From positions 170,001-234,000 of the forward strand of contig OX393573.1 of the NCBI GenBank assembly GCA_947652115.1: DNA of 64,000 nt, read 5' to 3'. Below the pieces are notes generated by a model, which worked only from the letters and a program-made list of their open reading frames with translations, did not search any database and was not told the DNA's origin. Origin of the DNA: Blastomussa wellsi (lineage: Eukaryota; Cnidaria; Anthozoa; Scleractinia; Plerogyridae). The translations under genes and the position numbers were made by a program. Below, in pieces: positions 1 through 64,000 of the stretch. The first letter of the stretch is position 1. Every line of letters begins with the position of its first letter.

Positions 1-361
1 TCAGCTATTGAAAGGTTACTAAGTAGATTGTTTACTATCTGTTTTAGATTTAACTGTTCAGCTATTGAAAGGTTACTAAGTAGATTGTTTACTATCTGGT
101 TTAGATTTAACTGTTCAGCTATTGAAAGGTTACTAAGTAGATTGTTTACTATCTGGTTTAGATTTAACTGTTCAGCTGTTGAAAGGTTACTAAGTAGATT
201 GTTTACTATCTGATTTAGATTTAACTGTTCAGCTGTTAAAAGGTTACTAAGTAGATTGTTTACTATCTGGTTTAGATTTAACTGTTCAGCTATTGAAAGG
301 TTACTAAGTAGATTGTTTACTATCTGGTTTAGATTTAACTGTTCAGCTGTTGAAAGGTTAT
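1..361. repeat. 57-bp tandem minisatellite (about 6.3 copies)
   Basis: A unit of 57 bp (TCAGCTATTGAAAGGTTACT...) is repeated head to tail from the first base of the window to about 361 with few substitutions. Because 57 is a multiple of three, it gives a repetitive open frame of 19-residue period, but that frame has no gene-like context. It lies in the intron upstream of the first visible exon of the DDX21-like gene. The array probably continues to the left of the window. Confidence 0.95.
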
Positions 362-604
362 TACTAGAATGAACAATCACAATGATCAGCTTGAAATTTT
401 GATATAAATTCTTTCTTTTCTCCAGTTTACATTACACTGTAAGCGCCAATTACTATTTTAAACTTTTGTAACACTTTTTATTTTTATTGGCACTTGCAAA
501 CGGTCTCAAAGAGGATTTTGTGAGTTAAATAATTACCATAATATGTATACTTCATATTTATTGTAATACCTCTTATTGATTATTAGTTTGTTTTTTTGTT
601 TTAG

Positions 605-3600
605 AAAAGAAAATCAATTATCTTTTTCCCATCCAAAGTGAAACATTTGATTACATATACAGTGGTGATGATCTTATTGCACAAGCAAGTAAGTATTGTA
701 TGTCTATGTATTTCAGCTATACGCTTAACATGGTCTTTTTCCTCTACAATGCACACACATTCTTTGATCCAATCATATTACATGTAACAGGACTTCTCGT
801 ATTTAGTATGGGATAAAGCACTTTTGCTCATGTCCAGTGGCCATATTAATTGTTTACTAAAAGAATAAATGATATTTGTATTAAAAGAGTTCATTTCTCA
901 GAGGATTGGTTTGGTACACCAATATGGCCACCATTTCTTATTACTCGCCGGGGCTTAAAAGGGTTTAATTGTTTAAAGAAACACTGGCATTTACAGAGTA
1001 AACTCACACCTTGCCAGTTCAATCAGAATGAGGTAGCAATGACTAAGAAAGAAAGTCCAAGTAGATATGCATGTTATTTGTTTGTGAAACACCAAATAAA
1101 TGTGGCTGCTGTGACATCATATGAAAATGCTCTGTAGAGGAAAGTTCAACTTACTAGATGTGTATCTAGAAGACTGTATGCTTACCCTTGCAGGGTGGAG
1201 CAATATTTATATTAATAAAAAATTGTTTTACTTGATAGGAACTGGCACAGGAAAAACGGTAAGGTCAAAATTCACTGTGTTTACTATAAACAGGAAAAGA
1301 CCGTAGTAAAGTGCAGGGAGGTGCGGTGGTTAATAAATTGGACTCCGGATTGGGTTTGGGGTTTGATTGCGGGTCTGAGCATTAGCCAATGCTGTGTGTT
1401 GTGTTCTCAGGCAAGACACTTAACTCTCACAGTGCCTCTAGAGCCAGGTGTATAAATTTATACCTGTTTAAACTCATCACCAATAGATAAGTTTGGGGAA
1501 GGTGCCTGAAGTTCCTGTGGGAGCCGCCCCGAGCGCGAACAGTAACCATGACAACCCTGTGAGCGGCAACCACCAGGCACCGTCACACTGAGCAACAACT
1601 CAGTGGAAAAAATCATCAAGCTACCCATACTTACCACAAGGGATGGGAGGGACGGGAGCAAAAGCAATCGCTGTCCCAGCTAGCGAAAGGTAACGCAAGC
1701 AAATGACTTGACCTCAACATGAGACCAGTAAAATTACTGAGTCCCTGGAAAGCCTCGGGGCTCCCCGGATTCACGCATGAGACCGCTGGCCAGCATTGTC
1801 TCGAGTTTAACCTCGCCTTTTGGGGAGGCGCAGTGGCCTAATGGTTAGTACGCTGGACTCTGGATCGGACGGTCCGGGTTCGAGTCCTGGCCAGGCCACT
1901 GCGTTGTGTTCTTGGGCAAGACACTTTACTCTCACAGTGCCTCTCTTCACCCAGGTGTATAAATGGGTACCGGCGAATTTACTGCTGGGGGGTAACCCTG
2001 CGATGGACTAGCATCCCATCCAGGGGGGAGTAGAAATACTCTCTGTCGCTTCATGCTACAGAAACCGGGATAAGCTCCGGCCTGATGGGTCACTAGGCCC
2101 GACTGCAGACTTACCTTACCTTTAAATTACATTTAGCCACATGAAAAGGTTCCCTGTGATGAACTATTAGGGAGGGGGAGGGGGGTAGAAATACCCCTAG
2201 TCTCTTCATGCTACAAACTGATGGGCCACTAGGCTTGTATGAAAGCTTTGAGTTATTAACATTTGCCATGTCCTTGTACTGTGCTTGATTGTCATACTAT
2301 TAAATTGTATTCACAGCTGTCATTTGTACTGCCATTAGTCGAAAAGCTTAAGTTAGAAAATCTCTCCCGCATCAGAGGACGCGCTCCAAAGGTAAGTACT
2401 GTACCAGAACTTTGTCAAGATAATTATTGTAATTGAATTGTTAAATTCAGAACAGATTAATCTCTTTCTGAAGATAATTATAACTTCAGAATAAAATAAT
2501 CTGCTTCTGAAGATAATTAATTATTAACAATTGTTAACTACAGAATAAATTAATCTTTTTCTGAAGATAATTATTTTCTTCAGAAACAGATTAATCGACT
2601 TGTTATTTTTCTTAAATTTACAGTTTGCTAGTTAATATATTAATTTTTATAAACATTGGAATTTTCTCTAATACTGTTGGCTTAAAGTGTCATCTCTGAA
2701 TGCCACTCACATGTACTTTAAGGTGGCTCCATAGTTATTCCGAGCGAACTCATCATTGCCAAACTTTGCATCATAACTTTTTTGGTTTTGGCGTGATGGC
2801 AATGAAACTCTAGGAAAATGTTCTCCTATCATTCAGTAATAATATGATTAAATTTGATTGAACTGATGAAAAATATTTTGAATGTTAATAGCGTTTTACT
2901 GGACCCACCTCTTAGAGAAAAAGTCACACCCAGCAAAAAGATTGTTTTGAAACATGACTATGATTGGTATTAAGTTAATAAACGGGTGATTCAAGAGGTT
3001 AAACAAAAACATATCAGCAAAATTTTTTGCTGGGTGCAATTTTTTCAAAAAGGTGGGTCCAGTAAAACTCCATTCGGAATATTTTTCATCAGTTCAATCA
3101 AATTTAATCATATGACTGAATGATAGGCGAAAGTTTTCCTTAAAGTTTCGTTGCCATCGTGCCAAAGCCGAAAAAGTTATGACGCAAAATTTGGCAATGA
3201 CGAGTTCACTCGGAATAACTATGGAGCCACCTTAAGTGATGCAGATACAATATAAAAATAAAGAAAGTCATCATCTTAACTAAAGGATATTAATTTTTTG
3301 TTGTCTCGTTTTTCTCTGTTATTTCATTCCACAGGTCTTGGTTCTGACACCAACAAGAGAGCTTGCCAAGCAGGTCAGAATTCTGGCGATTTTCACGGGA
3401 TTTGCAGAGCCAAATTCGCGGAGAAAATGGCCGATTTCGCGGGGATTTCATGGGAGTTTTTGGGGAAACTTTCGCTTAAAAGCAAACAAGAAACATGCCA
3501 GAAAAAAATACTGCAGGATGTCAAATTCAGGGCAAGAAAACACAAAAGTTCATCCAACACATTTCTGAAGGAAACTGTTCTTGTTTCAAGCGGCAAAAAC

Positions 3601-6600
3601 GTCCGCCTTTTTCAGCTGTCTACATCTACATCTACATAAGGGGGGAGTCCTGTAAAGGGGAATACCCATCACAGCAGGACTTATATCAAAAATTAAAAGG
3701 GGAAGGGGAAAAATAAATAATAATAACAATAACCTAGCAAATATAAAATATATACATATTATAAAAATAAATAAAAAATCCCATTACCGGTAATATTACA
3801 TGTAAAAACATACTAGTTAAAATTGGATTAATGTGAACTACATGTTCACAAGTGCTTGCTTAAATAATGGAGTTTTAGCTATGTCAATAATATTGCTAGG
3901 CAATGAGTTCCATTCCTTAATAGTTCTACAATAAAATGAGTTTCTGTCGTTTCTGTTTCTGTGTTTTTGTCAATTTCACGGGATTTCGTGGAAATACCTG
4001 AATTTCGCGGCTCCGCACCTGTGCGAAATATCAGAAGCCCTGAGTAATGGATTTTTTGCTTTTCTTTTACTTTACAGATTGGTGATGAATTTGATTATTT
4101 TAAGTCAGATCTTGCCATGCACTGCTTGTATGGAGGAGTTTCCTATGGACCACAAGGTAGATAGACCGTAATGTCTTGATGCATTCATTTGAAAGATTTA
4201 GCATGCAAGGCAGAGACATCAAGATTGCCTAGATTGTTCCTGCAGATCATGCTTACATATTATATTCTATACAGCTGTGTTTTCAATAGCCAAATTATCA
4301 CTTAAGCAAATGAAGTCACAAAATTTTAAAATAAGGCAGTAGTGAGAGATAGTTTAGAGCCTTAATTTCTAATCTGTTCAGTCTGCAGGTAATGGTTAAG
4401 TTTGTTTCTCTGTGAATTTTTGCTAAATAAATATGATCCTTCTTTGTCATTACTGTTGTCAGCCATGGCAATAAAAAGTGGACTTGATGTTATTGTGGGA
4501 ACTCCTGGAAGAATCATTGATCACATGGTTAATGGCACTCTTGATCTTAGACAATTGAAGTAAGCACTTGCTGAATGTTTCTGTTTATACATGCATGTAA
4601 CCTGTGGTGACATACATGTAACTATGTGCAACAATGTTTAATACTGTTTGACATAATCAAGGGTAGCAATAATGCAACAAACAAGGCTACACATACAGTA
4701 TGTATGTACCTAATAATACTTAACAATTAGACTACTCACCCTCGTTTTCTATAAGCGAATAGTCAACGTGGCGCAGCCAGGTTGACTATCGCTGATAGAA
4801 AACAAGGGCGAGTAGTCCAATTAGTAGAAACTCAAAAGGTTTGCTTTACAGAAGTTACTTTTTTATGTGCTTTTAAGCCAAAAATCAATAAAAATCGTGC
4901 CTACAAAGAGCAAATCGTGTGCGATCGGAGAATAGAAAACGGTGGGAGAACCAATCAGATTCGTGGATTTCCAATAGAACACAGCTGAGTTTCTACTAAT
5001 GTAAATTAGAAGTAACATGGTTCGAGACTTACTTTTTAAATATTCTTTTGTGTTCATGCTAAACTGCCCGCTAAGCCTTTACAGCATGTACAAAGAACAA
5101 AAAGTACAGAGCTTGAACTTGAACTGGTTTTTACTAACTTGCGTGTAAGTGGCTAGTAGGAATGCTTAACCTGGTAGCTAATTTAACTGGCTAACATTTT
5201 ACTATTCCCTGGCCAGTTGGTTACCATTAATCTTGAGTCTTGACTAACCAAACTTTTCATACCTTGCAGACATGTGGTTATTGATGAAGTTGACCGGATG
5301 CTGGACATGGGATTTGCGCAGTCTGTGGAGGATATCATTAAAGAATCGTACAGCAGTTGTGAGTAAACAAAATTTCTTTTTTTCAGGTTGCTGAAGTGAT
5401 GATTAATAAAATTTGGTACAAGTGTTACCCTGCCAGGGTGAAATATTGAATTTTTCATCCACCTGAAGCTATTGTCGTCTTCATTGTGCATGTATGCTGC
5501 TACCGGTAGTCTTCATCACCTGATGAAGACTAGCAGTATAGCAGTTGAAACATTGTGATTTACACCTCAAAGTGGCTCCACCGTGAGGCAAACATCTTTC
5601 CCATCTTACGCCACAATGAATGATAAAATAAACACATCTTTAATGAAATTGGTGTTAACTATTTGGAATGCATTTCTAATTTTTAGCTCGAGAGGATAAG
5701 CCTCAGACACTTTTGTTTAGTGCAACATTACCACCTTGGGTTATCAATACAGCCAAGAAATACATGCGTGATGACAGGAAAATAGTGGATCTCATTGGAG
5801 ACCAGGAAGTGAAAGCATCTGAAACTGTGCAGGTAAGGCAAACAGGGTATCACTGGTTTTATTTGGTAAACTCTGCACCTGTTTGCAGCATGATAGAGCA
5901 ATTTTCAGTAGAGTGTCATAAAACCAAAACTAAACTTATCACTCTGGCCAATGCCAATTGGAAGGACACACACAGTGAACCAATTAACTCAAAGCAAATA
6001 CATGTAGCCAACACAAAGTCATGGAAAATGTGTTCAAGAGCAAGTCATGATTGGGGTTTTGCTTCTGACTGGAAGAGAAAGCACATTTTTGAAAAACAAT
6101 TTGACACCCAAATGAAAACTATGTTCTATTTGTATATAGAAAGGCCATTAAAATTTCAATTGTTTTCTTTTCTTAAAGCAGTGCAAACATAACGTACAGT
6201 TATGTGCATATTACAATGCTTGTCATGTGTTTCCTTTTAACAGCTGTATATCTTATTAACCTGTAAGTTTGTGTAATCTCAGTGGTACTTTTTGCTTGTA
6301 TGTTTGCTTTAAGCACCTGGCTATCAGATGTTCTTATGAAGCTAGAGCCTCCACATTGCGTGATGTTGTACAGGTCTGTGGATAACTGCATAATAATTAT
6401 TAGTATTTAAATTTAGTACCGGTAAGTTAGTAAACACCAACCCTACATGTATTCCTAATCTGAGCAAGTTCCAAGTTCCACAGGGACATTGGGGGTACCC
6501 AATACTGCAATACTATTAGAAAAATTGGTAAATACTATGTCCAAAACAATACGGCCACGCTTACTTAAAGTTGCATCCACCTAGCATGTCATTTATCTCA

Positions 6601-9600
6601 AACCTGCATTCATTTATCAATTCTCCAACTGAACATATATTAATTATTTCTTGTTTCTAGGTTTATTGTGGTGCTCACAGCAGAACTCTTATATTTACTG
6701 AAACAAAGAATGAAGCAAGCAGTTTGGCTTTAAATTCTGTCCTAAAGCAAGTAAGTTGTATATACCTTCTCCATACGGGCCCAATATCAGTAGATTGTTA
6801 AATATGAATGCTACCAATAAGAATTTGTAAAACTTCTAAATTATTTTAATCACATTGCAATGTGGATCACAGGGTGCTCAGTGTGTTAAGCCAGGAAATA
6901 ACCACCTTAAATTACTAGCTGTGACAGTTGGAACAAATTTGTATGGTAAAGGCTGTGTCAGGCCAAGCGACCCATACTATTACCAGAGCTTATCCTGGTT
7001 TCTGAAGCATTGGCAACTAGATGTATTTCTACTCCCCCCTGGCAAGTGACCCTGGTAAGGTCTGAAACCCAGAGTCCAGTCCACTGTGCCTATAGTCTAG
7101 ATGTAGGTTAATTATTGAATGTGGCTGCAGTGCATAACTCTCATGTCTCATGCTCGCATCTACTCATGTTCACTTGGTATGTTGCTCAAGTTTTATGCAA
7201 TCTTGGTGTAAGTTTTTGCTTACCCCCTCCCTGGGGGTCAATTTGTTTTAGCTCTGCAAACTTGTCTTATCAGAGTCACTTACAATAGCTCGTGAACATG
7301 ATTCATAAAGTTGATAATTTGGAGTAACCATGCATGGTTTTCCTTAATGTTTAGGATACACAAGTTCTTCATGGAGACATTGCTCAGGAACAGAGAGAGA
7401 TAACTCTAAAAGTAGGCTTTTTCTTACATTGTACATGCACTGCATATTATGTTTTTTGATTTACTGATTAACTTCCCTCCCCACCCCCCTTGCCACTGAG
7501 GAGCACAATGAGAACAAATTGCAAAATTGCATATAGCCTGACATAATAGGGTCAGGGTTAAGGTTGTGGTTAGGCAGTGCTTTGTACATCTTGCTTGATC
7601 TTCATTTAAGTGACAACATGTATTATTACAAAGCGTTAATTAAATTTCCTGATTTTATGCTTTTGTATTTCTTGATCTAATTATTCATCATACTCTATAT
7701 GCAGAGTTTCCGTGATGGAAAAGTACGTTGCCTAGTAGCCACTGATGTAGCAGCAAGAGGTTTGGATATCCCAGAAGTTGACTTGGTTGTTCTGACTGAA
7801 CCACCCAAGGCAAGAATTAAAAACATTTGGAAATATATCTTATTAATTGTTGCAATTTTGTTGAGTCATCAATAGGATATAACGAGACAGCAAAGTGTAA
7901 TGTCAAGTTTTGCTTGGAAGAGTGGCCTCATTCGCTTGGGTGGTTTGTTGCCCTATTACAGACCATGTGATGATACTCTGGAGAATTCTTGCTTTCAAAA
8001 TTTCGAGGTAGTTGTGTGTACATGCATAATTGAATAATTTTTAGATGGACTAAAAGAATAATCTCTAGAGAACATCACATGGTCTGTATTGGAAAAACAA
8101 ACCACCAAGAAAGTGAATAAGGCCTATTAGGAATGTTGTACCATACTTTTGTGTAGTGCCAATAATCATGAATATAAAACCCTTCTATCCTGTGTGTGGA
8201 GTATAAGGCTGTCCAGTGATAAATTCCTTCTTTCACAGTCTTTTGCTTGCTGTTCTACCTCATTCCAGCTAGACCAGCCCAGGTATTGCTGGTAGAATGA
8301 ATAAGTATTGACTTTCTTTACACAATGTAATCCAGGATCTTGATACGTACATTCATCGCTCAGGAAGAACAGGAAGAGCTGGCCGTGATGGAATAAGCAT
8401 TGTATTCTACAAGCCAAGTCAGGAAATTCAGTTACGTGCAGTGGAAAGGAGAGCTGTGAGTGCAGTGTATATAATACTGGCTTCAGTTGTTCAAAGAATG
8501 CTATCCACCGGATAAATCACTATCCAGTGCATAAGTGCTGGCAAAGCAAACTACGCTATCCACTAGATAGTATTATCAACCTGTCCCTTTGAACAACTAG
8601 TTATTTTACATGTGCAGTTGGCAGATTAGTCTTTATCATCAAGTCTAATCCATAATACTTTTTTATTGGATCATCAAGTCTAATCTATAATATTTTATTA
8701 ATATTAATTTTTAATTGTGTGTTCAAATATGCTTTGTTTCCTGCAGGGAATCAAATTCAAACACATTTCAGCACCATCAGTAAATGATATTGTTCAAGCT
8801 TCAGCAACAGATGCCCAGAAGTAAGAACATGAAAATGACATTTTTTATTCATAAGACACTCCATTTAGTGGTTGCCTCATTTGATTATTTGTTACGCTAG
8901 GTTTATACAGGCAGTTGCACCTGACATCCTTGTGAAGTTTCGTGATGCTGCTCAAACACTGGTGGATAATCTTGGTGCAGTTGATGCTGTTGCAGCCTCA
9001 CTGGCTCACATTTCAGGAACAAAAGAGATCAAATCACGTTCTCTCTTGTCTGGCCAAGAGGTATGACTATAGGCCATTTCCATAATCAAGAAATAGTGAA
9101 CTTTTTCCGTGTTTACATAGCCTCATCTAAACACACCTATTGACCAATGAGAGCGTGCGTAGTATCTCAGTTATTTTATAATTTATCTTACTGCATGACT
9201 ACCATGATTACCACGCATAGCTTGAATGTTTTTTATTGTGGTTGATGTTTAACTGCTAAACACCAGACAGTGTTGGTCTGTGCGATCTCCAAGTACCTGT
9301 TGTACCAAGGATGGATAATGCTATTCAAAGGTGACAGACCACAATCTCAATGTTGGCTCCTGTAATAAATATCTAATTGCCATAACCGTTCATCAGTAGG
9401 ATGCCTAAAATGCTTGTAATTCCACAATTGGTTTCGGCTCCATTAAAGTTCACTATTGCTCGATAAATCACCATCCAAAAGAGCCTAACACTTGTACACT
9501 AAAATAATAGCAATTTGTCACACACACAAGGCAATTGAAAAACCAAACACAAGGTGTATACTATCTGTGTGATGTAATAATGTTTTATTCATTATCTCCC

Positions 9601-11619
9601 CCCCCCCCCCACTCCCTGCCAGGATCACACCACATACTTACTAAGGGCTCCTGTGGAGATGCGTGGAACAGGTTACATGTGGCGTGCATTGGACCACATC
9701 CCAGAAGTGAAAGAAGGAGTTTCATTTATGAGAATGTGCAGGGACAAACAGGTAAAACAAGTCTGTAGTGCTAATTGCTATAGATAACTCTCTTTCCACA
9801 AAATATATTAAATATAACAAATTTTGTTGTCAGTTTAAATGTTGTATGCTTGTAAATGTCCATTAGTCTGTTAGTTTTTGGTTGTGTAACAAAGCTTGGA
9901 TGATTTCTCTTTTTTTCCATGTGCAATCTGGAGTCTAGTGCAATAACAATTTGGCCACTGTACATTTGCTTCTCATTGTTAAGTAATAGCTGTTGTCATT
10001 TTCCTCAACAGAGTGTTGTATTTGATGTATCTAATGAGGTTCAGGAAAGACTTGAGGTGAGGAAGTTGTGTGACTATTTATCTCTTGTTTAGAGAATTTT
10101 AATGGCCTTCAGTGCTAGCAAAATAAGAACTTTTCTCCTTAACTGCCATAATAATAACTTATTATGCTATTGTAGCATTCAAGCCTAAGTGGCTCATCAG
10201 GCCAGCACTTATCTCCTGTTTCCATAGCATGAAGTGAGTAGGTGTATATCTACTCCCCCTGGATGGGATGCTAGTCCATCGCAAGGTTACCCCCAGCAGT
10301 AAATTCGCCGCGAGTCAGTCTGTGACGTCAAATCAGGAATAGACCCACACCCCTTCTGTCTCGGTTGTGGAGCAAATGATGCACAGTTTTTGTAACTTTT
10401 GAATGCTATAAATAGTCAGAATTTGGCAAAAAGGAGAAACAAAAGGTGCAATATGTTTTGAACTGGGGCAAAGGCTTATTTTAGTGAAAACATATTTCAG
10501 GGTTAGGTGCACTTTAAGTTTATTCAACTGCAATCTGTGTCAATCCTTTCCAGTTTAACCTCATCCATGCCCCTTTGACTTTTGTGTGATCTAGTCCCTA
10601 CGATGGCAGGAAACTAGCATAAAAGATTCAAATGTTAAGGTGGCTCACAATACTTCCCAGCACATTCAAGCTCCAATACTTTGTTGGGTCAATATTAGGA
10701 GATGGTATCAAACAAAAGCCCAATCATTAGTGAACAAATTGTGACAACTGTTGTGACATTCCTGGTTACCGTACCAATACTATAACCTGTTAAAAGTATT
10801 CTTAATTTAAGCTTTAAGGGCTTTTAACTCTAAAACGAGATCGGCAACACCCCCCTTTTATTACTACTAAGTTTTAATCAGCATAATGATGCAACTTTTT
10901 GTAAAGTTAAAAAAAATCGTAGGAGCGGTTTCAGAGCCACCTTACATTGTCCAAAATCTAAAACAGGCTCGGAAACAGCTCCCAGGAATGTTTAAACGCG
11001 CAAAAAGTTGTCTTGGCAAGCTAATCAATACTCAAGCAAAAAAAGTGGGGGTCAGTGAGCTTGTTTTGGGGTTATAAGCACATAGAGCAATATATGAGGT
11101 TGTTTTTAACAGCGTATTCTGTTTCTATGGTAACCAGTAGTGTCACAAAAATTATCACAACTTGTTCACCGATGATTGGGCTTTTGTTTAATACCAATAT
11201 TATAACATCAACTGATAAAAAGAGTAGTACTGACCCAACAAAGTATAGGAGCTGGAATATTCTGAAACTATTTTGAGCCACCTTAAATAAGCATCAATTT
11301 ATTATAGGAATATTGGGGAAGAGGTAGAGGAGGAGTTCAACTTGAGAAAATAAAAGAACTTCCCGAGCTGACTGAAAGACCTCAACCTGGTCAGATAAAT
11401 GGCAGTAGACAATCAGGCTACCAAGAGCGAGGAATGTACCAGAGAACTGGCAGTTATGGTGGAAGGGAGTCTTATAGAAGAGGGTTCATTCCTGATCGTT
11501 ATGCTGAAAGAGAACCTTATACTAAAGGCTTGAATCCTGATAGATATGGTGCAAAAAGAAAAACGGACTTTTCTTTCCATGACAACAAGAATGATATTAA
11601 TGACGATTTTGATTTTTGA
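605..11619 (+). CDS. DDX21: Nucleolar DEAD-box RNA helicase, DDX21/DDX50 type (5' end outside window)
   Basis: ATP-dependent RNA helicase of the nucleolar family that acts in rRNA processing and RNA polymerase I/II transcription. Eighteen exons are readable: 605-688, 1239-1258, 2317-2391, 3335-3373, 4078-4156, 4463-4559, 5270-5358, 5687-5832, 6314-6373, 6661-6750, 7355-7411, 7705-7809, 8336-8455, 8747-8820, 8901-9060, 9623-9751, 10012-10056 and 11308-11619. All join in one frame and give about 592 residues. Visible motifs in order: end of the Q motif (FPIQ), I (GTGKT), Ia (PTREL), II as DEVD (the variant of this subfamily), III (SAT), V (ARGLD) and VI ([11 protein letters not shown]). The exons at 9623-10056 encode a GUCT domain, which separates DDX21/50 from other DEAD-box proteins. 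The C-tail is short and lacks the FRGQ repeats of human DDX21. The N-terminus is missing. Exon 2 is only 20 nt, and the intron after 7809 starts with GC. DDX21 and DDX50 cannot be told apart here. Confidence 0.93.
1312..1480 (+). repeat. Degenerate tRNA-derived SINE
   Basis: A diverged copy of the SINE at 1822-2110. It shares the segments GGACTC, TTGTGTTCTCAGGCAAGACAC, CTCTCACAGTGCCTCT and AGGTGTATAAAT. It lies in a DDX21 intron. Inverted fragments of the same family are visible near 7020-7110, 10200-10310 and 13345-13445. Confidence 0.6.
1822..2110 (+). repeat. tRNA-derived SINE with A and B boxes
   Basis: The head GAGGCGCAGTGGCCTAATGG resembles a tRNA A-box region, and GGTTCGAGTCC is a good RNA polymerase III B box. 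It is followed by a body containing TTGGGCAAGACACTTTACTC and a tail around GCTTCATGCTACAGAAACC. It lies in the DDX21 intron between exons 2 and 3. The layout is that of a SINE with an internal pol III promoter; the family name is not known to me. Confidence 0.75.
2718..3235. mobile_element. Foldback MITE with TTAAGGTGGCTCC ends
   Basis: About 200-bp terminal inverted repeats start TTAAGGTGGCTCCATAG and end in the reverse complement. The arms include the matched segments GGACCCACCT/AGGTGGGTCC and CAGTTCAATCAAATTTAATC. There is no coding capacity. It lies in a DDX21 intron. TTAA at both edges would fit a piggyBac-like target duplication, but this is an inference. Confidence 0.85.
3385..4050. 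repeat. Diverged repeat split by a nested insert
   Basis: TTTTCACGGGATTTGCAG and ATTCGCGG segments near 3390-3450 reappear as TTTCACGGGATTTCGTGG near 3970-4010. Between them is an insert beginning CATCTACATCTACATAAGG (about 3615) with an AT-rich tail, which looks like a retroposon that split the older repeat. All of it is intronic to the DDX21-like gene. No coding sequence is recognised. Confidence 0.4.
4725..4823. mobile_element. Short foldback element
   Basis: Two arms of about 45 bp form a near-perfect hairpin: AATTAGACTACTCACCCTCG on the left, and the reverse complement ending GGGCGAGTAGTCCAATTAG on the right, with a 12-bp loop. It is intronic. TTAGTAGAAACTC next to it is inverted again near 4987, so a larger element may be present. 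Confidence 0.75.
7923..8125. mobile_element. Foldback MITE
   Basis: Inverted arms of roughly 55 bp. The left arm starts TGGCCTCATTCGCTTGGGTG and includes GACCATGTGATG. The right arm contains CATCACATGGTC and ends near AATAAGGCC. It lies in the DDX21 intron that begins with a GC donor. Confidence 0.75.
8485..8599. mobile_element. Foldback MITE with GTTGTTCAAA ends
   Basis: AGTTGTTCAAAGAATG at the left end and CCTTTGAACAACT at the right end are inverted copies. Inside are CTATCCACCGGATAAATCAC and CTATCCACTAGATAG, a subterminal set often seen in coral MITEs. It is intronic to the DDX21-like gene. Confidence 0.7.
10635..11286. mobile_element. Foldback MITE with TTAAGGTGGCTC ends
   Basis: The left end TTAAGGTGGCTCACAATACT and the right end, inverted, share about 60 bp including CTTTGTTGGGTCA. 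A longer inner similarity includes ATAAAAGC/GCTTTTGTTTAATACC. The outermost 12 bp equal those of the element at 2718-3235, so both belong to one superfamily with different interiors. It occupies most of the last DDX21 intron. Confidence 0.8.
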
Positions 11620-12699
11620 TTTCTTGTAAGAACTGAAATCTTTTCCTTAGTTATTAAAAAGATTCCAATACATAAGACATAAGATAATTCTGACTGTCTT
11701 GCAAATAGCCTATAATTCACAACCTGCATAAGAAACCCACTCTTTTCGAGCAGTGGTGTTTAAAGTATCAGTGTGGTTTCAGTTGTGTGAATTGATTCCC
11801 AGCAAGACCATAATACCCAAAAAATCAGCATTACATAAAAGCTTGTGGGAAAGTTTTCATTTGAATGGTCGCACTTAATGCAAGGTCTGTTTAAAATCTT
11901 GCTTTATATGGACTGCTTGCTATGCACTCCCCAGGCATCTATCAGTTTGGACTCCAGGCTAATTTTGGTTGTTTTGATCAGTTTATTTTCTTTCATACTA
12001 AAATACTATCTTGTATACTTGAGAGAAGTCTAATACTGGACCTCTTGTTAGGCTGAAATCACTTCTCATGCAGAGTCATATTAAGCCTTTATCATGTGGT
12101 GTTTATAAACTTAGGTTTTTAACGTTTTACATGTAATATATTTATGGCCCATGCTTGTACAAATTTATGGTGGAATACACAATATGGTTTGTGCACTGCT
12201 TTTGACATCCATTATTGGTTTTCCAGCTGCTAAGTTGGTAAAGAGCTTCTTACCTCAGTGAGTAGTTTATCAATTTAACTTCACTGTGTCCCAGAGAGTG
12301 GAGGGAATTATTTACTTACTAAATCATTTCTTAATGCATGACTTGATCATAACTATGTTCAAATGTATGAAATGAAAACCACTCCTTAATCAAAGAGTAA
12401 GATTGCTATTAAACAAAATATTTGAGTATTATTCTTCAGGGTGATTTTCATTCTTAGAGTATTTTCACTCGCGTGACAGGTGACCCTAATATTGGATTCC
12501 TGAAAGAAAAGATATTTTGTTTTGGGACACCAATATGGCTGCCGTGACGCCATGTGAAAACCCTCTATATTTTCTTATGCCTGTTGTCCAGGATTAGATT
12601 AATAAAATATCCAGAGCATAAAAATGGAATTTTGTGATAATTTTACTTTGTTCACGAATATTATTATTGTATTTTTTTTATCAACATTGTTGTGTGCCT
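11620..12699. other. 3' region between two convergent genes
   Basis: This 1.08-kb stretch separates the stop codon of the + strand helicase from the stop codon of the - strand BLOC1S2. An AATAAA at 12601-12606 could end the helicase transcript, only about 95 bp before the BLOC1S2 stop. No other gene is recognised. The two 3' UTRs must abut or overlap. Confidence 0.5.
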
Positions 12700-15600
12700 T
12701 CATCTTCTCTCCAGTTTCTTGAATTTGGCTTCTGCAAACAAGATACAAATTTTGTGAAAACTCAAAAGAGAATTCTTTCCTTAACAAGACAAGAGAAACA
12801 CAGAGTTTGTTTCCCTCAAACACTTGTTGTTCTCAAGCCAGAACCAATGGGAAGTTGTGTCTAGTGTATTAGAAATAGAAAGGCAGGGTTTGTTGTTGGT
12901 TTATTTCTCCCAAAATACCACTGGCCTATGCCAGAAAAATACTAGTAAGAAATACAAACCTAGTCTCTTGGAATATGCATCCAATCTGTATGCTGCTTGT
13001 TCGAGGCTTGCAACACTTTCCTCCACTTTATCAATCTGCTCCAAATAAGGCTCCAGGCTTTTATCTTGAGAAAATAATTATTTTCAACAGTTTACCAATA
13101 TTGTGCAGTTCCATAAATTATCCATACCACCTCCACCCCAGGAATTTCCAATCCCTTGGCTTCTGTGGGGGAGCTTGGAAACTTTCTGGAACAACACATT
13201 GTAATAATTATACATAAAGAGTTCATCAAGTGTACTTTTTTGTTATTTTTCTGTCACGGTCAGCGTTGTTGAGAATTTTCCTTCTCTCTAGCCCACATAT
13301 GGCTGTGTAAGTATGAGGCTGCTACAAATAAGGCCTCAGGTTTACTAGTCCCAAGGTTAACTGGTCTTGCCTAAGAACACAATGCAGTGACACTGACAAG
13401 GGCATGAACCCAGACTGCTGGAGTCCACTGCACAAACCATAAGGAAGCTATGCAGAAGGGGCTTTTTCTTTCCAAGGTGCCAGAATTGTTTTCCCTTTTG
13501 CATACATATTCATTAAACAAAGCATCTTACATTTCTTGTCCAACTCTTCCATAACTGTGATGAGTGTCTTGGCAGTGTCAGACATTTCACTATACTTTTT
13601 AACTGTCAACTTATTTAGCTTCTCAAGAAGAACATAATCCTGTATTGAACCTAAAATAACCACAAGCAACTAAAATTAAACAATAGAGAGAACAGAATTC
13701 AGGGCCACTTTGTCCCACTTCATTTACACCTGTTGGTACCGTTTGCAGAACGAGGAATAACACAAATCGCAGGTAGGCCAAGCTTGATATATGATTGTTC
13801 AATGCATTACACAACCATAGAAATATAAGGATTTGTATGGGAAAACAGTTGGAATGAAGAAAAATCATTGATTCAAATAAAAATAGCTTACCTAGCTTCC
13901 TATGTGTCTTTCTTTGTCTCTGATGAGGTTTCTGGGCCAAATTATAGCAATGTGGAGGGTCCTCTGCTTTGTCCTCTCTATATATCCTTTTTCAAGGTTG
14001 GGCACTGACACCACGCCACCACACAGTTTCATTGAAGGAAAGGGCCACATATTCACTTCAAATGCTTTGATCACCCCAAAATTCCATGTAGCTCTGCTTC
14101 CATTCGTCTTCTTCATTTGAGCCACCAGTACACAGAGAGGGGATAAAACACCGCCAATCTCTGGAAACTTTTGCCTTGAGAGCCATTGCTCTCAAGGCAG
14201 GGGGGAATCAATGTCATTGTGAGCAAAACACCGTCACCCTCCCCAAGTGTGAGTCTCGTTACTCAAGGTCAGATCTTCAACGGCTTGGTGCATGCAGGTC
14301 GTTCATAAAGCCTCAAATGGTGGCTCTCGAGTAAAAAGTTTGAAAAGATTGGTGGCATCAAATTCCCTCTCAGTGCACTGGCGGCTCGAATGAAGAAGAC
14401 GAATGGGAAGTGGAGCTATTGTCCTTGATCTACAGGGAATTTTGGGGTGATTGGAGAATTTGAAGTGAATTTACAACCCTTTTCTTTTGGTGAATTTGTT
14501 TGGTGGCTTGGTGTCACTGACACACATAAGCCGTGAGGGTTCTGGCGCAGTTTTGCTCAGCTGGTTGCGAAGTGGTGGCGGGGTGGCAGGGGGTGGTGGC
14601 GGGGTGGCAGGGGGTGGCAAGGGGGCGGCAGGGGGGTGGCAGCAGGTTGGTAGCTTGTGTGTGCCCAGAACAACAAACCCACCAAGCGAAACAACAAACC
14701 AACCAAGCGAGCGAATGTGTGCCAAACACAAGTAAAAAAAAAAAGAGCGTGACCCAAGCCAAGCGGTGGAAGTGCACAAATTCCCTGTTGAAGAAATGCA
14801 TGCGTAAGTATATTTGCGCCAGAATTAATTTTCCATTTGAAGAAATATCAGCACAAGTATATACGAATTTGCGTCAGAATAAAAATCCATTTGAAGAAAT
14901 ATCAGCACAAGTACATGTTTATACGAAAACATGGATGTACCAAACGAATTTCTGGAAGAATTTCTTGAACAAGAACAAAACCCAGAAAATGACGGTGTAC
15001 ATGACAGGTTTATGATATCACAAAGTAATTACCGGGAATGGCTTCGTGTTTGGTGGATGCTTCCATCCAGAGGAAATCCAAACAACACAGACGTTTTGGT
15101 GTTCGCAAGAGAAAACAAAGAAAAGTACGTTTCGGGTTAAAAGTAAACTTTTCAAGAGAAAAAAATGGTGAAATGCAATATATGGCACATTATTTCAAAG
15201 AAAAAGAGCCCTTATCCAAAGGCACGAAGAGGAAAAAATTGAAACTGAATTCAACAATTTTATAGAAAAAATCAATGGAGAAATAGAAAACTCGTCTGAA
15301 TTGGGTTCAGATTGGGATGTTGTTAATATTGATTCTGCGTACATTAATGTAGCACGTTTTGCGTGGAGGAACTTATTTACCTCTTCCGGCCAATCTTGCA
15401 AAAAAGAAAGCCATAAGAAACGTGAAAAACAGGGATAACGAATGTTTGAAGTGGTCACTCAGAGCTGCATTATTCCCTGCATCAAAAGACCCACAAAGAT
15501 CAAGCAAATATCCGGTAAACGATGGAATAAACTACCAAGGAATCAATTTCCCAACACCGGTGAAACAGATAGACAAGCTTGAAGAGCAGAACCCACATTT

Positions 15601-18600
15601 AGCAATAAATGTATTTGGCTGGGAAAAGAACTGTGTTATAGTCCACAGGATAAGTGAGAAAGAGAGAAATTTAGAAAGGATAAGCTTGATGTTGATAGAG
15701 TCAGAGGAAAAACAACACCATTGTTACGTAAAACGAGTTTCCGCATTGCTTTTTGATCAGAAAAAAAACCGCAATACAAAGCACTACTGCATGTTGTGCT
15801 TAACAGGTTTCTCACGAGCGGATTTGCTTGAGGACCATAAAAAATATTGTAAAAATATTGAGATGCTGGAAGAAGGGAAAAACATCCTTTCATTCAAAAA
15901 TAATCACAAACAGATGAAGGCGCCATTTGTTATTTATGCAGACTTTGAGGCTTTGGTCAAAAAGATAACAGTTTGCGAGCGAGGGCTTGAGAGCAAGCAA
16001 AAAAGCTATACGGAGAAGACAGAATGGCACGAAGCAAGCGTGTATGCGTATATCGTTATGAGAAGCGACGGTGAAATTACAGGTCAAAAAGTTTATAGAG
16101 GCAAAAATGCTGTGGGTATGTTTTTAAGTGACATTCTACAGGAGGAGATAAAAATAAGAGAGAGTTTGACCACACCAAAGCCAGTTGAGATGGAAGCAGA
16201 AGATTGGGAAAAATTCAAAACCGCAAAAGATTGCCATATATGTTTCAAAAGTTTGATAAAAGACCAATTCCTTGATTCATTGCCGGTTTGGAACAATGAA
16301 ATGTATTGTGGCCAAAGTAAAAAAAAATGTTATTATAAAGCGCAGAGAGAATTTGATTTCATAAGACTAAAAAGAATAAAAGACATAAAAGACAAAAACG
16401 ACCAATGGATTGCAAAAAATCAGGAAACGTGTTTATTCAGCGCAGAGCCACTGCTTCAGAAAAACTTCAGAGATGCGGTAAAAGATCATTGCCACATCAC
16501 AGGCAGGTTCCGAGGAGCAGCGCATAATGAATGTAATTTTAAAATGCGAATAAAACCCAAAACGGTTCCAATTCCTGTCGTATTTCACAATCTCAGGGGC
16601 TACGATGCGCATCATCTTATGCAAGCGATGTCCCAGCAGCAGAAAGAAGTGAAATGTATCACAAATAACATGGAAAGGTACATCACATTTTCAATGGGGA
16701 GTTTGCATTTCATAGACAGTTTGAACTTTCTGTTGGGAAGCCTTGACTCAGTTGTCTCCGCAACTCCCAAGGAGTGTCTGAAAATAACAGAAAGCATCTC
16801 AAACGGCAGTGAACTGCTTTATAAAAAAGGAATATATCCTTATGAATACATGGACTCTTGGGACAAGTTCAGTGAGATAATGCTTCCTGACAAAGACAAG
16901 TTTTACAGTAAGTTGAATGATAAAAACATCACAGACGAAGAGTACGCGCACACGCAAAGGGTCTGGGAGTTTTTTGAGTGTCAAACACTGGGAGACTATC
17001 ATGATCTCTATGTCAAAACGGACGTCGCTCTGTTGGCAGATGTTTTTNNNNNNNNNNNNNNNNNNNNNNNNNNNNNNNNNNNNNNNNNNNNNNNNNNNNN
17101 NNNNNNNNNNNNNNNNNNNNNNNNNNNNNNNNNNNNNNNNNNNNNNNNNNNNNNNNNNNNNNNNNNNNNNNNNNNNNNNNNNNNNNNNNNNNNNNNNNNN
17201 NNNNNNNNNNNNNNNNNNNNNNNNNNNNNNNNNNNNNNNNNNNNNNNAGTGAGATAATGCTTCCTGACAAAGACAAGTTTTACAGTAAGTTGAATGATAA
17301 AAACATCACAGACGAAGAGTACGCGCACACGCAAAGGGTCTGGGAGTTTTTTGAGTGTCAAACACTGGGAGACTATCATGATCTCTATGTCAAAACGGAC
17401 GTCGCTCTGTTGGCAGATGTTTTTGAGAATTTCCGCAACCTGTGTGCAGAGAAATATGGTTTGGATCCGGCACATTATTTCACGTTGTCAGGTTTCTCAT
17501 GGGACGCGCTCCTAAAAATGACAGGAGCTGTTCACCGACCAAGAAATGCATTTATTTGTGGAAAGGGGAATGCGTGGCGGAATATCGATGGCAAGCAAGA
17601 GGTATGCCAAGGCAAATAACCCCCTGCTTCACGCATATGATCCCAGCGAACCGAAAAAATACATCATCTATCTCGACGCAAATAACGTTTACGGATGGGC
17701 AATGTGTAAGTCACTCCCCAAAAGGGATTTCAAATGGAAACGTGTTATGCCAACAGAGGAAGAGATTGTGAAGAAAAAAGAGAACGCAAGAAATGGGTGG
17801 ATTCTTGAGGTTGATCTTGAATATCCCGCAGAACTGCACAAGGAACACAACAGCTATCCATTGGCACCGGAAAAAAAGGAAGTAAAAAAAGAAAAGATGT
17901 CAGACTACCAAAAGAAGATGATGAACGATCTGGATATAAAAATGCCATCAGGCAGCAAGAAGCTGCTGTTGACTCTTGAAGACAAAAAGAACTATGTGCT
18001 CCATTACAGAAAGCTTCAGTTTTATCTCTCCTTCTGAATAATGCAGCTCTGAGTGACCACTTCAAACATTCGTTATCCCTGTTTTTCACGTTTCTTATGG
18101 CTTTCTTTTTTGCAAGATTGGCCGGAAGAGGTAAATAAGTTCCTCCACGCAAAACGTGCTACATTAACGTACGCAGAATCAATATTAACAACATCCCAAT
18201 CTGAACCCAATTCAGACAAGTTTTCTATTTCTCCATTGATTTTTTCTATAAAATTGTTGAATTCAGTTTCAATTTTTTCCTCTTTGTGCCTTTGGATAAG
18301 GGCTCTTTTTCTTTGAAATAATGTGCCATATATTGCATTTCACCATTTTTTTTCTCTTGAAAAGTTCACTTTTAACCCGAAACTTACTTTTATGTTATTT
18401 AGCGTATGAAGTTCTTGTGTTACCAAATCTGTGTACTTTTCTTTGTTTTCTCTCGCGAACACCAAAACGTCTGTGTTGTTTGGATTTCCTCTGGATGGAA
18501 GCATCCACCAAACACGAAGCCATTCCCGGTAATTACTTTGTGATATCATAAACCTGTCATGTACACCGTCATTTTCTGGGTTTTGTTCTTGTTCAAGAAA

Positions 18601-20158
18601 TTCTTCCAGAAATGCGTTTGGTACATCCATGTTTTCGTATATACATGTACTTGTGCTGATATTTCTTCAAATGGATTTTTATTCTGACGCAAATTCATAT
18701 ATACTTGTGCTGATATTTCTTCAAATGGAAAATTAATTCTGGCGCAAATATACTTACGCATGCATTTCTTCAACAGGGAATTTGTGCACTTCCGCCGCTT
18801 GGCTTGGGTCACACTCTTTTTTTTACTTGTGTTTGGCACACATTCGCTCGCTTGGTTGGTTTGTTGTTTCGCTTGGTGGGTTTGTTGTTCTGGGCACACA
18901 CAAGCTACCAACCCGCTGCCACCCCCCTGCCGCCCCCTTGCCACCCCCCCACCACCCCCTGCCAGCCCGCCACCACTTCGCAACCAGCTGAGCAAAACTG
19001 CGCCAGAACCCTCACGGCGTATGTGTGTCACTGCCCGACCCTGGGAACTGATATATAAAGAGGGCAAAGCAGAGGAACTGAAGACCCTCCAAATAGCAAT
19101 ACTTTGGTCCAGAAACCTCACTGGAGTCAAAGAAAGACATAGCAGAAGCAAGGTAAGCTATTATTATTTAAAGCATTCATTTTTTTTCACTTTTGTTTTG
19201 CAGGAATTCTAGGACAATATTAGTGTGACAGTCGCGTTCTTCTCGTTCACTTGTCTTTAACACATGATACTGTATTCAAAGACATATTTATTTGGTTTAG
19301 GTTCGACGGTAATGTCTCCTTTGCGAGAACTGACTTTGCAAAATAAACATTAATGCGGTCCTCCTAATAAGAGTTCCTAGGGGAGCCGACACGCTATGAG
19401 GATTATGACACCTTACAGTTTTATTAACTTTTATTAAAAAACCTTTTTTTCTAAATAAATTGTGCAGGTTTCAAGATTTTAATTTCATTTTTTGAGAATA
19501 TTACATTTTATAGCAATCTTCCTTTAAGTGTTAAAAAAACATTTCGCCAAAAGTAGCTCTCTGAAGGTATGGTTGAAGGTCAGCAAGATAGTACAAATTA
19601 ATACACACAAAAAAAAGGAAAGAAGAGGGAAAATGCTATTATTGTGCTATTTGTAAGTCTGAAATAATTAAATTTAAATATGAGAATAAAACATTAATAT
19701 ACACAGAACACAGTTAGTAAATATGATAACTAATAACATAATATTGTTGCGTATAAATGCCTAAGCTCGATTTCCGGTCATTGAACAATCATATATCGAG
19801 CTTGGGCACAAATAGGTGCTATTCTTATTCAATGACTTGCAAACAATTAAGTGGTCCTCTATTCTTATTAGCAAAAGGAGGGTATAAAATAACAATATTT
19901 ATAGCACGATAGCATAACGTAATTCTTACCAGCTAGTTCACCATTCAAGTACTCCGTTATCTTTCCGAAAGCCTCCCGACAGCACTCTTTTAAAGACAGA
20001 ACTTCTCCACCAGAAGCTTGCGGTTTATCTATTCCAGAAGGCTCTTCTACCACGGAATCGGACGATAACACTACAGGATCCTTATTTATTTCTTTCTCGC
20101 CGCTTGGGGTTTCGTATTTTTGTGCTAAACTCGGTACATTTTCCGCAGTCGCCGCCAT
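12700..20158 (-). CDS. BLOC1S2: BLOC-1 complex subunit 2 (split gene, complete)
   Basis: Subunit of BLOC-1 and BORC, small coiled-coil complexes that control biogenesis and positioning of lysosomes and related organelles. Four exons on the - strand: 20158-19930, 13650-13531, 13064-12960 and 12731-12700. They join in frame to 161 residues ending with TGA. Family signatures: [18 protein letters not shown] at the end of exon 1, [12 protein letters not shown] in exon 2, [13 protein letters not shown] and [13 protein letters not shown] in exon 3 and AKFKKLERR at the end; the human protein has the same order and ending. Exons 2-4 are predicted to be helical coiled coil. Residues 1-55 are low-complexity. 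I chose the ATG at 20158 because the in-frame ATGs further upstream lie inside a MITE at 20201-20436. Intron 1 is 6.3 kb and holds a Polinton-derived element. Confidence 0.93.
13976..13986 (-). promoter_or_regulatory. Outward-facing TATA box plus downstream splice donor (left arm)
   Basis: Read on the - strand, GGATATATAGAGAGG is followed about 90 bp later by AAGCTAG/GTAAGC, a good splice donor at 13891-13887. The arrangement is repeated in the right arm. The strand is the same as BLOC1S2, so a transcript started here could splice into BLOC1S2 exon 2 at 13650. This is an inference from sequence only. Confidence 0.4.
14009..14515. mobile_element. Foldback insert inside the left arm
   Basis: This segment is absent from the right arm. 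At the breakpoint both edges carry CACTGACAC, a short direct repeat. Internally it folds on itself: ATTCACTTCAAATGC and CATTCGTCTTCTTCATTTGAG on the left are inverted as GGCTCGAATGAAGAAGACGA and TTTGAAGTGAATT on the right. A smaller hairpin, TTGAGAGC/GCTCTCAA, sits near 14175. The 9-bp edge duplication suggests transposition, but no transposase is present. Confidence 0.6.
14571..14645 (+). repeat. G-rich minisatellite (left arm)
   Basis: Short units of the form GGTGGCGGGGTGGCAGG are repeated about five times. G runs of 4-6 are closely spaced, so G-quadruplexes are possible on the + strand. The C-rich counterpart is in the right arm at about 18905-18975. Confidence 0.85.
16871..17424 (+). repeat. 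177-bp direct duplication flanking an assembly gap
   Basis: Bases 16871-17047 are repeated exactly at 17248-17424. Between them are 200 Ns (17048-17247), a conventional gap size. The polymerase reading frame continues sensibly if one copy and the gap are ignored. The most likely explanation is two contigs that overlap by 177 bp and were scaffolded without being merged. Confidence 0.9.
17048..17247. other. Assembly gap (200 Ns)
   Basis: A run of exactly 200 undetermined bases inside the polymerase reading frame. Its flanks are duplicated, so it probably represents a negative gap. Confidence 0.98.
18035..18630 (-). pseudogene. Second, inverted copy of the PolB N-terminus
   Basis: On the - strand from 18630 the frame begins [16 protein letters not shown] and follows the same polymerase N-terminal sequence as at 14931. 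Here it retains a 47-bp segment (encoding [12 protein letters not shown] and a few more residues) that is missing from the left copy. The frame breaks near 18343, and the sequence runs to the inner edge of the arm at 18035, where it meets the palm part of the + strand gene tail to tail. It cannot make a polymerase. Confidence 0.85.
19050..19060 (+). promoter_or_regulatory. Outward-facing TATA box plus downstream splice donor (right arm)
   Basis: GATATATAAAGAGGGC on the + strand is followed about 95 bp later by AGAAGCAAG/GTAAGC at 19153. The spacing and both signals match the left arm, so they are a feature of the arm and not of the host gene. Here the direction is antisense to BLOC1S2. Confidence 0.4.
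19169..19929. other. Rest of BLOC1S2 intron 1, no feature recognised
   Basis: AT-rich intronic sequence between the right arm of the element and the splice donor of BLOC1S2 exon 1 at 19929. I see no gene, motif or repeat of note, apart from a short inverted pair around 19765-19805 (GCTCGATTTCCGG and ATATCGAGCTTGGGC). Confidence 0.5.
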
Positions 20159-20200
20159 ATTGGATCTTGCGGACTGGTACCCAGATCCCTTTCTCTGATA

Positions 20201-20436
20201 CATTCTCGTCCCCAGAGCCACTTTTCCCTCTTAGCCGGCTGGGCCTGTGCACGAGGAACAAAATCGGAACTCTGGGGACAGTTTTATACTATCTCACGAC
20301 AAAGGGACTTAAAAAGGGCTTTGTGGATTAGATTCTAGCCAATCAAAATAATTGAAATATGTGTCCCAGAGCCACGTATCCCCATACACAGACCCAGCCA
20401 TCTATGGAGATACAAGCAGCTCTGGGGATTAGAATG
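20201..20436. mobile_element. MITE with CATTCTCGTCCCCAGAGCC ends at the BLOC1S2 5' end
   Basis: The left end CATTCTCGTCCCCAGAGCCA and the inner TTAGCCGGCTGGGCC match the element at 29724-29931. The right end is diverged (CAGCTCTGGGGATTAGAATG). The left edge lies 43 bp upstream of the BLOC1S2 ATG, so the 5' UTR or promoter of that gene is built partly from the MITE. It also supplies upstream in-frame ATGs at 20221 and 20203. Confidence 0.8.
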
Positions 20437-21471
20437 CTTTTCCCCTGAAACCCTAGCTACACACCTCTTCACATCAAAATTTTTAGCAGCCTAGTTCCCA
20501 GGCATTCTTTGTTCGATCAAATCTCTGCAACCTGGTGCCTAACTAGACCTGCCAACTATCGTGCATTATGCACGAGTGTCATGCATACTCCTCATGCATG
20601 CAAACCAAATTCTCATGCCTTGCTGAAAAATTTGAGATATTATAGTCTCAAATGACACAATTTCCAAAAATATTTTGCAATAAAAAGTACTTTGGACAAA
20701 GTTTTTACAACTTTCTGTTTGACAAAACATATCCTGGCACTGGGACCACAAACTCTTCGGACACTCTTCCAAGGAGTTCTGAATGACTTTGGAAATCTTT
20801 GGACGACCTCAGATACAATCAGGTCATCTTCATCTTCAAAGACACTGACAAAAATCTCACACCTTTGACTCGGAAAAAGTTTGCAGATCTACCTACTTAT
20901 ACATGCTGATGTCCGATCTCATCCCTAACAAGAAATGTAAAAGCGCACTTGAACATGTACCGGTATATGGAAAATGCGCTATACAAATTCATTACCATTG
21001 TGCTGCAAGCGGTGAGGTCACCAAAATTTTAAGGCATGCCAAGAACTCCCCAGACTTTGTGCTATCAACGAGACAAGAGAGAACACCTAGGGATTAGGCA
21101 GAAGTTTTAGGTTGTGAAATATATGGTCACTTCCTTTCTACAGTTCATTTTTGGCCTCTGGAGGAGTCTAAAAATGTGAGCCTGCTCACAGGCCCTCAAA
21201 ACCCCTCAAGGAAAAGTATTTGGTGGGATAAAGAATTAGGGCACCACAAAATGAAAACTTGAACTCTGGTATCATATCTTTTATGTTTATCTTTTGTCTA
21301 AGAAATTATTAAATTGAACACTGTTCTTATGTCTTCTAGTTTTTGTCCGCAATTTGGGGGCAGTTTGCTTGAGATTTTTAAAACAATGTCCTCGTGATTT
21401 ATCGCACTTATACACGTGCACAACATTAATTATAAAAACAGAACTTGGAGGCATAAGCTATTGAGTTTTTG
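20437..21471. other. Intergenic, with a LINE-like 3' tail
   Basis: This stretch lies between the BLOC1S2 promoter region and the RNF181 stop codon. The segment 20911-20995 (GTCCGATCTCATCCCTAACA ... AATGCGCTATACAAATTC) is repeated at about 30428-30510 and resembles the conserved 3' end of a LINE. No gene is recognised in the rest. Confidence 0.5.
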
Positions 21472-24400
21472 TCAGGAAAACATGGAGTCATGAAGTGTTT
21501 CCACTCGGAACTGTTGGTCTTGTTCCTTTACCTGTAAAGAGAGGTATCAATATTAACTTTTCAAAATATTTACCTGGTGTACTTAATTAATGAAATTATT
21601 ATTTTCTTTATATATAAACCCCTTTGGAGCCATGAAAGCCGTAGAACAATAAGTACTTCCCCAACCATGCCAACACAGTTTGCTATTCAGCGATCGACGC
21701 ATACCTCAAATGAAAGAAAAAACTTTTTTCCCCCGAGCCAGAATCGAACCGACAATCCCCAAGTTACTAGTTAGGCATGATGACCACTACACTACCGGAG
21801 TAGTATCACAGTCGGCCATTCCTCATTCCTCAGACTGCACAAAAATGTAAAGTAATGTGCATCCATACCTTTAAATTTTTCATTTCTTCATACTCGGGGT
21901 CATCTGTGGGAAGCTCATGTCTGCACAATGGACAACTGTTAGTCTGAAAAATGAAAGCACAACACCAAAACACTAAAAAATACAGTGTCTAAGTCCTAAC
22001 TTTTCTCGGCCTTGGATAAGAATTATAAAATTATTAAATAAGGTCACTCTAGGGCCATGTGAATCTTGCCACTGACAGTCACCAACAGAGAGGTAAGGTA
22101 CGGCCGGCAACAGGTGGCGTCACCCACAGAGAGGTAAGGTACGGCCAGTAACAGGTGGCATCACCCACAGAGAGGTAAGGTATGGCCGATAAAAGGTGGC
22201 ATCACCAACAGAGAGGTAAGGTACGGCCGGTAACAGGTGGCGTCACCCACAGAGAGGTAAGGTATGGCCGATAAAAGGTGGCATCACCAACAGAGAGGTA
22301 AGGTATGGCCAGTAACAGGTGGCGTCACCAACAGAGAGGTAAGGTATGGCCGATAAAAGGTGGCATCACCAACAGAGAGGTAAGGTACGGCCAGTAACAG
22401 GTGGCGTCACCAACAGAGAGGTAAGGTATGGCCGATAAAAGGTGGCATCACCAACAGAGAGGTAAGGTACGGCCAGTAACAGGTGGCGTCACCAACAGAG
22501 AGGTAAGGTATGGCCGATAAAAGGTGGCATCACCAACAGAGAGGTAAGGTATGGCCGATAAAAGGTGGCATCACCAACAGAGAGGTAAGGTATGGCCAGT
22601 AACAGGTGGCGTCACCCACAGAGAAGTAAAGGACGGCTGGTAACAAGTGGCATCACCCACAGAGAGGTAAGGTACGGCCAGTAACAGGTGGCATCACCAA
22701 CAGAGAGGTAAGGTATGGCCGATAAAAGGTGGCATCACCAACAGAGAGGTAAGGTATGGCCAGTAACAGGTGGCGTCACCCACAGAGAAGTAAAGGACGG
22801 CTGGTAACAAGTGGCATCACCCACAGAGAAGTAAGGTTCGGCCGGTAACAGGTGGCATCATGAACAGACAGGTAAGGTAACATTGGAGGACCAAGGAGGT
22901 CCATCATCATGGCGGTTCCATACTAGGCTCTATAATTTTGCGTGGAACATTTTGACAAATATCTCAACTTTGGAACAACACACACACCTTATAGTCTATA
23001 ATGTCACAATTTGTTGACTTTATCGACTGAATGGTTTTTGCTTTTATTTTTTGTGGGACAATGAACACATTCTATAAAAAAATGTAATCAGGCCACTTAT
23101 AAGTTATATACAAAGTGTCTTGAAGTGCAACTGGCCCGGGTTAGGAACCTTAGAGTACTATCAGGTTATTATTACCTTTGATAGCCAAGGCAGAATGCAA
23201 CTCTGATGGAACATATGATCACAAGGAAGCTGCTTGACATTTTCACCAATCTGACATGAACAAACAAATACATTAAATGCATTGAGAAGATTTCTAACAG
23301 AGTAGGAAATTGTTTCTTGTATATGAGCATTACTTGTGATTGAACTGAGATTGACTAGCGAGGACTGTGGTGGGGAATTTAATCCTCACTCATAGGGGGT
23401 GGGGAATTTGAACATTAGCCTCAATTTCATGTTACTTTTCCCAGTGAAAATAAATGGTGCCGGAGGCTAACGTGGCCCGGGACATAGGCTGTATTAAAAA
23501 TGTCACGCAAAAATGCAATTTTTACTGCTTTTCATTGAAACAAAAATTCATCTCCATTTTAGTAAACCTGCAAAGTTTGACAACAATCAGTTACACACTC
23601 TTGGAAATATGAGAGCCCCAAAACAACAAAATTTACAAAGAAAGGTATGAAAGGGGGCAACACTTGCCCCATATTTGAGCTGCAGATGTGGATGAAAGTG
23701 CGGAATGATCATCGCTGGAAATTTCAATTTTAGGCAATTAAAAAGAAGAAGCCTGAAAAAATTCAGGGCTTTGAACCTGTGACCTCCGCTATACCGGTGC
23801 GATGCTCTACCAACTGAGCTATGAAGCCACACATTCGGAGTGAGGTCAATTTATGGAGTTCATATTTTCCTGCGAGGAGTAAAATGATGTGAAGTATATG
23901 AATCTAATTGTTATGTTACTAGAACCCAACAGATGTTAGTGGTCTTTGGCAGTTTGATTACTGTGATAGGATACTGTAATGATCTCTACTGGCAAATGTT
24001 TCATGCTACAGTATTTAAAATCATTACTAATGGTAATCTGGTCACTTATTAATTTTCCCAAGAGTGGGGGAATTTGATCGCCAGAAATGGACCCATGATG
24101 GGGCATTTGAGCAGCTTTTTGGCCTGGGGAGGGGGGAATTTGAACAAATATTTTCCAAAAATTCAAATGCCCAGGGGGTTTGCTGTGTGTGTGTTGGGGG
24201 GGGGGGGATGTCGAAGCTTCCACTTGACTTGTAGATAATAAGAGGTAATCACCTTAAATTCCACTTGGCAAATGGGACAGGAACAACCTTTAACTGACAA
24301 GTAACAAAAAGACACACAGTTTTAAAAATATTACAGAGGAAATCCATAAAATCACATACTGGATAGTCTAACTAAAAGAAAATGTTAGAACTTATAAGCA

Positions 24401-26989
24401 TACTGCTCTTTGAAATTAATTAAAGGACTCAAGTCAGTCTCACATGAGTCTCATATGAAAATGGTATGCATGGCGAAGTGAAATGTCATTGCATTGCCTC
24501 AAGTGGAGTTATATTATCCTAAATAGCAATTTCAATTTGCAATTTCTTTTGTTTGGATGTTCTCTTCATGAAATAAAATACTGAAAATAAACATGTCAAC
24601 AAAAACAAAGACATGGCTAATGTCCTTTAAACTCTCTAATAGCTGTACAACTTACTGATATATTCAGCAGTTATGAGTACGGCTGGTAAAGATTCAACAA
24701 CTTCTTTGGAAGCTGGTGGTGCTTGAATTTGATCAAATGCTGCTCTTTTAAAAGAAAATAAAACAATAAGAAAACTGACAACAAAATATTACTGAATCTC
24801 ACTTGACTGGCATGTTGGCCAGCAAACTAAGATTGGCAACACTTATGTGTGGGACAGGACGAGACAAGACCAGCCCTTTCAGCCAGGGGGTGAGTAATGT
24901 TTTAAGCTGTCTTGCCCCAGGGGGGGGGGGAATGGCAAATCAAAAGTACCTTCTTCCTAGTACATCACTTTTAAGTTGACACACTGTGCCGTGCCGTGCG
25001 AAGGAGATTGCCTATATATATATATATATTTCCAGGGAAAATCTGTTAAAAGTGTAGGTGGCTGGTTAGAGAAGAATAGTCTTTTAAAATTTAAACCTGC
25101 TTTTGAAGGTTTTTTGCTTTCCCTTTTATAGTTCTCTGGTTGCAAGCTCCTTATGCAATATACCGGTAAGTGGTCTCTCTTATTTATGATATACTGGTAT
25201 GTAGTCTAGAAAAGCATTCTAATTTGCAACAAGTCGGCCCTTATAACTTCATTAACGACAAGGTTGTGATACCAAGTGGCTATTAAAGTCACGAGAAGTA
25301 AGGGGCTGTCATGTTCAGAAAAGTTTAGGTCTTGAAAAAATGTTAGACTGTTCACAGCTGCTCTATCTTTTCACTGCAAAAGAATGCGTGCTAGCAAACA
25401 ACACAGAGAGCAAAGCGCTATGGGGGTGGGGGCGGGAGCGGGCAAAAGAAAAAATAGAATGGCTGTAGGCATCTTTGTTAAAAAGTGGACTTATCAGACT
25501 CCTCCCCTCTTATCGCCTGGTCGTTATCAGCTCCACCCCTTGACCTACATGTATTAATCAAATCGGACCAATAAGATTTCAGCGGCAAATGGCTTGTTTA
25601 ATGTTTTGCGCTGGAGTCCAGTTTTCTCGCGATTCATTCACCGCGTTAGCTGGTCGAGGAAAAATTAATATGAAAAAATAGCGGATCTGTCAACAGTCTA
25701 AAAAATGTCTTCTTTTGCTATTTTTACAGAACCAGTATTTTTGTCTCAATTTTGTACACAAAATAACATACTTACGGTCGACAACGAAATTTAATGGTGT
25801 GGTGCAACAACAATGACCAAAATAAATTAATAAATATATAAATATATAGAAGCCATAAAGATAATCTGTAAAAGAGCAATGAACTCTATATGTACACGGG
25901 AGAAAACCTACTGTCATTGCCTTGCCTTTGTAACTAGTTAGATTAATTTCTTAATCCTTACTTGATTGTGTTCAACATATAATTTTACAAGCATGTATAC
26001 ATTGTTTATTGTACATATATTTTTGCTGTATTTATTTCTCGGAGATATTAGCGCTTACGCGCTACTCTTCAATCCGAGTTGAAATAAAGTTTACTACTAC
26101 TACTACTACTACATTGCTGCAATACAATGGGAACTGTTTTCAAACATTTGTCTCTTGTATGATTTGTATTGCTACTTTCTTTACTTGGTAACAATATATA
26201 AAATACCTGGCAATTTCAAGCATATCGCTGGTGGATAGAAGCATCCTGCAACACAAAAACACTTATTGGAGCATTCATTTTAAAAATTTTCCGGGGAGCA
26301 TTCCCCCGGACCCACCTAAATAGCTTGTGCCTGTGGCGCACGTTATGCACCTATCAATGTTAAGCATGAGGAAGGGGGGATCGGGCTGCCCACAGGACTT
26401 TGACTGTGAGGTTTCTCCCCAGGGTGGGGATTTTGATCGGAAATTTTGATATGGCCGCCATTTTTAATAGTGGAGAAGTGGAAGATTTTGATACTTTTGA
26501 CCAATTATATTGTCCGGTGGGTGGGGGATTTGACTTATCTTTTCAGAAAATGTCAAATTCCCCACTCCATGCTCAACTCCCCCCCCCCCTCCCTAGGGCT
26601 TAACATTGATAGGTGCATTACAAATGCCTACGGAATTTTCATTAGCCTCCTCCCCCAATGGCAAATATTCTGCACTGCCCTGTTGTGTGGGGACATTTGA
26701 CATGTTCATACAGCTTTTGAGTGGGGATTATTGACACCCAAAAATTGAAAATGTAAATTGCCCCTGGGTATGCCCGCACTACCCCCGTTGGGGCAAGACA
26801 TTGATAGGTGCATTATTCAGTTAATGTCCCTTCTCACTGTTATGAGATTTCAATATCACTAAATTAAGGTCGACGTGACTATATTATAACCAGCTAAATA
26901 ACAAATTTACTTTACCTTGCGAGCTCAAGGAAAAAATCTGGATTAGTTGTTCGGTCGGTGAGTTCATGCTCGTCAAAGTAGGACGCCAT
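21472..26989 (-). CDS. RNF181: E3 ubiquitin-protein ligase RNF181 (RING-H2), complete
   Basis: Small RING-type ubiquitin ligase. Seven exons on the - strand: 26989-26916, 26245-26207, 24744-24656, 24293-24253, 23250-23176, 21943-21869 and 21531-21472. They join in frame to 150 residues. The start [12 protein letters not shown] and the ending [12 protein letters not shown] closely resemble the human protein. The RING-H2 domain is complete across exons 4-6: [10 protein letters not shown], then [11 protein letters not shown], then SCPLCRHEL, which gives the C3H2C3 zinc ligands. [13 protein letters not shown] is characteristic of this family. It acts as a soluble cytosolic ligase with an E2 enzyme. 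Intron 5 holds a 0.8-kb array of 41-bp repeats, and another intron holds a tRNA-derived segment. All introns are GT-AG. Confidence 0.95.
21728..21805 (-). repeat. tRNA-like segment
   Basis: On the - strand, CCGGTAGTGTAGTGGTCATC resembles a tRNA A box and D arm, and TCGGTTCGATTCTGGCTC a T arm with a B box. The acceptor ends do not pair well, so I read it as a tRNA pseudogene or SINE head. It lies in the last RNF181 intron. Confidence 0.55.
22081..22880 (+). repeat. 41-bp tandem array (about 19 copies)
   Basis: Units of the form ACCAACAGAGAGGTAAGGTA followed by a GGCC..AAAAGGTGGC part repeat every 41 bp. Two main unit variants (CCGATAAAAGG and CCAGTAACAGG) alternate irregularly, as expected from unequal exchange. 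The array lies in RNF181 intron 5. Every unit contains AGAGGTAAG, a strong splice-donor consensus, on the strand antisense to the gene. Confidence 0.95.
23480..23580 (+). repeat. Interspersed repeat shared with 31385-31475
   Basis: The sequence around ATGTCACGCAAAAATGC and TTTTTACTGCTTTTCATTGA occurs in inverted orientation at about 31385-31475. Both copies are non-coding. It lies next to the tRNA-like segment, so the two may be parts of one SINE. Confidence 0.6.
23765..23832 (-). repeat. tRNA-like segment (pseudo-tRNA or SINE head)
   Basis: On the - strand, GGCTTCATAGCTCAGTTGGT gives a good acceptor and D arm and AGGTTCAAAGCCCTGAA a T arm. The anticodon loop CCGGTAT lacks the invariant U33, and the 3' acceptor strand is degenerate. 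I therefore do not call a functional tRNA. It lies in an RNF181 intron. Confidence 0.55.
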
Positions 26990-27602
26990 TTTAAAAAGTT
27001 CTATGACTCAGCAACAAAATTAATTACCAGATAAAATGATAAAGAAACTGAATGCAAGAAGTATAGATAGAAGTCTCATAAACTTCCTTCCCAGTGTACT
27101 CCTCAGACTGTGGATCAGGCAGGAAATAAACCTTAAAATAATAAAATATCTGAAAGAAGGAAAACAATCTCTCGTGGAAAACTCACCACATCATCATCGA
27201 AAGTTTGTCCTTCATGTATGATACATTGTTTAGTCATAAATCCTCGTCAATCTCGTCCCTTGAGTCAACGGGCTCCTAGGTCAGCGGCCCAGAAATTCTC
27301 GCGCGCGTGCGTAATATATCATGACGGGGATTTTTAGCTCTCAAAACGGCCAACAGCTTATATGGGGGTGTGATAGGTTTCAGGAATTCTCGAGGTTATA
27401 ACTTTTGTTCTGTCAAAGATATCAAACTTAAATTGACACATGTAACGCGGCTCAAATGTTTTGCACTTAAAGTTGCCCTGGTTACCGGTCACGTGACCAC
27501 GTACATGCCTAAATAAAATTTAAAAACTTTTAAAGATTTCTCCTTCTTCAATATCATGCCTACAAACAAGATATTTTGCACCAGTTTAGTAACCCAAAAT
27601 TA
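26990..27602. other. Upstream region of RNF181
   Basis: Region 5' of the RNF181 start codon. I see no clear TATA box. GC content rises near 27290-27310 (TCTCGCGCGCGTGCG). No second gene is recognised. Confidence 0.4.
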
Positions 27603-27731
27603 GTGATCCGGATCAGGATCAGTGATCCAGATCATGGTGCATCAAAGGCGCCGGCGTATCCACTCTGAGCAAGGATTCGCCTGCGCCTTTGATGTACCAT
27701 GATCCAGATCACTGATCCTGATCCGGATCAC
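27603..27731. mobile_element. Near-perfect foldback built of GATC units
   Basis: Arms of about 55 bp: GTGATCCGGATCAGGATCAG ... GCATCAAAGGCGC, and the reverse complement ending GATCCGGATCAC, with a spacer of about 25 bp. There are many GATC sites in each arm. There is no coding capacity, and the element is probably a MITE. Confidence 0.85.
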
Positions 27732-29034
27732 CCCAGAGGAACGCAACCTTAGATTCTCGAATTTCGCCCTTGTGACGTCACAATACAAAACTTTTATATC
27801 GACTGCATGGAATGTTTATAAAGAAGAAGTCGGGCCGTGCCCGACGAAATATTGGAAAAATACATTAGTCAATCCAAACTGTACGGTCAGACTTTCTGAA
27901 TTCAGTTCTTTTGATAAGTTATATTTGCTGATCAGATCGAACCAGGATTCGGTGCCTTTGAATTGTCCGTTGCCCCTTTCTGAAATCAATAGACAGTGTC
28001 AAACTAAAAGTGACAATGAGTTTCAGCTTTCAGTTATACATTTTGTTCTTCAACGTGATAACATCTTTGTATCTTTTAGTTCATTAAGTCAGAAAATCCC
28101 CATTTTATGACGTCAGAAATTGTGACGTCACAAAATAAAAATTTAAAAGATTCTAAATGGGACAAGTTTTTCAGAATTTTGTGTACTACATTCATGCAAT
28201 ATATCTTGATTGCAAGTTTTATATTGAAGACGGAGAAAACTTTAAAAGTTTTCATTTGGCCCGCACGAAGTCACGTGACAAGTAACCATGGCAACTCCAA
28301 TTGCAAAAAGCTTCTCTAACCAAGACTTCTAATGTGTGTTAATTTTAATGTGATACCTTAAACATAACCAAAGATATAACAGGGCAGTTCCTAGTGTTTG
28401 TAAGCCTTGGTGGAGCATATTGAGGGGCGATACAATATGGACAGGTTATCCCAAGGCGCAAAATGCTAGGGGGGTCCGGGCACATGCCCTCCCGGAAAAT
28501 TCTGAAATTCAAGTACTATGTGATGTAATCAAAAGCACCCAGATTAAAAATTAATTAGGAAATGCCCAGCCCCCCCCCCCCCCAAGGGCCCAGTTGTTCG
28601 ATGACCGATTAGCGCTAACCCAGCGTCAAATTTTAATCCGGGTTTCTTTTTCTTTTGTTCAAATGCATTTTCTGCGATAATTTTCGCTTTTCTTTTTAGA
28701 GCATCCAATCATCAAAATGTAGACAAAAAGAGTTAACATGCGTTTGCTCTTTAAGCTTTCGTATCTGAATTCAAAATTCGCACTAACCCCGGGTTCTCTT
28801 AATCTGTCTTGTCCCAGGATTCCATATTGAACAAGAAATAATGGAATATTTAAAAAAATGTAGCCAGTTGTGATTGTGGTCAACCACAACGACAGCGTAA
28901 ATGACCTGACTAGAAACACATTAGTTGCAAACATATATCTGAAATCTTAGTGGAACTCAAAGAAATTCGAAAGCTAGACGTCTGTTTTTTTTGGCGCAAA
29001 ATTCGCAAATCACCGTGACGGCTTCTACATCAAC
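27732..29034. other. Intergenic, no gene recognised
   Basis: AT-rich sequence with several TGACGTCA boxes (27773, 28109, 28122) and a poly-C tract at about 28571. The open frame at 27772-28110 shows no recognisable domain and is bounded by the repeated TGACGTCA motifs, so it is more likely repeat sequence than a gene. Confidence 0.4.
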
Positions 29035-29199
29035 TGACCATTTTCGCATTGCCCATAATACACCTTGTTTACCCCCAAAAACTTTGCATAACCTTTGTTT
29101 CCCAATTCTCCTGGGTATTAAGAGAGAATCTGAAGACAATGCTCATGCACAATTTTGGGGGGTAAACAAGGTGTATTATGGGCAATGCGAAAATGGTCA
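29035..29199. mobile_element. Foldback element adjoining the hAT remnant
   Basis: Two arms of about 50 bp, TGACCATTTTCGCATTGCCC ... CTTGTTTACCCCC, are repeated in inverted orientation with about 60 bp between. The right arm lies inside the 3' part of the hAT transposase frame, so the foldback is either an insertion or the element's own terminal structure. Confidence 0.75.
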
Positions 29200-29510
29200 A
29201 TGGGTATGTCTCTGTAAGCATGCACCAGGACGAGTGCTGCGAGTCGCTCTGTTTTCATCGTGGAACGTAAGTACGTCTTCACTCTGCGCATCGTGCTAAA
29301 AGATCGTTCGGGGGTAGCAGTTGACACTGGCATTGTCAGGAGGATGGTAATTGTAACAACGTTGGGATAAAGGTCCGGATTAGCGTGTTGGAATGTCTCT
29401 GCGAGTGTCACTGGTTTTTCATCAGTTGAAAACAGAACAACTCGGGGATCGGTTTGGATAGGGGCGCGAGTTTGATCGAGTAATGCTCTTGTTAACACGC
29501 CTTTTAACAC
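29118..29510 (-). pseudogene. hAT-family transposase C-terminal remnant
   Basis: The - strand frame contains MPVSTATPERSFSTMRRVK followed by LAALVLVHAYRDI. These are the conserved core of the hAT dimerisation domain found at the C-terminus of hAT transposases and their domesticated relatives. The upstream catalytic part is missing. The tail of the frame runs into the foldback at 29035-29199. Confidence 0.85.
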
Positions 29511-29723
29511 GTTTACCGGCAGTTGGATTACTGGTGAGTCGAACAGACGAGTTTTTCGAATCGTTTTGATATATTATACCGTCGGAATCACTTGTAAGCC
29601 GTGCTTATTTGCTTAAAGGAAAGTACGCCCCTGTATAACCTCGAGAACTCATCTATCCCATCACGTCCGCACAAAAGTTGTTTGGCCGCTATTGGATTCG
29701 TATTGAATCAATCCCAGAATATT

Positions 29724-29931
29724 CATTCTCGTCCCCAGAGCCACTTGTCCCTCTTAGCCGGCTGGGCCCGTGCACGAGGAACAAGTGGCTCTGGGGACAC
29801 ATCATTCGATTGGCTGGAATCTAACAAAGGGAGCCTTTGTTTGATTTCAGCGAATCAAATCGTGAGGCTCTTGTTCCTCGCGGACAGGCCCAGCCGGCTA
29901 AGAAGGACAAGTGGCTCTGGGGACGAGAATG
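29724..29931. mobile_element. MITE with CATTCTCGTCCCCAGAGCC ends
   Basis: Terminal inverted repeats of about 75 bp run from CATTCTCGTCCCCAGAGCCA at the left to its reverse complement at 29931. They include TTAGCCGGCTGGGCC and AGGAACAAG in both arms. It is the same family as the copy at the BLOC1S2 5' end. There is no coding capacity. Confidence 0.9.
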
Positions 29932-30024
29932 CAGAAAATTCAGAAAGAGGGGGCCGATCATTCTGCCATTCTTACACGGCATATCTGAAAACCAGCTTGC
30001 TGAGCCATTTACCGTGTTTTAATT

Positions 30025-30196
30025 AAGCAATAGACCACAAGTTTCTATGGTTTATAAGCTGATAAACCACGCGGGATGTTGGCAGAACACAAATCACGAG
30101 CCGCTGGCGAGTGATTTACGAATTCTTCGAGTGTTCTTCCAACATCCCAAGTGGTTTATCAGTCTATAAACCATAGAAACTTGTGGTCTATTGCTT
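30025..30196. mobile_element. Foldback MITE with AAGCAATAGACCACAAG ends
   Basis: Arms of about 65 bp: AAGCAATAGACCACAAGTTT ... GATAAACCAC ... GATGTTGG on the left and the reverse complement ending CTTGTGGTCTATTGCTT on the right. A short related sequence follows at 30240-30300 (ACCAATCAGAGCGCGCGC). Confidence 0.88.
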
Positions 30197-30714
30197 TTAT
30201 ATAATAATTCAGAAGACGCGCGATTTTTCCATGAGTTTACTGGCACAATAAACCATAGCTGATTGACCAATCAGAGCGCGCGCATTGATTTGGTTATTAT
30301 ATAAATAAAGTTGATTGATTGATTGATCCAAGCCCCCCAACTGGTCTGTTCGCATATGTACTCATGGGTTGGGTGGGTTGGGTAAGATCATGAATGTTAG
30401 CGGCTGCCATTGGCGAATTTGGCGCCGTCCGATCTCACCCCTGACTAGAAATGTAAAGCGCATTTGAGCTATATGGAAAATGCTCTATATAAATCCATTA
30501 CCATTACTATTACCAACCAGCCTCCCGAATGAAAACTTTTAAGAAGATGCAGCACACAGCATTGTGGGTGGGCGTATTTGTGATGCAAAGTTACGTAACG
30601 TTAACGTCTCGTAAGATAGAATTAAAGATTTTATAAAATGATTTTTAAAATACAAAAATGCAACAAAAATGGGGCCGCGGCCCCGTCGGCCCCTCCCCTA
30701 AATCCGCCTTTAGT

Positions 30715-31320
30715 ATCAATAAAGATTTTGTATGTTTTGAGGCAATTTTGTAGTCCTGTTTTCGATCTTGGTAATATGACTAAATCATCTGCATATAAAA
30801 GTGAATTCAATTTTGTGCCGTTTGGTAGGACAAAGGTATCAGATAAAGTGTTTTCAAAAGAGAAAGGGATGCTATTAATAAAGAGGACTAAAGAGGACTC
30901 AGAATTTTTCTTTGTCCCACGCTCGTGTCATGTTGATTAATTAATCCTTCACATTAAATTTACCGAGCTGAAAATTCGCCATCACTCTCATTTCCAGGAC
31001 TAAACAGGCTGAACAGTAACGGGCTCAAAATACATCATTGGCGTACCCCTCTTGCGTATTGAAAGGGTCGTGTTTTATGTTGTCCAATTTTAATGGAACA
31101 TGTAGAGTTCGAATGCAAACTCTTTATTGAATTGAAAAAAACAGCCATCGAAGTTAATCTGCAATAGTTTAAAAAAGAGTGCGTTATCCCAAACGAAGTC
31201 GAAAGCTTTTTTGAATTCTATAAAGCAAGCGTATATTTATTTCGTTGTGGTGATTCACGTATTTATCTACTAGAGTTCTCAAGGTAAGAACATGGTCTGC
31301 TGTAGGTTGTTGGGTAAAAA
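30715..31320 (-). pseudogene. LINE reverse transcriptase remnant
   Basis: On the - strand, frame pieces resemble a non-LTR reverse transcriptase. Near 31200 there is a palm motif A of the form IDFKKAFDFVW, reached only through a frame change, and near 30780-30800 the catalytic LYADDLVIL. Several stops and shifts separate them. The remnant is likely of the CR1/Jockey group, but I cannot assign it further. Confidence 0.75.
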
Positions 31321-32088
31321 ACTTTTCAGCTCAACAGCGTACATCACAGGAGGCCATAGGCATACGGGCACCCTCGGACTTGGGGTTTACTAAAATCGGT
31401 ACGATAAATCGTTTTATGGAGATGAATCTTTGTTTTAATGAAAAGCAGTAAAAAATGCATTTTGCGTGACATCCGTAATACGGCCTACGCGATACAACTG
31501 AAATAGCGAACCTCGCGAAGTCTAAAAACAGAATGGAAATTATTAATTTGTCCAATAGCGACATTAGCGCGTTCTGAGAGAAACAGAGGAAATTTAGGCG
31601 AAGATTTTTTCAAAAGTGTATTTGAATTAACTACGAATTAACTCCGATTAACTGTACAAAAAATCGTCATTTTTTCCGAATGAGCAACGGCAACGACACT
31701 TCCCGAAACAAAAGTACAATGGCTTTGCACGCGCGATTTAAATCTTGGTACATTTCTGTACCGCCCTCTGGAAAAATAGCTCAGAAAACCCACGAGGGAT
31801 TATTTCTATTTAGAACTGGACGCTTTTTGATATATTTAGCTGCTTTAAGATACTTAACTCTCGATTTTCGGACGAACGATCTCGGGCTGAATTGAATATG
31901 TAGTGGCTTTTCCAAAATTCCGAAAAAAAGGGGGTTCCTTGTAAGGTAGACCCAGATTTTCGAAAAATTCTACCCGGAAATCTCTAGTTATGGTCAGTTA
32001 CATTCGATGTTGCTCTTGGAATTTTCGAAATTTCCGGATGAATGGCTCGCATTTCGGAAATTCTACACTTTCCACATTTTCTTCAAAC

Positions 32089-32094
32089 CTTCCC
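32089..32094 (+). repeat. Target-site duplication, left copy (CTTCCC)
   Basis: CTTCCC lies directly before the first base of the left terminal repeat (AGTAGTATAGG) and again directly after the last base of the right one, at 44906-44911. A 6-bp duplication is the known insertion signature of Polintons/Mavericks. Confidence 0.93.
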
Positions 32095-32325
32095 AGTAGT
32101 ATAGGTGGCTTAATGGGTCCGTAACCAATCACAGAGCAGCATACAGCACACGTGACGCGTCTCGACCAATCAGAAAGCGTCTCACAAAATTACCCATGAG
32201 ACGAACTTTTTTAGCGGTCGTAGTTCCAAGATGGCGGCGCCCATGAGTGGAAAACGTGGAGCGCAGAGGTCCTGACTGTAAAGATGACGTCATGGCTTTC
32301 CGGTCCCCCGCTCCTGAAGGGAGCG
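32095..32325 (+). repeat. Left terminal inverted repeat (231 bp)
   Basis: It begins AGTAGTATAGGTGGCTTAAT and ends near CTGAAGGGAGCG. It is colinear with the reverse complement of 44437-44905 but lacks two internal blocks, one after GAGTGGAAAAC and one after GGTCCTGACTGT, totalling about 240 bp. Confidence 0.93.
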
Positions 32326-32332
32326 TATTATT

Positions 32333-32421
32333 TTCCAGTCCTTTCGCTAGATGGGGCACTCCTCGGGGATTGGTTACCCGCGACTCGTGTTGGGATCCCT
32401 GACCTAGCGAAAAGACCGGAA
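32333..32421. repeat. Inverted repeat beside the polymerase 3' end
   Basis: TTCCAGTCCTTTCGCTAG at 32335 and CTAGCGAAAAGACCGGAA near 32404 pair with two mismatches across a loop of about 50 bp. It lies between the terminal repeat and the polymerase stop codon and could be a transcript-end structure, or part of an older, longer terminal repeat. Confidence 0.45.
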
Positions 32422-32500
32422 AAGGGTATCATCGGGGTGCCACCCCGACTCGTTGTCACCGGAACTATTTACAAATTGAACGCAACGATATTTACAATAT

Positions 32501-32720
32501 TTACAAATTGCAAAGGAGCTCGGCCATCTCCACGTCATGCTCGTCCAAGTCGTGCTTGTAGCCGTACGGGTAGGACGTGAAGGTTTCAAAGTCGACCACC
32601 CTCTTGTCGAAGACTAGACCGTACTGTTTGGTTCGTGGGGATACTTTCAGGCGTTTCGTGGCAGGATCCCGTGTGAAAAAGTGGGGGTTGGTCACCTCCA
32701 CGTCTCTGCGATCACCTTGG
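32501..32720 (-). pseudogene. Polinton DNA polymerase B, C-terminal fragment
   Basis: On the - strand the frame from about 32720 to its stop at 32501 carries TKQYGLVFDKRVVD and SYPYGY, the typical extreme C-terminus of Polinton type B polymerases. Upstream of 32720 the same strand is antisense to copied capsid sequence, so the open frame that continues to 32827 is spurious. The rest of the polymerase begins again at 33104. Confidence 0.85.
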
Positions 32721-32900
32721 GGATTGAGCAGCATTTCCGTACCCGATGCCGAAGTGACCATTCCGTCCGTGACCGACGATCCGGAGACCATCCTCTTAAT
32801 GTACAAGTGGGTCAGAGACAACGACAATAAACCTTATCAGGGCAACCGATTCACCGTCGGGACCAGCAAAGTGAATCTCCACGACTTGAACAACGCGTTC
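32721..32900 (+). pseudogene. Captured copy of part of the penton-2 gene
   Basis: Nearly identical to 36770-36949 (starting GATTGAGCAGCATTTCC), with a handful of substitutions. It is + strand sense inside a - strand polymerase gene. It breaks off in AACAACG and joins the ATPase-derived block. Confidence 0.92.
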
Positions 32901-33103
32901 CAAACTATTGACGGAAAACGCCGACTTGTTCGGGACGTCTCCCCAGGTCGTACGATACTGTTACGGCGCGTGGCAGGACATGCAAATTCCAGGACATGCA
33001 GCGAAGAGGCATCAAATTCGACGGTGCTTGGTGCTTCAAGCGTTTCCGAATAAGTGGAAAGACGTGCACGACAGGTACAGACGAGTGACGGACAAGCCTT
33101 TGG
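32899..33103 (+). pseudogene. Captured, internally deleted copy of the ATPase gene
   Basis: Two blocks are copied from the ATPase gene. The first (32899-33018) matches 40208-40325 and has a 4-bp TGCA insertion. The second (33027-33103) matches 40587-40663. The 260 bp between them in the source gene are missing. It ends in GACAAGCCTTTGG, where the polymerase sequence resumes in the opposite sense. Confidence 0.92.
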
Positions 33104-33852
33104 ACGCAGATGACTTTGCGTGTGTCCCCGTATTCGTCAATCGTCAACCCATCCAGGTATTCCATCAAGTCCTCGGTGCATGACGTACCGTAGAAGGAGA
33201 GCGTGTCGTCTTCGTCTTCCGGCTCTGCACACACGAGGATGGGTGTCTGAACACCGTCGGTGTCGGTGACGGCTTCGTAGTCCGCGTACACGAAGAGGGG
33301 TCTCGGTTTTTCCACCCACGCTTGACCGTCCTCGTCCATCTTCACGATACCGCCAGTACCCACTTCGGCCAAGGGTATTTTCATCAATTTGGGCTCGTCT
33401 TTTTCTGGATCGATGGGCTGGATGTAGCATTTGTGGGATGCCAGCTCCACCTCTTTTTCGCAGAAACGGCACCTGTCCCACCCGCACTTGTGTTTGTATC
33501 GCTTTCTGCTTTTCTTTTCTTTGGAGGCTTTTCTGTGTCTCGGGACGAAGGGTTCCTCTAATTCGCGGTGATAATAATCACATAACGTAGACTGACCTGG
33601 CTCTTGTGGCTTTTCGTCCACTTTCTTGGCCATCTCGCGTTTCCGTTTGGCATCTCGTTTTAACCTGTAGTTGGCAGAACGTCTTTCGTTGTCGCTTACA
33701 CCCGTTCTGATCGGAGAACCGAGTCCTTCTTCGTAGTAGATGGACGGCGTGTTGGCAATGCGTCTCAATTCTTCTACTTCTTCGTCAGTCATGAGGGCCA
33801 TGTTGGTCATCGCGCAAAAGTCTTTTCTTAAATACCTCTCGCTCTGCTGCAT
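33104..33852 (-). pseudogene. Polinton DNA polymerase B, N-terminal and exonuclease fragment
   Basis: On the - strand from an ATG at 33852 the frame encodes a Lys/Arg-rich region, a zinc-ribbon-like cluster (CGWDRCRFCEKEV...HKCYI) and the ExoI motif FVYADYEAV. It ends at about residue 250 (DEYGDTRKV), where it meets captured ATPase sequence; the residues that follow in the open frame are antisense ATPase. A TATA box lies about 35 bp upstream of the ATG. The whole polymerase active site is missing. It belongs to a different lineage from the polymerase at 14931-18037. Confidence 0.88.
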
Positions 33853-33884
33853 CTGCGTCTTCTGACGACCTTGCAGGTCCCTCT

Positions 33885-33896
33885 CTTTTATATAGC
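33885..33896 (-). promoter_or_regulatory. TATA box of the polymerase gene
   Basis: GCTATATAAAAGAGAGGG on the - strand ends about 35 bp before the ATG at 33852. Together with the TATA box on the other strand at 34085 it forms a divergent promoter region of about 200 bp, with CCAAT-like sequences near 33945 and 33968. Confidence 0.65.
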
Positions 33897-34084
33897 ATTT
33901 TGGCGGATCGAAAATCCAGTGTTCCCATTGGTTCTTTTTGGGTCATCCAATCAGAACGCTCGAAAACGAACCAATTGCGACGAAGGGCAAAGGTCAGTAC
34001 TTTTCCATCATCTCCTTTGCCCGGGCTTGCCCGCCGCCACGTAGGACCTTGACGGTGATTGGTGGATTTCGATCCGTCGCTAAG

Positions 34085-34094
34085 GTATATAAAG
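34085..34094 (+). promoter_or_regulatory. TATA box for the rightward gene block
   Basis: GTATATAAAGCGATC faces right, toward the integrase and capsid block. The region before it contains GATTGG (reverse CCAAT). It is the only clear TATA box before 43541 on the + strand, so it may drive the whole integrase-to-protease block. Confidence 0.6.
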
Positions 34095-34333
34095 CGATCT
34101 GAAGGTGGAGGACACCTACGATTACAAACGACTGTGCGACAGACTCGCCCGACTGTTGTACGCGGAAAGAGAGACGAGCGAATTCTGGTTCGCCAAGCCA
34201 GAGACATGAACTTGTACGATAAGGAATTAAGAGAATTTAGATCGTGTTGTAACGACGTAGGGTGTTGCTACATCAAGGGTGCCTTTTTTGTGAATAAAAG
34301 TTCATTTTTTACCCTGTTGTCTTCATTCGAGTC
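34095..34333 (+). other. Leader region with a short orphan open frame
   Basis: Between the TATA box and the first credible ATG is a short frame reading VEDTYDYKRLCDRLARLLYA that stops at 34208 and has no ATG. Another frame reads MNLYDKELREFRSCCNDVGC from 34206. An AATAAA is at 34291-34296. This could be the remnant of a small gene with a lost start; I do not recognise it. Confidence 0.35.
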
Positions 34334-34618
34334 ATGAATAGCGAAGCGTACTGGTGTTGGGTGAAAGACGTGTGTCTACGCGTCTATCTCAAATACGGGC
34401 AAGGGATCACGGTTCCCTTAGATCCTGATCCCGTCCACGATCCCTTGCAAGTTTTCGACGAGGCCGACGTACGAAACAAACCCTTTCGTTTCGCCGTCTA
34501 CATAATGTGATTGAGGTACCAACCCCACGCATTCGATCGGTTCAATTGTCTGTTGACGCAACGCGACGATCTGGTACGGGATTGCACGGTACGACTGACC
34601 ACCATTCTGGCGACATGA
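34334..34618 (+). pseudogene. Unknown small protein interrupted by an in-frame TGA
   Basis: A frame of 95 codons from the ATG at 34334 (MNSEAYWCWVKDVCLRVYL) to a TGA at 34618, broken only by one TGA at 34508-34510. The part after the break (RYQPHAFDRFNCLLTQRDD) looks equally protein-like. The final TGA overlaps the integrase ATG as ATGA. No domain is recognised. It is either a nonsense-mutated gene or a readthrough gene; the general decay of the element favours mutation. Confidence 0.55.
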
Positions 34619-35674
34619 AACGAGCATTGCAGAACTACGTCGATCCTTCCAAACCTGGCAGTTTGGGAGGCGTGCATCGGTTTGCCAGAGCCCACCGACT
34701 CGACCCGAATCAAGTCAAGAAACTCTTGGAAACGGAACTCGCGTACACGTTACACAAACCCAGAAGGAGACGTTACCCCACCTTACCCGTGTTGGTGTTC
34801 GGCATCGACGAGCAATGGGTGGCCGACCTGATCGAGGTGCAAAACATCGCGAGAGAAAACAAAGGGTACGGGTACCTGCTGACGGTCGTGGACGCTCTTT
34901 CCAAGTACGCGTGGGTGGAACCGGTCAAAAACAAGACGGGGAAAGCCGTGACGGAAGCCTTCGCCAAGATCTTGAAGCGAGCCAAAGGTAGAAAACCGAT
35001 CAATTTACAGACGGACGACGGTAAAGAATTTTACAACAAGACCTTTGCAGAGTTCACGAAACGTCGAGGCATCCATCACTTTTCCACGGCCGGAGACACC
35101 AAAGCCAGCATCGTCGAGAGGTTCAACCGCACCCTGAAGGGACGCATGTACAGGTACTTCACTGCCGCGAACACGACGAATTACACCAAAGTGCTGCCCG
35201 CCTTGGTGAAAGGGTACAACGTCTCGTTTCACCGAAGCATCGGCATGGCACCCGCCAAAGTGAACTCGGCCAACCAAGAAGCCGTGTGGAACGTGCTGTA
35301 CGCCAAGAGCTCGAAAGGGAAAAAGAAGACGTCGCCGCAGCGAATTCAAAGCGGGCGACAAGGTACGTCTCAACACGAAATTTCGTCCTTTTCAGAAAGG
35401 TTACTTGCCCGGATGGACGGAGGAGGTGTTCGTGGTGCGCCGAGTGAAGCCGGGACCTCCTCTGACCACTTACGAGTTGGACGAATACGACGGCACTCCT
35501 CTGAAAGGCACGTTTTACAAGCAGGATTTGCAAAAAGTGTCCGTGGGAGACGACGACCTGTGCAGGGTGGAAAAGATTCTGAAACGAAAAGGTACAAAAG
35601 TCCTGGTGCGATGGAAAGGATGGCCCATCAAATACGATAGCTGGATCGACAAAAAAGCTCTGGTGACACCATGA
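34615..35674 (+). pseudogene. Polinton integrase (retroviral-type DDE) with chromodomain, frameshifted
   Basis: Integrase that joins the element ends to host DNA, giving 6-bp duplications. From the ATG at 34615 (MKRALQNYVDPSKPG) it has a catalytic core with the three acidic residues in WVADLIEV, QTDDGKEF and KASIVERFNRTLK, followed by NVSFHRSIGMAPAKV. The frame shifts by one base near 35335. The continuation carries an SH3-like segment (AGDKVRLNTKF, PGWTEEVFVV) and, at about 35560-35660, a chromodomain (VEKILKRKGTK, VRWKGWP..YDSWI). Chromodomains read methylated histone tails and can steer integration. An ATG for another frame at 34507 gives a longer open frame, but its first 36 codons overlap the preceding small gene. 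The stop overlaps the next ATG as ATGA. Confidence 0.92.
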
Positions 35675-36648
35675 AAGACTTTTACGTCAAGTTGACGAGC
35701 GGTTCGAATCGGTTCGAATTTCCGGACAACCGAGCCAACCGTTTCAAGAACAGACTCCCGTACCTGATGCAGTTCAAGGAACCCGGTTGGAAAGTGGGCA
35801 TGACGGACATTCACGTGCCCAAAGCGCCCCGTCGAGTGGACTTGAAAGATCCCTTCTTGTTCCGTTTCGAGTGGCACTTGAAGTACGGCGACGGAACTTA
35901 CGCCGGTGCGGACGACACGACGTTGGAGATCACGCGCGACGTTCTGGAACGGCTGCACCCCAACATCGCCAGCAGTACCCAACTCCTGCAAGCCGTGCGA
36001 CGTCTCTACTACAAGACGTTGCAAGACGTGGACGTGGTGGACGCCGACCTGGGGCGAGACGGTGTTCGACCGAGACGAATTCGTCTTGGACAACCGCGAG
36101 ACGTTCACGGGGGACGCCCAGCGTTACCCGGCCGTGTTCGTGGGATTTCGATTGGCCCGAGACATGGGATGGATCGAGGTGACGGGTCCGCCCGATGCTC
36201 CCGTTCTCCCTATGTTCTGGGTGACAATTTACGCAAAGACTTTCCCGACGACACCGTGCCCGGTGCCACAGACATCGTGGAAGGCAACGACGAATTTTAC
36301 AAAGTGGACAACGATGCCCTCCAGTTGAGCTGTTTCTGCAATTGGGTGTTTTCGTACATGGACGAAAGTTACGAAAGAGCCTTCGGGTCCAATCGACGCC
36401 AACTGTTCGTGCACTCCAGCGTGGTGGAAAGCATCCCCGTGGGCGTACGCATGACGAATCTCTTGGGGGACATTCCGTACTCCTTGGAACGACGCGGCTA
36501 CGAGATGCAACACGTTCGATATATGCCCGTACGCGGAGAACTATTGGACATTATCGAGATCGTGGTGAAGGAGGAGGAAGACGACACCGACGTTCACTTC
36601 GAAACCGGGAACACCGTGGTGACGTTACATTTCAAGTATGCCTGGTGA
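35671..36648 (+). pseudogene. Minor capsid protein (penton-like), first paralogue, two frameshifts
   Basis: Predicted single-jelly-roll vertex (penton) protein. It begins MKDFYVKLTSGSNRFEFPDN with FKNRLPYLMQF and GWKVGMTDIHVPK, and ends RYMPVRGELLDIIEIVVKE...TLHFKYAW, the standard pattern of Polinton minor capsid proteins. Two frame changes, near 36048 and near 36216, bracket a segment whose natural reading (LARDMGWIEVTG and neighbours) is in another frame. The outer frame stays open throughout, which hides the damage. It is paralogous to the next gene. Confidence 0.85.
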
Positions 36649-37672
36649 AGAGTTTTACCTCACGTTACCCAGCGACAGCAGTCGTCGCGAATATCCCGAC
36701 AACGCGAACAATCACTTCAAGGTGCGACTACCCAACCCCATTCGTTTGGAAGGACAAGGTTGGAAAGTGGGATTGAGCAGCATTTCCTTACCCGATGCCG
36801 AAGTGACCATTCCGTCCGTGACCGACGATCCCGAGACCATCCTCTTCATGTACAAGTGGGTCAGAGACAACGACAATAAACCTTATCAGGGCAACCGATT
36901 TACCGTCGGGACAAGCAAAGTGAATCTCCACGACTTGAACAACGTGTTTTCTACGATGAACGGTGTGGAATTCATGAAAAGCGTGGTGAATTTCTACGAT
37001 CAGAAAAAATTCACAGCCTACGGTGGTCCAAAGCTGGGTAGCAAATATACCAGTCCGATAGACAATAAACGCTCGTACATACAGTTCAAGTGGGAAGGAG
37101 ACGAATTGGTCATGGACAACAAAGACATCACCCGAAAAGGAGAACCTCCTGCATTCCAGATCAACAAACACCTGGCCGCAAAGATGGGGTGGTTGTCTGA
37201 AGATGAAAGTAAGTTGGGACCAAATCTCCTCATGGAATTTGAGTCAGACACCATCCCCAATATCAGCATCAATTATGCCGACGTGACAAGTTTTGCGGGA
37301 AATCCTACATTGTCGGATAGTAGTGGAGAGTTTCTCAATTTCAGCTATTACTGCAACTGGCGATTCATCAACTTGAACAAAGCATTTGGACACGTGTTGG
37401 GGACCACGACGTCACGATCTCTGTTCGTGTACTCGGACGTGGCCCAGAGTTCGGTGGTGGGCGATCAAGTCACCGATCTGTTGCGAGAAGTCAACTACGT
37501 GAGAAAAGGACAAGGCAGCGCTTACTTCGAACCGCTCCACGTACAATATATTCCGGTGCGCAAGGACACGTTGGACATTATCGAAACGCAAGTGTCCGAG
37601 ACGAACGGACCCTTGACCACATTCGGTGTTGAAGGCAGGACCATCTTGACGTTGCATTTCAAGCGAGAATGA
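36638..37672 (+). CDS. Minor capsid protein (penton-like), second paralogue, intact
   Basis: 344 residues with no visible damage. The start MPGEEFYLTLPSDSSRREYP, then NHFKVRLPNPI and GWKVGLSSISLPDAE, parallels the first paralogue, as do FNFSYYCNWRF-type and LFVYSDVAQSSVVGD segments and the ending EPLHVQYIPVRKDTLDIIE...ILTLHFKRE. Expected role: pentameric capsomer at the icosahedral vertices. The ATG lies 11 nt inside the end of the first paralogue, and its TGA overlaps the next ATG as ATGA. A 180-bp piece is copied into the polymerase remnant at 32721. Confidence 0.9.
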   Translation: MPGEEFYLTLPSDSSRREYPDNANNHFKVRLPNPIRLEGQGWKVGLSSISLPDAEVTIPSVTDDPETILFMYKWVRDNDNKPYQGNRFTVGTSKVNLHDLNNVFSTMNGVEFMKSVVNFYDQKKFTAYGGPKLGSKYTSPIDNKRSYIQFKWEGDELVMDNKDITRKGEPPAFQINKHLAAKMGWLSEDESKLGPNLLMEFESDTIPNISINYADVTSFAGNPTLSDSSGEFLNFSYYCNWRFINLNKAFGHVLGTTTSRSLFVYSDVAQSSVVGDQVTDLLREVNYVRKGQGSAYFEPLHVQYIPVRKDTLDIIETQVSETNGPLTTFGVEGRTILTLHFKRE

Positions 37673-37917
37673 GAGGAAGTTGTTTGACGCGCTACGTACC
37701 CGACCAAGACGGCACAGGTTTCTTCAAAGACATCCTTTCCTCCACCGCCCGAGAAGGTTGGCGAGGTTTAAAAAGGGGTCCGTTGGGTCTACTCGTCAAC
37801 ATTTGCGCTGCCGTGGCCGGAGCCAAGAGAGGAGCGAAACGCACGGTGAAACGTACGATAGAAAGAGAAGCCAGCAAGAGACTCAAGAGAGGCCTCAACG
37901 ATCTGTTTGGTTCGTGA
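37669..37917 (+). CDS. Small basic protein with central hydrophobic segment (pX-like)
   Basis: 82 residues: MRGSCLTRYVPDQDGTGFF, then LKRGPLGLLVNICAAVAGAK (a short hydrophobic stretch beside a Gly/Lys pair) and a Lys/Arg-rich tail. This pattern resembles the small adenovirus core or membrane-active peptides (pX/pVI type) that are encoded between penton and hexon genes in Polintons; the assignment rests on position and composition. It overlaps the previous stop as ATGA, and its own stop overlaps the next ATG as TGATG. Confidence 0.7.
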   Translation: MRGSCLTRYVPDQDGTGFFKDILSSTAREGWRGLKRGPLGLLVNICAAVAGAKRGAKRTVKRTIEREASKRLKRGLNDLFGS

Positions 37918-38117
37918 TGATGAATCCCATCTATTCCAGACGCGTGAAACGGATAAGGAAAATAAGTCAACGAGGTGGGACCCTTTGGTCCGGCGTCGCC
38001 ACCGCCGCCGTTCGATTACCTTGGACCGACTTGGTGAAACGACTGCAGCGACAGTATCCTATAAAAAAGCGAGGTCAACGCGGAGGTACGTTCATTCCCA
38101 GTCGTCAAACGAAAACG
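37917..38117 (+). CDS. Small basic protein with QRGG motifs, fused in frame to the capsid gene
   Basis: From the ATG at 37917 (MMNPIYSRRVKRIRKISQ) the frame encodes about 67 residues rich in Arg/Lys, with QRGGTLWSG and GQRGGTFIP. No stop separates it from the major capsid start at 38118, where the sequence reads ACGATGACA; every other boundary nearby has a separate stop. Either the two are one precursor cut by the viral protease, or a stop has been lost through an indel. Confidence 0.55.
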
Positions 38118-39511
38118 ATGACATATCTCGTGCCTCTGACCGGATCGGCGGGCGTGTCCAATCCGAAATTGGATCTGTTTCGCGTCCCACCCACCGATGT
38201 CAGCATCTCCAGTTTTCGCATGGTGCCCATCCAGACCTTTACCACAGGGATCAACCTCGTGGACTTCAGGTCGATCAGCAAGAAGATTACATCGATTTGA
38301 GTCGCAGTTTCTTCGAAGTGGAATTGAGGTTGAAGAAAGCGGCGGACGGTACCAATTACGCAGCGGCAAACAACGTGATTCCCGTCAACAACTTGGCGCA
38401 CACCTTTTTCAAACAGATCAACGTCAAACTCAACGGAACCTTGATCAGTCCTCAGACCGACACGTACCATTACAAGGCCTACCTCGAAACGTTGCTGAAC
38501 CACGACAGAGACGACGGCGACACCATCTTGAAACCTCAAGGCTGGTACAATGGCATCGACTGTCCCGACACGTTGACGGCGAATAACCTGGACGATGCCG
38601 CGCCTCACGCCGACTTCGAAGCTCTGACTACCACTCAACAAGAAACCGTGAAAGCCCTGAAAGCCGAAAGAGCCAAGTACCTGGGAGGTGCCGTGCACGT
38701 GTTGCGCTTCACGCCCCACATCGAAGTGTTTCACATGGACAAGGTCTTGGTGCCAGGCGTGCAACTCCAGATCCAGATGTACTTCAACAACCCAGATCTG
38801 TTCACCGTGGGTGTCGCATGGCAAGCTGCGGCTCCACTCACCATCCAAGACGTCAAAGTCAGACTGTACCTCTGTACACTGAGACTCAATCCCTCCGTGT
38901 ACTTGGAATTGGAAAAAAAACAGAGAACGACCCGGAAAACCGTCAGCTACACCACCGTGAGAGGCGAAATCAGGACCTACAACATGGAAGGCAACCAACA
39001 ACGCTTCGAGATCAACAACCTGTTTCAAGGACGCATCCCCAATCGCTTGGTGGTGGGTATGGTGTCGACGGAGGCTTTCACCGGCACGTTGGTCACCAAC
39101 CCCTTCAATTTCCAGAAATTCGGTTTGAGCAGCATTCGTCAATTGGTGAGAGGAGAAGAGTACCCGTACGAGACGTTGGAACTGGTGCACGACGACGACA
39201 GCAAGGATCTGAGAGGATACTTCAGGTTCCTGCAAGCCACGGGGTGTCTGTGCCGAAAGAAAGGAAACATGGTGAGGAGCGAGGAATGGGGACAAGGCAG
39301 GAACAGCACGCTGTTCGTATTTGACAACGCGGCCAACGGATGTTTGGACAGTCCCGTGTTGAATCCCAAACAGAGCGGAGAGGTGCAGCTGGTCCTGAAT
39401 TTCGGTGCCAATCCAGGAGTCAACATCACCGTCGTGGTGTACGGCGAATTCGAAAACTTGTTAGAAGTCGACGCCAACAAAGTCGTCCTGTACAACGTGT
39501 ACGAACGCTGA
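38118..39511 (+). pseudogene. Major capsid protein (double jelly-roll, hexon-like), one frameshift
   Basis: Main shell protein of the predicted particle. It starts MTYLVPLTGSAGVSN with LDLFRVPPTD. After a single-base frame change near 38265 it continues as QVDQQEDYIDLSRSFFEVEL, NNLAHTFFKQINVKLNG, HTYHYKAYLETLL-type (YHYKAYLETLLNHDR) and ends ANPGVNITVVVYGEFEN...VVLYNVYER. This order is diagnostic of Polinton major capsid proteins. Length is about 464 residues if the shift is ignored. Its TGA is followed by ATT where the protease begins. Confidence 0.93.
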
Positions 39512-40083
39512 TTGAACGCGTGGCCCTGAACAACGTGCAGTTGGACCATTTTGCAGAAGCAGACCCCGTGTTGAAACCGCATTTTCACGGGACCGTGGCG
39601 TGCGACGAATTACCGTCGACCCCTCGCAAAGACGTGCCTCGGGGTTACATCGTCAACACGGATCCGCCCGACTTACCGGGTCGCCATTGGATCTCCCTGT
39701 GGACCGAAGGCAACGTGTGCGAGGTGATGGACAGTTACGCGTTACCTCTGGAGGCGTACCAGACCGCGGGACCGTTGCAAGCGTGGTTAAAGAAACATTG
39801 GAAGTACGTGATCCGAAACGGACAGAGTTTACAGTCGCTGTTCAGCAAGAGTTGCGGCGATTACGCCCTGTTGTATTTGAGTTCGAAAGCCAGAAACGAA
39901 AGCATGCAATACTTTGTAAATCGATTCTCCAAACACGATTACGCGGCCAACGACCACAAAGTAGGCCAGATGTTACGAGAAAAAATAGTAAGAGCTTTAG
40001 GATGGCAAGACGTTTGTAAACGACCTCACGTTCAGAACACCGTGCGATCGCACGGCGGTGTAAATCATTTGTTTTTCAAATAA
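39511..40083 (+). pseudogene. Adenain-like cysteine protease, start codon lost
   Basis: Maturation protease of the adenovirus/Ulp1 type. Catalytic elements are visible: GRHWISLWT (His), VMDSYALPL (Asp) and a C-terminal SKSCGDYALLYL (Cys with the preceding Ser-Lys). The frame is open for 190 residues to TAA at 40083. No ATG is present at the natural start: the capsid stop reads TGATT, whereas elsewhere in this element the pattern is TGATG. A single substitution therefore probably removed the start. An AATAAA at 40079-40084 overlaps the stop codon. Confidence 0.88.
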
Positions 40084-40084
40084 A
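40079..40084 (+). terminator. Poly(A) signal overlapping the protease stop
   Basis: AATAAA shares bases with the TAA stop at 40081-40083. The same overlap occurs at the phospholipase gene (43374-43379). It suggests that a transcript block ends here. Confidence 0.6.
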
Positions 40085-40120
40085 GAGGTGTGAAAACGAA
40101 CCTGTAGTCACTCTGTACCC

Positions 40121-40807
40121 ATGGATCGAGGAGACGCGTTCACCTTCAACTGTCCGTGCAGCATCTTGATCGTGGGACCGTCGGGCTGCGGTAAGACGGT
40201 CTTCACTTCCAAACTCTTGACGGAAAACGCCGACTTGTTCGGGACGTCTCCCCAGGTCGTACGATACTGTTACGGCGCGTGGCAGGACAAATTCCAGGAC
40301 ATGCAGCGAAGAGGCATCAAATTCCACGAAGGCATTCCAGACACGAACGATTTGAAAAAGTGGTTTCCCAAAGGAGGTGTACTGGTGATGGACGATTTGA
40401 TGGACGAAGGAGGCAGCGACAAACGCGTGCTCGATCTATTCACTAAACACTCTCATCATCAAAACATCACGGTGTTGTACTTGTGTCAAGACATGTTCCC
40501 GCCCTGCAAGTACGCCAAGAGCATTTCCAGAAACGCGCATTGCGTAATAGCGTTCAAGAACCCTCGCGACCAATTGGGATTTCGAAACTTGGTGCTTCAA
40601 GCGTTTCCGAATAAGTGGAAAGACGTGCACGACAGGTACAGACGAGTGACGGACAAGCCTTTGGGTTACATGGTCTTGGACCTGCATCCTGCCAGCAGCG
40701 ACGATCGACGACTCCTCAGCCACTTGTTAAAAGACGAGGGATACGTGCGATGTTATGAGTTCGAAGTAGAAAAAGACACTCCCATCCGCGACCTAGACTA
40801 TCTGTGA
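40121..40807 (+). CDS. Packaging ATPase (FtsK/HerA type, A32-like), intact
   Basis: 228 residues, MDRGDAFTFNCPCSILIVG onward. Walker A is GPSGCGKT near residue 19, Walker B is VLVMDDLMDE near residue 87, and LCQDMFP and FKNPRDQLGFRNL follow. This is the short A32-type genome-packaging ATPase of Polintons and related viruses, which pumps DNA into the preformed shell. No frameshift is seen. Its stop overlaps the next ATG as TGATG. Two pieces are copied into the polymerase remnant. Confidence 0.94.
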   Translation: MDRGDAFTFNCPCSILIVGPSGCGKTVFTSKLLTENADLFGTSPQVVRYCYGAWQDKFQDMQRRGIKFHEGIPDTNDLKKWFPKGGVLVMDDLMDEGGSDKRVLDLFTKHSHHQNITVLYLCQDMFPPCKYAKSISRNAHCVIAFKNPRDQLGFRNLVLQAFPNKWKDVHDRYRRVTDKPLGYMVLDLHPASSDDRRLLSHLLKDEGYVRCYEFEVEKDTPIRDLDYL

Positions 40808-41010
40808 TGCAGCTACGCGACGTGTCGTCGTGCAGGTTCCTGCACCGATGGATGCGACACTTGAGCCAGATGAGGCCCGACGACATGGATCGCGACGCCA
40901 TGACACGATTGGTGACGACGTTTAAGACGTGGGAGGACGTGGACGATCTGGTACGAGCATATAACGAGACTCACTTCAGAAAATTGATTCAATCGTTACG
41001 CGATTGCTGA
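40807..41010 (+). CDS. Unknown 67-residue protein
   Basis: MQLRDVSSCRFLHRWMRHL ... ETHFRKLIQSLRDC, probably helical. The start is coupled to the ATPase stop (TGATG). No domain is recognised. Its position between the ATPase and the two-membrane-segment protein is the only clue. Confidence 0.65.
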   Translation: MQLRDVSSCRFLHRWMRHLSQMRPDDMDRDAMTRLVTTFKTWEDVDDLVRAYNETHFRKLIQSLRDC

Positions 41011-41014
41011 GGAA

Positions 41015-42118
41015 GTGTTACCTTCGGTGGGCGTGGGCAGATCTCCCAACGCACCGTCGATGGGAGACCTCATTCACATGGCGTTAACCATGTCGCCTTT
41101 GAGCCCTCATCCCATCGACACCCTCGATTTGGATCGTTTGGATCCGTCTGCAGTGGATCGTCAACAGTTGCAAGCCATGGACGACATACGAGACCAAGAC
41201 ATCATGGCTGCCTTGAGTCCCGCACACGTGGACCAGATGATGCAAAACACCTACGGCACGCCTGGCGTAGGTTCTCCACCCACACCCGTCTTCTCGACTC
41301 CTTCTCCGGCAGGTGTAGGTACACAACCCGCGAGACCCACGGTCCCACACAAGAGCCCTCGTAGGCGTCTTCCCTCGAGAAGCAGTAGCAGCAGCAGCAG
41401 CAGTACACGTAGAAGACCGACGAGAATGAATCAAGACGACTTGCAGCGACAATTGCAACTGTTGTTAAACGATCAAAGTAAATCGGCAGCTGGACGACGC
41501 ATTGCCGGCATCACGACCACCAACACCATCACAACGACCTACAAAGACGGAGGCAGACCGAGCGTGCGACGCACTTCTACGCGAGTGAGCGATATAGATG
41601 GAACGACAGGTCTCACTCTTGAACGGGACCCACGCCAAGTGCCCCTTAGACCGCAAATTATTGTACAAGTTGGACGGACTCTTTTCCATCGTCAATGGTG
41701 GTGTCATCGTCAGATGTTTTACCATTTCAAACGGTGTCACGGTTGTTTGAACGCGTTGGCTTTAATCGTAGTGGCAGCAGGAATCGTCGTGGGTTCCGTG
41801 TTGGAAAACAGTATCCTGATCGCTTGTTTGTCGGCGGCAGGTACCGTGGTCAAGGGATGGATCGATTTCAAAAAGTTTTCGTTCAAAGTCGACATGTGTC
41901 ATTTTGCCTACACCACCTACGACAAGACGTTAATCGAATTGAGAACCTGCGCACGAGGTCTTCCCATGGACGAGTTGGACGGATTCTTGATCAAGATGCA
42001 AACCTTGGACGACACCATCACCGATTTCACCCCGCCCGTGTCCGACAAGTGCATGGGAGACTACGAAAAAACATTTCGTTACGATCACGTGGATAAAGGC
42101 GAGAGTACGACGGTGTGA
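41015..42118 (+). CDS. Polinton protein with two membrane segments
   Basis: The frame opens at a GTG (41015), and its first ATG is at 41060 (MGDLIHMALTMSPLSP). The N-terminal half is Pro/Ser/Arg-rich, with an eight-serine run near 41385-41410. After WWCHRQMFYHFKRCHGC come two hydrophobic helices (LNALALIVVAAGIVVGS and ILIACLSAAGTVVKGW), then a conserved-looking helical tail (FKKFSFKVDMCHFAYTTYDK). A Trp-His basic stretch before a two-helix hairpin resembles SLATT-like 2TM proteins and membrane proteins I associate with other Polintons; this is a pattern judgement only. Expected location is a membrane. No break is evident. Confidence 0.65.
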   Translation: MLPSVGVGRSPNAPSMGDLIHMALTMSPLSPHPIDTLDLDRLDPSAVDRQQLQAMDDIRDQDIMAALSPAHVDQMMQNTYGTPGVGSPPTPVFSTPSPAGVGTQPARPTVPHKSPRRRLPSRSSSSSSSSTRRRPTRMNQDDLQRQLQLLLNDQSKSAAGRRIAGITTTNTITTTYKDGGRPSVRRTSTRVSDIDGTTGLTLERDPRQVPLRPQIIVQVGRTLFHRQWWCHRQMFYHFKRCHGCLNALALIVVAAGIVVGSVLENSILIACLSAAGTVVKGWIDFKKFSFKVDMCHFAYTTYDKTLIELRTCARGLPMDELDGFLIKMQTLDDTITDFTPPVSDKCMGDYEKTFRYDHVDKGESTTV

Positions 42119-42133
42119 GAATCAGTTTCGGCA

Positions 42134-42418
42134 ATGAAGGGGAGACGAACAGGTCGTGGTAGAAGAACAACGCGAAAGAGACAAAAAGGAGGACTCTTTC
42201 CCCTGGCGGCACTCATTCCAGCTTTGGTGGCCGGAGGAAAGGCCATAGCAACGGGTGCTCTGTCCGGAGCTGCAGGGTACGGTGCGAAAAAAGGATTGGA
42301 AGCGTTAGAAAGAAGAAGAAAAAGAAAACGAAAAGCCCCATCACGGTCACAATTGAGTTCTGGAGCCAAGAAACAGGCCAAAGTCATCTCGCGCATCGTA
42401 AAAGGCTCTGCGGGATGA
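42134..42418 (+). CDS. Small basic protein with KGG site and hydrophobic core (pX/pVII-like)
   Basis: 94 residues. A basic N-terminus (MKGRRTGRGRRTTRKRQKGG) is followed by a hydrophobic, Ala/Gly-rich segment (FPLAALIPALVAGGKAIATG) and a Lys/Arg-rich tail. The layout is that of adenovirus-type core precursors, in which a basic leader is cut at a Gly-Gly site. Its stop overlaps the next ATG as ATGA. Confidence 0.65.
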   Translation: MKGRRTGRGRRTTRKRQKGGLFPLAALIPALVAGGKAIATGALSGAAGYGAKKGLEALERRRKRKRKAPSRSQLSSGAKKQAKVISRIVKGSAG

Positions 42419-43065
42419 AAAGGAGGCCTAAGACACGACACAGAAGACGACAACGAGGCGGTGCACTACAAAGGCAAGTTGACACAGAGCGCACTATTGA
42501 ACAAGGCGGCTCGATTGTCTGCCGAGAAACAGTTGTTGGAGAAACACTTACCTCCGGGTCTGGCCGTGAAGAAAACCAAACCGATTGCAAGGAAGTGGGT
42601 AAACTCGGCCGACGCATCCGACGAGGACCCGTGACCGTTCGCAGTGCACCCGACGATGACGACGACGACGACGTACTCTTAAACGCCCCTTTGGAAAACA
42701 TGCTGAAACAAATCGTCAAAGCCAACAAGGCGACAGCTGCAGCGGCAGCAACAGCAGCAACGCCCGCCGTCGTCGTTAAAAAGGAATCCTCGACGCAATC
42801 CAAATCAGTTCCACGCAAGAAAACGATCAAACGACAACCTGCCACACCGTCCACGTCACACGCAGACCAAGGACCAAAATCGACTTTAAAAGAAAAACTG
42901 ACAGGTCTGTTCAAGAGGAAGAGAAAGACAGAAGCCGAGCGATTGAAACCGGCACCCGAGTGGGAAGATTGGCACAAAGGCAAGAAACCTAGACGTCCGT
43001 TAGAGCCCGAGTATGACGAAACCGACGAAGAAGAGTCGTACGAGGAAGAGGAAGACGACGACTAG
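42415..43065 (+). pseudogene. Basic/acidic virion-type protein, probably frame-disturbed
   Basis: The open frame starts MKRRPKTRHRRRQRGG and ends in a long acidic tail (YDETDEEESYEEEEDDD), with an Ala-rich middle. Between about 42455 and 42640 a different frame reads more like protein (LTQSALLNKAARLSAEKQL, KTKPIARKWVN) and stops at 42630. Two compensating indels are therefore likely. The function is unknown; composition and position suggest a DNA-binding core or tail protein. Confidence 0.5.
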
Positions 43066-43375
43066 TGGATGGGGATTCGACATCCAGAAATTACTGGCAA
43101 AAACCGGCATGGAATTTCATTGGCCCGGATATCAGTTCATGGGACCTGGCACTCATTTGAAAAAGAGACTAAAACGAGGCGACAAGGGCATCAATCGTCT
43201 GGATCGGATTGCAAGAACCCACGACATCGATTATTCTCGTGCCAAGAACCTACAAGACAAGTGGGTAGCGGACGCTAAGATGATAAGGGCGATCAACAAG
43301 TTACCCGGCAAGAAAACCATGACAGAACGCATCGTAAGACGTATCATGCAAGCCAAGAAAAAACTAAAGTTGTAA
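43064..43375 (+). CDS. Phospholipase A2-motif protein (parvovirus VP1-like)
   Basis: The frame reads GWGFDIQKLLAKTGMEFHWP, then YQFMGPGTHL (Ca-binding-loop-like Gly-Pro-Gly), then NRLDRIARTHDIDYSRA with the His-Asp-x-x-Tyr catalytic motif of PLA2 enzymes. It ends with a Lys-rich tail. In parvovirus VP1 and some adintoviruses such a domain breaches the endosomal membrane during entry. No ATG fits well: the in-frame ATG at 43013 lies inside the acidic tail of the previous gene, and the next is at 43108. The start may be lost or reached by splicing or frameshift. The stop overlaps AATAAA. Confidence 0.75.
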   Translation, partial: SGWGFDIQKLLAKTGMEFHWPGYQFMGPGTHLKKRLKRGDKGINRLDRIARTHDIDYSRAKNLQDKWVADAKMIRAINKLPGKKTMTERIVRRIMQAKKKLKL

Positions 43376-43379
43376 TAAA
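43374..43379 (+). terminator. Poly(A) signal overlapping the PLA2-gene stop
   Basis: TGTAATAAAG: the TAA stop at 43373-43375 shares two bases with AATAAA. It marks the likely end of the ATPase-to-PLA2 block. A GT-rich stretch follows (ACAATTGTTGTAG). Confidence 0.6.
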
Positions 43380-43540
43380 GTATTTTATTGACAATTGTTG
43401 TAGTTCGAAAAATATTTACATCGTTTGCAATTAAAAAAATGTTCTTCAACAAGTGAGTTCCTTATATAGTGTGTTGAACCTCTCATAGGGGGATACCCCC
43501 CATCCGCCATACCCTTGGTATCACGTGACCTGTTTTGATT

Positions 43541-43550
43541 TTATATAAGG
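43541..43550 (+). promoter_or_regulatory. TATA box before the right-end genes
   Basis: TTTTATATAAGGCATTCG lies about 65 bp upstream of the ATG at 43611, preceded by TATCACGTGACC (an E-box-like palindrome) at 43519. The region between the previous poly(A) signal and this box is non-coding. Confidence 0.7.
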
Positions 43551-43610
43551 CATTCGCTTCCATCCCACACCACCATTTACCCTTTGAAGCTGAGTTGATT
43601 AAAAGTAAGT

Positions 43611-43868
43611 ATGGCATTTGAAAAAGAACTTTTGTGGGAAACGTATAATGAAGCGACGACGTTAATGGAGTTGAAGTTGGACGCTAACAAGGAGAATTGT
43701 CAAGGTGACCGCTACCAAGACATGTTTGATTTGATTCAAGATGGAGCAGTCTTGCTTGACAGGATAAGTCGCTTGTCATGGGACGCAGGCGTGGATGACC
43801 CTGAAGTGCTCTCTCTGTGGAACGACTTGCTTGTGTGGGCAGAGGCATTCGATGCGTTGGACCCTTGA
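43611..43868 (+). CDS. Orphan acidic 85-residue protein at the right end
   Basis: MAFEKELLWETYNEATTLM ... VLSLWNDLLVWAEAFDALD. It is acidic and predicted all-helical. It has its own TATA box. GTAAGTATGG around the start also matches a splice donor (AAG/GTAAGT at 43604), so a spliced form is possible. No family is recognised. Right-end genes of such elements are often lineage-specific accessory genes. Confidence 0.6.
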   Translation: MAFEKELLWETYNEATTLMELKLDANKENCQGDRYQDMFDLIQDGAVLLDRISRLSWDAGVDDPEVLSLWNDLLVWAEAFDALDP

Positions 43869-43919
43869 TGGAACATTTTATTGTGTCACCATTTTGATTT
43901 TTGTTTTCTTTTGTCAGTC

Positions 43920-44210
43920 ATGTCTTGTAGAAATTTACCATCCTGCTGTGTGGTCTGTGACAAGGAACCTCCCACGTGTACACAACCTCTTCACAGAATG
44001 CACAATGCTCATCATGAGAAGTTCGTGAAAGAAATCAAATGGGGCGAGATAACAGCGAAGTGGGGTGGTCGCGTTTTCTTGACTTGTTGCGGTTCCATTT
44101 ACGGAGAGTATTATGACAGAGAGGAGTGGAACTTTACAACCGTGTTTTTAGGTGAGAATCTTGATGCAGCACTCGCTCGTATAAAATTTGTGAAGACTTT
44201 TATTTTGTAA
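43920..44210 (+). CDS. Orphan Cys-rich 96-residue protein at the right end
   Basis: MSCRNLPSCCVVCDKEPPTC with clustered Cys and His (HRMHNAHHEKF), then KWGEITAKWGGRVFLTCCGS. Zinc binding is plausible from CxxC-type spacing, but no known fold is recognised. It ends at 44210 inside the first of two direct repeats. Intact as far as can be seen. Confidence 0.55.
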   Translation: MSCRNLPSCCVVCDKEPPTCTQPLHRMHNAHHEKFVKEIKWGEITAKWGGRVFLTCCGSIYGEYYDREEWNFTTVFLGENLDAALARIKFVKTFIL

Positions 44211-44312
44211 ACGTTTGTAGAATCATTGTCACGTTTGCAAAAAACATCTGTGATTTGTTGATGTAGCACACGCTCGTATAAAATTCGTGAAGACTTTTAT
44301 TTTGCAAGCGAT
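44162..44312 (+). repeat. Two direct 49-bp repeats
   Basis: GATGCAGCACTCGCTCGTAT and about 29 further bases at 44162-44210 recur at 44262-44311 with four changes. The first copy encodes the last residues of the Cys-rich protein. Each contains GTATAAAA. ACGTTTGTAGA-type segments recur between and after them. Confidence 0.8.
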
Positions 44313-44436
44313 TGTCACGTTTTGAAAATTTGTAAACGTTAGAAATGAATGGATGTATAATAGGAGAATTGTAATTAAAACAATTTTACACGTTTGAAAA
44401 AATCTCTGTGTGATTTTATTCTACGTATGTAGCACT

Positions 44437-44905
44437 CGCTCCCTTAAGGAGTGGGGGACCGGAAAGCCATTACGTCATCTCGTTGCTGATTGGTTCCGCC
44501 GTATCGAGGCCGTGACGTCATCTCGTCGCTGATTGGTTCGTTCCACCTCGAGGCTGTCTCTACCCATATAATGCCGCGCTCAGCAACATTCTTCCTTTTT
44601 ACAACATGGCCCCTTCACAGTCAGGACCTCTGCGCTCCACGCGTCTACGCCGTGACGTCATCCCATTATCGATTTTTATCGATTACGGCTCGCCCTGGAA
44701 ATCCGTGAGACGGGTCCAGATCCTCTGTCGAGGGCTGGGGCGCAGTTTTCCACTCATGGGCGCCGCCATCTTGGAACTACGACCGCTTAAAAAGTTCGTC
44801 TCATGGGTAATTTTCTGAGACGCTTTCTGGTTGGTCGAGACGCGTCACGTGTGCTGTATGCTGCTCTGTGATTGGTTACGGACCCATTAAGCCACCTATA
44901 CTACT
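44437..44905 (-). repeat. Right terminal inverted repeat (469 bp)
   Basis: Read on the - strand it begins AGTAGTATAGGTGGCTTAAT and ends near AAGGGAGCG at 44437. It is the fuller of the two arms: it keeps about 240 bp missing from the left arm, including a second GATGACGTCA-type block and AACCAATCAGCGACGAG repeats. Confidence 0.93.
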
Positions 44906-44911
44906 CTTCCC
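44906..44911 (+). repeat. Target-site duplication, right copy (CTTCCC)
   Basis: Identical to 32089-32094. The flank continues AGGAAATTTCTGTACCATTC, which resembles TTTCTGTACC and AATTTCCGG segments left of the element, so the provirus sits in an older repeat. Confidence 0.93.
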
Positions 44912-45399
44912 AGGAAATTTCTGTACCATTCGCTCTGGTTCCCAAATTTCCGGTATTTATTTGGCACAATGGAAAGCGCCCATTAATTTCCTCGCAAAAA
45001 GAGTGTTAGCATTTCATCTGTAGCCATTCAATCCCGTTGCAATAAGCAGTAAAACATGCATCCATGAATAAAGAGATATCACATTAGTCATTGCAATCGT
45101 AGTTAATACTCTAATAATATTTTAGCATGCAGCAAAAAGGAATTAAAAGGTGGACAGTTCTTAAACCTGGTTTCCACTAGCGACGGAATCGGGAGTCAAA
45201 AGGACGCTTACGACCTAGTGAAAATCGAAAGCAGAGTCATAAGCACGACGAAATCGGAGTCGGAAGAATCAAAACGTTTCCATTTTCTTCCGATTCTTCT
45301 TATAATTCCGTCGCTTACGATCTTGTGAAAACTAGATTGTCACAGTCGCAAGCAGAAGCGGAAGAATAAACGAATCACAATGCTAGTTTCAGGCACTCC

Positions 45400-45580
45400 G
45401 GAAGCCATAAAGCGAGTTAAACCATTTGTCCCGCAATCCACCATACTCAGCATACATAACTCAATAGTTCAATCTCATTTTGATTACTGCAGCCTAGTCT
45501 GGGGCAATTGAAGCAAAACATTATCTAACAAGCTAAAAAAACTACAAAACCGTGCTACACGAGTAATAACTTCATCGGAT
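45400..45580 (+). pseudogene. LINE reverse transcriptase C-terminal remnant
   Basis: The + frame reads KRVKPFVPQSTILSIHNSIV, SHFDYCSLVWGN, a stop, then KLKKLQNRATRVITSS. This is the conserved region downstream of the polymerase palm in CR1/Jockey-type LINEs. It is interrupted by a TGA at about 45510 and ends near 45580. Confidence 0.85.
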
Positions 45581-45667
45581 CAATGACGTTGATGTCGATT
45601 TCTTGTTTCATAATACTTGCAATCTCAACGTCAAATTCAGAAAGCCCTAATGGTTAATTTTCAAACA

Positions 45668-45847
45668 TCTTGAAGCCAGGAGGAAGGCATAATAAAAAAC
45701 TGTGCCATTTATGATCGTTTATCTCGGGACATAATTAACCATTCGGGGTATATCATGGTGTTGCATAAATTATTGTTGGTTAATTATGTCCCAAGATAAA
45801 TGATCATAAATGGCACAGTTTTTGATGCCTTCCTTCTGGCTTCAAGA
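45668..45847. mobile_element. Foldback MITE
   Basis: Arms of about 70 bp: TCTTGAAGCCAGGAGGAAGG ... GGGACATAATTAACCA on the left, and the reverse complement ending CTTCTGGCTTCAAGA on the right, with a spacer of about 40 bp. It interrupts the region just after the LINE remnant. Confidence 0.88.
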
Positions 45848-46590
45848 AGTCCGAAAATTAAAGCCTGCGTAAGCTTCAACCAAGAACTGGTGAATCATTT
45901 ATTTGTGTTAATGCCCGAAAAATTCCAGAATCACAAATATGGCATATATTTGCAGTTTTCGACTTGTGATTGGTGAAGTGGCCAAATTTGGTGCATTTTG
46001 TCGATGTCCAAGCCGAACGTCAGTCGGATTGGCTAATCCTCGTCCATCCTCCGCAAAGCCCCAGTATTGCTGCGGGGAAACGTATAATGAAGCTTTATAC
46101 TGAGGTATAAAAGGTTATCACTAATCTTAAACGACTCATTTAATTTAAGTCTATTAATACTGTGCTCCTTGCAGCTAATAGCGTCATTCTTTGAATTTTC
46201 AGACGACCCATCTACAACTGCTGATTAAAAAAGAAACCTTATCGTTTTTGACCTTATTAGAAGTAACGTAGATGTCACCATTATGGAATTTTTGGCAAAT
46301 AAACGATTAAGGGCGGAGTCATTAGCGCAAGCAATCTAGTGAAGACAGTGAAAATCAAACCGTCCCAAGTCGCAAGTGGAAGGGAAAGAATACAACAATT
46401 AAATTTGCTTGTTTGCGATTGGTTAGTCCCTTCAGCTTACGACTCCTACTCACAATGTAGTCTTGTAGTCGTAAGAGGTCGGGGTCTTAAGCGGAACGGT
46501 ACGAAATTGGAAACGTTGTGATTCTTCCGTCTCTGATTCCGTGGTGCTTATGACTCCGCTTACAACTGCCATTTTCGATTTTCATTAAGT

Positions 46591-47045
46591 CACAAGAGCT
46601 CTTACGACTCGATCTCATGACAGTACCCCCCATCCTCAGGGACCATAATTAGGGACCCTAACCCTAAGTCACAAGAGCTCTTACGACTCGATCTCATGAC
46701 AGTACCCCATCCTCGGGGACCATCATCAGGGACCCTAAGACACAAGAGCTCTTACGACTCGATCTCATGACAGTACCCCCATCCTCAGGGGCCATCATTA
46801 GGAACCCTAAGTCACAAGAGCTCTTACGACTCGATCTCATGACAGTACCCCATCCTCAGGGACCATCACTAGGGACCCTAAGACACAAGAGCTCTTACGA
46901 CTCGATCTCATGACAGTACCACCCATCCTCAGGGACCATCATTAGGGACCCTAAGACACAAGAGCTCTTACGGCTCGATCTCATGACAGTACCCCCCATC
47001 CTCAGGGACCATCATTAGGGACCCAAGAGCTCTTACGACTCGATC
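46591..47045 (+). repeat. About 72-bp tandem array (6 copies plus a partial)
   Basis: Each unit contains CACAAGAGCTCTTACGACTC, CTCATGACAGTACC, CATCCTCAGG and AGGGACCCTAAG. Starts are near 46591, 46670, 46741, 46813, 46884 and 46957. The unit core (AAGAGCTCTTACGACTC) also matches the edge of a larger diverged repeat at 45170-46590 rich in GACTCCG and AAGTCGCAAG motifs. Confidence 0.9.
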
Positions 47046-48984
47046 CGACTCCGTCCAACGCTAAACTAACCTTCAATCAACGAATAGAAGCTTGGGAAGA
47101 GTTTGCTGTGCGTCACTCATGACAGTACCACCATTTGTTTACGTTAATTAAATTCTGAGTTTGTTTTCTTTCGAAATGAAACATCAATCAAATTATTGAT
47201 ACCTCTTCTAAAAGGTCAGTTTGTTAAAATAATTTCAGGGATCATCATTAGAAATGCGAAGAAGGAGGGGGGAAGGGAAAGTACAAAACGAAATATCCTG
47301 CATTACAAAGGAACTAAAAAAAATAACCTGCATGGGTTAAAAAATTGTGCACTCCTGCTGGTTTTACATGTGAAAAGTAACATACCATTCCAGAAAGTCC
47401 TCCCCTCCCCTGGCAGTAGTAAGGTCTCACATGAATGTCTCGATGCCCTGCGTGACAACAATAAAACAAACAAAATAAATAAAACAGGAAAAAAACAGGA
47501 ACAATGCCCCAAAACAATAGCAACTGCTACCAGTAGCATTACAAGCTTAGGAGAGCTGCTACGCTACCAATTTAATGCCCTCCTGCAGATGCCAGCAATG
47601 ACCTCACCAATAAACTAATTGTAAGGAAATACCACATGTCGTGTCACGTGATCAGAATGATTCAAGACAAAGTCTTGCCGTCAACTCATTCCCGTCTAAC
47701 AAACCTGAGGAGTTCATTTGATTGAGATTGCTGTAAATGTGTTATATTCTCATTACCTGTACGTCTAACCATACAACGATTTCTTGAGACATGAGGAGAA
47801 GTGAAGAGTTGATCGCTGTCACTGAAATATTAGATGAGTCAGAGTAAGTCAAGAACTCATGTACATCGCCCTAAAAGCAAACAACCTGTCTGGACAGGAA
47901 CAAATTTTAATTGTCAAAACGTAGAAAACTTCAAAGATCCTTCCATCGCGATGCCTTGAGGCAGGACAGGTTTACATCATCGAATTTTTATTTTCTCTTT
48001 GACGAAAAATGTAATGAAAGATATAAATTGTATTGTTAACAGTATTCAGTTGTTTTGGGGAATGTGCTGTAATAATCGTCGCAAGACAATGTGTACATTT
48101 GCATACAAGACATTTCAAAACTTGTCCGCTTGTGCGAATGGGTCCTAACTGAACAAAACCTATAAACAAATGCTAATGGTTTTCGCTGTGGCCTTATGCT
48201 CCACTCAAGGAACAAAGAGGATGAATGAATGAATGAATGGTTTTCGCTGTAAGTGATACTTGTTGCTAACATGCGAAAGGTTAATGGATTCGGAGTAAAC
48301 TGAACGAACTTCAAATGAAGTATTTATAGCCTTAAATGGAAGAGATATATTGGTTTCAGCTTTCCAAACGGCACGCAATGTTCCATGTTTGTCTGCACTC
48401 CTTGACATTCCAAGCCAAATGATATCATCGTAAGTGTGTTAAGACAGCAATGTCACGTATCGTATGGCATGGTTACGCTCTCGGCAACACCTGTTCAACA
48501 TCTCGTCCGAGTCACTGAAAACACTCATACAAAGCAATTTGCGTGAATTTGTAGCTAAGCTTACAAAATTTCTTCGAAACTCCTTTTGTCAGAAATTGCC
48601 CGCCCAACCTCATTTCGGAGTTAAAATTCTTTTGTATTTTGTACATGCAGACGAGGCTTGGCGGGGAGATTAGCATAAGCATAAAAGAATAACGGCAGTG
48701 TGAGAAATGTCTATTTTCCTGAATCTGCGCCTGGTTTACTCATTCTTTTTTTTATTTTTTGTATTTTATTTCTGTTGGATACTAGAAAATGGTAAATTTC
48801 GAGTTTATTCCCTTCTTTGTTTTGTATCTGTCCCACGTGTGAATCCATTAACAAATTACCAATTACCAACCCCTCCCTCTTTACCAGCTGTAATTATATA
48901 GATTAAAGGGCCGTAGTCAACCTACGCCATTTAAAATTTTCGATGCCATCGAAATTATGGAAATTGTGTGGTGAAGTGTAATCT
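47046..48984. other. Intergenic, no gene recognised
   Basis: No recognisable coding domain on either strand. A short GAAT microsatellite (about 48220-48240) and poly-A-rich stretches are visible. Confidence 0.4.
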
Positions 48985-49392
48985 TAGGCTACGTCCACAC
49001 TAAGCCGGATAAATGTGAAAACGGCGTTTTCGCCACGAAAGCGGATAAAATGTTTTTTGTCCACATTATACCGTTTCCAAATTGTTTCGCCATCGATTTT
49101 GAAACGCTGCCTCGCAAGAAACGCTTTTATTATAATACATGCTAGAACATGCACACATTGTCCGAGCAACGTTATTCGATTGTTTTGATGTCAGCGTTTT
49201 CAAAAAGTTCCGTTTTCGCCGTCCAAACTAACACACCTAGCCAGCGTTTTCAAATTTGTCCACCTTGGAGAGCGTTTTCAAAAAGTTCCGTTTTCGGTGA
49301 CCGAAAACGCCGTTTTAGTGTGGACGGAAGGCTAATCCGGAGAAAAAAAGTTGCGTTTTCAAATTTATCTAGATTAGTGTGGACGTAGCCTT
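48985..49392. mobile_element. MITE with TAGGCTACGTCCACAC ends
   Basis: TTAGGCTACGTCCACACTAA at the left and TTAGTGTGGACGTAGCCTTA at the right are terminal inverted repeats. The interior is rich in GCGTTTTC and AAAACGCCGTTTT motifs in both orientations. There is no coding capacity. Confidence 0.9.
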
Positions 49393-50696
49393 ATTGCATT
49401 TGCTGCAAGTTATGTTACTAGAAGTGTTTGAATTACCTTTTTGCAAGTTTCTCGGTAATCTCCTTCGATTCGACACGCTCTGCGTAAATATAGATTACTT
49501 CATAGAAAGTGCGACGTACGGATTTTTATTAACGAGTTGCAAAACGTTGGAAAACGAACGAGTGAGCGCAGCGAACGAGTGAGTTTTCCAAAGTTTTGCG
49601 ACGAGTGAATAATAATCCGTACAAAGCACTTTCTATGCTGTAATTTGTTTATTATATATAACGAGTACTCAACCATTGTAAAATTAAAGCGATTTTTCTA
49701 GTCTACAATTAAAGAGTTAAACGCAGCGCTACGAGGAAAACAAAGCTGCAAATGCATTCTGATGGCTTTCCAAGCGAGATCTCTTTTAAATAGAAAAGAA
49801 AAATTACGGCGGCGACAAGCTATCGTAAACAAGAACTTTATTTAAATAGCGGTATAAAACACACTGTGTTCATACTTTTTAAAAGAAAAGCTTTTGCTAT
49901 CGCATCGAGAAACGTCGCCATAAGTGAATCAACTACTGCGCGCAAATCAACTGGCGAATTTTTGAACAAAAGTTGTGATAACACAAGGAGTCGGTTCATT
50001 AAACAATAATTACGAAATCCATATTCAAAAGTGAAATATTTACTTTACCCTGGTGTTCCCAAGAGTGCTTGAATTTTCTTAGAACGTCCACGGCTGCGTT
50101 GTATCAAAGCTACAATGAAAGTCTTTCATTTCTTGGCTTTCCCTTATCGACATTTAGTTTGTCTTCGCTCCGCCTGGAGAATGATTTTAGCATTTCCATA
50201 TCATAACTGTGTTCTCAAGGTTTTGCTTGGCGTGTTTCTGATGGCTTTCCTTTCCATAAAGTTCTCAAAAGTACAAAATTTGTAGCCAAAACATAAACTG
50301 TCTTCGAGAGCTTGCAAACTTGCAGCGTGATGTTTTCACAACTTCGTTGGAAACCATTTGAATTCCCGCGCTCTGATTGGTTAGGTCGTTCTACTCTTGA
50401 TGTTGATTGGTTATATTTTTCAAATGTGGAGAAAGCTATACGCGAAGCTGATTGGACGTATCGCTTTTCTTACATGTGAAAATATAGCAGATATAGAATT
50501 CTACCTGCAAGGTTTATTACCTAAAATTGTCGCTATATATATAATAAAATATAATACTGAAACTCTTGGATGTAAACAATAACAAAGGCGTTGCTGACTT
50601 GGGACCTTTAACATGCACATGTTTAAGCAGCTGATAACTCTGAGTAGATGAAATGTTTATATCACCAGTTATATATTTAAACAACAGAGGACTTTT
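49393..50696. other. Intergenic, no gene recognised
   Basis: It contains a short inverted pair around 49530-49615 (GAGTTGCAAAACGTTGGAAA ... GTTTTCCAAAGTTTTGC) and nothing else that I can identify. Confidence 0.4.
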
Positions 50697-50853
50697 AACG
50701 TGTTTACATAGCCTCATCTAAACACGAGGGCGTTGGGCGTTTGGAAGAATTCGAGAGAATTATGCAAACCAGAGACACAGTCGAGGGTTTGCATAACTTT
50801 CCGGAGAATTCGTCCAAACCCCCGAGTGTTTAGATGAGGTTACGTAAACACGG
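50697..50853. mobile_element. Foldback MITE with CGTGTTTAC ends
   Basis: ACGTGTTTACATAGCCTCAT at the left and ATGAGGTTACGTAAACACG at the right are inverted, with inner inverted pairs TTTGG...GAATTC and GAGAATTATGCAAACC/GGTTTGCATAACTTT. Single related ends followed by CCAATGAGAGCG-type sequence are at 9105-9175 and 50925-50995. Confidence 0.85.
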
Positions 50854-51312
50854 GAAAAGTCCTCTGTTGCTTTGATAAAATATTTCTCAGAAATACGGGC
50901 GAAACTAAAACGTCAAAACCGTGTTTACATACTCTCACCTAAACACACATATCAACCAATTAGAGCGCGCGTAGTGTCTCAGTTGTTTTATAAATGTATA
51001 CAGTGAATTAAATATATATCCTCCGTTCATGCAATAGAGGAAAAGACTGACAATTAAATCTATTTTAATTTTTCCTTTCCAAACATTAGAGAAAGTTACT
51101 TTGAGTATTTGAAGGGGCATGACCTAGAAACTGACACGAGAAACCGACCTTTGTTCGGAAGGATTTTTCTAGATCCAAACGCCAAACTGACTTTTCACAA
51201 TCAATAATCATGCATATTTTCCTTACAGTCTATACGGTGGGTAAAAGGCCCTCAGTACCCGGTCCAGCTGATCAGCTGCATTTTTTAGTAAATCGTCTTC
51301 AGTAACACGCGG

Positions 51313-51594
51313 TTTGATCAACAAATGTTGAACGTTGTTGCGACTTGTTGAAACGGTTCAACACTTTTTGAGCAACAAATGTTGCGACTGGCGTTCAACA
51401 AATGTTGAGCAGTGTATCATGTGATGTTGAACGTTGAAATATGCCATTCACCATGTTGAACTTTGTTGAACGTTGTTAAACGAAAATAGAGCTTGGCACT
51501 ATTCCGTTCAACAAGTTGCGTTGGTTGAACGACTTGGGAAAACGAAAAAACGTTTCAACAAGTCGCAACAATGTTGAACATTTGTTGATCAACA
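51313..51594. mobile_element. Foldback element rich in GTTGAAC
   Basis: TTTGATCAACAAATGTTGAA ... GCGACTTGTTGAAACG at the left is inverted at 51550-51594. The interior repeats short GTTGAACGTTGTTG and CAACAAATGTTG words in both orientations, so almost the entire element is self-complementary. Confidence 0.85.
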
Positions 51595-51724
51595 AAAGTT
51601 GAAAGTTGCTGAACCATGTATTATTGGCTTTAGTAATTAATGAATACTCAGACAATTGCTAACCGGCAGATGAATGTTGAGACACGAGCAACAGCGAATC
51701 AGCAATTAAACAGCATTCTGAGTC

Positions 51725-51884
51725 CAGGGGCGGATCCAGGATTTTTCTTAGGAGGGGGTGCACCACTAAGGAATGACGTAACTGACGGGTGACGTAAGCA
51801 GAACACTAGTGATATTAGAAAGCCGCAGGTCATCCCAGGGAGGGGTGCACACCCCCCTGCACCCTCCCCTAGATCCGCCACTGG
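51725..51884. mobile_element. MITE with GGGGCGGATCCAGGATTT ends
   Basis: CAGGGGCGGATCCAGGATTT at the left and TAGATCCGCCACTG at the right are inverted ends. GAGTCCA flanks both sides (51719 and 51885), a likely target duplication. Confidence 0.8.
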
Positions 51885-51937
51885 AGTCCACGGAGCACAA
51901 CATCCATCCAAGGGACGCCAAGATCCTCGAATGTGGG

Positions 51938-52381
51938 ATTACCTTATTATAGGAATACAACGAAGCATGTTAACAACTCGAACAAAATTTACGCGTTATA
52001 AACTTAACGCGAATTTTCGAAAAGTGTATTTCCAGCAAGGTAGCCATACAAACTAGGGCATGAAATGGGATGACAAAAATGCGATAGATATTTTGCGCAA
52101 GAAAGTTGAAGAAGTGACTTATCCCCTCGGAGAAGACGATCGGTATACTGACGAATCGAAGGACATTTTAAAGTCAATATTAAATTAAGATGCGTCAACG
52201 GACTCTGACGGAAACGTAGATTAATTGTAACTTTGCTGATAAAAAGGTGTTTTAAAATAACGATGCTTTCAATCAACGTCATTTTAATTAACAATGAGGT
52301 AAATTAAGATGCATAAAATTAACGCAATTTTTTGAAATTCGCGTTAATTACATGCATTGTTAATTACCTATAATAAGGTAA
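51938..52381. repeat. Inverted-repeat element with TTACCTTATTATAG ends
   Basis: The left TTACCTTATTATAGGAATAC and the right CCTATAATAAGGTAA are inverted. AACGCGAATTT words recur inside both arms. It is probably another non-autonomous DNA transposon. Confidence 0.6.
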
Positions 52382-52389
52382 CAGTTGCA

Positions 52390-55300
52390 ACAAAAGGCTT
52401 TTCTCAGAATCGTGGCACTCCACTTTGGACAGCAACTCGGTAAACGAACGTAAAGCATTCCCTCGCGCTTACGTGCCCTTAATCCAAAATTGAGCGCGAC
52501 ACAAAAACAAACGGATTGGTAATGCGAGCACCAACGAACATCACTCGTTCTGACTTGTGAAGCTGAACAGAAGCCACCGAAAATTTAGTGAACTAAACCG
52601 AAATCGGATTAAAGCACCTTGTATTTAATGAGTAAAATTCAAGTCATATACAACCGCTGGGGCCGTGAGGGTGCGCTTGCTCATGTGGAGGGTTAGGTTG
52701 TAAGGATTTTTTGGACGGCAAAAGAAAATTAGGGCAAGGCAACGTGGGGGGATTTTTTGGGCAAATGGTTCACCGCCCCCAACCCCCCCCCCCCCCCCTC
52801 CGTTGCTAAAAGTTACCCGTACGCCCACGATAGCACGTCAGTTGTGACGACCTTTTCCAGTAGATCTCCAAATAACCTGGTTGAGTGAAAACTGTTGTTT
52901 CTGGCTGACTAAACAATCACCTCGATCAGTTTACTCTGTCTGTCGTCAGGCCGCCATACAACTAAACAGCCATTTAAGATGGAGCACGTACATTGTTCAA
53001 AGGAACGGACAATTATTTTTTGAGGGGGAGTTGGGCAATTACCAAAAAGAATTCCTTCACAAGAAGAAGCGCCGCCAGAAAATATCGTACAAAAGAAACA
53101 CACGGAGGAAATTATTGCCAGAAAAATTGCCCAGCCCCTCCCTTAAAATAATGGCTAATCTTGTGCTGAACCTTTTGATTGACTTGTCAACTGACTTTTT
53201 ACGTAATTTTGATGGCTTCCCAAACTTCTCGGCCAATCAAAGTAGAGCACGTGAAACTTAATTATTGCCATCCGGCTGAAAACATCTCGCAGTGGCAGGT
53301 GAGTCTGAAAGCGGCGCTAAGACACCGACTTTTAACTGCAATTATTATTTATCCACAGTCACACTAAGTATATACTACAGCGATTAATCAACGTTTGTTG
53401 GTTTCCCGTTTTGTTAGCGCAAGACAAAAGTAGAGCGGAAGTCTTGTATTCTGCGAGTAAGTGCGTATACGTGGCTGGCATATTTAGCTCGAATGATAAG
53501 GAAAATCTATTACTCGTTAATATGCACGGAGCGCTTCTATTCTAGATTGACATGATAATAGATCAAATTAAATGGTGCTGTCTGTCTGTTATGTAAATTT
53601 TCCCCAAGTATATCGAGGATTTTTCCGGGAATATACACGATTTTATTATTTCTTCATGGCTATATTTTTAACATCTTCTTCACCGCTATCAACTTACATT
53701 TAAAGTTGATCAGAACAGATCCCTGTGGAGCCGTATAACGGATCAGAAATTAAGTCACAGTGTGGTATTCAGAACTGTTGAGAGAGATTCGAACATTATT
53801 GTCCACGCGACTCATAAATGCCATGGAAAAGTTGCACGCGCGAGCTCAACTTTACAAAAGGATGTCTTTAAAACTTTGAGGCACTTTTCAAGGAACAATT
53901 TGTTTATGATACTGCAGCAGCCATTTCTTTGTTGTCAGTTATACAGAAATAAGTTGAACCTTAGTTGATATTAACCATCTCAGCTTCTTAACAGCTTCGT
54001 ATATCTTTGTTATATTATAATGTGCGAAGCAGATACAGCACTCCAGCTGTTTCAGCATAAGAGTACGGCCATTTTATTTTGCCAGAGGGGGGTGGGGGGG
54101 TGAACCAATTACCGAAAAAATTCTCCCTGGTTGTCCAATGTTGTTGTTTCTCATGTTCTCATGTTGTTGTTTCCCCCCCCCCCCTCCCATCCCGTACGCC
54201 AATGTGTTTCCGTATTTTTGTTGGTTGGAAGGATTGCCCAGTGATTTAGTTTTGAACTTTTTGTTAAATCAGAGAGGTGATATAAGTAAGGTAGTTTGAC
54301 ACCTTCAGATATCGGTTGGAAGATGAAAGTACATGTACAAATCCGTGGAGTTTACATATTGTTTTGCCTGGTCTGCATTATTAACAGTGTGTTATTAACA
54401 GTTCAATATTTCTACTAGACTGAATTACTTTTCAGTGCCATTTCTCGTTTCTTTTCCCACCCAAGTGTAAAACAAACTCAGTTGGTCCAGCTAACATGCA
54501 ATCTTTGACTGGAATTTATTTCCTTGATCTGTACAAAAGTGAAAAATACACATATATAATAAAATGGTGAACTTTCGGCTCAGTGTGAAAGGATAAGTTG
54601 ATAATTAGACCAACTCCCGCACTCGGCCCCGGCGAATCTGTAACCACTTCCATAGAAATTAGAATTCAGAACTGATATCTCGGAAAATACCCCCAACACG
54701 ATTAGCTTTCAAACAATTTTCATTCGAAAAGCATGGTGGAACGAGATGACGAAAAGTGCGTCAAGCAGTTCATCCCGAACCGTTCTTCCCACTCTCTAAG
54801 AAATTATCATTTTTCCTAGGCCTGTATCAGCCTGGATTTCACGGACCGTATCCTTAATTCCCTGGCTGTGTGTTGTCTTTTTGCGGGAACGCGCGACCAG
54901 AGTGCTGAGGTCTGAAACACTTAGGTTCTCAGTGACACTGTCGTCTGTGTTGTTGGAAAGTGAAACAAACTGAATTGCGTCTCGATCCAGGTTATCCGAC
55001 TGACATCACGTGGTTGTTTGTTTTAACTTTCAGCTCCTTTCCTAAGGGCACTGAAAAGCAATTTACCAGGCTATGTTGTCTCACGGTACCTTATTCACCT
55101 GTGGCGTGAGGCTCCAGATCAGAAGCTACCAGGGAGCCCGCTGTTTCTGAGCGCCTTAGTGTCAACGCTGCCCAGTTATTTTTACCTCGGCGACTCAAGG
55201 CCTGACGAAGAACTAACTGAACACGAGGCTCACTGAAATAATAAACTGAGTTGGTTTCAAGCCAGCTGAGGTATTGTTCAAACTGTCAATCAGTCGGCGT

Positions 55301-57300
55301 ATTTCAACTACCTCCACCGAAATATCACGTACTTATTTCACATTTGGTTTACAACCAAAGAAACTAGTCTGAAATATATATATCGAATATATACTCTGCA
55401 AAAACATTCTCTTTCTGTTTTGTAAATTGTTCCGCTCAAGAAATTAAAAGGCATAAATCTAGGAAATAAAAGGATAGAAAACAGGATTCATTGAAAACTA
55501 CAAGGATATATCATGGCCTACAGGCAATTTTTTCGCCTTTTTGTCCCGCTAAACGAAAATGACCAGAAGGCTATAAAAGAAAAATAAACCTTGATATAAA
55601 AATGTTAGTTCTCAAATAAATAAATTTAAATTTAAACTTGTTTAATTCTTGCTGTAACCGACAGCTCATAAAATAAACTGAAAAATATTTAATACTGAAG
55701 TCTAGCCGTGTGCTCTACAGGATAGCCACACGTTTCATTACGGTTTGATATGTTTTGAAAAAAGGTGAGCTTTTCATTTTGTTGAATGATCCAGAAAGCG
55801 ACTTAACTGAGGTACTTTTCCGGTTTGAACTTTTCCTTTCAATGATTAAGGCTCTTGTTATTTTAGTTCTGGAAATGCTGGTTTTTAATAATAGCAACGT
55901 TTTTGTTCAGAAATGAGAAGATCAGGGGCTTGCTGAATAAAACAAGACAGTGTCTTTTCAGGAAAAAACTTCACTACTGAAATCGACTGAAGACGAACCA
56001 CAGCATTGAACTACCAAGAACCGCGGCTGATACCAGATGAAACCGCCATGTTTTGTGCAACGCATTTAGCAATGGCTCGCCTGAGGTGGCTATTGCTAGT
56101 CACAGCTGGATATTAGCGAATCGCTGTGCGTCTCAGTTTCCACTGAATACGTGAAGGACGCCTCTGGACAACAAGGAAATGTACATTAACTTTTTTACAG
56201 CTGAGCAATCGAAATAAAAAACGTCGGGCGATCGGCGTAGTTAAAAATAAGATTAACATATGTTTTGCTGCCTGAATAGCAGTTGGCCTCCGGGCAAACG
56301 AATTCTGTGTCAACTCACGATTCTGTGGCCACAGGCGATAAATTTTAATGCCGATAATGGTTTCCTAGACCCTTCCGCGCGCAGACAATGGTTTTCCGGG
56401 TGACGGTCCCATCCACAGCTTACTCCCGATCGGCATTGCTATAAATGGTTTACCCAAGTCAATTGCAGTTACAAAGGTCATCATGATTAAAAACGTAAAA
56501 AGGAAATCTAGATCATTCATTAAATCGAAGGTAGCTGACTTTAATCTGGTAAAGAATGTGAGACTTACAGTAACGAAAATTTGTAGGACTGACCCTCTCG
56601 CCGAACCAGTATGATCGCATGTTACTGCGTGGCATAAATTACGGTTCGAGCTGTTCTGCCTCGAATGTATTCACGCTGGGTAGACCCATCAGAGATTAGA
56701 GCGGTGCTGTAGCTTAAGCTGTCTGCATTTCGCAATTATCGATTCAGTCATACAAAAATGAAACTGAATTTCACGGCGATAGCATACGTCAAAGGTTTGT
56801 AAGAAGATTACTTTGGAGTGATCGATTGCCATCATGAAAAAAATAAGTCTACGCCGGCGTTTTTTTCTAAAAGAACCGAGCAGAGCCGACAAAGTATTTT
56901 TATGTCCAGTTCAACATTGTTTCTGTTATTCATTGTAAACGGTGAAACTACTTCCGCTTAAAAATGTTCTGCGTCATTTCACGAAACCAAACCCAGTCAA
57001 GCTTAGCAAATTGTTACAATTCTTCCAATATTTAAGAGCATAAAAATCGAAAACGGCGCGCCCTTCAAGGTTAAACCCGAAAAAATTGTTCCTTCTTCAC
57101 TGAGTTTGAGTTAGCAATTGAATCTCTCGAGTTCTTCCGCAACACACAGAAAGTGCGAAAGCTTTTGTGTGGTTGAGTTTGCTTTGCACTTTCTGATGGC
57201 ACGCAACAAAGCGTGATGTATTTGCGATCGCGTGTTTCTCACCCGATGATGTAAACATGCCAAAATTAGTCAAAAGTGAAAACATCAAAATTGAATAAAG
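52390..57300. other. Intergenic, no gene recognised
   Basis: Nothing here supports a gene call. Poly-C tracts (about 52779-52797 and 54173-54187) and low-copy AT-rich sequence are visible. A - strand frame at 54796-55005 is open for 70 codons but is unsupported. Confidence 0.45.
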
Positions 57301-57628
57301 TGAGCATATATATCGCACCGAGTGTCAACTCAAGAGTCAACAAGTGTCTGGCGTGAACCAACCAATCACAAACCGATTTTTTCCTTTCCAGGTTCCTCCG
57401 AGCGCTTGTTCCTGTTGTCTCCACCAATCAGAGAACGCCTCTTCAGCTGCACGTGATCACTTGCGGGTTTTCCCAGCATGCTCTTCATTGAAGCCGGAAT
57501 TTCGAGCATTTGGCGCCTCGAGCTTTCAGTTTTGAAGAGAGTTGTTCGTCGCATGGCGGACGTTTATAGTTTTAAGCGATGTTTATAAGTTAAAAATCAG
57601 CTTTGTAACGCTCCAGGGACCTTGCGCG

Positions 57629-60600
57629 ATGGCAGCCAACAAAGTTGTCAATGGTATCGCGAGCCAGGTGGCCGAAGCGAAGAAAAGAATGACGAAAGAA
57701 GATGATGAAGGGTATAGTCTGTCAATATTACGCGCAAAATTCACGAAATTGTACTCGAAAATAATTTGTCATTTATTATGGGCGCCACATAAAGGGCTAA
57801 GAATTTTGTAGGTCTTAATTCTGAAGTATGCCTGCTGAGCTGTAGTGTGTGTTTAATCTTTTGTGGATATCTATGTGTGTTGTTACGGTTCATGCAACTC
57901 TTTACGAAAGCTTGTTTCGAATGCGTGGTGCGCCCCTGTCGTCTGAATCTTTACTTCACGACTTCCTTTCTTTTTTATTTCTCTTTCACAGCAAGCTCTT
58001 CGTGGGCGGACTCAGCTATGAAACTACCAAAGGTAACCTGATGTTTTTTGCTTTAAAATTTCCTATAAATAAGAAAATACCCAAGTTATAAATCTATTTT
58101 GAAAGTCTGTCGGAACCAGGTGTGAGAGAGTTGTTTACGAACTGCGGCGAACAATTCTCTTCCAATTTCAGAAACTTTGACGGACTATTTTAACACTTTT
58201 GGTGAAGTTATTGGCGTTGAAGTAAAGATGGATGCCTTAACGGGTCGTTCAAGGTTTGTGCAAGCTTTTGTACTTTGTTTGTGCTGTGTCGCCAAGACTT
58301 CAACTGAATTAAATGGAGAAGTACACTAGTTTTGTATTATTTTTTAGATCGACAATGTATTCTTTTGTAGTCGCCCCCACGTGCTCGATGTCTCTCAGTT
58401 TACATTTATAATGTATGGAGAAATCGGCTTCAGTGTTCACAGCTACGTGTTATAACACACGTTTTCTATTGTGTTTCTGTTTAATTTTCTTTACTCCTCG
58501 GAGAACTACTGCGAAGATTTTAGTCGACGTGCGAAAATAAAGCAATTGACCCGCTATAACAGGGAAAAGTCGAGTGATCTCGAACGAGACGGGTTCCTTG
58601 TCTTTATTTTAAACAATTCAAGTGAAAAGAACAGTCTTATAAAAGACCACCGGTGTCTTTATTTTCACGTTATAAACAGCCCCCTGGAGTGAGCCATTTT
58701 TCGCGGTCATTTTGTAGTCCAAACACATGCATGCATACAAGCACGACATTAGCGTGATCCAAAGACGATCGAGGAAAACTTTTGTTGGCGCCGAAGATCT
58801 TTGTTTTGACTGATTGAATATCCTACTTTTATATTTGGCGTCCCAGGTTATGATTGATATTTGGCGAAAGTGATCACATTTTTCATTCTGATGTGAACGG
58901 GAGAAAATTACACTTTTTCTTAAAGCTTTTAGTGATCGTATAATTTATGATCATTCTTGTGTGATTACCGTGAGAGACAGGTCTCTGAAACTGACACTAT
59001 CGTATTCACATAATTTATTGTTTGTTTTCGTTCATTTCAGGGGTTTCGCATTTGTACAGTTCAAGGATCCGAAACAAGCAAACGCGGTATACACATGCCT
59101 CTGTAGTTTTGTGATAGTTCTGCTTATGAATAGCTAAAAAGGGCAAGTTCATGAAAACTCTTGGACAAACAATGTCGCGAGCTAAATATTAAATAATGGG
59201 TGAAATGTTGCGCCAAGAGAGCAGTGCCCAAGTCCCTAATGGCTTATGCACTGAAAGCTGTTTACAGGTTTTCCTTTAGACACGCACGAAACCAAACCTT
59301 CGCAGGTTATTGTCGATTAGCTAGGGTGCCTGAAATGGAACTAGAAGACACTATTTTTAAGTGCTCACTGACCAGTCACCTGATGACAAGATATCACAAC
59401 TATATATTAGGTTTCTCTGAAAAGAATAAATTGCTGATCTATGTCACTGTTGGTTGCTCTAGCCAATCAGGGAAGTCTATTTCCATCATTATATTGAGTC
59501 ATGAATATCAGCAGTACTAATCGAGCAGAATTTGCGAGAATGTATTTTCTTGAATGTTCTTTCATTATTTTGAAAATAATCCAAAATAATGCAGCCCACT
59601 GCATATGACAACATTAGAAATCGAATAAGAAAACAAATATTCAACATTTTCAATATGAAAAGTGCTGTAATTGGTTGCATGACGAGCAAGGAAAACAAGC
59701 TAAGCTATCTTATTAATAAATATGAGGCTTTCATGTGCTTGAAATGCACTCATTTAGGTCGTGTCACGTTGCTAGTGAACTTTCATTTCAAAAGCAAAAC
59801 TTGTGGTTCAGCTCAGAATTACTACATAAAAAATGTAATCGTTTCTGTATAAATTACCAGAGGGCATAGTAAGTAAGTCTATACAGATAATTGCATCTGC
59901 ACTGTTTTGGATATAAGAAAGTGTTTTCTTATGGGAGCATCAGAAAAGAGACAATTTTGCAACTAATATCAAGATGAAAAGTTTCAAATTAAACAGGAAG
60001 TGCTGGTCGACATTGTGTGACGAGGAAGGTTGTGAAAGTGTTGCACTGAATACTTAATGACAAAAACTTGAATTATATAGCATAAATAAGGATGTTGACC
60101 CATGTCTTATGTAAAGAAATTTGTTAGGATATTTGCAGCAGATATATTTTTTGTGTTAGTCCTTTATTTTAGACCAGTTAAATTTTTGTTTCACATTTAT
60201 TATGTAAAGGTAATTTGTATGCTTAGTGTAAATAATTATAATTATAATATCTATTATGTATTTCCAGAAAATATCCATACCCTTCCCACAGAGGTTTTTT
60301 GGGTTTGCACCCCTCCCCCCTCTGGAGTTTCTGTTCCAAGGGGTCATTTCGAGACCCCCCACCCCCTACGTATTTCCGTAATTTTTAAACATGGACCACT
60401 CTACCCCTAGGAAAATCCAAATGGTGTTTTTCTTTAAATAACGAAGACTTATTATAACAACTCGTTTAATTTATGTAAATGCCGTAACAGTTTATTGATG
60501 TATAGTATAACTTCTATCTCCCTTTTACCAATACTTTGTATTCATGTGTACACGATACTGTTCAGATACTTTTATATGACTAGTTACTGCACTTGAAGGA

Positions 60601-63233
60601 ATTGGTTTGAAGCCATGCCATCTTGCTTACAAAAGGAAACAACACAATTTTGTTATTTACAGTTGGGTTAATTTGTTTTTTCTCCACCCACAAGTTGCTT
60701 GATAGCCGATTAATGTTAATCTGGATTACAAGCTGATGTCTTAATCCTCTTCTCTACTGAATGTGCTGTAAATTAAAACAAATTCAGTGCTGGGAATTAA
60801 AAGAACTAAAAAATGAAACAAATTAACAAAATTTGCAAATGTAATTATATCAGAATTATGCTTTGATGGCAAGTGCAGTAGTTAAAATGCTAAGACACCG
60901 TTTTTTGACGCTAGCTGAAGTCAGGTGATGTTGTCATTCAATCTTTATATCGGTTATGCAGTGTATGAGTGGTTGCCAGAAATAAAATTAGTCAGCAGGT
61001 TTTATCTTTACTTTTTGCATCATGGTTTGATAAGCACTTGACAAGGGTAGAGACTATTGCAGCCTGGCAAGTTAAATTCTCTAGCAGCTTACTTAAGTAT
61101 ACATTGATTATGTACTTAGAAAGAGAGTTTTTAACCTTCCCGAACGGGATATTTATACAATTATCTTGTTCAGATTTGATAGTTTTCAAGCATACATGTA
61201 CTGCTAATGTGGTTAAGTGAAATAAAAATGTTTCTTATTACTTTAGGTCTTGCAGCATCAAGGACCTCATTTATTAGATGGAAAAACTGTAAGTTGAATA
61301 CTGGTGATTATTTAAGGTCTGTTGTAAAGCTATAATATGTTGTATTAATCTTTATTTTAATTTTCCAGTCAGTTGTGCTTTTGATATATTGTTTGTTTTT
61401 CCATATCATGTCAAGTTGTATTTTCCGAGAGTCTTGTTTGTGGTGAAATTATGCATAGTTACTTGCATATCACTACCTTATCGCAAGAATAAGCATGCTT
61501 GTTTTTGGGAATATTTAACCTTTAACATGATTGATATGTTTAAACATTTCAGGTGATTGATAACATGTGATTACCCAGTGTCTCAATAGCAACACTAATG
61601 ATTTAGAGATTTATATTGTGCAGTTTTCGTGACAAGATGATCAACTGCATTATTTCTCAGCTATCAATTTAAATTCTAGCTATGTTTCACCTATTACTAA
61701 TGGATCATGTCCTTAACTTTAACAAATATTTTTCTCAGCTGAACAGTTCAACTCGCAACTCGCCAAACATTTAACGATTGGGCCACCCTCTATAACCATA
61801 TCACATTCATGACTTGGCCCATAGAGCACTTTTGATTAATTTCTGTACTAGAATTTGTTGCAGCTTGTAGCTTTCATGTTGCTTGTGGTGCTTTCCTAGA
61901 TAAGCTATTTGTCATAAGTAGGACTAAAATGTTATGTTTTGTATATCCTACCCATATGTATAGTTGACACATTTATTGACCATAATTGCACAGTGGCAGA
62001 TGGCATCTCTTGTTTAACATGCTTTGTAAAGACAGTTATTATTTGCATATTTTCAGAACAATAGAATATAGATATCGTTCACAGGCAAATTATCAACTTT
62101 TGTTATCATGTTGTGGCATTGAGTAAATCTGGATCAGATCGCTTATTGGATCATGCCCTTGATGGAATCAGTGCTTTATACAGTCGCAGTGGCATATAAT
62201 TGATCATCTTTATTAGAAATTATTAATTAATTAAATATTACTATTTTGCAGGTTGATCCCAAGCCAGCAGCACCTATAAACAAGGTATGTTGGTTTTGAG
62301 TCTACGAATATCACAATTGTTTCTTATCTGAAAGGTATTTTTATATAAAATTATATACTATGTAAGGGTTTAACAAATATTTCTGACCAAATTTGACCCT
62401 GAGCAAGTGGCATACAAAAATCAATTGCCTGGCAGGATGAGGTGGTTGTCCCATATCACAGCTGGTAGAAGTCTGGCAATTGAAGTTGGGCAAGACCAGT
62501 TTGTGCAATATATTTAAGGTGCCTACAAGTGAGGGGACATAATGCAGTGACATGAAGCAGTGCCAAAATGACGTGTTCTTCACATGCAGGGGACATGTAG
62601 CAGGGACGTGTTGTGAGAACATGTAGCAGCGTCATAATCACAATACATACACACACGAAAATGGAGTGACAACATCGAATCCCTGCAACATTTTGTCCCT
62701 GTAATATGTTGCACAAAGTTCAACATCGTATGAACAACACATGATTTTATCGCTGCTACATGTCTCTGAGACATGTCCATACGTCATGTCCCCTCGTGTG
62801 TAGCTAGGCACCTTTAGGAGGCAAAATTAAAGACAAACAAATAAAGACATGGCATTATGAATTACATTGCTTTTAAAAAATGTTATTTAAATAAACTTGG
62901 GTCACAGAATGTGTACAGGTGTATCTTTTTTCACTAAGAGGTTTGATTACTTTGCTTCTGGATCTAAAGCAACAGGCTCCGTGGGTGGCAAACATTTGGC
63001 CATTTACAGTAAGACCAAACTTTTAAAGAAAATAATGAACGTAAACCAAATGACCCTCCTTGGCTGCAGGAGTATGGATACTTTCTGAACAACACATTTC
63101 AATCTACCTCACACGGGCATCTTGTTCTTTTCAGCCACCACATTTGAGAGTAAAGAAAATATTTGTAGGAGGTCTTAACCCTGAGACTAGTGAACAGCAG
63201 ATTAAAGATTATTTTGGTTCACAGTATGCACTG
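57629..63233 (+). CDS. hnRNP A/B/D-type protein with two RRMs (3' end outside window)
   Basis: RNA-binding protein that packages and controls splicing, stability and transport of mRNA. Seven exons join in frame: 57629-57711, 57992-58032, 58172-58253, 59041-59086, 61247-61288, 62252-62284 and 63135-63233. The start ATG at 57629 (MAANKVVNGIASQVAEAKKR) follows TTGCGCG. RRM1 has RNP2 as KLFVGGLSYET and RNP1 as RGFAFVQF, with TDYFNTFGEV between. A linker VDPKPAAPINK leads to RRM2, which opens with KKIFVGGLNPETSEQQIKDYFG. The order and the SEQQIKDYFG helix fit the HNRNPAB/HNRNPD/HNRNPDL group, less well Musashi. RRM2 is cut after its first helix, and the remainder plus the Gly-rich tail must lie to the right. 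All introns are GT-AG. Confidence 0.88.
62514..62816. mobile_element. Foldback MITE with TAAGGTGCCTA ends
   Basis: TTTAAGGTGCCTACAAGTGA with GGGGACAT at the left and ATGTCCCC ... TAGCTAGGCACCTTTA at the right are inverted. The interior repeats GGGACATGTAGCAG and CTGCTACATGTC words. It lies in intron 6 of the hnRNP gene. Confidence 0.85.
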
Positions 63234-64000
63234 GTAAGGATAATAAAGCTGGATATATCATAAATATATAAAAAATCTGTTTACAATCGTCCTTGATCGA
63301 CTTTGATATCACCCTAAAACTACTCAGAATTGTAGATTAGTGATATGCGGTTCTTGTTTAGTGCCAATTTGTCTGAAAACGAGAATTTTTGGCATTGTTT
63401 TCAATGCCGTGTGACCGAGCTTCGAGAGGAGGGAAGCGTTATGGCGCTGGACGAAAGCTTCCATTCTCCTGGAAAAGTTCGGAAAATCGGAGAGACGCTA
63501 AAAAAGGAGCCAACAACATAGTAGGTTTACGTAAAGAAATCGATTCACTAGACTTGAAAGAGGCTGAAAGCTGATCGTGTTCTTCAACACGAGTGAAACT
63601 GACCTTTTATGCTTTGGTTTTACAAGTGTCTTCCACAGTCTTTGGGAATGCTGTCTGGTTTTTTCTGCCCAGGAATACTAGGCTATAAGAATGATACCAG
63701 TATGATATTATTTCTTTTCCCAGTGGAAAACAACAAAAGAAAACTGCCATCAGCTTTTGATGACCCGTGTTTGATATGAACAATACTTGAGATTCACCCA
63801 AGACATTTAGCAGATTTAGGCTTGTTTTGAACCATAGTCTTACTGTGGCCTTGTTCTTGTATGGCTTTTGCTGTGTTTTGTAGATATACTAGTCAGTACT
63901 GTTTTTGTCTGCCATTTTACATGAATAGCCTACACGCTTCTTCCCTGACTTGGTCGAACAAGTTGACTTGCATGCAATGACAATTCAGCTCTTCCAGTAA
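63234..64000. other. Intron of the hnRNP gene, no feature recognised
   Basis: Sequence after the splice donor at 63234. No further exon that continues RRM2 is visible up to the window edge. Confidence 0.5.

What the first reader, a model, noticed from the sequence alone, without database searches (positions are those of the whole stretch)
34615..42418. Cascade of ATGA and TGATG stop/start overlaps across a eukaryotic virus-like element
Exact ATGA overlaps occur at 34615, 35671, 37669 and 42415, and TGATG at 37917 and 40807. A degraded TGATT is at 39511, and an 11-nt overlap is at 36638. Such junctions are typical of coupled termination-reinitiation in polycistronic mRNA, which is rare in animals. 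With one TATA box at 34085 and poly(A) signals at 40079 and 43374, two long polycistronic messages would fit. I do not know a description of this for Polintons.
Basis: partly seen in the sequence, partly recalled or inferred. Interest (0 to 1): 0.88.

Follow-up and report, generated by a model that had tools for sequence, protein, structure and literature searches.

The report
Tightly chained genes in animal Polintons
A decayed virus-like element in an animal genome, and its relatives there, carry many genes whose stop and start signals touch or overlap, as if one long message were read gene after gene, which animal cells rarely do.

Summary
The window holds a 12.8-kb Polinton/Maverick (32095-44905): terminal repeats, 6-bp duplication, integrase, capsid gene, ATPase, PLA2; polymerase only as remnants. 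The ATGA/TGATG junctions exist as stated; one more was missed (38118). The host genome has 151 ATPase matches. In three groups of relatives (ATPase about 70-96% identical) the same junctions stay within a few bases yet switch form: ATGA, TGATG, TAATG, or 8- to 11-nt overlap. MCP/protease is -1 nt in 40 of 42 counted copies, whereas protease|ATPase runs from 37 to 185 nt. Minus strands and host flanks give 0 of 48 spacings of -4 or -1. So closeness is kept by selection within units. The proposed TATA at 34085 sits at a breakpoint and is absent from the two relatives that reach there. Promoter-like pairs precede ORF1 and the ATPase, and the capsid gene in two groups. AATAAA ends the units but also occurs elsewhere. 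No TURBS motif, splice-acceptor excess or silent-site conservation was seen. Best model: polycistronic units read by coupled termination-reinitiation. There is no RNA evidence; nested transcripts are the main rival.

The parts
32095..44905 (.). Whole Polinton/Maverick copy, 12,811 bp, decayed, polymerase gene reduced to remnants
   Evidence: TIRs and 6-bp target-site duplication; gene content (capsid fold from a homologue)
32095..32255 (+). Left terminal inverted repeat (161 nt, 98% complementary to 44745-44905)
44745..44905 (-). Right terminal inverted repeat
32089..32094 (.). Target-site duplication CTTCCC (second copy 44906-44911)
32534..33537 (-). PolB remnant pieces (32534-32710 and 33103-33537), broken
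   Evidence: tblastn to a PolB frame of the same genome, 51% and 30% identity; the 315-aa ORF 32905-33852 has 21 homologues, part of them with PF03175
34086..34092 (+).
34293..34325 (+). AATAAA (in relatives apparently the end of an upstream gene) and TATA-like/Inr pair, predicted start about 34325
   Evidence: p about 0.012
34334..34618 (+). ORF1 (93-95 aa in relatives), in-frame stop here
34615..35674 (+). Integrase with chromodomain, frame change about 35.3 kb; starts in ATGA with ORF1
   Evidence: PF00665 5e-14; PF00385 7e-5, just under its cut-off
35671..36648 (+). g3, paralogue of g4, two frame changes; starts in ATGA
36638..37672 (+). g4 (344 aa), 11-nt overlap with g3 (AUG-n5-UGA)
37669..37917 (+). 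g5 (82 aa, basic), starts in ATGA
37917..38121 (+). g5b (small basic protein), starts in TGATG; reads into the capsid frame in this copy
38060..38094 (+). TATAAAA and Inr-like pair inside g5b, before the capsid gene
   Evidence: p 0.004 here, 0.001 in L039; not in group C (0.111)
38118..39511 (+). Major capsid gene, double jelly-roll; ATGA junction with g5b in relatives
   Evidence: fold of the L040 homologue
39511..40083 (+). Protease-like gene (PRO); start codon lost here, TGATG or TAATG in most relatives counted; its stop lies inside AATAAA
   Evidence: Peptidase_C5 6e-4 in L039, below cut-off
40079..40110 (+). Unit boundary: AATAAA, TATA-like/Inr pair, predicted start about 40110
40121..40807 (+). 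Packaging-type ATPase, first gene of unit 2
   Evidence: Pox_A32 3e-4, just under its cut-off; 934 homologues
40807..41010 (+). g9 (67 aa), starts in TGATG here; +9 or +25 nt in 27 of 30 group A copies
41010..41597 (+). g10 (approximate limits); 8-nt overlap with g9 in 27 of 30 group A copies, decayed here
41598..42118 (+). g11 (approximate limits), hydrophobic stretch, frame changed here
42134..42418 (+). g12 (94 aa, basic), 15 nt after g11; weak promoter-like pair upstream
42415..43065 (+). g13, starts in ATGA
43013..43375 (+). PLA2-like gene, overlaps the preceding ORF
   Evidence: PF08398 1.5e-10
43374..43379 (+). AATAAA at the end of unit 2

Best explanation
The window holds one decayed copy of a Polinton/Maverick family in which most plus-strand genes (integrase and virion genes) sit in tightly coupled strings. 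Shown: within a string each start codon overlaps or nearly touches the preceding stop at most junctions, and this closeness is kept while its exact form changes between groups of relatives. Inferred: each string is copied as an unspliced polycistronic RNA from a TATA/Inr-type promoter (before ORF1, before the ATPase, and an extra one inside g5b for the capsid gene in groups A and B), ending at the AATAAA behind the protease or the PLA2 gene. Inferred: the downstream genes are translated by coupled termination-reinitiation, the ribosome restarting at the start codon next to the stop it has just read. Because no cis signal is evident, a helper factor, as in caulimoviruses, is plausible but untested.
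For: Form switching at homologous junctions, counted in distinct copies with both codons intact: g4/g5 -4 in 7 and -1 in 5 (12 intact of 14); g5/g5b -4 in 8, -1 in 5, +2 in 2 (15 of 15; the two at +2 also have an ATG at -1); g5b/MCP -4 in 9 (9 of 13); MCP/PRO -1 in 40, +1 and +2 in one each (42 of 45); INT/next +2 in 4, -4 in 2 (6 of 7); g3/g4 -11 in 5 of 5; ORF1/INT -4 in 3, -11, -28 (5 of 6). g9/g10 is -8 in 27 of 30. The boundary PRO|ATP is 37-185 nt (31 intact of 44). Controls: 0 of 48 spacings of -4 or -1 on minus strands and host flanks, 1 of 48 between -14 and +5. Spacings fit the published set AUGA, UAAUG, AUG-nX-UGA. Internal starts have a purine at -3 in 20 of 23, first genes of units in 4 of 7 (no background computed). 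Leaky scanning would have to pass 67 (L039) or 43 (L040) AUGs to reach the capsid gene. Splice-acceptor-like tracts are not enriched at starts. TATA-Inr pairs mark ORF1 in the window and C (p about 0.012 and 0.022; B 0.039 with a poor Inr), ATP in the window, B and C (0.012-0.025) and MCP in A and B (0.004, 0.001), but not g3, g4, g5, g5b or PRO. PolB, a single gene on the other strand, has no coupled gene behind it in 4 loci read; its upstream side was not covered.
Against: No RNA data. The TURBS motif TGGGA is not enriched upstream of junctions (1 of 12, 3 of 11, 0 of 9). Four-fold sites near gene ends are no more conserved than elsewhere (27 of 64 against 245 of 592 over 12 gene pairs), so no cis element is evident, though power is low. 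ATP/g9 is +9 in 14 and +25 in 13 of 30 group A copies, so that junction is not held tight. MCP/PRO also occurs at +1 and +5 in two further copies read by eye. Serial reinitiation at the roughly 10% given for influenza B (PMC3035654, abstract start in a search listing) would starve late genes unless it is far more efficient or, as perhaps for the capsid gene, a promoter intervenes. The TATA/Inr letters before the capsid gene also encode conserved residues, so they could be coding coincidence. AATAAA also occurs inside units. A distant locus (L066, 37% capsid identity) has gaps of 28 and 11 nt round its capsid ORF, not overlaps.
Confidence: 0.5

Rival explanations
1. Genome compaction with nested transcripts: nearly every gene has its own transcription start inside the preceding gene, all RNAs of a unit share one poly(A) site, and ribosomes read only the first gene of each. 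The overlaps then only reflect pressure to save space.
For: A TATA/Inr pair lies inside g5b before the capsid gene in A and B; B has one before integrase (p 0.011), and the window and C have a weak one before g12 (0.026, 0.030). AATAAA at unit ends fits. It removes the stoichiometry problem.
Against: g3, g4, g5, g5b, PRO and g13 show no promoter-like pair above background, and gene ends show no extra conservation of silent sites. The elements are not wholly short of space: PRO|ATP varies from 37 to 185 nt.
Confidence: 0.32
2. Adenovirus-like alternative splicing: one long pre-mRNA is spliced so that each start codon becomes the first AUG after a common leader.
For: Adenoviruses, distant relatives with capsid, packaging and protease genes of similar type, do this (recalled).
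Against: Pyrimidine-AG acceptors within 60 nt of starts are not enriched in L039, L040 or the window (mean 0.58, 0.58, 0.45 against 0.59, 0.60, 0.59 background; 1 of 32 starts at 0.8 or more, background about 8%). The score is simple and would miss weak acceptors.
Confidence: 0.12
3. Spliced-leader trans-splicing cuts a polycistronic RNA into single-gene mRNAs, as in operons of some animals.
For: Would explain operon-like strings in an animal.
Against: No acceptor-like excess at starts. The only homologues with a species name among the 120 listed are from Oculina patagonica (67-71% ATPase identity), a stony coral (recalled); spliced leaders are not known to me from that group (recalled).
Confidence: 0.03
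4. Chance or annotation artefact: ATGA and TGATG are common words and the reader picked them.
For: As words they are not over-represented in the region.
Against: Placement at gene borders recurs in different groups of relatives, with 0 of 48 in controls.
Confidence: 0.02

Closest known systems
Polintons/Mavericks of animals (adintovirus-like proviruses)
   Same: TIRs, 6-bp TSD, rve integrase, double-jelly-roll capsid protein, packaging-type ATPase, protease-like gene; PolB in relatives of the same genome
   Different: The stop-start chaining is not mentioned in the passages found in PMC8097293, PMC11071296, PMC4028283 and PMC10812802 ('overlap' occurs 0 times in each); PMC10812802 does report adintovirus transcripts of penton and ATPase genes. 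This copy has only PolB remnants
Caulimoviridae (CaMV), TAV-activated polycistronic translation
   Same: DNA element copied into RNA with consecutive ORFs joined by 1-nt gaps or short overlaps and a looser spacer holding a TATA promoter; no cis element needed (PMC5902531, passages)
   Different: Plant pararetrovirus; later ORFs are thought to use a spliced RNA too. No TAV-like protein was sought here, and that review (2018) states that none is known outside the family
Calicivirus and influenza B termination-reinitiation
   Same: AUGA, UAAUG and short AUG-nX-UGA overlaps (PMC5972666, passages)
   Different: Two consecutive genes and a TURBS element; here up to 7 junctions in a row and no TURBS motif-1 enrichment
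SART1 retrotransposon ORF1/ORF2 coupling
   Same: Mobile element of an animal with overlapping stop-start and coupled translation (PMC5972666, passages)
   Different: Two genes only; a non-LTR retrotransposon
Prokaryotic -4/-1 gene pairs
   Same: Dominant spacings -4 and -1 (PMC10666635, abstract)
   Different: Bacterial and archaeal ribosomes, not a eukaryotic element

Membership tests
Polinton/Maverick | Terminal inverted repeats | tested here: met
   161 nt, 98%
Polinton/Maverick | 6-bp target-site duplication | tested here: met
   CTTCCC on both sides
Polinton/Maverick | Retrovirus-like (rve) integrase | tested here: met
   PF00665 5e-14 in the window, 6e-13 and 5e-16 in L039 and L040
Polinton/Maverick | Protein-primed family B polymerase | tested here: inconclusive
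   Remnants only in the window; open PolB frames of 1,323 aa on C16 and C12 lie about 13-14 kb from related ATPases
Polinton/Maverick | Double-jelly-roll major capsid protein | tested here: met
   Model of the L040 homologue (pLDDT 77) matches SGIV, PBCV-1, Sputnik and mavirus capsid proteins, E 6e-16 to 7e-12 in the 50 rows shown; Pfam hits weak (3 of 19 members, best 0.016)
Polinton/Maverick | FtsK/A32-type packaging ATPase | tested here: met
   Pox_A32 3e-4, just under its cut-off; part of the 120 listed homologues carry PF04665
Polinton/Maverick | Adenovirus-type cysteine protease | tested here: inconclusive
   Peptidase_C5 0.018 in the window, 6e-4 in L039, no hit in L040; all below cut-off
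Polinton/Maverick | Penton (single jelly-roll) protein | tested here: inconclusive
   g3/g4 lie upstream of the capsid gene, where a penton is expected (PMC4028283, passages); model too poor (pLDDT 56)
Coupled termination-reinitiation | Stop and next start overlap or lie within a few nt | tested here: met
   exception ATP/g9 in group A
Coupled termination-reinitiation | TURBS motif complementary to 18S rRNA upstream (caliciviruses, influenza B) | tested here: not met
   TGGGA, GGGA and TGGG not enriched
Coupled termination-reinitiation | Downstream output depends on upstream termination | not testable with these tools
   needs reporters
Caulimovirid-type polycistronic reinitiation | Trans-acting reinitiation factor (TAV) | not tested
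   No homologue search was made
Adenovirus-like late splicing | 3' splice acceptor just before each start | tested here: not met
   No enrichment by a simple pyrimidine-AG score

The most novel reading that the evidence does not exclude
A lineage of animal DNA viruses/transposons expresses some 15-18 genes from three or four promoters by serial termination-reinitiation across as many as seven junctions in a row, without a TURBS, probably with a self-encoded trans-acting factor: an animal counterpart of the caulimovirus strategy.
Probability: 0.2. Interest if true: 0.9.

Novelty: new variant of a known kind. Interest (0 to 1): 0.62.

Why it matters
How Polintons express their virion genes is, as far as I know, open. 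In the library searched four papers hold both 'polycistronic' and 'Polinton' (three listed) and one holds 'reinitiation' and 'Polinton'; by title and abstract start none of those listed treats this. A conserved operon-like layout in an animal DNA element makes a clear prediction (multi-gene unspliced RNAs, coupled translation) that long-read RNA from one host colony can test. If true it adds polycistronic translation to animal DNA viruses and gives a set of natural junctions for studying reinitiation after long genes.

Tried and rejected
Word counts of ATGA/TGATG: uninformative, not used as evidence. TATA at 34085 as promoter: rejected. TURBS motif-1, splice-acceptor and silent-site tests: negative. 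Relatives outside the genome: three viral-contig scans with ATPase, ATPase alignment and capsid alignment gave none; one genome-contig scan gave one distant locus, L066, in a contig labelled Candidatus Poribacteria MAG, with looser spacing; its neighbouring ORFs were not identified. The more diverged ATPase copies (56-66%): the one whose wider context was read (L087) has no chained neighbours, so it was no test; L041 (66%) is too decayed upstream. Structure of g4 too poor to use. A solved-structure search by sequence with the capsid alignment found nothing, and NCBIfam gave nothing useful. The TATA and Inr matrices and the TURBS and acceptor consensus are recalled, not fetched. The groups A, B and C are my labels from percent identity; no tree was built. 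The spacing null (uniform within 60 nt) is simple, and copies of one group are not independent events, which is why form switching between groups is the argument.
Full report
What it is. The region is one integrated Polinton/Maverick. Inverted repeats of 161 nt (98%) lie at 32095-32255 and 44745-44905, flanked by the 6-bp duplication CTTCCC. Plus-strand genes in order: ORF1, integrase with chromodomain, two paralogues (g3, g4), two small basic proteins (g5, g5b), major capsid protein, protease-like gene, ATPase, g9-g13, PLA2-like gene. The capsid identity rests on a model of the L040 homologue that matches double-jelly-roll capsids. The polymerase survives only as minus-strand pieces. The copy is decayed, with frame changes in several genes.

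Relatives. The host genome (367.8 Mb, 124 contigs, unnamed) gave 151 ATPase matches, window included and not all listed, 97 capsid matches for a group C query and 140 PolB matches, several of them pieces of one gene. By ATPase identity to the window I label three groups: A (about 91-96%, with the window), B (about 71-74%) and C (about 70-71%); other copies lie between or below, and no tree was built. I read four stretches of 9.8 kb, two short stretches round the capsid gene of each of ten copies, three upstream stretches, 20 stretches round the ATPase, one wider stretch, and 30 ATPase loci (one being the window).

Junction test. Spacing is the number of bases between stop and start; ATGA is -4, TGATG or TAATG is -1. 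Counts by distinct copy with both codons intact: ORF1/INT -4 in 3, -11 and -28 once each (5 of 6 copies); INT/next +2 in 4, -4 in 2 (6 of 7); g3/g4 -11 in 5 (5 of 5); g4/g5 -4 in 7, -1 in 5 (12 of 14); g5/g5b -4 in 8, -1 in 5, +2 in 2 (15 of 15); g5b/MCP -4 in 9 (9 of 13); MCP/PRO -1 in 40, +1 and +2 once each (42 of 45); PRO|ATP 37-185 (31 of 44). Copies in which either gene end could not be recognised at 40% of self-score, or that lay more than 400 nt apart, were not counted. Four further copies whose MCP/PRO stretch was too short for that count read -1, -1, +1 and +5 by eye. For ATP/g9 the same script recognised 38 copies but only 6 with both codons intact (-11 in 3, -1 in 3), because most group A ATPases end earlier; a second script on the 30 group A loci gave +9 in 14, +25 in 13 and -1 in 3, and g9/g10 at -8 in 27 of 30. 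g10/g11 reads stop, one base, ATG in 28 of 30. Later genes of unit 2 overlap by 22 and 44 nt in L039 and by 25, 41 and 14 nt in L040.

The same junction therefore differs between groups in form but not in closeness: g4/g5 is ATGA in A and C and TAATG in B; g5/g5b is TGATG in A, ATGA in B, and TAATG or ATGA in C-like copies; MCP/PRO is TGATG in A, TGATG or TAATG in B, TAATG in C. Protein conservation alone does not produce this. Many of the changes are multiples of three, so stop or start moved by codons; that path is easy, but values such as +5 to +30 are rare except at ATP/g9.

Controls. Mechanical ORF tiling gives spacings of exactly -4 or -1 in 6 of 13 (L039), 5 of 14 (L040) and 3 of 11 (window) on the plus strand, 0 of 22 on the minus strands of the same loci and 0 of 26 in host flanks; one of those 48 lies between -14 and +5. 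With junctions listed by hand the figures are 7 of 13 and 6 of 12, or 7 of 15 and 6 of 13 if the unclear ones count as misses.

Unit structure. AATAAA overlaps the stop of the protease (40079) and of the PLA2 gene (43374) in the window. In group A relatives an open frame upstream of ORF1 runs into the AATAAA corresponding to 34293. AATAAA occurs elsewhere on the plus strand too (36875 and 37064 in the window, 5987 in L039, several in L040), so these signals are not exclusive to unit ends. The proposed TATA lies left of about 34091, where the window stops matching the two relatives that reach that far. A TATA-Inr scan (recalled matrices; background from both strands of the coding regions) gives low p before ORF1 (window 0.012, C 0.022, B 0.039), ATPase (window 0.012, B 0.022, C 0.025) and capsid gene (A 0.004, B 0.001, C 0.111), with weaker hits before integrase in B (0.011) and g12 in window and C (0.026, 0.030). 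Of 45 starts scored, 11 reach p 0.03, with about 1.4 expected; the starts of related copies are not independent.

Mechanism. The spacings match the published list for coupled termination-reinitiation, AUGA, UAAUG and AUG-nX-UGA with X 2, 5, 8 or 14 (PMC5972666, passages). Leaky scanning from ORF1 would have to pass dozens of AUGs. No acceptor excess speaks against per-gene splicing. The absence of TURBS motif-1 enrichment and of silent-site conservation near gene ends gives no sign of a calicivirus-type cis element; the CaMV system, which needs none and relies on a viral factor, is the nearer analogue (PMC5902531, passages). Its layout is similar: 1-nt gaps, overlaps of 19 and 38 nt, and one spacer holding a TATA box. 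That the capsid gene, needed in bulk, may have its own promoter in A and B fits either a mixed scheme or the nested-transcript rival.

What is shown and what is inferred. Shown: element identity, the junctions, their kept closeness with changing form, the loose protease|ATPase boundary, and the negative cis-element tests. Inferred: the promoters, the polycistronic RNAs, and reinitiation. Scope: one genome. A distant locus (L066, from a contig filed under a Poribacteria MAG) has 28- and 11-nt gaps round its capsid ORF, so the tight pattern may be a feature of one lineage.

Literature. Searches for Polinton with overlapping/stop codon/start codon, with termination-reinitiation and Maverick, with polycistronic, with coral and cnidarian and with reinitiation listed no paper that, by title and abstract start, describes this. 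Seven papers were opened: passages of PMC8097293, PMC11071296, PMC5972666, PMC5902531, PMC4028283 and PMC10812802, and the abstract of PMC10666635; the rest were seen as listings only. Most subscription papers are not in the library.

Noticed in passing
L040:6166-6237; also L067 and L068: A tRNA-like sequence (Rfam tRNA, 32.9 bits, gathering 29; ARAGORN called none in L040) followed by a T-run fills the protease|ATPase gap in three group C copies; L041 keeps what looks like a T-arm. It might serve as processing site or boundary.
   Followed up: partly
window 32283-34091: The left end matches group A left ends only to about 32724; 32725-33200 found no other match among the candidates scored, and the arm carries diverged polymerase pieces, so the copy looks like a mosaic that lost most of PolB.
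   Followed up: partly
G000:C8:13832126-13842009 (L042): Another group A copy whose left end lies only about 6 kb from its ATPase, apparently too close for a whole PolB arm: perhaps a second polymerase-less copy with a different deletion.
   Followed up: no
L039 1724-3809 and window 35671-37672 (g3/g4): Two paralogous genes of about 340 aa lie in tandem before g5 in A and B, but only one in C.
   Followed up: partly
window 15353-17257: A 634-aa ORF with a weak Endonuclease VII match (PF02945, 4.5e-4, below cut-off) in the flank, possibly another mobile element.
   Followed up: no
G000:C12:259200-266200 (L087): ATPase relatives at 56-66% identity exist; the one whose wider context was read (62%) shows no recognisable chained neighbours.
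   Followed up: partly
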